From Echinarachnius parma (taxonomy: Eukaryota; Echinodermata; Echinoidea; Clypeasteroida; Echinarachniidae): 64,000 nt of DNA. Below, in pieces: positions 1 through 64,000 of the stretch; the stretch's first letter is position 1, and the number at the start of each line of letters is the position of its first letter. The notes below the pieces were generated by a model, which saw nothing but the letters and a program-made list of their open reading frames with translations, made no database searches and had not been told where the DNA came from. The position numbers were made by a program, and so were the translations under genes. The stretch is from assembly GCA_037951105.1 (NCBI GenBank), contig JBAMJV010008442.1:31904-95903 (forward strand), read 5' to 3'.

Positions 1-2560
1 AAGTTTTCAGGTAAATTGCACTAATATGTTTGATATTTCAATACACATTTTGAAATCAAACGTCAATTCGCTATGGACACTTTTTGAAGGTTGAAAAGGG
101 ACCTTCAAAAGAACAAACAAATGTTCTTGCTATGTAAAAGCAGGTCCAAATATCAACAATGTTGAGAAGTTGAATGACTGAGAGATATGAGTATGAAATG
201 TAAAAGTACATTTTTGAAGAAAAAAAAATGTTTAACATGAAATTCAGTGCACAACTGATATGGATTCTTTTTTTTCATCTAAAGAACAGAGAGCATCTAT
301 AGATGCTGACATTTATATTGTCAGGTAAATATCCTCCCATCCAGTAAAAGACAAATTTGCTAATTCTGATGCTTTTAGTTATTTCACTTAACCCATTCAC
401 TACTAGAACAATGTATAGTCTATGGAAATTGCAATATCTCATATTGATTTGGTTCATTAATCTTTGGCGATGAATTCAGACAATTGTCCACGACAACATG
501 GCAAATGCAATTAGAATTATTTAAGAACAAATTATGTAACCACTAAAGGGCATCAATAACTACCCACTGTAGTTTAAAACTGCCCATCAAGGACGAGAGC
601 TATTTCAAGGCAAAATTAATCATTATTTTCAACAAATTGGCAACTCCTAATTTCTTTCTACCTTTTAATGACATCAAAATAGGTGGAAAATGTTAAGTTA
701 TAGAAATTTAAGACAAATATGAAGTAAAATTGCCACAAAGTTGCCAATTTGTATGCAAAAATCTGTTTTTAAATATGATGTGTTGCCAATTTAAGAATTT
801 TCCTAAATTATAGCGATCTAGGCAACAATAAGAATAATTTTTAAAAATAATAAAAGCAGGTAGTGCAACAAACTAGGGCTAAAAAAAATAGAGAAATTTA
901 TGTTTGTTTACCTTGTGCACTTCATATAACTTGTTATCATTTTGCTGAAGTGTAGGACGACCAAACCACAAATATGTGGGCCATCGTCCTTGATGGTGAT
1001 TACAGTGAGATATGTGGTTAAGTATCTCATTGCAGTTAAAAGTATAAAGTAGAGATGTGAAAAAACTCACGGTTAACAAATAATTTTGGATAATGTCTAC
1101 AACCCATATAATAGTGGGCATCAATGATTATCTAGTTTAAATATGTTCAAAGAATGAGATATGCATGTCCACAAGCTTTACAATTAATACTTTTTTTAAG
1201 ATAAGATTAACATTACTTAGGAATCTATAAGAACCTAAATTCAGAATAGTTTTAGAGTCAGTTGATAAAAATTCTCTAATCTTAAACATTATTTCTTTTT
1301 ATACAATTCTACAAATATTGATTCAAAACCCAAATCTAGGCACTTGTTTGCATAATACAATTGTAATTTGGGCACCAAGTACCTTTCGACCATTCTCACA
1401 CATTCTAATTAGCAAAATCTATACGTATTCATCTAGACAGTGACTTTGCACTATGGACTTTTTGCTTTGTTCGAATTCAATAAAGACATTTTAGAGAGAA
1501 GAAAGGTAAAGATTTTGGCAGTTTTACTTTGTTGGAATTCGGTAAAGACATAATTGTAGAGTGAATTTAGGTAGAGATTTTGACAAACCATTATTTCTGC
1601 CAAAGCAAATTCTATGATGAACTTCTAGAAGCTACAAGTTAGCCTCAAACATGAGTACAAATCTTAAATTCTTATTTTCAATTATGACTGAACTAATAGG
1701 AAATAGAAAATAACAATGTGAAATAAATGTGTAAATGCGTACAAACACCTACAAATTTGAAAAATCAAGAAGGATAATAATTTGTATATCAACTGTATAT
1801 ACATGTATATTACTGGCACGGTGATGATGCTACAATGTGATTACAATACAGTACAGGCAAAAGTATGTAAGGGCACATGAACAAGGCTATTTAACATCAT
1901 GACAAACTGTAACTGTGTTTCAAACACTGCCAAACACGACACTCAAATAATGACAACACACATTGTATTTGCTGTGTGTATGTCCACGCACAATCTTGCA
2001 CACGCCACACCATGATCAAAACATTTTGGCATTGTATAATTATCGAGACTGACTTGAAAACTATCTTGAAAACTTTGCAAGCATGCAGCACATACACTGA
2101 AGATTCATGCACTTAACTATTTAAACATATCAGTTTCATTCACTATGGTAGCTTCATATTCTATTCGATTTGCCAGGCTTAAACATAAGCTCAAAAAGGA
2201 TTAAAATTAAAAAGAATTAACTACTATTATGGAAACAATTATCACTATTGACAATTTGTAACATATACATTATATAAAGTTATCAAACAAAGTAACAGAT
2301 TATAGGAAAAAATTATATTTCCTTGCGTAGTAATAATCATGGTACATAAACTAGTTTTAAAAAACCACATGGGGTCCCTAAATAATAAATATATGGATAA
2401 TGTAATCTTTCTCTTAAATTAAGAAATACTTAAAACAAGTTTATCAAAAAAGTTGAAATCAGTTATTTTCCTACCTTCACTGATATAGACAGGAGATTTT
2501 ATGAGACCAGATGGTTATATTGTTAGCAATTAAAGTAACTAGGACAGCCAAGAATTATCA
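1..2560. other. Non-coding AT-rich DNA beyond the MAGUK gene 3' end
   Basis: I see no convincing exon, RNA gene or complete mobile element here. Open frames are short (under 85 codons), AT-biased and without domain features. A fragment of the short TTAA-type dispersed repeat is visible near 388-440 (a 'taaccca' start followed by 'gtctatgg'). Confidence 0.6.
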
Positions 2561-2910
2561 TATGGCACCATCCTACGCAATCCTAGCACCAGTTCCAGGA
2601 ACCAGAGACTAGAACAACACAGTCTGGAATTCTGGTCTGGATTAGGACTAGAATAGAATACCAGATCAACTTAACGCACGACAAGATTGAGATGTGGACC
2701 GTGTGATGTCTTGGTCTAGTCTAGAACTTGTTTGGTAGCCTTCATAAGACTCTTTCTTGTATCCTGGTCTTGTCTAGTCTGGACTCAAAATAGACTAGAA
2801 TATCCAACCCACAAGCCTGGAAACCTTTTTAAGACCGCAGCAGTCTGGGATTCTTGACTGATCTGATCTGGGACTAGATAAGAACATCAGACCCACTGGC
2901 TGGTTAACCC
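2560..2910. repeat. Decayed tandem repeat rich in 'tctggtctag'-like words
   Basis: Several imperfect units share words such as 'tctagtctgga', 'ggactagaatag' and 'cccactggc'/'cccacaagc', spaced roughly 85-140 bp. The repeat lies just beyond the polyA signal of the MAGUK gene. No coding potential is visible. Confidence 0.45.
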
Positions 2911-2916
2911 GGACAT

Positions 2917-2970
2917 GATTAAGACTCTGCTAGGATCACAATATTGGGTCCACAATTTATTCTCACAATC
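2917..2970. repeat. Dispersed repeat copy that carries the gene's polyA signal
   Basis: This segment aligns to 13757-13811: both share 'aagactctgctaggat', then a divergent middle, then 'aatttattctca'. Read on the minus strand, the 'tttatt' is AATAAA. The second copy lies in a MAGUK intron, so the word is part of a dispersed repeat and not unique 3' UTR sequence. Confidence 0.55.
2957..2962 (-). terminator. PALS1: Candidate polyadenylation signal (AATAAA) of the MAGUK gene
   Basis: On the minus strand this hexamer reads AATAAA, about 147 nt past the stop codon, a normal distance for a short 3' UTR. It lies inside a dispersed repeat fragment. Actual use is inferred. Confidence 0.5.
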
Positions 2971-3108
2971 AAGACTAGTGACAAGTGTTCTCTATGCACA
3001 TCCTTTAGCCACAATTCCAACTAGCAAGATGGACTTATTTCAAGACTACATCTACATGTATGTCAAGGAGAGTCTAGGCTTCAGGCCTGGTCTTGGTCTT
3101 GGACCAGT

Positions 3109-3285
3109 CTACCTGAGCCACTTGCTTGGGACCCACTGTTCTTGTGTCTGGACCCGGGAGATGACAGACTTGAGTTCCATGAAGGTCCTCTGAAGATTGT
3201 CGTTGGTGATGGTGTAGTCAAAGTAATCCTGGTACATATTCTCCATACGCTTGCCAATCTGGACCATGTTACGGAGATCCTCATC
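3109..3285 (-). CDS. PALS1: MAGUK last coding exon: guanylate-kinase C-terminus and stop
   Basis: The acceptor reads 'cgtag|GATGAG' on the minus strand. The 177 nt encode DEDLRNMVQIGKRMENMYQD and onward to QWVPSKWLR and a TAG stop. The segment YFDYTITNDNL matches the family pattern 'hYFD..i.N.dl'. An in-frame stop directly after WLR fits PALS1-type C-termini. Splice phase is 0. Confidence 0.9.
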   Translation of the reverse strand, partial: DEDLRNMVQIGKRMENMYQDYFDYTITNDNLQRTFMELKSVISRVQTQEQWVPSKWLR

Positions 3286-6200
3286 CTACGATTACAACAA
3301 AAATAAGATACTGGATTAGAAAAACATAACAAAGTTCCCAGATCTTGATCATATTTTAAAGGTTTTCATCCTACAATCACCAATATGTAAAAAAAAATAA
3401 ATTAAACAAAAATAAAAGATAAGGATTTTTATAAACATCATTAAATGAACCATCATCTACATTAAATGTTTAGAGATGGTGTATTTGAATAATGCTGGTA
3501 ACCAACTCCATGTGCTTTTTAACCCAAATCATATTGCATATGTCTATCCGTCCATCTATCTATTTGTAGATTGACAAGAAAAGTGGTCACTGTAGACAGC
3601 TGGCCTCTACAGTCAGGTTCCATAACACTGTCTTCGTCTGTAGGGGATCATATTTGGTGGCCACTGTAGGCAGGCTGGCTGCTATAGACAGGTGGCCACT
3701 AAGACAGGTTTAACTGTAGTAGACGTATTTTGAAATGGATATAGGGACAGCCCCTTGTGCGCAAATGCACATGAGAAAACTTGGCTATTGATATCCAGAA
3801 GAGCTATGAATTCTACTCACGATGTAGGGCCTCATGTGGCCTTTGTCGGTTGTCATCTTGGCTTTGTGCGTCATCCTTGTTGCTCGCAGCACGTCAATAG
3901 AGGGCGGTTTAATATAAATCACGTACGGCTTCAACTCGGACTGCTTCATGATTCTCAGTGACTGCAATAAAGAAAAAGAAAGAGGGATATTTATGATGAA
4001 TTCTTTGTTCCTCCTACTACGTAATTTGTGTTTCTCTTGAATAACTCGGCTACATTCCATTTTTGCAACAAATGCATACATTTAACCATGATAAAATAAA
4101 TCAAATCAATATCATACTCCAAATTTTAAAATATTGCCACATTTTGTTTTCTCACCTGAGGGTGGACGCACAGCATGCAGACCTGTCCCTCGTCGACCAC
4201 CCGCTTGGTTGCTAGGATACTGGTGCCATAGAGATGACCCTTGTACTCCCCATACTCTATCAGGCGGTTAGAGTCCACTGCTTTCTCCATGATCTCGCGT
4301 GAGACGAAGTAATACTCATTCCCGTCCTCTTCCATAATGCGCTTCGGTCGTGACGTATCTGTAAAATGGATTATAGAACAAATTATTATACTTCTTGTCC
4401 AATTTTGGAAAGAAAGGAGAAGGTTGGTAAAAGGTGATTTGGATTTGCATATCATCTTTTGGATGCCTTGTGCAAAGTGCAAAATATATAATGGCGCTGT
4501 ATTATGTAGTGTGCATAAACTGCCAGAGTAAAACAATTATGAATCTCTGATAAACAGTACAATGTTTGCCTTTATATCACTTGTGAAAATCAGTAAACAA
4601 ATCACAAATCTTGTGGGAACATTGTTAATCAGACGTAAAAAAGGCCAATTGTAATTCCTAAAGTGCTGATGCATAGCATAGACTATATCTACATACTTGC
4701 CAACATTTGAAAGTCAGAAAACTGAACGGACATTGGAAGGGGGTCCAGGGACCCTCCGCAGCGTAGGGCCCCTTGTGGGTTTGTTTTTTTACTTCAAAAA
4801 CGGAACAGTTCCATTAAAAAACGGAACGGTTGGCAAGTATGTATCTATAAGCCATGGGTTATAACGTTAACCCCTTGCCTGCAGGAACCTGGTGAGGTAT
4901 GTATTAACGCTATGGGGTCTGCAAATTCTAGTAGGGAAGAGGTTAATGTTGATAGTACTTACGAGGGATTGCACTGCCAAACATGTCTGGATCACAGGCC
5001 ATCAGTCTCCGCTTCAACTCGTTGCGACCGACACCAGGGGGCCCTGCATAAAAAACAAGCAAAGAAGACATTAATTGACTGCTCAGTCCCATTGCTACAA
5101 ATCTATGTTGGCATGGTTTGAGTGGTTAGTGAAAAATACATGTTTATTTATTGCATGATGCTTAGTTACATAGTCATGAATTGATTCCTCAGTTCACCAT
5201 TGCACAGAGAGCAAGCAAAATATTAATTCTTTTAACCCATTGCTCACGGGAAACAGGTGGGCTATGTACAAAGTCTATGGGGGTTTCGGAATCTCAAAGT
5301 AGACAGGTTAATATAAAAGGAAGATTCTGTTGCAATGTGATGGTGATGATTTTTAGATCAAGATCACATTCAACTCAAATTACAATTGGCGTAAACAATT
5401 AATGTGTTTGAACATCGTGGTCTTACCAATCAATACTATGGGTCTTGGTTGTTCCTGGGTCGGCTTGTACAATGACACCTCCTCATAAGTTAGCACCTCT
5501 TCATTGCCATAGTCTGGAAATAAATACAAATCAAATCAAATCAATAAAACACTGTTAAGACAATCATGGAGTTCGCATAGATAAATATACCACAAAATCC
5601 TAATCATGAAACTGGACCAAAATATTCAAAATGACACATAGATAACATTTTGGACCAGAAAAATACTTTAAATAATCTTCAAATAAACTCTTATTCGGAA
5701 ACCCGTACATGCTCAAATGCAGTTGATCAGTCCCACACAATCATATTGGGTGTTATTTTTAGTCAGCTAACAACTCATTAGCTGGTTGGTAGTTTTCAGT
5801 GATGAAGAAATTAAGGATAAAATGATGAAAGAAACAAGATGATGAAGGAAATACAGAAAAGAAGGGGAAAAAAATGAAGAAGAAACAAAATCAAATAATA
5901 CAACTCTGAAATGAAACTGCAAGTGTTTCGTGAAATCAGATCAAGAATAAACAAACGTGAGATTATCTAGAAAAAAGAAGATGAAGAGACTTGAGAGATG
6001 TTTGTACCTTCATTCTGCTTGGCCTGGTACATGACCTTCTTTATCTTCCTCTTGTTTCCTCTGAAACTGCTCCTGCCACTCACCCGCAAACCTAAAACAA
6101 AATAAAGACAAACACAACAATCATTGATTAGTCAGACCTACAGTTACTAAAATATCAGATAAAAATGAGACATACTGAAGCAGCTTTTCGACTTGCAATC

Positions 6201-9200
6201 AATGGAATATCAGGGTAAAATGAGGCAGTATACTGTCCAGTCTGAAAAGTTTTTACAAACCTGGGGGGCATTGCATAAAACTCAAAGTTGCGTTTGATTT
6301 TGCGTTTGATTACTTTGCGTTTGATCGCTATTGACCGTTGCATAAACATCAGGATCAAACGCAACTTTGTGTCTGATCCACAACATAATTTGACTTCTGT
6401 TTGATATCAGACGCAAAGTTGAGTTTGATATCAAACACAAAGTTGCGTTTGATTTCAAGCTCAAGTCTTTATGCAACGGAGTTGCGTTTAAACGCAAAGT
6501 TGCGTTTGATTTTTGGTGACTTGGGGGTGACTTGCGTCGAAAATCAAATGCAACTTTGCGTTTTGAGTTTTATGCAATGCCCCCCAGGACCTGTAATGGT
6601 GTAAAAATTCAGTGAACACTGACTGAAACAACCATAACTGATATGATTATCAACAAAAACAGATGTAACAACAAAAGGTAAAGAGAGTTATACCGACATA
6701 CAAAAGTATATATATGTTGAAAAATGTGTTGATTTAATAAGCTACAAGCAGCTTTTTAGCTGATTGCTGGCTTTTTAACCGCGATGAAATAAACTCAAAG
6801 TCAAAGTCAAACTTACTACTTTTCTTAAATGAAAGATCCAGTGTTGGGTTGTAGCCTAGGCTGCCGTTGATGATTGAACGTTTATTGGCTAATCTCCTGC
6901 AATGGAAATAAAAAGAAACAAAATGTTGCTCAACATGATGCACCACATGGTCAATTAGTAGAGATCTTGATCAAATAATTAATAGTATATATTAAAGCTT
7001 TGATTGAAAAGGTTCAAATAAATACCCATTTTATTTTAACAAATGTAAAGGACATCTACCTTTCTGAAATCCCTAACTCCTTTATAGATCCCATAGTAGC
7101 TGCCACAACTGACACAATATACTACATATGGGACTACATACCTCTCTTGCAGCTGGCGTCCAGGAATAAGTCCAGCTCTCAGACCTTTGTCTCCGAGTTT
7201 CCTAGCCTGCCACCAGTGTGGGTCATCCTGGTCCACTATGTGTAGGATGTCTCCCTTCCTGAAGGCCAGGCTGGCGTCTGGGCATGGGTTCAACTCATCC
7301 TCGTATGGGTTGTAGTCAAAGTGAGCTCTCACTTTGACCTGCGGGGGAAAGGAAACCAAAAAAGATTATGATAATATTTCAACTAAAAATGTGATGAACA
7401 ACATTTATGCTAACTTTGAAATCTGGCATAGGATACTAGGTTTCCTGGTGCCTGGGCATGGGTTCAACTCATCCTCGTATGTACGGGTTGTAGCCAAGGT
7501 GCGCTCTCACCTTAACCTGAGGAAAATAAAAGGTGTGTGACGTAGAAGGAAGAGGAATATATATTAATAAAAAGGGTACCAGAGGAGAAAGGATAAAGAT
7601 TTAATAATTAGGCAACCACTCCTCCAAAAGTTATGGACTGCACAGCAATGGATTCTAAGGAATCTTTATCATCAGACATTTAAGTACAACAATGTTTGAC
7701 TCTTCTGGGTTGTATTCAAAATGGGCTCTCACATTTACCTGCGGGGGGGGGGGGGGGGGGGGGGTGGGGGCGAGAAGGAAATAAGGATTATCAGAAATCT
7801 TTCCTCCAGTAAAAATTGTGGGTAGTGAATTTTGCTGCCTTAAAAGGTGTTTAGATTTTAAGTGTCCCATTCTATATATCTGGCACCTCCTTCTTTATTT
7901 TGTATCAATAAAACAATCAAAATTAAGAAATGTCAAGTTCTAAGGCAATAAATTCATCTGAATCGCACATTGCCATAAATGTTCACTCAACTTTAATGAA
8001 AATCATCTAGATTCTATCCTTGTGATAAACTGCATCTTTGTTTTCAAGAATATATTTGTGGGTTTTTACGAAACCAAAACCAGAGAGTTTCTCTCCCCAG
8101 AAGGGTGCTAAATAATGTTTAAATAAAAACCGTCTCTCAGTTTGGTGGATTACTCAGATCCTGTTAGAGGAAAACGAGATTTACAGAAAGGGAAACGGTA
8201 AGTAGACTTGGCTTGATTGTGGTCTTCAAAGACTCAGTCATGATGTTTGGACTATTCCATAAGAAAGGTGATAGCTCCTACATAAAAAGTATAATTTAAC
8301 TCATTTAAGATGTTTTGATTTTGGTATACCATTTATTTCATTTAGACCCTAGAAAATGAGAGGAAAATGAGATTTACAGAAAAGGAAATGGTCAACAGAC
8401 TAGACTAAATTGTGGTCTTCAAAAACTCAGTCATGATGTTTGGACTATTCCACAAGAAAAGTGATAGCTCCTACATGAAAAAGGATTTAATTTTGGTATA
8501 TCATTCATTTACTAAGTAATTTAGACCCCGGTAAAACGAGAGGAAAATGAGATTTACAGAAAAGGAAACGGTCAACGGACTAGGCTTGATTGTGGTCTTC
8601 AAAAACTCAGTCATGATGTTTGGACTATTCCACAAGAAAAGTGATAGCTCCTACATGAAAAAGGATTTAATTTTGGTATATCATTCATTTACTAAGTAAT
8701 TTAGACCCCGGTAAAACGAGAGGAAAATGAGATTTACAGAAAAGGAAATGGTCAACAGACTAGACTAAATTGTGGTCTTCAAAAACTCAGTCATGATGTT
8801 TGGACTATTCCACAAGAAAAGTGATAGCTCCTACATGAAAAAGGATTTAATTTGGGTACATCATTCATTTACTAAGTAATTTAGACCCCGGTAAAACGAG
8901 AGGAAAACGGGATTTACAGAAAAGGAAACGGTAAGTAGACTTGGCTTGATTGTGGTCTTCAAAAACTCAGTCATGATGTTTGGACTATACCACAAGAAAG
9001 TGATAGTTCCTAATACATACAAAGTATAATCCACCCCAGTGAAGACAATCTGATTTTGGTAAACTATTCATTTTCATTTAGTCCCCAGACTGAGTATCTG
9101 CGGGTATCGTCTCAGACAAATTTATCTCCATATCAACCCTGATTTATGGTGCCTGGTTTTAACAAACTTTATCATCTCTTAATTTGATTACTAAAGGAGA

Positions 9201-12200
9201 TCAAGACTTAGCTTTTTTAAACAATATGAAGAGGATGAAGATGATTTGATTTTGGTATACTATTCTTTTCATCCCGGCCCGAGTATCTCAAGGAACTGTC
9301 AAAAATGGATTAGTTTAATATTTGATACACTGCTACCATCTGTTTGTAATATTCAAAATGAATCATTACCTAGCAATTGAATCTTCCAGATATGACCATG
9401 TACAACATTTGCGGTTACTTTTTTGTTTAAATACATAACACCAAGTACTTTTCAAACTTTAGAATCATGTTGAATTTGTTGTTAGTTAGATGTTGTGCCG
9501 TCTTTATAGTTCTTATATCAAAGGAAGTAAATCAAGTCAATAATATAAAATGTAATACATCTTTTGAATTCCACATGTTATAATTTATCTCCTTACATCA
9601 GAACCAACCCCTATTTTATTTGAAAAAAATCCACAAATCATGGAAATTTCATCTTTTTTATATCATAATGGACAGACACATGAACAGAACAATCCATTTA
9701 ACAAAAACATCAAGAAAAACAACAAAAAGTGCCATAGAATGCTTCTTTGTTACAAGAGCTTGCAACATGCGAGCTTGCAACATGCTTGGTGCACTGTTTC
9801 ATCATATATTCTAGAAGGGGTTCTAAGTTTGTGAGAAAACAGACAAGTTTCTACTGCTCACACATAAAATGTATCATATTTTGTTCTAAAAAAAATGAAT
9901 GAATACAATAAAAAATGTATCATGTTTCATCATTTTATTGAAGGGGGTTCAAAGTTTGTTAAAAAACACAAGTTTCTACTGCTCACATAAATGTATCATA
10001 TTTTTAAAGTAAAATATAACAAAATAAAAATGTATTAAAAAAATGAATAACAAAATAAAAATGTATCACACTTCACCATTCATTCAGTACTTACAATAAT
10101 TTTCTTGAGAAATTAATAATTCTCCACTTTTAGGGGCTAATTACAACAAACCTTGAGTGGGTCTCTTATGGCAGTGTGAAAATCTTCTACCAAGGCTGCA
10201 GCGGCGGCACCCATGGCAGTAGGGTTGGATGTGGCGCCCAAGAGAGGAGGGGGTGAGGTGGCTACGCCCTGTCATGTGACATGCAGTGATGGTGGTGGTG
10301 AAGGTGCAAGCAAACAAACAAAAAAGGGGAGGGGTAATACAACATGAAACATGCAGATTATTTATTGTTCAAAACAAGCTGTGAGGGATAACAGAATTAT
10401 GACATGTTATAAGCAGCACTGGAGCACGTCAGGTAAGTATTTATCTTGATGCTCACGCAGCTGTTTTTAGTTACCTTATTGAAAAAGAAATTCACATTAA
10501 TCTTCCATAATAAAGGACAAACATGTATTGTAATTCACATTTTACAGGCTACTTTATGTTTAAAGCACCTGGCCCCTCAATCATGAGGTGTAGAACGTTA
10601 CCGAAATTTCACTTCATGACATTAAAACGAAGCCCAAATTGTGCAACATAATACATAATGCACTTTCAATCTAGTAGGTGTATGTGCATGACCCAAGGCA
10701 CAAGACGAGGGAGAAGAAAATACTATGATTTCTGGAAAATTAGTGCACAGATAATTGACAAAAAATGTGTAAGCATAATACCAGCAATTTACAGCACTAA
10801 TAATGCAAAACAAATGGTGCCCTGACCAATGCAATCTGCATCAAATCAAAGGGATAAGCTAGAGTGAAGGGGGAAAGGGCCAGAGGTCAAAAGGAAGTTT
10901 GGATAATTCGGTTGTCAGTTGAAATTGGTTAATTACAAAAAGTGGATTCCCAAACAAACCTTGCATTAATATATACCAGAGATTTACGACACAAATGCAA
11001 AGCAAAAGGTGCCTAACATACATGTACAGTAACAAAGCTTGGTCCAACGGATTGGGGGCACACTCTCTAATAGTAATTTTTTTATTTTTTTTATTTAACC
11101 TATATGTCTTTTGTTTTTTTAAAATCAATAATTGGGAAGGAAGACATGTGCCCCCCTCTTTGCATTATATATATTTTCTGAATGTTATTTATTGATATCT
11201 TTTCAAATTATTGGGGGCACCCCTCCCCCCCCCCCCCCCCCAAAAAAAAAATAAATAAATAAATAAAAATAAATAAATATGCCACTGCTTTTGCATACAT
11301 ACATACATACATACATGTACATACGGAAATCCTCCAAAATAACTCTTTTCTTTACTGGCCCATTTGGGCAAGTAAAACAATACATTTGTGGATTTTATTT
11401 GCCTGAACAGAAAATGTACTTGCCCACTCTATTTTTTATGAGATTTACATGTAAAGAATTACATTTTTCTCCTGTAGTTGACCAATACTTTAATTGCCCA
11501 ATCGGGCAACCAAACTAGACTATTTATGACATTTTACTTGCCCGACATCAATTTTTACTCGCCCTGTGCAAGCGGGCAAGTGATTGTGTCAAGCCCTGCA
11601 TATGCAATCTGGTTCACATCAGAATGGTGTCAATATGATTATATCAATTTGAGAGAGGGGGGGGGGGGGGGGGGGAGGGAAGGGGGGAGGAGAGGGAAAG
11701 GGGAAATACCAATAATTATTTAAGACAGTTATCCGTGGAAGACGGTCAATTGAATTAGAATGACCTCCTCTGCCCGCCAATCAAGCTCAACTGGTATGGT
11801 TCCTATTCCTCAAAAAGTGTCTGTGTTCACAAGGGTTTAGTTTATGGAGGTATTAACCTGTTCCCTACTGGAGTTTGAAATCCCCATAGAGTTAATACAG
11901 GACCAACCAGCCCATAGTCAATGGGTTACAGACTCTTTATTATCTATTTTTAAAAGACAATTTTGGTTACTAATTGAGATCAAATTTTAGACTTTTCAGG
12001 TTCATATATCAATTTTTAATCCCCTTTTTTACCCTGATTTCTGATGCCTGATTTACAGAAACTTTATTTTCACGTACTAGAGTTGAAATTCCGCTAGAGT
12101 TTATTTTATGGGTTAATTTGGCTATTGAATAATATAAGATCAAGTTTTCAATTTTTCTGGTTCATAAATTAATTGTTAACCTTTAATGCCTGGTTTAAAA

Positions 12201-15200
12201 GATCTTTACTTGAAGCATGAACAAAGTCTTTGAGATGTTTAGATTGCTTATCAAAGAGAGCTTCCACATCATCTTTCTGTGGTTTGCGAACAGGCCTCCT
12301 GTCACCAACAATTCATAATTTGTCTCTTGTCTGGATGCATAAAGGTCAGAAACAGACAGGAACCACTAAGATCAGAAATGAAAAGCGGCACACCACTGCA
12401 ACCAATTTTGTTTAAAATTGCTTTTGAATTTTATTACCATATGTCCTTTTTTACTTTTCACTTCAGAAAAAGATGTAAAAGAAAACAAACGACAAATTGT
12501 GTATATACCAACTGCAAAAAATAATAATTGTCCTTTCACATGTATTTGTACCTTCATTTAAGCATAACTATGGTAATTGTTTAAGAAACTCTCTCATCTG
12601 AGCAATTTAAGCGAGGGGTTATGATGATGATCATCATAATTGTTAACCATTTTCACATCTTCTAAAAGATACTTGTGTTAATCATGCCTGAAGATTCATG
12701 CTATCACTCATGAATGTTAAGTTGATTTTAATTGGGTTTTTGGTTTCTTCATGGTCATTGTTTCACAACTCTTCTAATCTCAGCGTGGGGTTGTCAGGAT
12801 GATTATTAGTTAGCAATTACAGTATCATATCATCAAAATATTAGTGTTATAACCATGCTTGATGATGCATGCTATCAGTCATGAAAGTTTACTTTTTGTT
12901 TATTCGGCTTTTAATTTTTTTAATTTTTATATTTGGTCATTGTTTCACAAAATCTTTTTATCTCAACAATTTAAGCCTGGGTTATAATAAACAATTTTCA
13001 TACTGTCTTAATGGTATTAGTGTTAACCATGCTTGATGATGCGTGCTATCGGTCACAAATGCTATTTTTTCTATTTAAAACAAATTTTAAAAAAATTATT
13101 TAAATGTCATAATTGCTACCTGGCTGTGGTTAACCTTCTTGGGATCCACATCTGCTGGAATCAGCTTGAATGTGATGGAACCGTCCAGTGAGGCCTGAAG
13201 TCAAGAAAACAAAACAAGACAAAGAAAAAGACAATTGTTATTATTCAGTTAATTTAAATGTATACAAAGATATGAAACACCATTCCTAAAAGACAAAGTG
13301 TAAATTGAACCATAGTTGCATAATTACAAAGAGGTATTATGATTGTTCATGTAATAGATCCATCCAACGAGGCGTGAAGTCAAGAAACTAATACAGTCAA
13401 AAAAATCTTTACTATTTTTTGTTTACAGTTTTATTAAAATTCACAAAGAAAAAAGAGGAACACTTAGTTGATTGTGTTAAAATATACATATTTTCAAAAA
13501 CACAATTTCTATGGAAAATTAAAGTGATCCATTATTAATTTCAAAAGATTTTTCAAAAAGTGATATTTGACAACATCAAAAAGTGAATGAAAAAGTATTT
13601 TAGTAAGTTTTATTTCAGGACACAGAGATAAACACCATTTTTATCACCATTTTTAAAAATTAATTAAGGTGTAAATCAAATATTCATAATTGGCAAATTA
13701 TATCTTACAAATATAATGCTAAAATGATCATAAATAATTTGATCATTTTACCCTCTGATGAAGACTCTGCTAGGATTGAAAGCTTCGGCCAAAAATTTAT
13801 TCTCAAAAATATTTAAATATATCAATTTGTTACAAAATAAGTTTGCAATCCACATTTTTGACAAATAAATGCATACATGAATATATATGATTTACTTTAA
13901 TAACAGGAAATACACAAGAGAATTGACAATAATAGATAAAATCAGTTTACCAAATTGTACAAGAGGAAAAGAAAAGAAATTAAAAATCAAACATTTAAAA
14001 GAAAGGAATGGGAAAATCCCGTGGATTAATAATGTAATTCTACTTGGCTCAATTCGCTTTGAGACATTTTTCATGTGATGCTGGGACATCCTGAAACATC
14101 TCCTACTAAAAAACAGTATGAATTCCCTTGTTGTCAACAACAATAGAACAACATTCTCTGGGGGATATCCTATACTTGATATTTATTTGACAAGGAAAGT
14201 GAAATAATGATTGGAATCGCTGAATTTATTCCATCAAATACGGTACTCCTTCGCTCCTACCCCCTTACTTTCCTACTTCGAGATAAGAGAGAATAAGCAT
14301 AAACTGTAAAAGAAAAAAAAGACAAGCAAACAAACAAACAGAAGTAAGTATTTATTGTTTCACAACAAAGTTATAATCTCAAATTGAAATCAATTCCAGC
14401 ATTTGCAGATTTTGTGGCAACAATGGACTCGAATCTTCTGGGGAATAGAAGTCAGAGAGGGTCCCGGAAACAGAGAGATGGAGCGTGGAGATTTATGAAG
14501 GGAGAAATACAAACAATATGGGTTTGGCGCGTGTCATATGACAGGTTAGAATAGATGGGTAGGGCTGCCTGGGGAATACCTCAAGGCTTCGTACGGGGAA
14601 AAATATTTTCGCTTCGCGATCTCCCACGAGAAACAGAGAAACGAGCCATCTGGCGAGCAGACGAGGCAAAGAGAGAACACCTTTAAGGTCTCAGCATGCC
14701 AGAGGCAACCCTTTGTCATGGATGACACACAGCTAGAAACATACCAAGGGCTAGAAGGGGTTAAATGAAACAATCAACCCTTGTGAGAAACAGAGCCCTC
14801 AATGTTCAAAGATGAACCAGTTTTGATTGAAGTGGCAGAAGTCCTGACAAAAGTCACGGGCGATGGAGAGAAAGCAACGCAACAACAACAACAACAACAA
14901 AAGACAGGCAGCTACAGAAATGAAAGTGAGCCCACAAGCAATTTCCTTTGGTATCCTGAGCCCCTGAAATTGAATTTCCACCCGACATATTGTTGTGATT
15001 CGTTGCGGTTTCATTTCAGTAATTTCAACCACGCTCCAGAAAAGAAAACGCCAGAAGTTTCAAGGATCTTCAAGAAAAACGACCGGGACCGGTACGTCAT
15101 ATCTCATGATTGTGGGGATTGGAGTCAGATGATGGAGCGTTGGAAGAAAGGAATAAGAAAGCGACTTCTAAACGTGACAAAAGTACAATCGAAGAAGCTT

Positions 15201-18200
15201 CCACCGATAGCATGTCAGGCGGAAAAAAATGTAGTAGTAATATCTTACAAAGAAAAAACGCACAATGGAGTATGAATCCCGTGGAAGGATATTAGGGAAT
15301 AGATGCTTTGGATGTCACATGGTGGATAGAAAAATAGACATATTTACTTATAAATTACATAAAGGTTGACACATTTATTTATAGTAAGGAAAAGTACTTC
15401 CCATGACTGGATATCACACGTATAATGTTTATGTGGTCACATGGAGGATATAGATAGATAGACACATTTGTGACCGGCTATAGCAAAAACCTGGCACTTA
15501 TTGGTAAAAATAAAAATGTAGATTTTCAAACCATTAGAAAGGCCTCATCACAAGCTTTCATTTGATGCTTTGTTCTAACTAATTGGTCAATACTTGGCGA
15601 AGATATGATTGTTTCAATTTTACAATCATTGGTCTTTTACACACATTGTTGTGAACTTAAAATGCCACTTTCTTCAAAACTTGAATTACCGACTAGTGCC
15701 GGGTTTTGCTATTAAAGGCAGGTCGCATTTACCTTGAACAATGACAGCAATTAACTCTGGTGGTCCTGCTCAAGTAAAACCAAGACTTTTTACATTTTGG
15801 TGGCCCCAAAATTAAGTTGGAAGACCCAAAACAAAGAAAAACAACAAAAGGTTAACACAAGGTGGGCAATTTTTTCTTTTTCAAATACTATTTTATGTAG
15901 TTTGTACATATTGACAATTCTCTTCTCTTTTCTGTTGGAAAAAAAAAGGTGAAATCATGTCTGAATGAATCCTATTTGCAAGATATTTTCAGATTAAATA
16001 AGGATTGAAATAAATGTTCTAAATCTAAATTCAAATCCCCATAATTCAAATCACTACAGTAAAATGTAGCGACTTTTTTCCATATTAAAGGCGCAACTTA
16101 ATTAATTCACAGAAGAAGGGTAAATGCTAATGACAGGTAGATTGATGATGAGCAGCTTGCGTGGTTCATAGCGCCACCAGACCGGGGTTAATTATCCATC
16201 TCCTGCACCCCAAGGGACCCCCTAGCGTACCCCTGGGAAACTCCCCCAACTAACTCTACCATTTAGTTGACATTAACCATCGGTAACCTATTAACCCCCT
16301 GGCGAATTCATCCACCAACCCAACTGTTTAAATGACATTAACCATCGTAACCTGTTATCCCCCGAGATAGCACGATTCCCAAATAACTGTACATGTTGCA
16401 CCCGTTTCTTGAATGCAAAGGGTTTAAAAGGACCCCCCACTTCCCCCTTATCTAATTGATAGTTACCACCCTACGACCGCCCGACTCTCGTATTAAATAA
16501 TTTACGCGGAAGGTAATTGAATTGGAATTGGGAGATTGGCGCAATTTACCACCTCACTCCAACTAATATATGACGTTAACAAGGGTGCGATGATGTCACC
16601 TTATTTGGTTGATATTGATTGGTTGATTAGAGGATGACGTGTTGACAAGACCCAGACTATAGCAGGATTCAAATGATAGTTGTATAATTTTCATTTTCTT
16701 TTAGGTTTATGAAGATATAAATATTTCACATGTATGCAAGCGCTTCGATGGCAATCTTTCTCATTTAGTACTCCTGAATAAATGTACTTTCATATGGATT
16801 TAAATCTAAGCAAAGACTCATTTAAAAAAAGTAACATCAAGAAGAAACATTAAAAAGTAAGTTAAGTTTAAATGATGCATTTTATAGCCTACAATAGTGT
16901 TGTGAGCATAGAAAATATTGTGCAAAACTCCTGTAAAAAAATTAGAAAAGACTCATGGTGTCTTTGTAAATCTTTGTATTCCTGTTACAAAAATATCAAT
17001 GACAGCAGATTTAACGAAGCAGATGCAGTCTAAAAGTTGACTCAATCCAATAATAATGAAACTAAGTTTCTTTGTAACTGGTGCTAGTGAACTGTTTCTT
17101 TCTGACAGAAAGAGACATGTAAATGAACAAGCCCGAGAAAATTATTGATTTATTCCCACATATCAAATTCCACCTTTTCTGTTTCGGAGGAAGAGAAAAT
17201 GACAGGTAAGGTGGACATAGTGGGTCTCAGGAAGTTGAGTGGTCAGCGGAAAAGCATGAGATTTCTCTTACAAAACCCCAATGACAGCATTCTTAATTAC
17301 AAGTGTAAGTATCCATTTGGATTGATCTAATGATGATGAAACTGAGCTTTCTAGAGCAAACTGTGCCAAAGAACTATTTCTTCTGACTCAAACCAGTTAC
17401 GAGAGTGGAAACAAAATAACAAAATAAGTTTTGAAAAGAGCTGTTTTTTTTCTGACTCAAAACATTTAATAGACTTGAACCACTATTGATTATGTTTGAC
17501 ACTTTTCAAACCAATATGCTATTTCACATTTTAACAGGAAAACTAAAATGACAGCCAAGTTGGACAAGATTAAAATAAACCAAAGTAAACTGTGTCAAAG
17601 ATCTATTTCTCCTGGCTCAAAATATTTACCAGACTGGAACCACTATTGATTTATTTCACTGTTCAAACCAATATTTTATTTCACATATTTAAAGGAAAAG
17701 CAAAAATGACAGCTAAGTTGAACAATAAAAAAAGCTAAGTTGATTAAATAAATCAAAGTAAAGTAAATTGTGTCAAAGCTCTATTTCTTCTGACTCAAAA
17801 TATGTACAAGCCTGGAACAAAATACTGATTTATATCTGACCGTTAAAATATTCTATTTCACTTTTTACGAAGGAAGAGGAGTATGCCAGTTAGGCTGGAC
17901 ATCATGCGTCCCATAGGAAAGCGAGTGGTCAGCAGCGGGAAAGCTTCACATTCCTATTACAAAACTCCCAATGACAAACTGGCCAACTCGAAATATTAAA
18001 CAAATTGTAACTACTACTGATTTACATCACTGTCCGACTATTCTATTTGACCTTTTTTAAAGGAAAAGAAATATGACAGTTACGCTGGACATTGTGCGTC
18101 CCATAGGAAAGTGAGTGGTCAGCAACGGGAAAGCTTCACATTCCTATTACAAAACTCCCAATGACAAAATGGTCAACTTAAAATATTACAAAACTGTAAT

Positions 18201-21200
18201 ACTATTGATTTATATCGCTGTCCTAATATTATATTTCACTTTCTTTGGAGGGAAGAGAAATATGACAGTAATACTGGACATTGCATGTCCCATAGGAAGG
18301 TGAGTGGTCAGTGGGGGCAGGGGGAAAGCTTCACATTTCTTTTTACAAAACTCCCAATGACAGAAATCTTAATGATTTATTCCTTGACTTGACTTGATCA
18401 GGTAATTTGTGAAGGTAATTCGTAATGACCAGGATGCCATCTGATCTGACCGGGGGATTATCTCTGACGGACAGACCGGACCACACTCGACCTCAATTTC
18501 TGCATTTCACCCAAATTTGGGGGATTAATCTTTAACTGGATGACGACTGACTGAAAGAATTAGTTCACGTTAATCTATGTATTACAACCATGCAAATATA
18601 ATTTAGTTTTTAGTTTCTAGAAATTATTTACTTGCTTATGACTTTGAAAAAATAGTTCAAGTCAATTTGCTGAATGTTTTGTTCTAATTTCAAGGATTAA
18701 TATTTAACTAGATGAATTAGTTAAATTTAATCCTTTCAAAACAGACTCTCTTTTTTGAGAATTCCATTCATAGTATTAGAATGAAAGTTAATTTATTGAT
18801 GTTTTGCTTTCAATTTATAGAATTCCTCTTGTAGTTGATGGGTAGAATATTGTTCATGTAATTTATGACTTGTTTTCAAAGAATGTAGATTTTAATATTC
18901 AAATTTGAAAGACTGAAATATAAATGTAAAAAATGTAGAAAATCCATAAAAAGTTTTGCAACTTTCTCATCAACAAGGTTACCGAATATCTTTCAAACTG
19001 GTGAACTTCTAGATTTGATAGCACCAGAAACTGTTTGCAAATTGCCAAACTTTGACAAGAAAGGGGTCAGCCTAACTGACCATTCCAGTTTGACCATCAC
19101 ACCTGACCAAGAAAAATTGGTTGACTGGTTGGAATTTATGAAGCTTTCATTTTCTTGAGCTCCAGAAAATTGTTTTCAAATTTAAAGCTGTGAAATTCAG
19201 TATAAGTGAATGGGGTCTGACTAAATGACCCATTCATGCTTGACCTTTCTACTTGACCAAGTTCAGCCAGACCACACCTTTTGCCTAAATTGACCAGTCG
19301 AATTGTGATGAACCATTGCAATTACATTTCAGTCAGAAAAGTGTTTTTGAATCTTGAACTTGCTAATGCGCAACGGGTCTGCCTAAATGACCCATTCATG
19401 CTTGACCATTCTACCTGACCATGTCCATCCATACCAAACCTTTTGCCTAATTAACCAGTTGAAATGTCACGAATCCTTGCAATTAAATTTCTGTTGAAAA
19501 GGTGTTTTCAAAATGATGAACTTTCTGATGACAGTGATGTGCAGAGTCTGCCTAGATGACCCATTCATGCTTGACCATTCTACCTAAGTCGAGCCAGACC
19601 CCACCTATTGCCTCAAGTCCAAGATGACTGAATTGGCGACGGGGATAGTTCAGGGGAATTGAAGGAGTGTGAAAGACATCAAACATGTGTTCGGTTCTAA
19701 TTTGTCCCTTCCGTTCTTTACTTAAAATGAAGAAGAAAAAAAGAGAGAGATAGAATTGGACTCTTTTTTTTCTTTTGTTTTTCTTTACCTACTTTTATAA
19801 AGCCTGCTTTTCCTTTCTATTCCTTTTAATCTCTTAACCTGTTCCCCTCGAGATTCTGAAATCTCCATAGACTTTGTACACAACTCATCTGGTTCCCGTG
19901 GTCAAGGGGTTAATTTAAGTTTTTCTCTTTTGACTTTTAACCCACAGCCTGGGGTAACACGGTGTGTAGTATATTAATGCTATGAATAATTCAAAACGTA
20001 AGAGGAAATGGGTAAATTACTCACTTTCTTATTCACTGTTGTGACAGTTTGTCGCGTGTTTTTATGTTTTCCTTTTGGTCTTCCAACAAGTATTCTGTTT
20101 ATGAATTGTTTAATTCTTTTATTTATGACGATTATTTTCTCTTTTTTTTCTGACAAATCTACAAACCTTGAGGCTGAACATGTGCAAAGGAATTGGATAA
20201 ATTCTCTTTCCTTTTTACAGATCTGGCACGGATTTGGAAGGTTTAACAAGCTCTTTTGATTCACTGTGATTTATTTAGACGGGCTTCCCTGCTTATCCAT
20301 TTTGCATTTAATTTGGTTAAATTTTGAGTGTATATATTCAATAAGAATTAAATATATATATATCGCACAAAGAACTCTTTCTTGTTTATGCTTAAATTGT
20401 GCATATCCACTTCTCTATGTGTGTTTGTAACATGTACAGAAACAAGTGTACATTATATACAAATTAATTAGTTTTTCTAAAACCTCTTTCTTATTTCAAA
20501 AACATTGTTAAAAATGAAAAACTGACGCGACGTTTGACTATGCATCAATGTAAAGAACGAACATAATAACAAATTTGTTGTGACTCTTTGTTGATTTGAT
20601 CTGCAGACAGATTAAACGACTGCATTTAAAAGACTATTGGATTTGAAAGTTCTATTCTATAATGAATCTTATCAAACTACTTTTCTAGAATAAACCTTTC
20701 AATTCTTGTCTACTTTACTACTACTTTCAGGATTATTCCCATCCATCAATACTAGCCCTCTCGTTTATTGTGACAGATTGTTCATACTAGACCAGCCATG
20801 TGGGAAGGAGTGGATAAATTCTCTCTCAAGCATACAAGATCTTGTCAACTTTTCCAGATTGATTAAATATATATTCACTGACTACCGATGGTGGAGAGTA
20901 GATTTGAAATCTCTGTGAAGCGTGCACAAACTTCTTAACTTATCAAGATTATACCCCCCATATAAATTTGGTAGGGGTGGATTTAAATTCTCCGTCAAGC
21001 ATGCAAAAAGTTGTCAGCTTTTCAAGATCTGAGGGAAGATCACAAGTTCTGTTCGCCCCCTTCTCCTGGTGTGTCTGTCAGCGAGTCGAAGGAACGTGCA
21101 TTCCCGTAGGACCGGCGGGTTAGGCCCTTCACGACAAACAACGCCACGGTGCGGTGCATGAGAAGGGGAAGTCGTGGTCCCCTAGCTCCAACGCTAGTCC

Positions 21201-24200
21201 AAGACCATGATTCATTGGAACAACAGGGGGAAGGGGGACAGTGCGGAAGCCCCCGTTGTTTGTAGAGGCATCGAGTCTCACTCCTCGTCATTGTCTGGGG
21301 AATACTGGCGAGTTCTATGATCCCTTGATTCACACAACACCCCACATCCCTTCCCTCACCCTGCCTCAGCCTTCGCCCCAACCCCATTCAGGACTACTTG
21401 CTTTTAAAGTTTGTTGTCATAAATTAACCAAGAACATGTTCTTTTTTATAGAAACGTCAAAGAATCACAACAAAATATTATTTTTTTAATTTATTTAACT
21501 TCTAGGGATAAAAAATAATATTAATGGAGCACAATATGTCTCATATAAACTATCAGCGTAAATACACTAATAGTCCTGAACTAGTTTGTTTTGTTTCACA
21601 AATAATTGACTTCATTCACACCCAAAAAAAATGTTTTTGCCTCATATTCACATATTCGGGCAAGTAGTTTGCGAGGATCTACCCTTCAAAAATACTTACG
21701 TTGAAAGCCTGGACCCCCTCCATCCCCCCTCCCAGCAACAGTTTGCTCATGTTTCACATAACCTCTCCTTGGGGTTTGTTTTCATTCTCTGGCTCGCCTC
21801 GCCACAAGATGCTATCTTCCACTTGTTGCTAGATGAGATATCCACTCCCCTTGTATCCCCAGTTCTAAGCAGGATCAACCATTCACTCCGCTCTGCCCAG
21901 ACGACCCGCCCCCAGTCCTTGTCCTACCGCAGACCGTGTCAATCAGCTGAACTCATCATTTTACATCCAATACTTTTTTTTTTATAGCACTCTATATAAT
22001 CATGAAAATATCATTAGGTTGGCAAATGGCAATGATGTTAACTTGTACCTCTCCTCCATAGACTACGTGTAAGTCAATCAGTAAACTCATCACTTCGCAC
22101 ATTCAATGTCATATGCAATACTTTATATAGGCCTATCTCCCTAGTGCCTATTTGGTTTTCCTTCAACCCTTTGTCTGCAAACCATGTCAATCATTTAACT
22201 GATCATTTTACATTCTTATTTTTACCTGGTCTAACATGTGTTAAACTCTATGCCAGAGGAAACATTTAATAGCTATGACATAATTTGGTTGCGGCTTAAT
22301 GGACAAAGTGAAACAATTTCATAGGGAAAAGGGAAAGTCTCTCCATTATAATGTACATACTCAAATAGTAATTATTGCCTTCTTTGTCATGTTTACCCAG
22401 GTCACAATCAATGAAGAAAAATGGTCAAGCACAAATAAAGACAACACTTCTGTAAAGTTGATCATTCTGTATTTTAGATTATTAAGGGCACAACTTGGGT
22501 AAATTGTTCATTTCAGGAGTCAAACAACTATAAAGTATATACTTAGTAACCTAGATGTTTTTTGTTTTGTTTTTATTCCATGCTTGTATTTATTCTGAAG
22601 ATGCATAATTAAAACTTGTTAAAATATCTTCAAGACAATAAAAGAACTTGAGCTATATATGACAATCTAGTGTATCGTACATACATTCACTCTATGCAAA
22701 TGACATACATTTTAGGATGAAAAGGATTAACTTATTTAAACGGAATCAGAAGAGTATGACTTTTTGTGTCTCAGAGGTTCTTAAGACCCATTAGATGCCA
22801 GAAAAACCTAATCAACTCGACAGCTACTCAAAGCTTGAATTTAGCAATAAGATCTTCTCAGTGTTAACTCAATGGCTGCAAACAAATTTAGTGTAACATT
22901 CACTGACTAACTATGCAAATGACACACATTTAAACTAGATAGGATGAAAGGGTTTAATTACTTAAATAGATTTAAAAGACTACCAATTGTGTCACTGAGG
23001 TTCTTAAGACCCATTAGGTGCCAGTATACGCTAATCAGCTCAACAGCCATTCAAAGGGTTGGATTAGGGAATAAGGCCTTCTCAGATTTAGCCTCTCTGC
23101 CGAGCGTTAATCAAGGGAATTAATAGAATAAAAAGAACAGTCATCCAGTGAAACCACCCTGTTTTTATGAAATAAAAGTAAAACAGTCCATTGCTTAGTA
23201 GATTAACCGATTGCCTACGAGAGCCAGTCGCACAATGTCATAATTCTGTATTGCACCAGTCTCTCCATGAAGGCAGGGCACTCGCAAGGGGTGTTCCAGC
23301 CTTGTAATATAATCCCCTTAGAATTGATAACAAGCAGTTGAGTGGGGCATACAACAAAATAATATAGGGAAATCTGAAGATTCAATCAGTACCATTTGTG
23401 CTACGAAGTAACAGGCAATGCCATTTTGTAACGAGATAATGATTCGCCTTGAATTTATATTGGATGAAAGGCGGATAATTTGGAAAAGAAATGTGTAAAA
23501 AGACTTTATTAATGAACCCGATGCCCCCTGTGTATTGCAATACTAGACTGCCAGATTTTAATGAATAAAGCTAGGACACGCCTGCAAGAGATTAGTTTTG
23601 ATATATTAGCGTTAAAAACTGCAGAAAGCAAGTACAAGAAAATTACAAAGTTGTTCTTGTAAAAAATAAAAAGAGTCCACAGCTTCTTGGAATACATTTG
23701 CACTCAAAAATAAAAAATAGTAAATATAATGGATAACTAAATACTTCACACAGAAAAAATGTGTCCTTTCAATTGCTCGAAATAATATAATACATAATGG
23801 TAAGAAGGTGTGCCTACTTTTAAAGTAAATTCTAAACAAGTCTTAATTTGACGTCCAAGGAAAAACAAGCCTAGCTGTTAACCATCTTTCTAAGATGGTT
23901 GGATGGTTGGCGTGAAACTTTAGACAGTGATTCAGGTTATTTTTGACGAGGTATATGTTAGTAATTTGAGATTGAAAAATACCCTCTTGGCCTTACACCA
24001 TGTATTTTTTCATACAATCACTATTTACATTTTCCAGGTTGCTAGGCTTGAGTAATGCCACATCCGATGACTTGGCCTTCCTTAAATATACTATAGGTTG
24101 AGTGCTAAAAGGCTGTTAAACAGACCTCTCCAAGATGTGGCAATTCTCGTAGAGCTAATACATGGTCCATCAAGTTTCCTTTTAATTATATAAGTGATTC

Positions 24201-27200
24201 ATTAACTTCATAACAATTTTCCAAAAGTGATATTTCAGCCTTTAATCATATACCAATATCATAGTAAGAGTCTTCTGAATAATATATGACATTCACACTG
24301 TTAACCTAGTGAAAAAATGTGAAAATTGATGTCAGACTTTATCATTACCATTGCTAGTGGTTCTATGTCAGGCAGGTCAGATATTTGTGCCCTAGCAGCT
24401 GCTAAGAAGGCGATCGTCCAGCTTCAAATACCTTTTAATACAAGTCAATAATTTGGTACTTTATAAAAGTTTGATAATCAAACCAACCCAAAAGCAAATT
24501 TCTTTACTCCTTTATTACTTAATTTCATCATTCGTTACAGTTTTCACATAATGCACTTGGTATAAGCAGGCGATGGGTTGATTCAAAGAGCATGCAGTAC
24601 TCACCAGGAAGTGGGTCACTTCTTCTGGGTCACGACCTTTGACTGGGATCCCGTTGACTTCTTGAACTTTGTCCCCTACATGTATGAGACCTGTGAGAAG
24701 AAAGAAAATTCATTTATACCTGATTGAATACATATCTATCTGTCATTGGTAAAGGTTCTGCTATTATAAAAAGCTAATACAACACAGAAGAAAGCGAGCA
24801 GAAATAAGTAATAAGAATTGCGCATCAATTCAGACAAAAATAAGTTAAATGAACGAAAAAGACCAAAGAAAATTGGGCCTTGTCAGAAGTCAAAAATGCA
24901 GACTACGAAGATATCAAATTTTGATTTTCTGATTTTGTTGAATAGAAAATGGATATAAAAATAGGGGACAGTACAGATGAAACAATGATTCACGGCTCCA
25001 AAAAGTTTACAGTACATAGTCGATGAGGAAATCTATAAAAAACAAAAATCCAATAGATCTTTAAAACATGAATTATAATATGAGAATGTTGAAGAGGAAT
25101 CTTAAAAGCAATGCACTGCTTCTAAAAATAGAATTAGTTGGTTGTTGCAAATATAGGAAGAAACCAAAGTGACAAATGTGTGTCAAAGCATTCAAAGGAG
25201 TAAAAATACACATTCTACTAGCTTTAGACGCTATTGTTAAGAAAAGGAAAATAGCAAATAGTGATTAAATGATGGAGCCAAAGTTATGCCAAATGTACAT
25301 TTGTTATTGATTTAAAAATAACAAATGTGTCAGCAGAAAAGACTTATTCTAAATTTGGATGGATTCGGTGATTACAAGAAGTACTGAAGATGAAGACAGG
25401 AATGCTGCAGTAGTCAAAAATGTAGTAGGATTATTGTTGGATTTGGGTGATCATGTGTTCAAAATGGAGTCTGGAAGACTTACCGTAAATCAACTTAACA
25501 AAGCATGTTTTTTAGTGCATCTACACTGATTAAGGACTAGAAATGTAGTCTTAAGAATGAAGGCAACATGTATATTTTTAAAAATGCATGTTTTTGTTTT
25601 TTTCATCTTTGAGGAAACTTGGCAAGAGACAACCGAGAGGAAGATGGGATCAACGGGACGATTGAGTTGGGGATAAAAATATTGTGCAGCGGGGCAGGAG
25701 AGACAAGACAACAGGAAGTTATGAACATAGTCATCAAGGTAGATAGAGGGGGAGGGTGAGAATGGCTAGAGCTAGCTAGTACAGTCAAACCAGTCCACAC
25801 TAAACTGTTTATTCCAATAGTTAAAGTGGGGAGGGGTGAGACAAGATATATAATAGTGCAGTGTCTATAAAGACCAGCCTCCACTGCTTATTCCAATATA
25901 TAGGTATATAAAGCAGGAGGGTGAGAATGGTGAGAGTACATTCAAACCTGTCTATAAAGACCACCCTCCACTGTTTATTGCAGTAGATATGAAGAAAATC
26001 AGTAGGGTGATAAAGGCTAGAAAGTAAGGAGGCTTGCTTTAGGGAATACAAGACAACAGGAAACCATAATTGTGTAGTCAACATGAGGGGACACAGAACT
26101 TCAGGTGACAGCAAGAATTGAAAGAATATGGAAGCTTTCTAAGATGATGAACAGCAGATCATTAAGAAGGACATATAGTGATGTCACCCTTAACACATAG
26201 AGACACATCTCTACCCTAAGGCAATATCAGGCAGAATTGAAAGAATATGGAAGCTTTCTACAGATGTAGATGAACAGCATATAATTAAAGACGTGTAGAA
26301 TCCCTCATCTCAAATGTAGTCAAAATGAAGAGACATGGATCTATCCAAAGTTAATATTCTGAATTGAAATGACAATTCTATGATGATGATGATGAGCAGC
26401 AGATAATTAAAAGGGACACGTAGTGATAATGTCAACCCCATCTTGTACCGTCTCCACCTTCACAGCATCCTGTCCAGGCTAGGGCTGATGACAGGAGGAT
26501 GACTTGCCATTTACTTCAAAGATAAAGTTTGCACAGTCTTATGGACAGTTCAGCCATGGACCCTTAATGGATGCCTGTGTCTTATATATGCTTAATTTTC
26601 AGAAATACTCAGTTTGAAACACCTCTAAAAGCAAAAATCCAAGTTTTGGTCCACTAAAATTTGAAAAAATCTTATTGAATTGTATTTGCCTGACTGGGCC
26701 AAAAAGAAAAGAAAAGTAAAGATAATTTCTAGCATTGACCATGGTATGCTAACATCCTTCCCAAACATTTATTATACAGCATAACAATGAGGGTAAATAA
26801 CTGGGACCCCATGGGGTATCTAGTTCTGATGGTGTCCTAATCTGAACATCCATGATCCGTCATCCCATATGACGGTAAAAAATATATTCCATATTTCTGT
26901 GGTAATTTAAGATTGTCCAGCATGGGGATGCTACACCGCAGATTTCCATTTTGAACTAGGCTTGTTTACTGCACACTGTATAGCACTGGGCCAGTGTGTA
27001 TTAAGCAGTGTGCAAGACATTCGCAAGATGGCACCGGGCTTCTGATTTACAGACCTGAACCACGTTTCAACATTGACATCTTTCCCCAATAGCATGTGTG
27101 AGCATCCCAAGGAAGTGATCAATGAATGCAGTGTTCAGAGGTGTTTGTTATCTCTGATTCCAGGAAGGCTAGCTTCGCGGACACTATCTTGACATGCCTG

Positions 27201-30200
27201 CAGTTGTACAATGACAGTTCACATCATTTATCACTTGACAGCCTGGTTTACTGTAGGAACTCGTTATATGTGAGTGATGAGCATGCCCATTCAAATTAGC
27301 CATCAGACCGACAGATGGTTGTGTTATATCTTAAGACAGGTGTCCTCAGGACCTAGGAAATGCTCATACAATGTCCTGAAGAGATGACTGTCTTTTATTC
27401 AGGGAGACTATATCTTTCTGGACACTTTCTTGAACAACCTGCAGTTAAACAATGACAGTTCAGGGCCCCGTTGGAGAAAGAGTTACAATCGATTGTAAAG
27501 TTGCAATTAATTGCAAGTCACATCATGTGACTGAATGCGCAAATCTGATTGGTTTAAATGTGCATATTTTCTGACTTGCAATTAACTGCCACTAACAATC
27601 GATTGCAACTCTTTCTGCACCGGGGCCAGGATCTTTTATCACTTGACAGTGTCAAGCCCACTCAAATTAGCCAACAGAGCATCCGTGTTACGGTACATCT
27701 GAACACAGGCATCTGTCTCATTAGAATTAAAGAAATGCTCAGTGTCCAGTGCTAATTGTTATCTTTTATTACAGGAAGATTAGTATTGTGCCAGTGGATA
27801 TGCTTTGATAGATGCCCATGGATATGATGACAGTTCTTTATTGATAAACAAAAATTAAAATTTGTCATTAAAAAATCCATTGGCTGGCAGGGAAGCACAT
27901 TCAAATTAGCAAACAATTACACATCCTCATTAAATCCTAGACAGGTGGTGTGAGAATTTAATAATCTGAGAAATAGGGTACAGTACTATCTATAAGGGAC
28001 AGTTCTTCTGGAATGGCTTTAGGGACATTCTAGTTAACTGCCCTCAGTAAAAATCATGACAGTTCCCATTTCCTCACCTGACAATCCTATTTGTCATGAA
28101 AAGTCATTTGTACTGATGATAAAGCCCACTCAAATTAGACAATAAAGCATCCTCCTTACATCTTGCAACAGGTGCTAGCTAATGAGCAGAACCACAGAGT
28201 TGCAGTTACTAGTATCTGACAAGGACATTTCTTCCGGAAAATGTTTATGGACGTGAGATAAAAATGCTCTGGACAAATGCCTGTAGTTACCTGTGTTAAT
28301 TCCTTTTATCAGTTGAAATTAGCTATTCTGTAATGACTTACTTTTAGCCTTTTAGACAGTCCCAGACCTACAGGAAATACTAACGTACCAGTTAGAAGGC
28401 CAAACTCGCTTAGGACAATTACTGTAAGCCTAACAATGCGATGACACAACAGATTCAATGGTGCTCTGCTCCTTGAGACATGGAATCGTCACTGAAGGAC
28501 AATTAATGCTAACCTTAAAATGCAATGAGTCAATGACTGAACAGTTTCATTGAAATACTGCTGATTCAAGACAGGTAAAATCAAACGTTGATGATTCAGA
28601 AGTCAGAACCCTTTAACACATCAAGAACACTGAACATTGCCTAAAAATAATTCAAAACTTTCAAAAGTAAAACTTGACGATTTGAAACAATCGCATCAAC
28701 ATTTCTACAAATTTCCTGATAATTCTGTACTTATCTGAAGAATGATCTACCAGAAGGCAACTATCAAATAGAGGCAAGGAAAAGTCATTCTCTTTTTATT
28801 CTTCTTTGACATCTCGTGATCGCTATTTGTCTCAGAATCAAGCCACCACATCTTGGGATGCCCGTTTCCACAGTTTCCCTGAGTTAAAGTTAGCGCCATC
28901 TATTGTAAAAACACTGCCACCCCTTCAACAACAACGGGAGGGGCACAGGAACAAGCAGGTTTCTCTCAGGGGGAATCAAAAGACTTTCAAACTAGAGAAT
29001 TTAAGAGAATGAAAGACTTTACAATCAGTGAATCAAAGACTTTCAAACCAGCAAATCAGAGAAATTCAAATAAGTGAATCAAAGTGTTTTGAACCAGCAA
29101 ATTAAAGATTTCGGTAGCCATCTGAATGAAGGTAGGCTTACTGTAAGGTAGTGGGACTCCAGAGACTCCAGCAATATTAGGGCAAAAAGCATCCTGCAAA
29201 ATCTTCTCATTTACATTCAGACACAATCTTCTCATTTTGGAGGAAAATGGTTAAAACGGGGAGCTCTCAGCCCCTCTTGACGAAAACAATTTGCCCTTAT
29301 GCCTTTGAAAAGAAAGTATAATCAAACCTGTTGGCAAGGAAACCACAGGGAAAGTGGCCACTGTAGGCAGGTGACCTCTATAGACAGCTTACATACCATT
29401 GTTCTTCTTTTAGTGGCCACTATAGATGGATTGGCTCCTAAAGACAGGTGGCCTCTAAGACAGGTTTACGTAGACATACATCTATTGTAAAAATGCTGCA
29501 ACCTCCATAAAAACAACAAGGAGGAGAGCAGGAAAAAGCAGGTTGCTCCCCAGAGCAATCATTGAAGCGGAGAGAGGAGGAGGGTGCAAACTCCCAACCG
29601 GGACCCGCGATCTAAATCAGAACTGACAACGTCCCCTTTTAATCCTTTCACGGTGAGGGGCCACGTCCCAAGACTAACCTAGTGACTAAATAACCTAGTG
29701 ATTAAAACAGGACAATTTCGTTTGTTTTTTTCAATGAGGGAAAATAAATTGGTATTATTGCTCGGGAGAGCAAAGGGAAGATTTATTTGTGTAAATGATA
29801 TTTGGCAGTTCTCCAAGCAGTTTACCCTTTAACTCCTTGAGTGCCTGAGTCCCATATTTGCACCACACAACACGTGCACAAATGCCATAGAGCTGTAAAA
29901 ATCCCTGGCAATCAAAGAGTTAAGGACATTTAATCTATTGATGTTGACGGAATGTGTGCATTATACCAAAACAATTCTCTTAAATGGTTAATAAAAGAAG
30001 AGAGAGAAAAATATTCTAATTGGATATCTCAAGAGAGAAGGGGGCAGATATTGATATTTGGTGGTTCTCCCAAAAGGTTAACCCACTGAGGGCTGGTACA
30101 TATTGGGCTGGGGCAAGGATTTGCAATAGATCAGAAAGTTGTGGCTATGCCCCCCCCCCCACCCCCCCCCCCCCCCCCCCTCTTCCTCATAGTGCCACCA

Positions 30201-33200
30201 CTGGATATAAAATAGAAAGGGATTGCTCAATTGATTAGAATAGAAAAAGAGAGAAAACTGAAGAAATTGGATTGCCTAGGAATGAAGGGGGCAGATAAAT
30301 GATACTTGGCAGTTCTCCGAGCGGTTAAGGGTACGACTAGCAACCGAGGCCGAACCACTTCTGACTCAGTGGTAACTCAGTCAATCAATTCAAATTCAAC
30401 AATTTCCTCAATTATCATCAGACGGCCCTCCACTTCTCTCCGCACACACAAGCTGTCCTTGCCTTTGTACTCTACTACTGATAACTCCCAGCTGGACGCG
30501 ATGATTTCTTCTCAAATTTCACCCATTTTTCGCTCTGGCTAATTTTCTTCCCAACAGAGCTCAACTCGGTACCTACTAATCTAAAAACACAACCATTGAA
30601 CTAAAATGCTGCCAAAGATCTTGTAAATAATTATGACTACTAGAAGAAAAGTGCACATGCACTCTTTATAATAGAAACCTCAGTGTGGTATCAAGTAACC
30701 CATTCAGGACTGATTGATTTTGCTCTAACATGCATTCTCCGTAGACCCCAGCCCAAGTATTTTCAGGACCAGTCCTGGAAGGGTTAAGCTATTCAAGACT
30801 ATTGATTTGGGTACAACATGCATTCTCCCAATAGACCCAAGCCCAAGATGATTCAGGACCTGTCTTGAATGGGTTTTAAATTGTTTGTAATTTGATATCT
30901 GCATGGAAATGTAGCAGATCATTTCTGAACTTGGCCTGCGTGCCTTGAATCAATGAATGAACATTAAGAGGGGGTTGAGTCAAGTATGAATCAACGAAGG
31001 GCTGCCGCAGCCGTAATGTGACCTTTAATTGATTCAACTACTTTGGATTAGTTCATTCAAGACCATTTTATATGGTTATAAGTTATAAAATGCACTTTCC
31101 ATAGATCCCAGACCAAATGCTTTAGACCAAATGGGTATAGACTACAAAGGTCTAGACCAAATAGGGACAGACCAAATAGGTGTACAGAAAAACAAATGGG
31201 CTTAGAGGGTAGACCAAAATTGGTGTAGACAACACTTACCACTCCTATCAGCCGCTCCTCCATGCATCACCCTGGCAATCACAATCATCCCAGACTTGGG
31301 GTCATACTTGATGGTAGCTCCCTGCAAGAACACATAAAAAGAAATAAGTATTGGATTATTCATTCATTCATTGAGTAATCTATTTAACCCCCTACGGGTA
31401 CCTAGTATGCTATTTAAAATGTCTATGGGGATTTTTAGAATCTCGAAGGGAACAAGTTCATAAATACATGCATGCAAGTATTTACTAATCATAAATCAAT
31501 CAATAAATTTATTCATTTATTCACCCATTCATTTAGTGAGACATTCAGTCATTCAATTTATTTCTTAGACTATCTCAAGATTACTCTCGTAATAATTTTA
31601 CACTGAATGTATTTCCTTATTTCATAACATTTTTGGACGGTTCCGACTAACTTCCAAATTCAAACAACAGTCAAGTATTCAAACTTTGTTTTTTTTATTT
31701 TTAGACAAGCTGAATTCTTAGAAACTATTTTGACAGTCAAATAGAGGTGTCAATTTCGGGAGTATTTACCTCCCGGGACTCGCGCTAAATTTTCGGGCGA
31801 GTCACGGGTACCCGAAATTTATCCATTTGTTGATTTCGCTATCGGCATGTCACGGCAGCTGGAAAAACATGTATGTATTTTTGCGGTTTTTGCTGCTGCG
31901 CCTGAACTACCTAATACGAATGGAAAATGAAATTGTATCGGGAGTCATCGATTCATTGCATGTACACAACTTGAATGAACTTGATAACTCTTGCGTTCAA
32001 TGAGGGGACTTTTGCTTTTTTTTCGGGATATCGAGTATTGATTTTTGCGCCCGGGACTCGACATTTTTCGGCGGGACCCGGGTACCCGTGACTCGTCAAC
32101 AGCACTACAGTCAAATATAAGCATTGAAAGCTATTTGCTGTACTATTTTGGACTCTTATAGACTACAGAAAATTAATAGTAGACAATGTAAACTCTAGAC
32201 ACGGATACATTGCACATGTACTACTTGCCGCTATGTCATATTTATAAGTAGAACAATGAAAACAGGTCAATTCCCACTAGATGGAGGTGGCAGACAAACA
32301 AAATGTTGTTGTCCCCGCTTCTACCTGTGGGCAGGATACGGTCCGATTAAGGGTCTCAATATATCTGGGCCAGCGTGAGACTAAATCCGTCTGCTTGAAA
32401 CTTGATACTTGGACCTGTCCTGTTTATCTATACTTTATAGATTTATTGTTCAGTGTAGACTTGTCTTTTCTTAAATTGAATGAGATCATCATATCATCAT
32501 ACATCATTTTGTTTTGCATGATATAAAAATGAACAAAATAATATCAAATGTATACCTTTTTTGTTTCGTATTTACATTATCAGTTTCAGCTAAAAACAAA
32601 AACAACTAATGAAACCTTTCAACAGTTTGGGCCTATTCATTTGAATAATATCCATAGAAAATACGTACTGTAACTATTATTTTGTTTTTATAATCAACAT
32701 CTAATTTTAATGTATAATTACAAAAACATAAAATAGTCTATAACTATCCAGTGACGCATGATGGAGAATGATCAGGGACATGTCCTCAACACGTTCCGAA
32801 ACCAAACTCGGAGATCGAGAGACAAAAGTCTTGCAAGCGCAAGTTTTGAAACCAAAATGTGTATCAAAAAGGCACATGATCGAGCGAGAATCTTGCAAGT
32901 TAAGTTTAGAAACTTAATGCACATTTCCTTTTCTGTAGTTGTGTATGCACATAAACATATTGCCTCTGGGCGAAAGGACATCTGTGTCTGATTATTGCAA
33001 CGTAGCAGGTCCGGGTGTCAAGTAGTTCGTTTAATTGATGTCTATTATAATCAAGAACCGGTTCTGGACTAAAAAAATTTGTTCAGGAATCAGGACTGAC
33101 TGCCAATAACGAAACGGTATCATTTTCTCAGGAAATTACTTGTATAAATATTATGGCCCATATGTTCATCAGAGGTTTATTTTCTTTCAATCAGGATCCG

Positions 33201-36200
33201 TTCAGGACTTAATTTGTTTTTCAGGAATCAGGACTGACTGCAATTCAACTATTAAAACAGTACCATTTTCTCTGGAAACTAACTTGTATAAACATGGCTT
33301 AGTGCTCATCAGAGATTTCAATTCATTAAACATTAGGGGGTATTTCACAAAGATATTAAGTTGAACTTGAACTTGAAGTTATACCTAAATTATGATAAGC
33401 CATTGCAATAACATATCTAAAAGCATGCATGCACACATTTGAGACTTTTAAAACAAAAATGCATCAAGAACGCTAAATATCTCCTTGATAGTATGAACTT
33501 TTCATGATTTTTAACCAAATTGTATGTTGCAGTTTAAAACATATTCATTAAATTTACACCTGTAGCAACTAATAGCTTCCATCATGATGTTTAATTTAAA
33601 TTAGAGTTTGGGTTCAACTTAATAATCTTTGTGAAACACCCTCAGGTTATTGTAGGTCATGGATTAAAGGGATCTAGTAACTTTGTTGAGATGTGCAAAA
33701 ACTGATGAATGGTTGATGCAATGTATACTGTTGTTATCTCATATGTCCTCAGGGTATTGTGTGAAAATTTCAGGTCAAATGGACAATGTATGGCCAAGTA
33801 ATGAGCGAAAATGCAAAGTGATATTGGGTGATATTCACCAACTCACTGCATTCACTTTGTACAGGGATGAAAATCTCACCCGGAGATTTTCTTATCTAAA
33901 TACTTCAATCATACATATCTTTGTAATGAAAGGGAAATTTGAAAAACCGAAAGCTGTCCCATGATTTTATTGTTAATACGAATACAACAAGGTATAAAGG
34001 AACCGCTAGAATTACAATTTTATTTTGAGGATTTGGACAATGTTACTAAGTCCCTTTAAATCAAACACACTGTTGGTATAAATACCATATTTAGTCCATG
34101 ACCAAAGAAATGGGTCCAGGAAATGCAATTAATGAGAAATGTGACTGTGTAAATGCAAGACCAGAAATATATTATAAAGCATGCATTCATTCTCCATGGT
34201 CCCCAGCCTAACTGCTGTAGTTTGTATTAATAGTTTGAGGTCTTAAAAGGAGTTTTCAGGCAAGCTCTTAAATAGCATTTCCCTTCACATTTAGAAGACA
34301 ATCTCGCAACATATCAATTTTGACTCGCAAAAGGTGGACAGGATCTTTAATGGAGCTAAGCTTGGGAGGAGGAAGAGTCCAAAACAGTACTGAAAGTGAA
34401 ACAAAGATATGGGAAATGGGATCAATGAGCGAGGGTGTTTATTAGGAGGAAAGAGGGCCGGTACGTGATCAACGTGGCATGCACCTGTGACTACGGAGTT
34501 AGACTCCGGGCACGGAACGAAAGATGCATGCAGCCACAAACCCCACAATGTCTTGAGGATATGAGCATTTATAATGAACAACCAAGAAGTACACATGTTT
34601 GAAGGAAAACATGGTTAATTAGAAATGTGTGCATTTATGCAAGACCAATACTTTGTGTGAAGGGAACTTCAATTAATTAGAATTGTGTGTATTTAAACTA
34701 TTTATGCCCATCAGAAATACATGTCTGTCTCAAGAAAATGTCTAATAATTCAAAATGTGTGCATTTATGTGGTCAAAACCGGAATCCTGTATTTCTCTAG
34801 GAAATGCACTTAACCTGTTCCCGATTAGAATTTCAAATGTCCATCTAGGGTTAATTATTTAGGGCCTAGACCAGGTTCCTGTAGGCAATTCGTTACTTAG
34901 AATTTCACAACCTGAACATGAACATTGTATCAAGGATGTGCAGTTATTAGAAATAAATAATTTGCATTTTTTATATGAAACTACCCATTTCTCAACAGAT
35001 GTTACTATATAAAATGTCACCTTTTGGAATATCCTAAGGGACAGATTAGATTTCTTTGTGCGCTTTGTGAGAAATGCTGGTTTCATTATAACTTATAAGG
35101 ATCTACTTTCACATCCTAAATATCACCAAATGTTCAAAATTGACAGGAATACATCATAAAATCGTGTGTATTTACACCCCTCCACTTCTTCTCTGGAGAG
35201 TTTACATGGTTGCAGTTTCAGTTACAATTACTATATTATAAACAAATTATAAATTTAAGAGTCATGTGATGCAAAATAATTGATTACTATCGAAAGTGGT
35301 TCTTTCTTTCATTGTCAACTCTAGTTGAATTTTGGTTAGAAGGCCTACAATGTGCAAAGATGAACCCTAGGGGATGGAGAACAATGAATAGCTACTTTCG
35401 AAAGAAATCAATTCAATTAGTTTGTACTGTCCAAAACTTGATTTGATTTTTAGTTTTGGAACCTATTCCAAAATACAGACACTAATAATGTCCATGCATC
35501 TTTTATGCCATCTGACTTCAGCTCAGTTACTAGTAGAAATTACAACATAGACTAAGTTTAAATCGTTAATATGACTTACTAGGTGATTATGAGTAATGTG
35601 TAATTTGAAGTTTGTTTAATTGATTTATGCTTGCTGTGATGCTGTTAAAGTACTGTTATATACCTTGTAACCATGTAAAAAAAGAATTTCCATGAATTTG
35701 GACAATCAAATCAAATCAAATCAAATCAATCATCATCAACATGTTTTTGTTTTAAGTGTACATGTACATGATAACATAAGAACATGAACAACTAAAAATT
35801 ACAATTTAAATAATAACTAGTCAAAAAGAAATGTGTAACAAACTTGTATTAATCCAATGTAAGAACAACATTATTTTGTACCATAAGCTTAACCTAGCGG
35901 AAATTAGAGATCCCTACTAATACAATCCATTAATGCTGTAGTATATATTACGTAGGTTGATTGTATGCGATCTTGTCAAGTATCATTCCATTAGGTGTAA
36001 ATTACATGTATGTGGCACATTCACACACACATGATACAAGAGTTCTTTCTTTTAGAACAATCCAAGAAAGAATATCCAGTCCTTTTGAGGGCTATGTATC
36101 TTATCTGACCATCTCTCATCCCTGTCAACATGGAGCTACTGGTAAAGGCTGAAAGACTTTCAAATGTGAACAATTTTCTCAATGCCTGAGAGCCGATCGG

Positions 36201-39200
36201 AAGGAAGGCTCCCCAGGGAGTGAAGATGGTGCACATAAAGTGTGCACGCTGGCATTTTTATCTTATGACTGGAGTAATGATAATGTTTGTAATGCAGTGT
36301 GAAGCGTTTAGAAATGTTACAGCCCGGTGAGAGTAAAAAGAACAAGTCAATTTGTTGCTGTTGAGTTCTGCATAACAACTTGTAGGTCAGAGCCTGTGAT
36401 GCAGAATTTCCAGATGATAATAATTTATAATTTTTTTGAAATATTTATCGAAATTTTAGGTCAGCGCCTCATCTATGTGATGACGAATTTCCAGATAATA
36501 ATAATTTATAATTTGTTTGAAGTATTCATTTTTTTAAATGTTAAAGAGTGCTACAATTGTTTTCTACAATCTACACAGCTCCCAAACTTTAAGCATGATT
36601 ATCTCTGAAGTACAGCAAGTGACTGAGTGCCCTTATCTTAATCCACCAACCATATTGTACATCAAGAGCTATATAAATCTAAAATATCATTATTATTAAA
36701 AACCAACTGTGAAAAGTGTTCATCCGCTTCACCATGGAAGCAAATCTACTTACAATTAGGCAACATCTGTGTTCTTGTTTCATTAATTGGAAAGGGTAAC
36801 TTTAGGTCGAGTATGTTTTGAAAACATGCAAGCACCATAAATGTACATGTACATGTATGTAAATAATCTACAACAGAAGGTTTCACAAGACATGTGTTCA
36901 GCTGAAACTCTGGGCTGGATTAACCCTCTTGAGTGCCTGCCATGATATGCTATAAATTATTTTAGATTTACTGCATATTATATGCCAATGGAAATGTAAG
37001 GGTTTATTACTTTCATACGCACACTTAATCCCCATGGTCTTGTGTGGGTTAATTTGAAACTGCAAAGAAACCCCCATCCAATACTCTCGGTGAATCATCC
37101 AATTTTCCCACACCCAAAAATTCACCATAATTTGTGAACTCGTAAAATCTGTCTCTGCTGTGAATGCTGTCATACACATGTCCCAAAAAATTGTGAACGT
37201 ATGTAACCTTATCTGTCACGTATGAGAAAATTTGTTGCATGTGTCTACCTTGACCAACTTTCTATAAAGATTTGCAATGAACAAGTAGTAAATGTCCCGT
37301 ATGAAATGTGACTGGCTACAACGAATCCCTCCACTTGTGGCAAATATTTTGTTCACCTAGCTCTTTGGATACACAACACTGGTTATCTAAGGTGGATAGA
37401 ATCTTTCTCTGTCCCTATCAAATTAATTTTGTCGAGTAATTTTGCTTAAATTACAGCTAATATAGTAGCTTCTTTAACTTCTTTAATTTGCTAAATAGGA
37501 ATTGAAAGAACCTGGTAGAACTTTCATCGTCATTTGCTTTTTGTGGTCATTTTAATTGCTTAAATTACAGCAAATTTAGTAACTAATTAAACTTGCTGAA
37601 TAGAAATGAAATAATCTGGTAGAAATTTCATCATCATTTGCATTTTTGTGGTTATTTTAATAAATTTGTGTAAAATATGAGAAGAGTAAAAATTATCAAA
37701 TCCAAGGAAAGTAGTGATGTTACATTATTTTGTTATAACATAGTAACGGCTCTAAACAACTTGCCCATACATTCAGGGATTCGGTAGTGGGCTGGAGCTG
37801 GACCGTTGCTTTCTTAGCAACTGCTTGGTCACAAAATTTCTGGCTTGCCTGACATTGTTCAGAACCATTACCCAAGGCATTGAATAGCCGTGACATCAAG
37901 CTTCGGTACTCTATACATCAAGTCTACAGACTAGACACTCAGCATACATTGGACTGAATAAGATAATGATACAAATTATGTCATGCACAGCCCCGCTGTT
38001 ACTGTTACTGTTACTGATACTTCCATTCACTTCTAGTCGATAATCTCTCTTGGGTATCACTAATAATGGAAATATTCAATGTATTCAATGTTTTCAGACC
38101 CATATCATCTGTATTGACTGACCACTGGAGGCTGCCATGTTTTCCAACAGTACACACGAAATGCAATGTGAGCATGCACGAACAAAATCTGGTTACGTAA
38201 CAACTGTAGTGGAGTCTGCAGCTATGTCAGTGGTTACGTAACCCATTTTTGTTTAAATGCACGCTGAGATGACGTTTCATATGCACTGTTGGAAAGCATT
38301 GCAGCCTCCAGTGATCAGTCAAAATATGATGGTAGTCTCAAAATCACTAATTATTTTCATTATAAGTAACACCATTTTAAGAGGAAATATATACGAATAG
38401 AAATGAAAGTAATTATGCGCTTATCAGTAACAGTAAGCAAAATGCAAGCATTTGGCTTCCATTTAAGTGGCTAAAGTTATCATAATGATATATCATCTAG
38501 TTATCCTCACCAATGGTTCCACGCTCTTCACCAGCTTGACGATCTTCACTCCCGGCTCTTCGTCGTCGCTGCACAGCGGCGTGATCACATCATCGTCGTC
38601 CTCGGGAAACTCCGGCGGCAGCTCGGGCTCGTAGTCCTTGTTTGCAATCTGGTCATGGATGTCAAATACCGCCCTCATGTGGGCTCGGGTGAGCAGGCAG
38701 CACAGCTCCATGACCTCTGGCATGTTGACAAAATCCTGCAGCTCCTCACATACCTGAAATTTTATGAAGATAAAAACAACAATTTTACGATAATTTGCTA
38801 TAATTTTGATACAGATTGCAAAATGATATTGTTAGTTTGAAACATTTACTATAACTTTTTCTGTAATTTTGGGTCAAAATTTATTTATACTTTTTTTGCC
38901 ATTACAATAACAATTTTGCAATTGTAACATTTTAAAAAGGTATTTTGAGTCAGGTCTTGATTGACATTTTTGTTTAATTCTTCCTAATTATTAATCTAAT
39001 ATAAAATAACAATAACATTAGATCTAAACACCAATTACCATTTCCGCCATCAAAACCCTTTTTTACCAAAATACACACCTCCATAAAAGCACAAATCCTC
39101 TCGATCAGTCCTGCTGACGAATTTCTAGTACACAAGCGCCCCATAGTGATTTAGCTCTCTCAGTCTTGCTTTACAGTACTAGTTTCACAGTCAGAATCTT

Positions 39201-42200
39201 GATTTGGTTTCACAGTCTCTGAGCTCTGAACAAAGAATGCAAAGCTCCTTAATTTATTGCCTTATATAGGGGGTGGTGAAACTCTGAGATCTTGATGATT
39301 GCGGTTGATGTGTGCGCTGATTGGTACAGCGAGAGAGAGAGAGGAGGGGGGTTTCGATTCAACGTCAATTTTCCTCGCACAAAACTTGTTTCTCAGCAGA
39401 ATTAACTGGTTTCCTTTTCGGGGGTAGCTCGTGTCCTCTTTAATTAGCTGCCCTAGAACACGACCCCGCGCAGGTATCGGTGGAAGGGAACCCCCGCTTA
39501 ATGAATCGCAGCACGATCGGGTCCTCTTCAATTGCTACTAGGCGATGCCGCAAGGGCCTTATGAATGGGGGCACGTCATTTCCCCCTCCAGATCAGAAGC
39601 ACATGTACTGCATGATTTGTACATAGATCTCTGTACGTACATGACTGTACCGTTACCAAGGGGGGATACTAGACACCCCTGTTAATTAATTAAGACATTC
39701 CACATGTCCTCATTTAACCCCCCTACATGTAGCAACGGGTGCTATTCTGACAAGGTGAATGACATTGCATGCATCTGCATAACTGGCTGCACTTGTTGAT
39801 TTGTGGACAGATCGTCTAGTCATGAATTTCACCTCGAACAATGTCAACGTAGTGTCAGTTGCGTTGATTACCCAGTGTCGTCATCAATTAAAATTTTCTC
39901 AGTGCAAATTACATAAGAATTTAGGGATATATAGGGATACAACGCAAGATTGTCTATTCATTTAACCTCTAACAATGTCAACGTAATGACATGCAGTCAC
40001 ATTTGGTTTGATTATTACCAAGTATCATCAATTAAATTTGTTGCACAAGAATTTGGGAATTATTGGATTCTATTAATTTCACTTCAAACAGTGTCAACAT
40101 AATGACATGCAGTCACATAAATGCATTGATTACCAAGTGTCATTTTTGATACAATTTGTTTGAAGTAAGAATACCCCAAAAAATGGAAATTGAGAAAAAA
40201 GTAGACAACTAAAAGAGATTGTCTTTCCATGTCACCTCAAACAGCATCGACCTAATGACACGCAGATTCGCTTGCATTAATTACCAAGTGATGTCATCAA
40301 TTAAATTAGCTTAAAATAAAATTGCACAATAATTTTGGAATCAGGATAAAAGCAGGCAAGTATGGATTATCTTTGCATTTCACCTCAACAGCATCAACCT
40401 AATGACACGCAGACTCACTTGCATTGATTACCAAGTTTTGTCATCAATTATAATCCCCCAGAGTAAAATGACAAGAGCTAGACCAAGTTCAGAACAAGAA
40501 CAAAATTAATCATAAGAACAAAGACTGTCAATAGAGGATTATCTAATAATATAACCCAACCAGTGTCAACCTAGTGACACACCAATTCATTAATGCTGAT
40601 CATCTAAATGCTGTCATCAATTATTCTGGGTCACAATAAAAACAAATTAAAAAGTTGTACACTATGTAAGCATCATGAAATCGGGACAAGCACTATCAAT
40701 TCTCCAAATCCGCAATATCCGTGGAAAAGTGGAATCGTTTTAATCATTTAAACTGATCAGACCTAAGCAAAATTTTAGACAACCAAGGTTCTTGAGCTTT
40801 TTTCCCCAAGAGAAAATGTTATACAATGTTATGCAACCTGTCTAGATAGAGGTCACCTGTCTACAGACAAGGCCACTTTTCATGTATTGTTTCATTTTGT
40901 TTAAAACTGGTTTGACTAAAATTAAAAGATGAGCAGAATCAATATGTCTTTTGCAGGCGGGGAAGGTAGAACAGGGTAGGAAATATACGGGGGCTGAGGG
41001 CGATTTTCACCCCTAATTATCAAAATAGCCCCCTTAAATCAGTAAGTAGCCCCTGAAATTACCATATAGGGTATTATGTGAAATATTTTTTGATATCCAT
41101 CAGATTGAAAAAGTAGCCCCCTAAAATTAAAAATTAAATTCTGCATTGAGGTAGAATTGTGGATTGCCTAGTCATACCACCGCACCAGTGTCAACCTATT
41201 GACACATGAACTCATCTGCAATGATTACTGAGTGTCATCTGCAATTACCTTGACTCACGGTAAAACTACAAAGGATTTCAGGAATAAGGAGCATAGCACA
41301 ATGATCCTTACGACAGTTGACAACGTGATAATGTGTTAATTCAAACCAGGGACTGGTAGCGAGTGAAGCGACAATTGCTGTTTTGTAATATGTATCTTAA
41401 TAACTATGTGTGGGTATCAATATTAGGAGGCAGCAATTTGACAAAAGAAGAACAAAATATTGTGGGCAAAAAGGAATGTTTGCTTTTCCCCATGGATTTG
41501 CAACATATTAGGGTGTAAGGGTGATTGCCCAGTTTGAGGGGTAGACAACTTAGAGAGCCTATAAAGTATAATCCTCTTTGTTATCGTGAATGTCTATTTC
41601 AACAGATCAGTTTTTCACATTTCTTTTGTAAATAAACATATGAAAATTCTTAATTCATCTGCGGATTAATTTATAGAACAAATTATATCAATATGAAATG
41701 TTAACTATGAGAAGCAAAGCTAGAAAAATTTCTGACAGATACATGACAAATTCTTAGCATTTCTCAAGAGACCAAACAATTTCTCATCATGCCTGCATTA
41801 ATTCAATTATTTGGCAACGATGAACTGGTGAGTTTGCAAGATATTATATCACACCTCACCACGACGCCTCTATGGGGGCTGGCAACGGCTAAATATAGGG
41901 GGCCATTAATTGGCGAGCATGATCTGAAGAGGTGTTTCCGTGAGAAATACTCATCAGTGGCATCGCTAGGGGCAACTGAGACAGGGGGAAAGAGGGGGCA
42001 TTTGGGGCATTTAGGGGACCTAGCCACCCTGACTCCCAATTTCACATAATTTGGGGGACACTTTAATAACTTTGGGAGCTTTTATATATATTTGGTGGAA
42101 CTCTTTTGAACATTTAGCTGGCTAAGCGGCCCTGATCCATTATTTATAATTCAACAATTTTTTTTTTTTAGGGGGGGGGGGGCTCCTATAATAATGCTTT

Positions 42201-45200
42201 TTGTGGGCTCTTGGGGCATTTAGAGGGACAACTTGCTGTGACGTGCAATTTTTAAATCATTTTGTGTGTGTTTGTTTTTTTTTTTTTTTTTGTTTGTTTT
42301 TTTTTGGGGGGGGGTATCGCATGATCTTTCAAGGACTCTTCAATGATTTTGAGGGTCCTTTAATGATTTTCCGGGGCTCTTGGGGGCATTCAGGGGGCTA
42401 ATTTGTCCTGATGCCTAATTCATAATCACATTTGAGGGCTCTTTAATGATGTTCTGGGCTCTTTGGGCATTTAGGGGGATAGGTTGCCAATTACGCCTAA
42501 TTTATTTATTCATTTTATTTATTTTTATTTTTATTTTTTTTGGGGGGGGGGTATTTCATTATTTTTCAGGGGCTCTTTGGGGCATTCAGGGGGCAAAGTT
42601 GCCCTGTCCCTAAATGTCTCATTATTTGGGGCATTTAGAGGGCTAAATTGCCCTGATTCCCCCATACATTCTTATCACTGGTATAGACAGGTGGGTGGCA
42701 AGGGGGGTAAACAAGTCAGAGGTGATTTACGGGAGGAGGATATGGACTGTAATTAGCCGTCGGCTCGGTACTTGCCGGTTCTTGGTGTCTACGAGTCTAC
42801 GAGGGGAAACTTCCCATAACTTGGCTATCTAGTACGTATAGGTATAAATCATGGACAAGACTCTGCATGTGCTTTATCCAAGAACTACTGAATCATTCCC
42901 AGTTAGACCAGTTTGGAAACTATATATGAATTATCAAAACAATTTTCTGTTCTTGTTAGTTTTTGGCGTCTACAAGTCTACGAAAGGAGACTTCCTATAA
43001 CTATACTACCTACATGAAGGTATAAATCATAGACAAGTCCCTGCATATATGTTACAGTTAACCACAGAACTACTGAATCATCCACAATTAGACCAGTTCC
43101 AAAACAATTCATAAATTATCTCATGAATTCCTAACACGGAGAGATTACAAACAATACCTGTGCTGGTTTTTAATTAAGGGAGAGTTTGCATTTGGGATCA
43201 CACTGTCAGAAAAAATGCATAAATTATCTTATGAATTCCAACATAGAAAGGGAGAGTTTGCATAATTTGAAAATACAGAAGGACGCTGTTCTTTGACAAC
43301 TTACAGTTAAATTACAGTTAAATTTCCAGTTAGAAATGTACAAAAATTACTTCAGTTCTAATCTGAACCAGTTTAAAAAACAGTTAAGATTTGTTTTGTT
43401 TTCCCTTTGAAATATAAATCTAAAAAGCTGAAGATCAGATTTTTAGTTGATAGCAGGCTTAATTGTGATAAACTGAACTTAAACTAACAGAATCAAAAAG
43501 AATAACTATTTAAAGAAATTCACCTCATAAAGTGTCTGGAATGCATTGTTGTCGGCTGGTGGGTACTTCCTGTCGTCAAAGTCTTCAATAACGGATGTAG
43601 CCTGTGCAGAGAGATCAAATGGAAGAGAATACATATATATTATTGTTAATTAGTTTTCTTTTCTCTAGATTTTTTTCATTAATCATTTCCATTAAAATTG
43701 TGCGACTTTTCCAAAAGATATTGCTATCAGTATCAGTAGGATATATTTTGATTTGATTTGATTTCTACATTTGTAACAAATAAATGAGAAAAAAATAAAT
43801 TATGAACATATTTTCTTACACACAATGCGTCTAAACTCTAAAGGTATTTATATTTTGGCTTTAGCATAACTGAAGCCCAAATTGATGTTAAATATTCTAA
43901 AATGCAACATTCTTCTAAATGTAAAATAAACTGTCAAAGTCGATTCCCCAAATTGTGTAAAATGAGTAATAATCAAAAACAGGAAGTTATCTGAACTCCA
44001 ATATTATTGTAATGATTCAATCTGATATGATGTGTATTTAAACGATCCCTTATAAAGACACCAGCTGAAAAGATAAATGTATCTCCCCCTCAAAAAGTAT
44101 CCCGACTAAAGAATAACTTCAAAAATAGAATATTACTCTGTTCAAAATTAACATCAGGCTAGTCTATCTGGAAGCAGATAAAATCCAACAAAAACTCTTA
44201 CTTGATGTCAAGGATGAATTTATTTCAAATTTTTGTTTACGTTATCACTAAGCAAAGGTTTAAGATTGAACTGGAGATTATCAGTGGGAAGGGGAGGAAA
44301 TCTACACGTTTTAGCTACTGACTCCCGCTGGCACCCCACTAAGATTCACACTTAAACCCATCCGGGATGGGAATTACTTCCAGGCATAATTGATCACTGT
44401 TTTGCCTATCAAATTGGCAACTCATAATGCCCCATTTCTTGCTATGATATAAATGTACAAAGTAATTGTTTAAAATTGAGATAAATAGAGTGAATCTAGG
44501 AAGAAGATGTTGAACTTCTCCACTTCTCTGAGAAAAGTTCTCTCAAATCATATCTCCATGCGGTTAGCATGAGGCAGGAAATCACCACTCATGGAGGGCT
44601 TGTTGACAAATAATCAGTAGAATAATTCATTTTTTTAATTAATGAGAATATAGCCTACAAGGTGTGATTTTGATATTTCTGTGCATTAGTTTTGTTTAAA
44701 ATGAATTTATTTCAACTCAATAATACTATACACTTCAGTTATGCTATAAATTTACTCTTTACCCAGTTGGCGAGTACATGTACATAATAAAAGCTATTTA
44801 AATCTAACCCTAAGTGGCCCAAAACCCGAATCTGGTGGCCAAACAACGAATAACTTTAGCAAGTCCATCATATTTGGGCAAGTAAATTCAAGCATCAATG
44901 TTACAATTATACTGGCCCAAAACTAGTTTTAGGAGGCCCTGGGCCTGGGCCAGCAGGTCAGTGCTAATCTTGAGACATGTATAGAAAACAGTGCAAGATG
45001 TTATTTTTATCAAAGCAGATTTCAAATTTGAAATGTCATGTATGTAATAATATTTTCCCTTTCTTCCATGTTATATTGCTACAAATAAGAATATATTTAC
45101 AACATATACAGGCTTGACATATATATCCTTTAAATATGAATTAATAATCTTAATTCAATTTGATAAGACTTTCAAAAAGTGAAACCATACAATTTCTGTA

Positions 45201-48200
45201 AATTAATGACTTATCATTCTTTAATCAAGTTTCTCAAAAGGTCAACGCTAAATTTGCAGCCTGCAGCAAATGCACTTAATTTTAAAACAGTACCACATGA
45301 CACCTTCATACAAGCTTGAAATATATATGTCATTGGTTGAGAAAGAGAAGGGCACTAAGTTCCTTTTTTGCTCTTCAGAGATAACCGTGTTTAAAGTTTG
45401 GTGGCCCAAAAGAAAAATGTACTGGCCTGAAAATTGTATTTCATGAGTAATCTATTTACTTTTCAAAATATCACTCTTTCCTGATCAAACATGTGTATAG
45501 ATGAAGCATGACATGTATGGAAGAAAACAAGATTTTTTATTATTTTGTCAACGTCGGGTTAAAAAATCTGCTTGCCCGATCGGGCCACCAAAATATTACT
45601 TTTATACATTTTTGCTGGCCCAAAGTGCGATTTCACTGGCCCCGGGCCAGCAGGCCAGTGTCCTGGTAATAGAAATGCAATTTAGCTCTCTTTTATTTTG
45701 TATGAATATTACCAAATTTAGAAATAATTATCCTCTTAAAAGTTGGCATCACATAGAGAAGGCTCACATAGAGAATATGGTGTGCAAAACTTCAATTTTG
45801 CAAAAAATCAACTTAACGCCCTCTCACTCTCACCCGAAGACATGTACAATATCACTGTACCATGTACATGTACGTAGTATACAATTTCAGATGTTAAATT
45901 ATGCAGGAAACCACATATCTCTTAAATCTCAGTTTGCAATTAACACTTGCTACTGAACTTGACCTTGAAATCATTCCATATTTCTATTTTAGATTGATTA
46001 AAGGTGTTGTCTGGAATTTGAATCCTCTCTAAAATACGAAAATACATTCATGAATTATTTGGTCTTTTGATCTGAAATCTTGAAGTCCTGTAAAATATTA
46101 AATTCTATCGGTGAAAATGTAAGTTTGAAAATATGAACTTGTAAATATTCAGTCTCCCTGCCATATTACTGTAAAGATTAAAATTTGTCAGAATATGTAA
46201 TGCAGTTAGGTTTGTTTGTAAGTAATTTTACTACGGATAATTTCATGCATTTTAATATTTAATTTGTTTTGAAAATTATACCAAAAATACAACTCTTACA
46301 CCCTCATCTGGCAACGTTTGTAATTCAAACCTTTACCCAGAACACTAGATCTAAATCTCTGCTGTCAGTGTGGATATCTTGTCATGAATATTTCACGAGA
46401 CGATAAGAACCCACACGGCATCAAACCACATGTTTCATATATGGACGTCTTGGTACAAGAGCATGCTCTCTATATAAATAAATCATCTTTTAACAGCTAT
46501 TATAAATTAGATTTGTGATTGCACAAATTCATATTCTTACGGGAATTACACTTGTAAGTCTATTTACTGCAGAATATCTTTTGTAACATTTAAGTGAATA
46601 TCAAGGGCATCGACAGCTTCTCAAAAATGTTGGGAGGAGGGCATCATGAGTGACCATTCCTGAGGAAGCGAATCGGGGGGGGGGGGGGGTTTGCATTATT
46701 TTTGTTTTACTTGATTGTGAAATCTGGCGAATACCTAACACAAAAATTGATATGATATGTACTTTTGTCTGCATGAGTGAGCAAGTCATGAATCAACAGT
46801 ATGTCTGTAAATAATCAGTGTTTCATCAGAAATTTTAATTTTTTCATTTATTCACTAGCATACCCAGGATTTTTTCAAGAGGGGGGAGGTTTATTTCGTC
46901 GGCCAAAATTTCTGAGGCCGAAGCATAGACCACTGGATGAGAGTCGTGAAAGGAGGGGTGGACTCAAGACCCGTTAGAAGTGGTTAAGGGGGGGGGGGGG
47001 GGTTGAACACCCCCCATTGGCCCCAAAACAGTCATTTTTTTCATCAAAGATGGGGGGGGGGGGGTTTAACCCCCAACCCCCCCCCCCCTGGGTACGCCTG
47101 TGAAACTAACTAATATTTTAAAAAGGAGTATCATCAAAATCGGCCCAGTTGTTGGTGGTGAGGGGGAAAGAGGACAAAACTTGAGAATTTAATCTAATGA
47201 TGGGAAGGCATGAAATAAACAGCAGAGGCACAGCTTGAAATTCACACTTGTAAACAAGCTGCCTCGTGGGATTTAATGACATGTTCACGATAATGCGCAA
47301 CCATCCACGGATCATGCAAACTACTTACAGCAATCCAGTTCTCCTTTCATACGAACCAAATTTTAACTGGATTTGTCCGGAATATGGTCAAATGAGTACC
47401 CTACATAAACATGTTTATGTGAATGATCCCATCAGGAGAAACCCCTATTAAAAATAGCAATCAATATCTACTGCTAATAAATTTCAACCGGATCGTCCGG
47501 AATTGAGTCAAATGAGTACCCTATGTATACTTATGAATGGTCCGATCAGGAGAAACTCCTATATATACTTATGAATGGTCTGATCAGGAGAAACTCCTAT
47601 GAAAAAAGTGATTAATTTCTACTGCTAATAAAGAGCAGGGGGGTGTTTCACAAAGATCCTTAGTTGATCTTAGCACTAAGATGGTCTTAAATATTATGGA
47701 AAGCCACTAGTGTCTTGAAACAGTTTTGTAAAAGTTATGTTGAAATGCATAAAATGTTGATTCAAATCATATATCAAAGAGATTCATGATCTTCACATAA
47801 AATTCATGAAATTTCTTTGATAATTAGAAAATATATATGATTTGAATCAACATTTTATGCATTTCAACATAACTTTTACAAAACTGTTTCAATACCCCAA
47901 TGGCTTTCCATATTATTTAAGACCATCTTAGTGCTAAGATCAACTTAGGATCTCTGTGAAACACCCCCCAGGAGGAATTAACTCTGATGAAACATTCTCA
48001 TTTGAAATCAAACAAAGTATTCTCTAGAGAAGTTGCAATTTAAACAGTCAAATGCTGTATGCCTAGAGAGCCTTGAGTACCAATGACCATCGACCTAATA
48101 ATTTCCCCATGAATGGCAGATGAAATGTGAGGTTGGTAACCATGGAAACCAGCAGTCTAAATGTTATGTGCTAATTTCCCCTCTATTTATCCAACTAATT

Positions 48201-49381
48201 CAATAATCAATAACTTAATTTTGCCTGTCTGTATGTATGTATGTAGTGTGACTTTGTAGTTTGTACATGTGTTAGTTGTTTTATTGTCAACAAAATTGTT
48301 ATTCTTGGTTTAGTTATGATATTATTTATGGTGTTGTAGAAAAAGGGGACCGGCCTAGACAGGCCAATGGCCTTTTCTGGTCCCTCACATCCCTGGATTA
48401 CACATTATTTATATTTGTTGTTGTTTGCTGTTGTACAATATCTTTTGTCATTACATGTTGTAAAATAGTTTGTATATTTATATATTTGTATTTGATTGTA
48501 AAATGTTGATTTTATGGATGTGAAATAAACTGAACTGAACTGAACTGAATTAGGTTCAGGAAAATTCCTTCGCTGATTCACTGGAGTCACACCACAAGTG
48601 TTGGGTCTGAAAAGTATATTAGAACGCTATCAAATATCCATCAGATCTGTAAATTGCAGCAAGTGGGAGTATTGACGCTTCAATTCTGGTTTATTTTTGT
48701 AACATAAATATTTTGCTACTGTATGCTATTTCCTCAAAAGAGAAATTTATGTATAAATAGGGAAATATTTGTGAAATATTCATATTTATAATGCTGCTTA
48801 ATATGCTTAAATTATTAGCTTGCAATCATGTAATTTCCTTAAAAGAGAAATATATAAATAGTGAATACATAGGTACGTGTACAAGTATAGGCAACGATCA
48901 GAATTAACTTGTCATGGCTTTAATTCCTCCAAAAAATAGGCCCCAAATCTGACATAGGTGGCCCAAATCAAAGAAAACAGTTAAAAATACATTTCTTTCT
49001 GCATTTCAAAATGACTAGACTAGTCTAGTAAAAACATTTTGTTAATAATAGACCAAGTTAAAACCAGGCATAAAACAGTGAGTTCCTTGTTGCTGAGGAT
49101 ATTACAGTACTCAGGAACAGTTCACTCTCACTTTGTTTTCTTTAATATGGTCCCACAAATCTGGTCCAAACATGGATACTGGATTTGTAATTAACATGTA
49201 CAGTAATACTAGTCTAGATAAAACCTAATTGAAAAGTCCTAGTCTTGAATTGTGGAACTAACCTGGCACAGAGCAGCCAGCTCCTTATTGTTGAGGAGAT
49301 TCCTCAGGAATAGCTCGTTCTCATGTTGTCCTCCGATGGTCCCACATATCTGGTCCAAGCAGCCCAGCAATTGCTGCAGAG
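3109..49381 (-). CDS. PALS1: MAGUK p55-family scaffold, PALS1/MPP5 (Stardust)-like; 15 exons, N-terminus not in view
   Basis: Fifteen minus-strand exons join in frame into 615 residues plus a stop. In order they give two L27 domains (about residues 1-135), a PDZ (138-222; ligand-binding loop EPLGATI), a hinge, an SH3 (267-333; FDYNP, KGDILHI, DPHWWQA), a basic hook (GNKRKIKK, then LTYEEVSLY) and a guanylate-kinase domain (411-610; P-loop-like GPPGVGRNELKRRL, then PHTSRPKR and IEYGEYKGHLYGTS). The protein ends WVPSKWLR, the usual end of p55-type MAGUKs. Family members are non-enzymatic membrane scaffolds; PALS1 links Crumbs to PATJ in apical polarity complexes. The hook, guanylate kinase and C-terminus favour PALS1/Stardust; the second L27 (AVFDIHDQIA) and the PDZ (GGAADRSGLIHVGD) also recall MPP3/7. 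Human PALS1 has about 675 residues, so some 60 N-terminal residues are missing. The first exon starts mid-codon, so at least one exon lies upstream. Family assignment is firm; orthology is likely. Confidence 0.9.
3575..3722. repeat. Dispersed 'tggccactgtagacagg' repeat
   Basis: Phrases such as 'gtggtcactgtagacagctgg' and 'aagacaggtttaactgtag' recur at 29340-29470 and, in part, at 25790-25980 and 40845-40885. This is an interspersed repeat, not coding; it lies in the last intron. Confidence 0.6.
3821..3961 (-). CDS. PALS1: MAGUK exon: guanylate-kinase core strand
   Basis: The exon has 141 nt, phase 0 at both ends, acceptor 'attgcag|TCACTG' and donor 'ATC|gtgagt'. It encodes 47 residues starting SLRIMKQSELKPYVIYIKPP. 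The LKPYVI-IKPPS stretch is characteristic of p55-type guanylate-kinase domains. Confidence 0.9.
4156..4358 (-). CDS. PALS1: MAGUK exon: guanylate-kinase GMP-binding region
   Basis: The exon has 203 nt and completes a codon split after one base (CCT C|AT, giving P-H). It encodes HTSRPKRIMEEDGNEYYFVS, then RLIEYGEYKGHLYGTS, the region that binds GMP in true guanylate kinases. Donor is CAG|gtgag. It matches MAGUK members, which lack kinase activity. Confidence 0.92.
4867..4946. repeat. TTAA-bounded ~80-bp dispersed repeat, copy 1
   Basis: It begins 'ttaaccccttgcc' and ends 'agggaagaggttaa', giving a short inverted repeat flanked by TTAA, with a core 'ctatggggtc'. It lies in the intron beside the P-loop exon. 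Related copies are listed separately. Confidence 0.6.
4963..5043 (-). CDS. PALS1: MAGUK exon: guanylate-kinase P-loop
   Basis: The exon has 81 nt, acceptor 'tatgcag|GGCCCC' and donor 'CCTC|gtaagt'. It encodes GPPGVGRNELKRRLMACDPD then MFGSAIP. The glycine-rich loop keeps the family layout. Confidence 0.9.
5232..5311. repeat. TTAA-bounded ~80-bp dispersed repeat, copy 2
   Basis: It begins 'ttaacccattgctcacggg' and ends 'gtagacaggttaa', with the core 'agtctatggggg'. It is the same family as 4867-4946, only 290 bp away. Confidence 0.6.
5427..5513 (-). CDS. PALS1: MAGUK exon: hook end and start of guanylate kinase
   Basis: The exon has 87 nt, acceptor 'ttccag|ACTATGG' and donor 'ATTG|gtaaga'. 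It encodes DYGNEEVLTYEEVSLYKPTQ then RPIVLIG. The LTYEE..LY motif just before the first guanylate-kinase strand is typical of PALS1/Stardust. Confidence 0.9.
6008..6091 (-). CDS. PALS1: MAGUK exon: basic hook region
   Basis: The exon has 84 nt, acceptor 'ttttag|GTTTGC' and donor 'GAAG|gtac'. It encodes a polybasic stretch, LRVSGRSSFRGNKRKIKKVM then YQAKQNE. In p55-type MAGUKs this hook carries basic clusters that bind protein 4.1/FERM partners; binding is inferred. Confidence 0.85.
6260..6588. mobile_element. Foldback/MITE element with 27-bp perfect terminal inverted repeats
   Basis: The left end reads 'cctggggggcattgcataaa' and the right end is its exact reverse complement over 27 bp. The 329-bp body is filled with the word 'ttgcgtttgat' and its reverse complement, roughly ten copies in both orientations. 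It has no coding capacity and sits in a MAGUK intron. Confidence 0.75.
6817..6896 (-). CDS. PALS1: MAGUK exon: SH3-to-hook segment
   Basis: The exon has 80 nt, acceptor 'ttgcag|GAGATT' and donor 'AGTA|gtaagt'. It encodes RLANKRSIINGSLGYNPTLD then LSFKKS. It joins the SH3 exon (codon split AG|G) and the basic hook exon in frame. Sequence here is variable within the family, so support comes from frame and splice sites. Confidence 0.78.
7142..7338 (-). CDS. PALS1: MAGUK exon: SH3 domain
   Basis: The exon has 197 nt, acceptor 'cccgcag|GTCAAAG' and donor 'AGAG|gtatgt'. It encodes nearly the whole SH3: VKVRAHFDYNPYEDELNPCP, then [20 protein letters not shown] and RAGLIPG. The WW pair and the AGLIP end are family hallmarks. 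Two decayed partial copies of this exon follow at higher coordinates. Confidence 0.93.
7452..7516 (-). pseudogene. Decayed partial copy of the SH3 exon (copy 2)
   Basis: On the minus strand the acceptor 'tcctcag' is followed by about 64 nt matching the start of the SH3 exon (VKVRAH-YNPY), then a 4-nt insertion shifts the frame into a TGA stop. Homology stops near the PCP codons. The spacing from the true acceptor is 178 bp. Confidence 0.8.
7704..7738 (-). pseudogene. Decayed partial copy of the SH3 exon (copy 3)
   Basis: The acceptor 'ccgcag' is followed by about 35 nt encoding VNVRAHFEYNP, clearly derived from the SH3 exon start. The pyrimidine tract before it is a long C run (the G run at 7743-7770 on the plus strand). 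Homology is lost after 35 nt, so it cannot replace the SH3 exon. Confidence 0.75.
7743..7770. repeat. Poly-G tract
   Basis: A near-continuous G run of more than 25 bases with one T. It abuts the acceptor of the decayed SH3 exon copy 3 and could form G-quadruplex structure on the plus strand. Confidence 0.9.
8150..9076. repeat. Five-copy 180-bp tandem array with A-B-C-B-A variant order
   Basis: Units begin near 8163, 8342, 8521, 8701 and 8881; the last three are spaced exactly 180 bp. A shared core reads 'actcagtcatgatgtttgga'. Variant bases after 'ggaaa' show that units 1 and 5 share 'cggtaagtagacttgg', units 2 and 4 share 'tggtcaacagactaga', and unit 3 is intermediate. Non-coding, intronic. 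Confidence 0.9.
9077..10151. other. Intron between hinge and SH3 exons
   Basis: I see no gene. Two copies of an approximately 130-bp segment containing 'acaagtttctactgctcacataaa' occur near 9840 and 9970. The rest is AT-rich and featureless. Confidence 0.5.
10152..10268 (-). CDS. PALS1: MAGUK hinge exon between PDZ and SH3; possible cassette exon
   Basis: The exon has 117 nt (39 codons), phase 0 at both ends, acceptor 'catgacag|GGCGTA' and donor 'CAAG|gtttgt'. It encodes a Pro/Ala-rich linker, GVATSPPPLLGATSNPTAMG, then AAAAALVEDFHTAIRDPLK. The flanking exons are also phase 0, so skipping it would keep the frame and shorten the PDZ-SH3 linker. It has no family motif of its own, so support is splice sites, frame and position. 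Confidence 0.75.
11205..11310. repeat. Poly-C run, (AAAT)n and (CATA)n microsatellites
   Basis: About 18 C bases are followed by A-rich (aaat)n near 11250-11278 and a short 'catacatacatacatac' tract near 11295-11313. Low-complexity intronic DNA. Confidence 0.85.
11345..11600. repeat. Dispersed 'gggcaagt/cttgccc' repeat, copy 1
   Basis: It contains repeated 'ttgggcaagtaaaa', 'acttgcccactc' and 'gcgggcaagtgattgtgtc' words. Related sequence occurs at 44810-44960 and 45390-45670. The spaced inverted 'cttgcccg...cgggcaag' suggests an old foldback element. Confidence 0.55.
11657..11700. repeat. Poly-G/purine tract
   Basis: A run of about 19 G bases is followed by a G/A-rich tract. Low complexity, intronic. 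Confidence 0.9.
11853..11928. repeat. TTAA-type ~80-bp dispersed repeat, copy 3
   Basis: It begins 'ttaacctgttccctactgg' and ends 'gtcaatgggtta', with the core 'aatccccatagagtt'. Same family as 4867-4946, in opposite orientation. Confidence 0.6.
11950..12200. repeat. Two-copy decayed tandem repeat, spacing ~160 bp
   Basis: 'gatcaaattttagactttt' near 11980 is matched by 'gatcaagttttcaattttt' near 12140; each is followed by 'ctggttcat' or 'caggttcat' and later 'tgcctg'. Intronic. Confidence 0.5.
12560..13085. repeat. Three-copy tandem array, period ~175 bp, abutting the last PDZ exon
   Basis: 'ttcatgctatcactcatgaa', 'gcatgctatcagtcatgaaa' and 'gcgtgctatcggtcacaaat' mark units near 12697, 12868 and 13043, each with 'gtcattgtttcaca' upstream. 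The array ends about 35 bp from the MAGUK exon at 13120. Confidence 0.75.
13120..13194 (-). CDS. PALS1: MAGUK exon: PDZ C-terminal strand
   Basis: The exon has 75 nt, phase 0 at both ends, acceptor 'gacttcag|GCCTCA' and donor 'CCAG|gtagc'. It encodes ASLDGSITFKLIPADVDPKK then VNHSQ. The GSITFKLIP pattern is the last PDZ strand of p55-type MAGUKs. Confidence 0.88.
13350..13389 (-). pseudogene. Decayed copy of the PDZ-exon 5' boundary
   Basis: About 40 bp match the exon/intron boundary at 13172-13211 at roughly 33 of 40 positions ('gaggcgtgaagtcaagaaac' versus 'gaggcctgaagtcaagaaaa'). The spacing is 179 bp. The acceptor AG is lost, so it cannot splice as an exon. Confidence 0.65.
13757..13811. 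repeat. Dispersed repeat fragment shared with the gene's 3' UTR
   Basis: 'gaagactctgctaggattga' followed by 'cggccaaaaatttattctc' matches 2917-2970. It contains a 'ctgatga...gaaa' spacing reminiscent of a hammerhead core, but no good stem II is visible. Confidence 0.5.
13890..15300. other. Intronic DNA with a (CAA)n tract; no supported gene
   Basis: It is less AT-rich than its surroundings near 14400-15280. A (caa)7 microsatellite lies at 14880-14901 inside a 157-codon plus-strand frame that shows no domain or plausible splice context. Confidence 0.45.
15471..15727. mobile_element. MITE with imperfect terminal inverted repeats, copy 1
   Basis: The left end reads 'tgaccggctatagcaaaaac' and continues 'ctggcactt'; the right end reads 'agtgccgggttttgctatta' and then 'aaggcaggtcgca', giving inverted ends of about 30 bp with small gaps. 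A second copy starts at 63833 with nearly the same first 170 bp. Size is about 257 bp, non-coding. Confidence 0.7.
16130..16640. other. C-rich intronic patch with a 72-bp duplicated segment
   Basis: 'gacattaaccatcggtaacc' near 16269 and 'gacattaaccatcgtaacct' near 16342 mark a local duplication in a stretch richer in C than its flanks. No coding signal was seen. Confidence 0.4.
16930..18370. repeat. Decayed tandem array, period ~160-190 bp, about seven units
   Basis: Units carry 'tactgatttatatc'-like words near 17143, 17483, 17643, 17824, 18013 and 18198, followed by 'ggaagagaaatatgacagt' and 'gtcccataggaaag'. The last three units are closest to one another. Plus-strand frames of about 60 codons are by-products of the repeat. 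Confidence 0.8.
19000..19620. repeat. Four-copy tandem array, period ~165 bp
   Basis: 'gacccattcatgcttgacc' occurs at about 19226, 19390 and 19558, with a weaker version near 19079. Each is followed by 'ttctac..gacca' and 'ttttgcctaa'. Non-coding, intronic. Confidence 0.8.
19834..19913. repeat. TTAA-bounded ~80-bp dispersed repeat, copy 4
   Basis: It begins 'ttaacctgttcccctcgaga' and ends 'ggtcaaggggttaa', with the core 'tctccatagactttgtac'. A full-length member of the same short family, 80 bp. Confidence 0.65.
20000..22690. other. Large-intron DNA, no gene recognised
   Basis: 'tggataaattctct'-type units near 20190, 20810 and 20970 are weak local repeats. At 21040-21390 the DNA is markedly richer in G and C, but open frames there show no domain. 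Confidence 0.4.
22690..23105. repeat. Two-copy tandem repeat, spacing ~216 bp
   Basis: 'tatgcaaatgacatacattt' near 22696 and 'tatgcaaatgacacacattt' near 22912 start two similar units; both contain 'gaggttcttaagacccatta' and end 'aataag..cttctcag'. Confidence 0.75.
23105..24600. other. Intronic DNA, nothing recognised
   Basis: Both strands show only short AT-rich open frames. No splice-supported exon, RNA gene or complete repeat was found. Confidence 0.4.
24605..24690 (-). CDS. PALS1: MAGUK exon: PDZ middle
   Basis: The exon has 86 nt, acceptor 'ctcacag|GTCTCA' and donor 'CCTG|gtgagt'. With the split G it encodes GLIHVGDKVQEVNGIPVKGR then DPEEVTHFL. The HVGD...EVNG core is typical of PDZ domains of this family. 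Confidence 0.92.
25730..26010. repeat. Tandem units of the 'aaacctgtctataaagaccacc' repeat
   Basis: Three units of about 105 bp contain 'tagtacagtcaaaccagtcc', 'agtgtctataaagaccagcc' and 'aaacctgtctataaagacca', each followed by 'ctccactg.ttattccaata'. Related to the dispersed repeat at 3575 and 29340. Confidence 0.65.
26100..26430. repeat. Three-copy tandem repeat, period ~120 bp
   Basis: 'gaattgaaagaatatggaag' occurs near 26117 and 26236; a third, weaker unit near 26362 ends in a (gat)n tract. All contain 'gatgaacagca..taattaa'. Confidence 0.65.
26430..27140. other. Intronic DNA, nothing recognised
   Basis: No exon with family similarity or good splice sites was found, and no clear repeat structure. 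Confidence 0.4.
27140..28340. repeat. Decayed tandem array, period ~200-240 bp, about five units, with a foldback inside
   Basis: Units share 'ggacac.ttcttga', 'cctgcagtta', 'aatgacagttc', 'tatcacttgacag' and 'cactcaaattagc'. Anchor words 'ttcaaattagc' lie near 27291, 27661, 27900 and 28128. A 152-bp foldback element interrupts one unit. Confidence 0.7.
27475..27626. mobile_element. 152-bp foldback element flanked by CAGG target duplication
   Basis: The left end reads 'gccccgttggagaaagagtt' and the right end is its near reverse complement; both arms continue through 'caatcgattgtaa'. CAGG stands on both sides (27471-27474 and 27627-27630), inside a tandem unit that is continuous elsewhere. 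A diverged relative is at 53320-53488. Confidence 0.75.
28900..29560. repeat. Direct duplication (~75 bp, 580 bp apart) and dispersed 'tggccactgtag' repeat
   Basis: 'atctattgtaaaaacactgc' near 28898 recurs as 'atctattgtaaaaatgctgc' near 29480, each followed by an 'acaac.a..gggag...gcaggtt' stretch. Between them, 29340-29470 is a copy of the dispersed repeat also seen at 3575. Confidence 0.55.
29829..29923. repeat. TTAA-bounded ~95-bp dispersed repeat variant
   Basis: It begins 'ttaactccttgagtgcctga' and ends 'ggcaatcaaagagttaa', giving inverted ends with TTAA on both sides and a core 'gccatagagctg'. Probably a divergent member of the same short family. Confidence 0.5.
30150..30182. repeat. 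Poly-C tract
   Basis: More than 25 C bases, interrupted once by A. It is the complement of a G run and one of many such runs in this window. Confidence 0.9.
30710..30880. repeat. Two tandem ~85-bp palindromic units ('taacccattcaggac')
   Basis: Both units run from a 'ttcaggac'/'ttcaagac' start through 'aacatgcattctcc' and 'gacccaagcccaag' to a 'ggaagggttaa'/'gaatgggtttta' end. A weaker third copy is near 31045-31110. Confidence 0.55.
31240..31321 (-). CDS. PALS1: MAGUK exon: PDZ first half
   Basis: The exon has 82 nt, acceptor 'cttgcag|GGAGCT' and donor 'AGTG|gtaagt'. It encodes GATIKYDPKSGMIVIARVMH then GGAADRS. With the preceding exon it completes the EPLGATI carboxylate-binding loop. Confidence 0.92.
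31384..31459. repeat. TTAA-type ~80-bp dispersed repeat, copy 5
   Basis: It begins 'ttaaccccctacgggtacc', has the core 'atgtctatggggattt' and ends 'cgaagggaacaagtt'. The right TTAA has decayed. Confidence 0.5.
31460..33060. other. Intronic DNA, no gene recognised
   Basis: A stretch at 31745-32110 contains 'tcccgggactcgcg' and later 'gcgggacccgggtacccgtg', apparently an old dispersed repeat with inverted ends. Nothing else is identifiable. Confidence 0.4.
33060..33310. repeat. Two-copy tandem repeat, spacing ~136 bp
   Basis: 'ggaatcaggactgactgc' occurs near 33085 and 33221, each followed by '.accattttctc.ggaaa' and 'cttgtataaa.at' and then 'catcagag.tt'. Confidence 0.7.
33336..33642. mobile_element. 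MITE with 'gggtgtttcacaaagat' ends, copy A
   Basis: The left end reads 'gggggtatttcacaaagata' and the right end, reverse-complemented, 'agggtgtttcacaaagatta'; both arms continue 'ttaagttgaac'. The body differs from the element at 47638, which has almost the same ends. It directly follows the 33060-33310 repeat. Confidence 0.7.
33690..34810. other. Intronic DNA, no gene recognised
   Basis: Short repeated phrases around 'aatgtgtgcatttatg' near 34620 and 34755 indicate weak local duplication. There is no supported exon. Confidence 0.4.
34810..34896. repeat. TTAA-type dispersed repeat, copy 6
   Basis: It begins 'ttaacctgttcccgattaga' with the core 'atgtccatctaggg' and ends 'ggcaattcgttac'. It is about 87 bp, with a decayed right end. 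Confidence 0.5.
35590..35733 (+). repeat. Probable retroposon 3' end with (CAAAT)n tail
   Basis: A 'gtactgttatataccttgta' stretch is followed by 'tttccatgaatttggacaat' and then (caaat)4. A pentamer microsatellite at the end of a transcript-like 3' region is typical of LINE/SINE 3' ends. The 5' limit is a guess. Confidence 0.45.
36390..36540. repeat. Two-copy tandem repeat, ~85 bp
   Basis: 'gaatttccagatgataataa' and 'gaatttccagataataataa' start near 36403 and 36487; both continue 'tttataattt.tttgaa.ta'. Confidence 0.7.
36610..36705 (+). repeat. Probable retroposon 3' end ('gctatataaatct...attatta')
   Basis: The phrase 'atcaagagctatataaatct' followed by an attatt tail resembles the 3' ends of non-LTR elements or SINEs common in invertebrates. 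Assignment by resemblance only. Confidence 0.4.
37430..37680. repeat. Two-copy tandem repeat, ~115 bp
   Basis: 'tgcttaaattacagc' occurs near 37442 and 37557, followed in both by 'ctggtagaa.tttcat..tcatttgc.ttt' and 'tttgtggt.attttaat'. Confidence 0.7.
38114..38322. mobile_element. ~209-bp foldback element
   Basis: The left arm 'ttgactgaccactggaggct' and continuing 'tttccaacagt' is matched in reverse complement by the right arm; the arms meet around 'gttacgtaac', itself palindromic. Arm length is about 85 bp with scattered differences. No clear target duplication was found. It lies about 190 bp from the second-L27 exon. Confidence 0.7.
38511..38753 (-). CDS. PALS1: MAGUK exon: second L27 and PDZ start
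   Basis: The exon has 243 nt, phase 0 at both ends, acceptor 'atttcag|GTATGT' and donor 'CATTG|gtgagg'. It encodes VCEELQDFVNMPEVMELCCL then LLTRAHMRAVFDIHDQIANK, an L27 helix pair, an acidic linker (EFPEDDDD, SDDEE), and VKIVKLVKSVEPL, the first PDZ strand. It can be joined to the exon at 43524-43601 or to the alternative first exon at 39079-39144, because both end in phase 0. Confidence 0.92.
39079..39144 (-). CDS. PALS1: Candidate alternative first coding exon (short MAGUK isoform)
   Basis: An ATG in strong start context (A at -3, G at +4) with an in-frame TAA nine bases upstream opens 22 codons, beginning MGRLCTRNSSAG and ending ICAFME. A GAG|gtgtgt donor then allows an in-frame (phase 0) join to VCEELQDF of the second-L27 exon; an alternative donor 15 nt later (TTG|gtaaaa) is also in phase. 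The protein would lack the first L27. Upstream are a TATA box at -30 and a CCAAT box at about -82. No transcript evidence is available; this is inferred from signals. Confidence 0.55.
39233..39330 (-). promoter_or_regulatory. Candidate internal core promoter: CCAAT, TATA, initiator
   Basis: On the minus strand a CCAAT box (39320-39324), the TATA box TATATAAG (39261-39268, inside 'cctatataagg') and an initiator-like 'gcattctt' with A at 39238 lie at about -82, -30 and +1. The implied 5' UTR of about 94 nt leads to the ATG at 39144. A TGACGTG (CRE-like) word lies further upstream near 39572. Spacing is that of a TATA-class RNA polymerase II promoter. Confidence 0.55.
39810..41240. repeat. Decayed tandem array, about seven units, period ~115-175 bp
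   Basis: Units share 'caccta.gacacgcag' or 'gtcaacgtaatgacatgcag', then 'ttgattaccaagtgtcatca' and 'attaaattt'. Anchors lie near 39840, 39975, 40090, 40245, 40395, 40565 and 41190. Between the last two lies an unrelated stretch. Intronic. Confidence 0.75.
41980..42680. repeat. G-rich decayed tandem array ('ggggcatttagggggc')
   Basis: Five or so units contain 'gggctctttaatgat', 'ggggcatttagggggcta' and 'ttgccctgattcc', roughly 100-160 bp apart, with poly-G and poly-T runs near 42170, 42270 and 42540. Plus-strand frames of 60-90 codons here are repeat artefacts. Confidence 0.7.
42775..43110. repeat. Two-copy tandem repeat, spacing ~180 bp
   Basis: 'cttggtgtctacgagtctac' near 42781 and 'ttttggcgtctacaagtcta' near 42960 begin two units that also share 'aggtataaatcatggacaag' and 'gaactactgaatcatcc'. 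Confidence 0.8.
43524..43601 (-). CDS. PALS1: MAGUK exon: linker between L27 halves
   Basis: The exon has 78 nt, phase 0 at both ends, acceptor 'ctgcacag|GCTACA' and donor 'TGAG|gtgaat'. It encodes ATSVIEDFDDRKYPPADNNA then FQTLYE. Sequence conservation is low in this region of the family, so support is splice sites, frame and position. Confidence 0.8.
43700..44800. other. Intronic DNA, nothing recognised
   Basis: A short reverse (CAAAT)n tail, 'gatttgatttgatttc', lies near 43750 and may end an old retroposon on the minus strand. Otherwise no gene or ordered repeat was seen. Confidence 0.4.
44810..45670. repeat. Dispersed 'ggcccaaa/gggccagcaggccagt' repeats, copies 2 and 3
   Basis: At 44810-44960 and 45390-45670 occur 'ggtggcccaaa', 'actggcc', 'cttgcccgatcgggccacca' and 'gggccagcaggccagtg'. 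This is the same family as 11345-11600. The 151-codon plus-strand frame at 45501-45956 is mostly this repeat. Confidence 0.6.
46670..47105. repeat. Poly-G-rich repeat with 'acccagg' inverted ends
   Basis: G runs of 10-15 bases occur at 46676, 46988, 47052 and, as C, at 47080. 'gcatacccaggatttttt' at 46858 and 'ctgggtacgcctgtg' at 47089 face each other as imperfect inverted ends. Confidence 0.55.
47325..47637. repeat. Decayed tandem repeat ('gtcaaatgagtaccct')
   Basis: 'ggtcaaatgagtaccctaca' near 47382 and 'gtcaaatgagtaccctatgt' near 47506 mark two units. A 48-bp segment containing 'cttatgaatggtccgatcag' is repeated directly within the second. Both end 'tactgctaataaa'. Confidence 0.65.
47638..47969. 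mobile_element. Foldback MITE with ~135-bp arms and 'gtgtttcacaaagat' ends, copy B
   Basis: The left arm from 'ggtgtttcacaaagatcctt' through 'atgttgattcaaatcatata' is repeated in reverse complement on the right at about 90% identity or better. CAGG-like words flank it ('gagcagg' left, 'ccaggag' right). It shares its ends, but not its body, with 33336-33642. Confidence 0.85.
48240..48550 (+). repeat. Probable retroposon 3' end with (ACTGA)n tail
   Basis: The segment contains 'gaccggcctagacaggccaa', a T-rich stretch and 'gatgtgaaataaac' followed by four or five 'tgaac' repeats. A pentamer tail after 'aataaa' is typical of non-LTR or SINE 3' ends. Confidence 0.5.
49078..49168 (-). pseudogene. 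Decayed copy of the first-L27 exon (copy A)
   Basis: It aligns along about 90 bp with the true exon at 49263-49381: 'tccttgttgctgagg', 'ctcaggaacag', 'ggtcccacaaatctggtcc' versus 'tccttattgttgagg', 'ctcaggaatag', 'ggtcccacatatctggtcc'. In the matching frame it reads LDQICGTI and then meets stops. The spacing is about 190-198 bp. Confidence 0.75.
49263..49381 (-). CDS. PALS1: MAGUK exon: first L27 domain
   Basis: The exon has 119 nt, acceptor 'ttcttacag|CTCTGC' and donor 'CCAG|gttagt'. Starting with a split codon it encodes LQQLLGCLDQICGTIGGQHE then NELFLRNLLNNKELAALCQ, an L27 helix pair with the family-type 'NEL.FL..LL.NKEL' pattern. The two leading bases complete a codon from an upstream exon that I could not find in the window. 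Confidence 0.82.
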
Positions 49382-49410
49382 CTGTAAGAAGAGAATTTAA
49401 ACAACAAAAT

Positions 49411-52400
49411 GCAAACAATAAGAAGTTTGTAACAGAATATGAATTGTTATTAGTAGAGCAGATAAGTGTAAAATATCATGGAAATCGTTCAAAGTTTGAT
49501 ACAAGCAACATACTCCGTATGCAGACTACCTTAGGGACACTTTTTAGAAAAAAACATTTAGACAAGCAAAAATCCAAGATGGCGGCCATTTTCCAAGATG
49601 GCCGCCAAAAAGCTACTTTTTGATATAAAACTTGACTGAGTTGGCCGATTTTAATAATCTTGGTGCCGTTTTATATGTTTATTGACATGCTGAACACGAT
49701 GGTGATACATACGGACTCATATGATGGCCAAAATCCAAGATGGCCGCCATTTTTCCAAGATTGCCCCAAAAAGCTACTTTTTGATATAAAAATTGACTGA
49801 GTTCGTCGATTTTAATTATTTTTATGTCGATTTCGATGTTTACTGATATGCTAAAACCGATAATGACACATACGGACCCATATGATGGCGAAACATCGAC
49901 ATGGCAGCCATTTTCCACGATGGCCGCCCAAAAACTAATTTTTGATGTTAAAAAATAACGATTTTGCCAATTTTAATAATCTTGGTGTCGAATTTTGCTT
50001 CTTGGAATGCTGGAAACGATTGAGATACATTTAACTAATTTAATGGCTAAAATTCCCAATAGCCGCCCTTTTACAATATAACCGTCAAATGCCTACTTTT
50101 GATATATACAAATTGACTGGGTTGATCGATTTTGATATTTCCGGTGTCTTTTGATGTTTCTTGATGTGCTGAAAACATTTGTGTTACACAAGGACCTAAA
50201 CAATGGCGTAGCTAAGGGATATATGGCTATATAACCCACGGGGGGGGGGGGGGGGGGGGAGGGGGGCACTCATGTATAATGTAAGACGGGTACGTGCCGC
50301 TTACAAAACCCCCGTTTTCACACCCGATTGCCTCTCTCAAGATACCAGATTTTCAAAAATTGCCGCTCCATAGACCCCGGAATGACTTGGCTAGGTAGTT
50401 GAGTAGCGTCGAGTCCATTATTCTTCTTCTAGTCAGCTCCTTGGACCACCATTTGAGGGTTTCCGTAGGTCTTTGATAGCTCCAACTCCATGTATTTTGT
50501 AGTTTTAGTCTGCTCCTTATACCTCTTTAACCCCCGTTTAAGGGTTTTTGTAGCTCCAAAGACCCTATATGTGTTGCTTGTAGTCAGCTCTTAAGACCCC
50601 ATATCAGAGTTCCGTGAGGCACACCCCGTCAAAATATTTGAGTGCCCCCCCCCCCCCCCCACCTCGGATATAACCCCTCTTTATGTAATACATTCTTTTG
50701 TTCTTGATGTTTGTATAGGCTGCTCCTTTATTGCTATTTCCTATCCCGGAACAATCTCTTTACCTCATCCTGGTCCGTCCAAACCCCTGGCCTCCTGAAT
50801 ATATGCCTAACGTGTTTATTAAGAGAATAATACGATTTTAATCATTAATAATGTATTGGGAGTTCATGTACAGTATGCATAAAACAGCATTTTATACACC
50901 CAGATCAATTCACATGTTCAGATTAAACTACCTTCCGACCCCTTCTCAGTTGGCATACGGCTTAATACTGGCTACACCATGGACCGCTCTATATACCATA
51001 CACAACTGTAGAGATTTTTGCAGCTTCCTTATTATCAGCTTTGGGTCATAGGGGTATAATATTACTGTTACAGTATCACACGTTACTATTCGATATGCCA
51101 CATTGTATAAGTGGACACCGACACTGGTCACATCGGCCGTTCCTCCTTTTGATGATGTTAGCCTTAATCTTTTCAGGGAACTATGGTCCAAAATATTGCT
51201 ATTTCAAATAAAAGGCAGCATTTTTTATATCCCCAAAATTTCGAAAAATAGATTTCGATAACATTTATTAAATCTAGTGTCTAGGACGTATGATATATAT
51301 AAAGAACCTAATTATGCCCTTTGCATATCCATCCCCTTACCCATGCCTTTGAACCATTCCTGAAGTATGATATGTACATATCAGTGCAAATATAATAGTT
51401 TAGCAACATCAAATGAGGTGCATTATAGATCCTTAGTGTCTTGCATATTACTTTCTTTTAGAGGTTCATCCATTCCCTGGGATACGTTGAATTGTTTGCC
51501 CAGTCTCTTATTGAAGTGGGACTGAGTTTGCACTACTTGCTTATGGTGGTTGGTCAAATTAGCAGGTTTATTTTTACACCCTGAATGGTCATCATACTCA
51601 AGGAAATGATGAGCCTGGAGTGGGCTATGACATGTTTTAGTGACTGACATACTTAGATCCATATAGGTGATAGCTGGGTGACTAGTGTCCGAGTCAATGT
51701 GTAATAAATTATACTTACAACCCAAACTGAATCATTACAGAGAAGCAAATAACAGACCAAACTCTTACAAGATATGTTTGGGTATACATGTATATCGTAA
51801 AAAGGACCATGGCTTTGCCAGTCTCAGGCTATGAGCCTAATGGGGGCTGGGAGGGTGGTGGTGTAGATTTGGACATGCTATAACCGGGATGTGGGGGACA
51901 AAATTCATTCAATGAAAAATGGACTCCAAACACGTTGAAATTTTTGCAATTTATTGATTTTCTGCTGATATACACAGGTTCAGGGCATAGGCAGCATTTA
52001 TCCAAAATGGGGGATGGGACGATGCACGGCATTGTAGCTGGTTTGTGCGTAGCACAATCGTTTTAAAAAAATTGGTGAACAAAAAATGTATAAAGACCCT
52101 TAGTGCGTTTATAATGATTTAAATCGTATACAATTTTTGTCACTCATTCATCTCAAAAGTCCAGAGTCATAACCAAAGGACTGCCACTGATGAGAGGGGT
52201 GGCAAACAAAGTCTTAGGGCAATATTTCTTATATTAGCAGCCTTTACCGAAATATGAACAAGTGAAATCATGATTTCCCTAGGGAGAGATGGCTAATCCC
52301 TCCTTTATCCCCTAGCTACGCCATCTTGGAAAATGGCCACCATGTTCGATTTTACCATTATTTAGATCCATTTGTATGAAAATAGTTTTCAGCTCATCAA

Positions 52401-53289
52401 AAACCTTTTAATCAGTACAAAGCTTATTAGAATCAGCCAACTCAGTCAGTTGAAAAATTGTAAAATGCTTTTTGACAACCGCCTTGAAAAATGGCCGCCA
52501 TGTTGGATTTTCGCCATTTTATATGTCTGTATGTATCATAATCGTCTTCTGCATATTATCAGGTCACATATAAATCGCAGCAAGATAATACAAATCGGCA
52601 AACTCAGTCAACTTACAAAAAAAAAAATTTGCCTTGGCGGTCATCTTGGAAAGTGGCAGCCATCTTGGATTTTCTCCATTATATTGGTCCGTTAGTATTA
52701 CAATCGTTTTAAATATGTCAATTAACATTTAAATTGACACTAATAAGATTATTACAATCAGCCAACTCAGTAATTTTTTATATCAAAAAGGAGCTTTTGG
52801 CGACCATCTTGAATAAATGGCTGCCATCTTGGATTTTTGCCATTAAATGGGTCCGTATTATATCACCATCGTTTTTAGCATATCAAGAAACATATACATC
52901 AACACCGAGATTATCAAAACCGGCCAACTCAGTAAAATTGTATATTAAAAAGTAGCTTTTGGGGGCCATCTTGGAAAAATGGCGGCCATCTTGGATTTTG
53001 GCCATCATATGGGTCCGTATGTATTACCATCGTGTTCAGCATGTCAATAAACATATAAAACGACACCAAGATTATTAAAATCGGCCAACTCAGTCAATTT
53101 TTATATCAAAAAGTAGCTTTTTAGCGGCCATCTTGGAAAATGGCCGCCATGTTGGAATTTCGTTTGTCTAAATGTTTTTTCCTAAAAAGTGTCCCTAAGG
53201 TAGTCTGCATACGGAGTATGTTGCTTGTATCAAACTTTGAACGATTATTACACTTATCTGCTCTACTATATGTAAACTTCTTTTGCAAT
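49411..53289. mobile_element. 3.9-kb foldback-type element with subrepeat arms
   Basis: Left arm (to about 50240) and right arm (from about 52290) are inverted copies. The outer ~95 bp ('gcagactaccttagggacac') match at high identity. Inside, both arms consist of ~155-165-bp subrepeats, each with 'aagatggcggccattttcca' or its complement: about four units left and six right. The inner arm ends share 'atggcgtagcta'. The ~2-kb core has poly-G runs and no recognisable transposase. Long inverted repeats built of tandem subunits are the hallmark of foldback transposons. The exact ends are uncertain because the inverted homology runs into exon-flanking sequence. Confidence 0.7.
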
Positions 53290-53319
53290 GTATCATATAG
53301 ATCTGTCCAATAAACAGAC

Positions 53320-53488
53320 CTGTGCCTGATGCAGATAGAGTCGCAATCGATTGTCAAGTTGCAATTAACTGTAATTCAGAAAAAATGCACATTTGAATCA
53401 ATCCGATTTGTACATTAAGTCACATGATCTGCTTGCAATTAATTGCAACTTTACAATCAATTGCAACACTTTCAGCAACAAGGCCCTG
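53320..53488. mobile_element. Diverged foldback element related to 27475-27626
   Basis: 'gagtcgcaatcgattgtcaa' on the left and 'ttacaatcaattgcaacact' on the right are inverted matches with the same internal 'cacatgatct' and 'gcaattaa' words as the 27475 element. It directly abuts the decayed L27 exon copy C. Confidence 0.65.
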
Positions 53489-53489
53489 G

Positions 53490-53620
53490 TCCCATGTACC
53501 TGGTCCAAGCAGTCAAGCTACTGCTTCAGAGCTCTGCAAATAATAAGTTCTAAGAACATAACAGAAAAATTCATGAAATAGGAAGTTATTAGTTGACGCA
53601 GCAATTGTTTAGTAATAGAG
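53490..53620 (-). pseudogene. Decayed partial copy of the first-L27 exon and flank (copy C)
   Basis: 'ggtcccatgtacctggtcca', then 'agcagtcaagctactgcttc', matches the true exon 49338-49381, and the following 'gcaaataataag...gttattag' matches its intron flank. The copy is in the same orientation as the gene but lies upstream of the foldback element. It is truncated and lacks the exon's 3' part. Confidence 0.7.
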
Positions 53621-54539
53621 GAAAGACCGAGATGGTTCGGCCATATTCGAAGGAAGAAAAGTTAGATGGGGTATTCTGACCTTTCAGGGTGGCACTGAAA
53701 TATTGGAATGCCATATTTTCTATGATAAAGGCACAAACAACTGGTTTCAATGGAGGAATCTGTTACTGTAAGTACATCATCTTCCAGGGCACAATAATAA
53801 TGCCATGTAATATAAGGTTCCAAATTTGGCAGATGTCAACAAAACTGGAAAGGAACAAAGTACTTTAAAATGCAAGATGGAAGCTTGTGAGGAGGAATGA
53901 ATGCAGCATGAGAAATTATAAAGTACAACTTTTAACCTGAGCCTGTGTTTCTTATGCTGGGATCTATATACCCTTTAAAACAAAAACAAGTCACATTTTA
54001 TTCTTTGTTGAGTAGAACTTTCTAATAAGGTACTACAGTATGTGGATTATAGCATGAGAACATGCCTTGAATGTAAAAAAAAGTGGTAAGAGGCAAGTCT
54101 AAAACCAACATGAACATTACCATCCTTGAGGATATAGGAAGTGCCCAAGTATGGCTAACCCTTTCATTCTGAACAAGGTACCACTAATACAAAAAGCCAT
54201 GATACATGTACGTTAATTACAGAACAGACAGACACGTGTGTACTATAAAGAAAGTGTCAATTAGAGTTAGAGGGTTAAACACAGCACATGCAGGTTGGGA
54301 AGTGGGAGCCGCGCCTGATAAACCTGAATAATTGATTCGCCGGCCGGCGGGTCCCGTGTCTTCGGGCAAAGCCAGGCGTCCATCACGCTGAGCCCTAAAG
54401 TGCGAATAAACCATCAAAGCGTAATCCAAGACTGTAAATCTAGCTGAAGGGGGAAATGTTGGAGTCCCATCTTCCATTGTACATAAGTAGCATTATCTTA
54501 TAACAGGAGGGGGGGGGGGGTCTGGGGGATACAATAACA

Positions 54540-55200
54540 TTACCTGCTCTGCGCACGTAGCACACGTACATGCAGGCATAAAGACTGGAAAGACCAAAAA
54601 TATTCAAACACTCATTTATGTGAGTTGCACATAAATTGGCCTTTACAAAAAAATTACTTTTAATATAGAATTGCATAAAGTGAGAATGTGAGTATAGAAT
54701 ACATTCAAGAATATGACTCGGTGGGGGGAATACAAATTACATTCTCTGCTCTGTGCACATACCGTCGGTGACATTACGTACCGGCGAATCTTCAAATTTC
54801 GGTCGCTTTTTCGATTTTGAGTTTTTGGCATATTTTTGATGTCTATACCCAACTCTATCACAATTTTGTCTCTATTTTCGAATATCAATTTCTGAAAATC
54901 AATGATATCGTGAATTTTGAAGACTGAAATTCAGATATGTGATTGATTTGGGTATAGACATCAAAAATATGCCAAAAAATCAAAAAATCGACCGAAATTT
55001 GAAGATTCGCCGGTACGTAATGTCACCGACGATACATGTAGCACACGTACAAGCATTAAGGAAGACTGGAAAGACCAGCAATATTCATAAATATGTATGT
55101 GCTTTACTCGTATTCCCACTTTATACAATTCTTTATTAAAAGTCTGCAAGACCAATTTATGTACATCTCACATTAATGAATGTTTGATTGTGCTAAGTCA
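54540..55200. repeat. Two-copy tandem duplication, second copy split by a MITE
   Basis: 'tctgcgcacgtagcacacgt' and then 'gactggaaagaccaaaaata' (54548-54605) recurs as 'tctgtgcacatac' at 54750, interrupted by the element at 54763-55031, then 'atacatgtagcacacgtaca' and 'gactggaaagaccagcaata'. Later parts ('attcttta.taaaa', 'tttatgtacatctcac') also correspond. Confidence 0.75.
54763..55031. mobile_element. 269-bp MITE with long inverted arms and ATAC target duplication
   Basis: The ends read 'cgtcggtgacattacgtacc' and its exact reverse complement; arms of about 90 bp match with few differences. ATAC stands on both sides (54759-54762, 55032-55035). The homologous tandem copy near 54550 lacks the element, so it shows an empty target. 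Confidence 0.88.
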
Positions 55201-55470
55201 ATCTCTAAAGTGTGATGCAGTTTCAAAACCTATTTGTAATAGTAGACCTATGCCTCGGAATTTGAGTACTAGATTTTGCAATCCCCATCTAGAGTAAATA
55301 AAGGGCCCATCGGGTACATACGCAAGTGGTTAAGACAATCAAGAGTTGTACTTGTGGGATATGCTTCATAGTGTTCCAATTGAATCTCAGTTAATGAAAT
55401 TATATTTGGAAATACAATCAAACAGTGGGAACAACCTACAATGACTCTTGTGAGTCACTATTTAAAGAGT

Positions 55471-58050
55471 TTGTTTGTTTCGTATGACATATATGCACAT
55501 TTATAAATTCAAGTCTAGGTTTCTCAGCCAGGTCAGAGCAGCATCTGTTGTCTGATGAATCCCCTCAAAACTATCAGAGAAACATCGGAGAGGGCAGTCG
55601 TTTACCACATGCTTCACTGTCTGGTCTGGGTACCCGCAGTCACATGCAGGGCTGTCTTTCATTTTCCATCGGTGGAGATGATGGGCTGACCTTGCATGGA
55701 GTGTTCTTATCCTGTTCAGTGTCACCCATTGCTTTCTGGGGAGGTTGAACCCTGCTGGCTCTGACGTAGGGTCCTGTACAAGGTCATGGTTAGGGAAGTC
55801 GGACTCTGCCCAGGTTTTGCGCCATTCTCCTTTCAGGTCAAACTCTTCTAGAGACTTTGCAGAAGTCCAAAAGGGTGTCCGTGATTTGAGGCGCATTTTG
55901 GGTAGGTTTCCTAGGTCTTCGTGGATAGGTAGGTCTGGGTTGGTGGAGGTGCGGTGTAGTTCCTTGCGCATTATCTCCTGTCTGCGTACACCAGGGGGAG
56001 CGATGTGGGAGAGAGCAGGTAGCCATTGAAGAGGTGTTGACTTTAGGGTGCCAGTAATTATTCTCATAGCCGAGTTCAAGATTACATCTACCTTCTTGGT
56101 ATGGCAGCTCTCTGTCCACCCTGGTGAGCAGTACTCTGCAACAGAGTAGACTAGAGCTATGCAGGCTGTTCGGAGGGTTTGTGTGCCTGAACCCCAGCTA
56201 TTTCCTGCAAGCTTCCGGATAATGTTGACTCTGGTCTTCAGTTTTCCAGAAACCCTCTTGAGATGTTCACGATAGGTGAGGCTGCGGTCCAGGGTAACTC
56301 CAAGGTATTTGGGGAACTCTTCATGCTTAACTGTTTTGTCACAGAAGGTGACATTAAGTTCTGTTTTCGCTTGTCGGTTACTGAGGTGGAAAGCAGTGGT
56401 TGTAGTCTTATTGGGATTGGGACGAAGGCGCCAGTAGGTGAAGTAGTCCTCCATCTTCTTCATGTCCTCGGTGAGGGTTCTGCTAAGTACGTCGAAATCG
56501 GTGGATTGGGTAGCTAGTGCAAGGTCATCTGCATACGCAAATTTCCTGGACGTGGTCTCCGGCATGTCACTTACATAAATGTTAAAAAGCATCGGGGCCA
56601 AGACAGATCCTTGAGGGAGGCCGTCGTTGAGGGTTCTAGCCGAGCTTGTTTGTCCTCCAAGTGAAACTCTGAATCTTCTGTTGCTGAGTATGGAAGCAAG
56701 GATGCGCATGGTTGTCTGACACTTGAAGATGCGGGACGCTTTGAGTAGCAGGCTATGTCTCCATACAGTGTCGTAGGCTGATGAGAGGTCAATCAGTGCC
56801 ACGCCCGTTTTGAGGGCGCGCTGATATCCTGCCTCGATGAGGGTAGTGAGGGCTAGGACTTGGTCGGAACAGCTCCTTTTCGGTCTGAAGCCTGCTTGCT
56901 CCTTTGGTAGCACAGGTTCTACCAATGGGCTAAGCCTGACTAGAAGGAGGCGCTCGAACAATTTGTAGGATGTGCACAGAAGAGAGATGGGACGGTAGCT
57001 TGCAGGGTCGTTCGCAGGTTTCCCTGGTTTGATGATCGCAATCACCTTGGACTCTCTCCAAGCCTTTGGGATAACTCCGGAAGAGTGGATGTGTGTGAAG
57101 AATGAGGCCAGCCAGCCGCGGCCTTTTGGTCCAAGGTTCTTCAGGAATTCTGGGTAGATTCCATCAATTCCCGCAGCTTTCCCTGATTTTGTGGATGAGA
57201 GACCAATGTCGACATCTTCTCTAGTGTAAGGTCTTGCAAGTGGGGAAGTCTTAGCTGATATTGAGTAGGACTTGGAAAGGTTCTTCTTGACTTCTTTACG
57301 TGATGCCTTTGTAGAAGGTACCTTGGAATTGAGGAGCAGGCGTGAAGCAACAGCATTTGCTGTTACTTTAGGAGGTTGATGTTGAACCGGGGTTGCTGCT
57401 CCAAGATGTCGAAGAAGGTTCCAAGCCTTCCGGCTCGAGTGTGTAAAGTTGAGATCTTCTACCGTCTCTTGCCAGCACTTTTGTCTAGCTGTGTCAAGGG
57501 AATCCAAAAGTTCTGTTGCAATGTCTGGATCGCCAGTGGATTCATACTGCTTGAGGAGCTCTTCTGATTCTGGCAGCCAGCAAGGTGTGAAAACTTTACG
57601 AAAGCCACGAGGGATGTGTTTCTTGGCAGTGTCCTTGAGGATATTGCAGAAGGATGTGTAGCTTTTGGGGACTGGTTCAAGATTGGTGATTTGCTCCTCC
57701 ACGTCATCTGTAAAGGCTTTCCAGTCAGCTTTCCTAAAGTTCCATCGTGGTTGGGGCTTTGATTGGATAAGAGGTATCTCTACTCCAATATGGATTAAAG
57801 CTGGACGATGTTGGCTATGAGGGAAGAGAGGAAGTATCTTGCGAGATGCATGTAGTAGGCGGCCATTGCTGGTTTTGGACAGAAAGCAGAGATCCGGATT
57901 GTAATCCCTTCTCCATCTGCTTGAGTGGAAAGTTCCCGGTTGTTTGGCATCATGAAGGAGGTAACGGTCGCAGGCTGATGCCCACATATCCAGTTGCTCT
58001 CCATTCTCGTCATCTTTGGCATAGCCCCAGGATGAGTGATGACTGTTGAC
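55471..58050 (-). mobile_element. 5'-truncated non-LTR retrotransposon (LINE) with 10-bp target-site duplication
   Basis: A 2580-bp insertion is bounded by the identical direct repeat 'tttaaagagt' (55461-55470 and 58051-58060). On the minus strand it starts inside the endonuclease domain (5' truncation), carries a long open frame, then a 30-nt 3' UTR ending in a short (CAAA)n-like tail. This is the structure expected of target-primed reverse transcription. It lies upstream of the first MAGUK exon seen, in the same orientation as the gene. Confidence 0.95.
55501..58050 (-). CDS. LINE endonuclease/reverse transcriptase ORF, 5'-truncated, otherwise open
   Basis: About 849 codons of the element stay open to a TAA stop; the open frame extends 11 codons into flanking DNA, so any initiation there is fortuitous. 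The N-terminal ~100 residues are the end of an apurinic-type endonuclease (NSHHSSWGY, then HRPALI). The reverse transcriptase spans about residues 345-600: SKVIAIIKPGKP, YRPISLL, EQAGFRPKRS, motif A VALIDLSSAYDTVW, motif B GLPQGSVLAPMLFNIY, motif C FAYADDLAL and YLGVTLD. The C-terminus carries a C-x-C-x8-H-x4-C motif (CDCGYPDQTVKHVVNDC), common in Jockey-superfamily elements. All three catalytic aspartates are present. The Jockey-group assignment is by motif resemblance only. Confidence 0.93.
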   Translation of the reverse strand, partial: VNSHHSSWGYAKDDENGEQLDMWASACDRYLLHDAKQPGTFHSSRWRRDYNPDLCFLSKTSNGRLLHASRKILPLFPHSQHRPALIHIGVEIPLIQSKPQPRWNFRKADWKAFTDDVEEQITNLEPVPKSYTSFCNILKDTAKKHIPRGFRKVFTPCWLPESEELLKQYESTGDPDIATELLDSLDTARQKCWQETVEDLNFTHSSRKAWNLLRHLGAATPVQHQPPKVTANAVASRLLLNSKVPSTKASRKEVKKNLSKSYSISAKTSPLARPYTREDVDIGLSSTKSGKAAGIDGIYPEFLKNLGPKGRGWLASFFTHIHSSGVIPKAWRESKVIAIIKPGKPANDPASYRPISLLCTSYKLFERLLLVRLSPLVEPVLPKEQAGFRPKRSCSDQVLALTTLIEAGYQRALKTGVALIDLSSAYDTVWRHSLLLKASRIFKCQTTMRILASILSNRRFRVSLGGQTSSARTLNDGLPQGSVLAPMLFNIYVSDMPETTSRKFAYADDLALATQSTDFDVLSRTLTEDMKKMEDYFTYWRLRPNPNKTTTTAFHLSNRQAKTELNVTFCDKTVKHEEFPKYLGVTLDRSLTYREHLKRVSGKLKTRVNIIRKLAGNSWGSGTQTLRTACIALVYSVAEYCSPGWTESCHTKKVDVILNSAMRIITGTLKSTPLQWLPALSHIAPPGVRRQEIMRKELHRTSTNPDLPIHEDLGNLPKMRLKSRTPFWTSAKSLEEFDLKGEWRKTWAESDFPNHDLVQDPTSEPAGFNLPRKQWVTLNRIRTLHARSAHHLHRWKMKDSPACDCGYPDQTVKHVVNDCPLRCFSDSFEGIHQTTDAALTWLRNLDLNL

Positions 58051-58060
58051 TTTAAAGAGT

Positions 58061-60520
58061 AAATGGCACTTAAAGTTAAACAAACATTTAACAATAACAT
58101 GTTAATGTCAACAAATAACCATTCAAAACAGGACACAACATTATGCTCCATACCTAACAATAGCAACCATACAATAAGAGAGTTTCACAATAACTGAGTT
58201 GTGACAATATTAATTCTTTATTATTATCTTGAGATCAAGTACTAAGTACAATTTGACCAAAATATAATAGCTAAATGAGCAAACTCGCAAAGACAATTGG
58301 GCTTTGCTGGGAATCGAATCCGAGACCTCCGGAGTGCTAGATCAGAGCTTAAAATCCTGACGTCTCGGGATCAATACCTTGCAGAGCCTTAGAGTTCCTC
58401 TGTAGAGTTCCTCTGTATGTCTGAATTTTCAAAATATACTAATCATTAACTGAGGTACAAATAACAAAAGGATTACCTTGATTACCAGAATTTCCAGAAA
58501 TGTATGAAATATTTACAAAATAAAAAAGTCAGTGTTGGTAAACTGTACAATCTAGGCTAGATCTAGATGTGGAATGTGCATTAAAAGTGCGCTACCATTG
58601 ACAGAGAGGACATCTTCATGAGACTTGACATAATCTAGGGTACGATGACAAGCTACTAGCTTCAGAGCTGGTCATTAGTAATTAGGTCTCGTCAGTCAAT
58701 GACAACATGACAATACAGTACCAGAGTGATGAGAACGTTCTGCGAAACCTCTTCCATGTTTCTATTGGTAATATGAATACAATGAGGTATGTGAAAACCT
58801 CTAGAGTTCCAAGTAAGTTTTTATGTTTTTGACAATGTTACTAGTTTTCCTTTAACTGAGACATTTAGAGAACCTGATTAGCATTCAGGTTACATTGATG
58901 CAAGAAGATAACTGCAGGGGGAACTGTACTGGGCAATTCAGCCCAAAAAGTGTTATAAAAAGAGTGTATAAAAAGAGACCCCCATAAAAAGTTACAGAGT
59001 TCAAAGAACAACAATTTCCGGGTGCTGTTTTAATACTGACCTACATAATTATACATTTCTAACTTTTATAATAAGTAGCCCTAGAAAATAAAATTTTAAT
59101 TTTCCCAACGGAATTAAAAAATATATACTTATTTGCAAACTAACATACCCTGGAATGTACATACATGTACATACAATATTTTCAAATTGAGATTGCAGAC
59201 ATACAGCACACGTAACTGTAATTCCGATAATTTACAGACCATATTATACACACGTGTCATTTTAATTAAGTGTAACAATTTCCCCATCCACATGCAGTAC
59301 TTGTCCTTCCATTATCATCTGAAAAAACACATGTTGTGATCAAAGCATGGTGTCAACGTTCATAAAGATCGAGTACAGTACAGGTATGTATTGTACTGTG
59401 GGAAAGGTTTGTGAAGAATGACAATCTGATGTCATCACTTGCATCATCATCATCATCATTGAAAATGTACTATCATTGAAAAGTATGACATGTACATATA
59501 TTGTTTGGTTGTGGCCTACCAAGACAATTTGGGGGGAATTCAAAGTTCAAACGCAGCCTAAAATCATAGATCAAACGTAAATTGTCCACAGAATAAACCT
59601 AACCATTACAGTAGCTAAAGTGAATTCTGGAATTGTTTATACCTGTATTAAATTAATTGTACTTAACTGCTCAATAAAATGTAAAAGTCATTTTGCTTTT
59701 GAACATTTCAATTTCATAATGATGGAAGAGGAATATGGTAGACCACCTTATCAGGTCACCTTCAGGTCAAGTAGTTATTATTATTGTCCAGATTCTCCAG
59801 TCCAGACAGACACTGACAAATCTAATTATCGAGAACCGGGAAGAGGGTGATAATGGGCGCAATAGATCAGAAAACTTCCTTTTCTTGCAATTTTTTAATC
59901 CACGGCCTACAGGAACCTGTGGTCCCTGGTACTTTTCGTTACTAGACCAAGGCCTATTAGGGGAATCTTCAAAATTATAAGCTCAATTTGCGACAATATT
60001 TTGTTCATTGGACCAGAGGAGACACTTAACGCTGACTATAATGAGAGTAGATATGACCACAACAAAACAAAGAAACGCAAAATCTTGAAGGCAAGGGGTT
60101 AAGAAATGTGTACATGGATTAACAACTCTGGTCCATTCACGGGTCTTCAAAGTCTCAATCATTCTTGGTAATGGGGCATACCAAGGATTATCAAAAAATA
60201 TCCACCTTGTTAAATTGTTTTGGTCATATTTGGCCTCGTTGCAGTCAGCGTTAAGTGTCTCACCTTAATTGTCCAACAAACAAAATGTTGCCGCAAATTG
60301 AGCTTTAAATTTGTAGATTACATGTACCTTAATAGGATATGGTCTAGTAATGAGAAGAGCAAGACACTTTTTATAAGACAAACAGTTAAAGGGAAATGGC
60401 AGTAGTGGGAAATAACTTTATTAGTCCAACTAATTGATTAGTATTATTGAAATAACATAAAAAGGAGCGTGTGTGGAAAAATCTGAACCTTACTATCGTC
60501 AAATGCAGAAATATCAGTTA
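58061..60520. other. Non-coding DNA right of the LINE; nothing recognised
   Basis: A (cat)n tract lies near 59440-59458. A tRNA-like B-box word ('ggattcgattcc' on the minus strand, near 58315) stands alone without a matching A box or cloverleaf. No MAGUK N-terminal exon could be identified. Confidence 0.45.
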
Positions 60521-60524
60521 AAAC

Positions 60525-60765
60525 GTTTATGAAAGCCGCTGACATTGAGCCTAAATTCACCGTCAGCTTGGCCCGTCTACGCTGGACACATTCTATACGC
60601 TCGTTCGAGCGATTCGCTCGTGCGAATTACCATGTGCGCATTTGCCATAGGATTAACACGCAGCGCACGAGGCTGTATATCAACATACGACCATCGGCGA
60701 GATATCTATCCGCAACAGATGACTATTTACCAAATATATCAATTAGTAGGCGGTTTCCAGGCAAA
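60525..60765. other. CpG-dense patch
   Basis: About twenty CpG dinucleotides fall within roughly 150 bp ('acgctcgttcgagcgattcg' and onward) in DNA that is otherwise CpG-poor and AT-rich. Two overlapping plus-strand frames of 85 and 98 codons cross it without domain features. It could be an unmethylated regulatory patch, a first-exon region or a recent insertion. Confidence 0.5.
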
Positions 60766-60962
60766 ATTTGTATCATCCCGTATTAGTAAAAACATATTCT
60801 TTCACATGATTGGTAATAAGAGCGTCCATTTCATTTTTTGAGAGGGGGGCGTTTCCCAAAACTGGTATTGGCCTTTAAACTTGTTACAGTTAATCTACAT
60901 TTTAATTAAAACACAAGGGAGTACGACTATATATTCTTCACTCCAAGGATTGCCCAGCTTAA

Positions 60963-61499
60963 AGGGGTAGTTTAGTTTTAGTAAGGCTGAACTTAAGTAG
61001 CCAAAACCTGCACAGTAACATTATAAACTAATAGTTATAACTCCACCATGCTCGAAAGGTAACATACAAAATTACAAACGACTAAGTAAAAAGCCTGTTA
61101 TCATTCAAAAAGAGCCATTGAAACACAAGAGGGCGCTTTTTAAAAAGGCATGGGTTTCAACCATTTTTCATACAAAATTATGCATGATGTTTTATTGATA
61201 TAATGATTAAATAGCGAGATCATCAACAACTATTTAAAAAACGCTTTTGAAAATTTTTGAAAAAGTGCAAGCATTTTTTAATTTTTGTCTAAAAATCATC
61301 TAATTATTTGGGCCCCAAATAATTATAAGATCAGATATATTTATTGATATTTCAGCCGTTTCTGGGTCGATTTTGACCAAATAAAGTTTATTCTGCCATT
61401 AAAATTGCATGTTCTCTCAAATTCGACACTCAGTTTTTCATTACCTCACAAAAAAATTGTGATCTGCAGCGCCCTCTCTACCAAAACTAAACTACCCCT
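60963..61499. mobile_element. 537-bp piggyBac-like MITE in a TTAA target
   Basis: The ends read 'aggggtagtttagttttagt' and, in reverse complement, 'aggggtagtttagttttggt', flanked on both sides by TTAA (60959-60962, 61500-61503). It has no transposase. TTAA target duplications are the hallmark of piggyBac-superfamily elements; family membership is inferred from that alone. Confidence 0.8.
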
Positions 61500-61503
61500 T
61501 TAA

Positions 61504-61860
61504 GGTGGGTGAAATATTTTTCAAAGTTTCAGTAAATGGCAGAATGTTGGCGAGTACAAAAATTAGATTGCCTTCAATATATGAATTGATTGATGTATTG
61601 ACAACAGCTTTGGAAGGAGACATAACACATGACTCATAAAATCAAGAACATTGAGGAATTCTATAACAGGTTAAACTGGGTTGGTGAAATATTATTCAAG
61701 TCTTCAATAAATGGAAGAATTTTATTTGAGGCAAGTACAAAAATAGTTGTGTTTTTAATAGATCAATGAATTGATCAATATAATGACAACAGCTTTGGAA
61801 GGAGACATAACACATGACTCATAACATGAAGAACATTAATATTGAGCGCATCTGTTCTTT
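61504..61860. repeat. Two-copy tandem repeat, spacing ~180-185 bp
   Basis: 'gacaacagctttggaaggag' and continuing 'acataacacatgactcataa' occurs at 61600 and 61785; 'gtgaaatatt.ttcaa' starts each unit. The first unit is interrupted at its left edge by the TTAA-flanked MITE. Confidence 0.88.
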
Positions 61861-61869
61861 TCTGTCCTG

Positions 61870-63830
61870 AATGTGCAGAAAGAGTTCCCTTCATTACAAC
61901 TTAAGACAGCCAGCCAGGCACCACTTAAAGATGAGATAATTTATGTCTCGAGATATGAGTCTTCTTTTATTTGAAGACATACGTGCTCATTTTTGTCATG
62001 AGATTTAGGATCTCCTTCAGAGGGGGTGGTAAAAGATGACTCAATGAAATAATTCATGAACAAAAAGCAGATATTTGACTCCTAATTCGATCCTGGATAA
62101 ATCTGGGGGATCCTCTCATCGCAAGGGATTGTCGCATTGATCAAGGTTTAGCTTGACAGAGGCGTCAGACACAATTTTCAGAAGCTTCAGGAGTCTAGGT
62201 ACGAGGTGCTTACAGGGTTACACTTTATGGCGGTGTCATGGTATTATAAGTTGGTTTAAAACATAGTTGTCAATCAAAATAATTATGAATAATGAAGAGA
62301 AATAAAATTGGCAACAATAGTAGTTTTTGACTGATTGTCATCAAACAATAACATCGACAACTGGCTGTTTTGTCTGCCATCTTTGAGGCCCGAATTTTCA
62401 TCCGGGGGCTACATTTAACACTAGGTTATTTTAGTCCCGACTTAAATTTAACATAATGGTTGGTACACCCAATTTCGACTTATTCCGTCTTTTGATTACA
62501 TTTACTTCACATGCATGGATATAGGAGCTAAAATTACATCTCATAATGTAACGTGTTATATTTAACCCAGGACTAAATTTAAGGCTTAGCTGTATCTAAG
62601 TCTAACTCTTGTCACAGTTACTACACCCCTGCCCCATCCCCTCCATGAGGAAATTTTAAATGTATAAGAATATTAAAGTTCATTGTTAATCGACTGAGGA
62701 CAGGCAAAGTACAAGGAGGGAGTCAGGGAGACAAAGAGGCAGGCAGAGACAGACCTGGAGGATGACATGGACAGGCTTGAAAGTTTAAACTGATGTTGTT
62801 GAGAGGTTTGAGGGAGGCCAAGGACAGAGAAGGATGTAGGGAGTTGGATGCCAAGCCACTGGTGGCGCCCCTACGGTCTTTCAGACAATGGGATAGGTAA
62901 GGTGAGGAAACCACTGAGAAACTGTAAGAAACTTCACATGCAAGAGACCAGTCCCAGTATCCCTGCACATAGGAACAAATATCTAGATTTATCAGAACTT
63001 TTGCAATGAAATGGTACCTGGATAGGTCTCTTTGAAACTAATTTTAGTTGGACCATCCAGGAACAAGTAATTGTTGGATTTGGGAGATTTCCAAGTGGAA
63101 GAGAATCACCGAATCGGCTTGTGCGAGTCAGAGCCAATCTATCGTGATGGCATCAAAACGTGATTGAGTCACTAATTTACCGCCAAGGATGTCGTAAAGA
63201 TGTCAACAGTTCGGTGGAATACGAGAGGACTGCTGGCGGAGAAACAAGGTATCGCTTAATCCTACTTCCTATTGGAGGCGGATATGGTTGGATTAAACAG
63301 GCCACTGTAATTTTTCAACAAATTTTGGGAATATGGAGGCCTAACTTTAGTAATAAAATGGCAAGAAACCTAATTTCTTAACCTCAACTAAATCCATCGA
63401 ACTTGTACCCTAACCACATTGAAATTAAAATTAGAAATTACTTATTACAAGTTACATATTTAAATAAGATTGTATTTCAGGCAGAGCTTGTCTTCAACCC
63501 GAGTTCTTTAATGATCAATTTTTAAATTTGTTATAAACTTGTCATTTTCTTACTTATAAACCTTATTTTCTAGACAATCACAATTTAAGGGAATCATAAA
63601 ACGAGAAATGTTTTCACTAAAATATGAATCACATCAAAACATTGTCCAACCATGATAATGTTGTCTTCAAATGAGAGAATGTAACAGCTCTACTGTATGA
63701 AAGTTATGAAGTTAATAATGAATACCTCATACCACCCAAGGATGACAGTCCTACGTACATGTATAAGGTTACGAAAAATCATAATACATGTATGTGTATA
63801 TATGCAGTATGTAGACAATATGTGACCGGC
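61870..63830. other. Right-end DNA, no gene recognised
   Basis: Charged, exon-like short frames near 62700-62790 and 63020-63140 lack convincing splice sites and family similarity. No N-terminal MAGUK exon could be recognised. Confidence 0.4.
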
Positions 63831-63832
63831 TA

Positions 63833-64000
63833 TAGCAAAACCCGGCACTTGTCTGTAAGAATCCAAATGTAGATATTCATACCATTACAACGGCCTTATC
63901 ACAACCTTTCATTTGATCCTTTAGTCTACCTTATTGGTCAATAATTGGAAAGATATGATTGTTTCAATTTTACAATCATAGGTCTTTTACACACATTGTG
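63833..64000. mobile_element. MITE copy 2, cut by the window end
   Basis: It starts 'tgaccggctatagcaaaacc' and matches 15471-15650 along its whole visible length, including 'gatatgattgtttcaatttt' and 'ggtcttttacacacattgt'. The right end lies outside the window. Confidence 0.8.

Follow-up and report, generated by a model that had tools for sequence, protein, structure and literature searches.

A candidate internal TATA promoter and first exon for an L27N-less isoform of an MPP-type MAGUK gene in Echinarachnius parma

In Drosophila, the gene varicose, a member of the MPP2/MPP6 group, has an internal second start from which exon 3a gives rise to Vari-short without L27N (PMC2414870). The locus described here resembles it as an MPP-type MAGUK gene with a second internal start giving an L27N-less form; Vari-short, however, lacks both L27 domains and takes its start codon from a shared exon, whereas in the present gene L27C would stay and the first exon would carry an ATG of its own. 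The introduction of the varicose paper describes a retina-specific shorter form of MPP4 without the N-terminal L27 (PMC2414870), and it is by this description that MPP4 can be likened to our gene as an MPP whose shorter form lacks that domain. In DLG2, alternative promoters exchange the L27-bearing N-terminus for another, palmitoylated in the alpha forms (PMC6389146); this swap is the point of likeness, but DLG2 belongs to a different MAGUK subfamily with three PDZ domains, and lipidation of the MGRLC N-terminus predicted below is conjectural. Drosophila CASK-alpha offers a further parallel, a short MAGUK transcript without 5' exons made from an internal promoter (PMC10559581). CASK differs from the present gene in carrying a CaMK-like domain. 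Its long form is reportedly the one with the CaMK-like and L27 domains; MPP4, for its part, is a near relative of MPP3 and MPP7. For MPP7/MPP3 and PALS1, whose domain order L27N-L27C-PDZ-SH3-GuK is that of our gene, the consulted passages of open-licence papers do not name an L27C-only form with its own promoter.

Because varicose and DLG2 already provide MAGUK isoforms that lose L27 through an internal start, and CASK an internal promoter, the candidate start reported here is a plausible, unproven case within a known pattern. It lies in the window (the whole 64,000-nt stretch of DNA analysed), where we consider it moderately probable, judging from the sequence, that an alternative promoter of TATA type, with a first exon of its own, would yield an L27C-PDZ-SH3-GuK isoform without L27N.

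The host gene and its relatives

The exons assigned to the gene are:

49263..49381, minus strand: long-form exon for the first L27 (L27N), placed by a weak tblastn match to an approximate MPP2 sequence (E 0.59), splice sites and a 40-residue stretch with 25% identity to an approximate MPP7 sequence
43524..43601, minus strand: long-form exon, probably the middle one, with 26 codons in phase 0/0, acceptor 10.2 and donor 7.9; adds 3.8 bits to the L27C Pfam match
38511..38753, minus strand: second-L27 (L27C) exon plus linker, which both forms would share; Pfam L27 (PF02828) 32.2 bits, E 8.3e-8
31240..31321, minus strand: PDZ exon 1, ends read by eye
24605..24690, minus strand: PDZ exon 2, ends read by eye
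13120..13194, minus strand: PDZ exon 3
7142..7338, minus strand: SH3 exon, Pfam SH3_2 41.5 bits
3109..6091, minus strand: exons for the hook and guanylate kinase, through the stop codon (6091-6008, 5513-5427, 5043-4963, 4358-4156, 3961-3821, 3285-3109), ends read by eye

From L27N onwards the frames are open as far as the stop codon; one segment of the hinge was not located. Joined to the exons that follow it, the L27N exon belongs to a product with two L27 stretches in Pfam at a lax cut-off of 10 (the position of the second was not printed); Pfam did not match L27 on the L27N and middle exons alone, and a PDB search with the L27N exon returned nothing at E 10. None of the 10 mechanical candidates within the window for a coding exon 5' of L27N was convincing, contig and window ending together.

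A mechanical listing gave 14 phase-0 candidates for the middle exon, which between them offer 12 different tails. Placed ahead of L27C, the tail of 43601-43524 lifts the L27 match to 37.7 bits and a rival tail ending at 44378 to 40.1, but both acceptors of that rival score badly (-1.4 and 3.9, versus 10.2), so 43601-43524 is retained, as probably the middle exon of the long form.

Pfam matches to L27, PDZ, SH3 and Guanylate_kin (the last with 68.6 bits on the frame 4126-4536) lie on one strand in the order L27-PDZ-SH3-guanylate kinase that defines an MPP/p55-type MAGUK, and the PDB entry for PALS1 PDZ-SH3-GuK, 4wsi, is matched with E 3.8e-99; these sequence matches mark the host gene as an MPP-type MAGUK. 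The first-pass annotation had identified it with PALS1/Stardust, an assignment that the comparison does not bear out: against approximate human sequences, overall identity is 43% to MPP7, 40% to MPP3 and 39% to PALS1, and the L27C, linker and PDZ regions are nearer MPP7/MPP3 than PALS1 (PDZ identity 64% to MPP7 versus 46% to PALS1; PDB PDZ entries, 109 bits for MPP7 versus 68 for PALS1). The hook (46 versus 40% for MPP7) and the probable middle exon (19 versus 8%) lean towards PALS1, SH3, GuK and L27N discriminate little, and in a six-row tree the window protein, PALS1 and the MPP3/7 pair meet at one fork with no pairing favoured.

Promoter-like words and the candidate first exon

Upstream of the second-L27 exon lie the following elements:

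39320..39324, minus strand: CCAAT box within TACCAATCAGCG (NF-Y-like), read from the sequence; its first base is 39324, or about -86 counted from a +1 at 39238
39261..39268, minus strand: TATA box TATATAAG, read from the sequence; its first T is at -30
39238, minus strand: proposed transcription start, the A of TGCATT, a candidate that fits BBCABW 27-33 nt after the TATA start
39079..39144, minus strand: coding part of the candidate alternative first exon, MGRLCTRNSSAGLIERICAFME, with phase 0 donor GTGTGT, placed by open reading frame and donor score

The spacing of these words, with a TATA box about 30 nt 5' of an initiator (39268 to 39238), is that of a TATA-class promoter; BBCABW is the human Inr word. 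The three words pointed out earlier are thus present, the CCAAT box standing at about -86 instead of the about -82 first given. CCAATCAG occurs twice on the two strands of the window together, and the flanked TATA form [CG]TATA[AT]AAG[GCA] once there; the 252.5 kb sampled from the genome contain 7 copies of that form. Base composition is elevated around the site, with GC of 0.48-0.49 in 500-nt stretches across 39101-39800 (window, 0.368); only 1.7-3.5% of stretches are GC-richer, 10-11% have a higher CpG o/e, and CpG in stretches near 31.6, 49.8, 54.3, 56.4 and 60.4 kb equals or nearly equals that of the promoter patch. The GC/CpG patch is not peculiar to the promoter site. A whole-genome search with 38700-39400 gave a single match, itself, although one match is no proof of rarity; a comparison of 38991-40300 with the window and 21 loci turned up nothing beyond a diverged local repeat at ~39.8-40.6 kb and a weak place near 41.2 kb, and Rfam at gathering scores matched nothing.

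Only two ATGs, 39144 and 39084, occur from the TATA word to the donor, and they share a frame. The context of 39144 is strong (A at -3, G at +4), an in-frame TAA lies at -9, and its 22-codon frame stops at 39079, where GTGTGT follows; on an approximate score table this donor reaches 8.5, versus 7.1-8.8 for three other scored donors of the same gene. From 39079 to the next exon at 38753 the intron would be 325 nt, in phase 0, and the frame runs on into VCEELQDF. The strong-context ATG, upstream stop, 22 codons and in-phase donor of the first-pass annotation are all found, and its short isoform is upheld as a proposal. In layout, though not thereby in use, the exon suits an L27-less form, since the L27N exon lies upstream at 49381-49263 and a transcript starting at 39238 would be without it. 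Set ahead of VCEEL, the tail ICAFME raises the L27C Pfam score by about 1 bit (35.0-35.2 versus 34.1 without a tail), more than 10 of 12 other candidate tails; the remaining 2 gain more.

An origin of the exon by duplication of the middle exon was considered and rejected, since local DNA alignments between the two span just 7 and 12 columns, the 12-column one at the donor.

Promoter words by themselves leave the transcript unfixed, and a real promoter might drive a non-coding RNA or a transcript not spliced to the L27C exon; nothing specific speaks for such a product, whereas orientation, first ATG, donor and phase all suit the host gene, and we regard it as very improbable.

Chance occurrence and an internal exon

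An intron could also have brought together, by chance and without function, a short open frame and words that resemble a promoter: the words are short, TATA words are frequent, with 38 of them in the window, and the criteria are post hoc. We defined the full combination as TATAWAAR, a CCAAT in either orientation, a strong-context first ATG and 15 or more codons before an in-phase donor. With criteria picked after the site was seen and an approximate donor table, the figures serve as a guide and give no clean p-value: the combination occurs at 1 of the 38 TATAWAAR words on both strands of the window, at 0 of 128 on the two strands of 210 kb drawn from 21 loci of this genome (N making up 7.5 kb), and in 0, 0 and 2 cases among 2000 simulated introns of 4770 nt under three Markov models. 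TATA, an NF-Y-type CCAAT and the Inr word alone coincide at 1/38 in the window and 0/138 in the 252.5 kb sampled from 26 loci; with CCAAT in either orientation, 3/138 sampled TATA words qualify, and these three words alone are therefore not decisive. Against chance stand the joint rarity of the combination in window, sampled genome and simulation and the match of phase and donor, and a functionless coincidence seems unlikely.

The main rival arises from a strong acceptor-like site bounding a 147-nt exon:

39079..39225, minus strand: the candidate exon as an internal cassette of 147 nt, with an acceptor-like site before 39225 and two in-frame stops before the ATG

The acceptor-like site before 39225 is absent from the first-pass annotation. 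With a slash at the junction, it reads gctttgcattctttgttcag/AGCTCA and scores 9.4, within the 5.2-14.3 of the eight acceptors assigned to the gene; the density of sites scoring at least 9.4 is 0.39 per kb of strand across the 26 sampled loci, and the minus strand of the window has 40 such sites, 2 of them in the 4770-nt intron. The segment would then be a poison exon, 39225-39079, between the middle and L27C exons, with TATA and CCAAT there by chance. Its length is a multiple of three, so the frame would run on, yet it contains a TGA and a TAA, and its inclusion would cut the long protein off immediately past L27N or trigger mRNA decay. Neither the TATA/CCAAT/Inr spacing nor the strong ATG that follows the stops is explained on this account; a start region rich in pyrimidines may mimic an acceptor, and one chance acceptor in the 116 nt from TATA word to ATG has, as a rough estimate from site densities, odds of ~5-7%. 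We find a pure cassette exon rather doubtful. That one 147-nt exon may act in both ways, as a TATA-driven first exon and as an internal exon ending the long protein after L27N, is improbable.

A short isoform and its partners

In the favoured reading, a TATA-type RNA polymerase II promoter would occupy the intron directly 5' of the second-L27 exon of this MPP-type MAGUK gene. From the observed elements and reading frame we infer transcription starting near 39238, splicing of a short first exon (a 94-nt leader and 22 codons) across 325 nt to the L27C exon, and an effect on binding. The product would begin MGRLC, keep L27C, PDZ, SH3 and guanylate kinase, and be without L27N; myristoylation of such an N-terminus is disfavoured by the charged residue that follows Gly2.

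Through L27C the short form would keep its contact with LIN7, and it would lose the L27N partner, DLG1 if the protein is MPP7-like or PATJ if PALS1-like. DLG1 is given as the L27N partner of MPP7 (PMC7662862), and the N-terminal ECR1/ECR2 motifs of PALS1/Stardust are described as binding PAR-6 (PMC5180163). Since L27C, linker and PDZ are nearer MPP7/MPP3, the loss of PATJ first suggested is not established and amounts to a guess.

Were the exon to serve in both capacities, the scaffold would be cut between its two L27 domains, a switch between a complete linker and two separate halves, one possibly with a lipid-anchored N-terminus. If the internal promoter is used, the gene would make a MAGUK form that binds a LIN7-type partner but is unable to join the L27N partner, a simple means for a scaffold to uncouple two modules concerned with polarity or junctions, and would add another example of an L27 lost through promoter choice.

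Gene structure and placement among MPP-type MAGUKs

The window, which is the final 64 kb of a 95,903-base contig from a 1.2 Gb genome, carries on its minus strand an MPP-type MAGUK gene whose stop ends at 3109 and whose coding parts are arranged as follows.

Coding parts of the MAGUK gene
49381-49263, minus: exon of the first L27 domain (L27N)
43601-43524, minus: probable middle exon
38753-38511, minus: exon of the second L27 domain (L27C)
downstream of L27C, to 3109, minus: three PDZ exons, then SH3, hook and guanylate kinase (GuK)

No first coding exon upstream of L27N was found in the window, nor was the SH3-to-hook segment, the end of the SH3 exon and the start of the next being mismatched in phase. 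Directly downstream of the real L27N exon lies a degenerate tandem duplicate of it (49064-49172, minus), its alignment covering ~100 exon bases from TTGGACCAGAT to the donor end with frame-breaking gaps. A partial second SH3 exon (VNVRAHFEYNPEES...; 7655-7738, minus) sits ~0.4 kb ahead of the complete one, after a long stretch of C; its SH3 similarity fades and its frame reaches a stop. Upstream of the L27N exon, an 866-residue open frame (55501-58101, minus) looks by eye like a non-LTR retrotransposon reverse transcriptase. CpG dinucleotides in the window upstream of L27N are densest at 60201-61100 (21-26 per 500 nt), a possible location of the main promoter; no convincing first exon was found.

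The gene was compared with its human relatives.

Identity (%) to human proteins; values are approximate
Region: MPP7, MPP3, PALS1, MPP2, MPP1
Overall: 43, 40, 39, 37, 30
PDZ: 64, 59, 46, 45, 34
L27C: 39, 43, 30, 30, 5
SH3: 55, 55, 50, 54, 48
GuK: 44, 34, 42, 40, 30

Against the same human sequences, the hook leans to PALS1 (46% versus 40% for MPP7), as does the probable middle exon (19% versus 8%), and L27N does not discriminate (23-25%). A tree joined the gene, PALS1 and MPP3/7 without order among them. In a PDB search the MPP7 PDZ scored 109 bits and PALS1 PDZ entries ~68 bits; the best overall match, PALS1, is not decisive because MPP7 guanylate kinase is absent from the 46 sequences listed. 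MPP7 binds DLG1 via L27N and LIN7 via L27C (PMC7662862), and Stardust binds PATJ and LIN7 via the respective domains (PMC5180163). The first-pass annotation had proposed that a short form of a PALS1/Stardust-type protein would lose PATJ; since placement between MPP7/MPP3 and PALS1 is mixed, this is not secure, the L27N partner being DLG1 for MPP7 and PATJ for Stardust.

A putative promoter and alternative first exon before L27C

The layout proposed earlier for the intron preceding L27C is present in the sequence: CCAAT at 39324, TATATAAG at 39268-39261 and an initiator (Inr)-like A at 39238, then a TAA, the ATG at 39144 and a donor after 39079. Two ATGs lie between TATA and donor, both in the coding frame, the first being the strong one. 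Because this new exon and the probable middle exon both join L27C in phase 0, they are exchangeable, the junction reading FQTLYE followed by VCEEL in the long form (L27N, middle exon, L27C) and ICAFME followed by VCEEL in the short form lacking L27N.

We counted TATAWAAR words that have a CCAAT, on either strand, 20-100 nt upstream and are followed by a first ATG in strong context that begins a run of 15 or more codons reaching an in-phase donor with a score of 6 or higher. This combination occurs at 1 of 38 TATA words in the window, at 0 of 128 in 21 loci sampled from this genome (20 contig starts and a stretch of the same contig; 210 kb in all, of which 7.5 kb is N), and in 0, 0 and 2 of 2000 Markov introns of equal length; these counts overstate the rarity, since the criteria were set after the site was found. 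Across 26 sampled loci of this genome (252.5 kb without N), TATA, Inr and CCAAT in either orientation coincide at 3 of 138 TATA words, and none has the NF-Y-type CCAAT seen at 39324. Splice-site scores and the Inr word are approximate. The site sits in a GC-rich patch with raised CpG, where 39301-39800 has a GC content of 0.490 (1.7% of 500-nt stretches are higher) and a CpG observed/expected ratio of 0.73 (11% are higher). The patch lends weak support, as comparable CpG richness is seen in the L27C exon and at several other places in the window.

A diverged local repeat (39819-40641) lies upstream of the putative promoter, at a distance of about 0.55-1.4 kb. It forms families of 3-5 copies, mostly 116-173 nt apart with one gap of 269, and has recurring pieces such as GTCATCAATTA; Tandem Repeats Finder made no call there.

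A strong acceptor-like site just before 39225 scores 9.4, against a range of 5.2-14.3 for eight acceptors assigned to the gene, and, with the shared donor, bounds a 147-nt exon that, entered from the middle exon, reads SSETVKPNQDSDCETSTVKQD, then TGA, TAA and ATG. It may be a poison cassette exon, the rival we weigh most seriously. The site may also be a chance likeness of a pyrimidine-rich start region, or the exon may be a hybrid first/internal one, a kind common in human (~35% of alternative first exons in one gene-structure set; PMC10256964, in part).

A predicted short form and its precedents

Promoter elements, reading frame and phase can be read directly from the DNA. With the new exon used as a first exon, transcription would start at 39238 and splicing over 325 nt to L27C would yield MGRLCTRNSSAGLIERICAFME fused to that domain. 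The Pfam L27C match scores 34.1 bits when no tail is placed before it. The new exon raises it to 35.0-35.2, the probable middle exon to 37.7-37.9 and one rival tail to 40.1; the new-exon tail outscores 10 of 12 candidates. On these scores little of the second L27 would be missing, and the protein would probably still bind LIN7. Arg at position 3 disfavours myristoylation. By likeness to the DLG2 alpha forms, whose N-terminus is palmitoylated (PMC6389146), palmitoylation may occur at Cys5.

Short MAGUKs made without L27 from a second, internal start are already established: varicose has one from exon 3a, and it is the essential form (PMC2414870), and DLG2 has another (PMC6389146). Drosophila CASK-alpha is made from an internal promoter (PMC10559581). 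A retina-specific variant of MPP4 is reported to lack its N-terminal L27, and human MPP6_a to lack both L27 domains (PMC2414870). Among the literature matches listed, no such form of MPP7, MPP3 or PALS1 was seen. The sand dollar short form, as predicted from its sequence, is a plausible, if unproven, further case of L27 loss by internal start.
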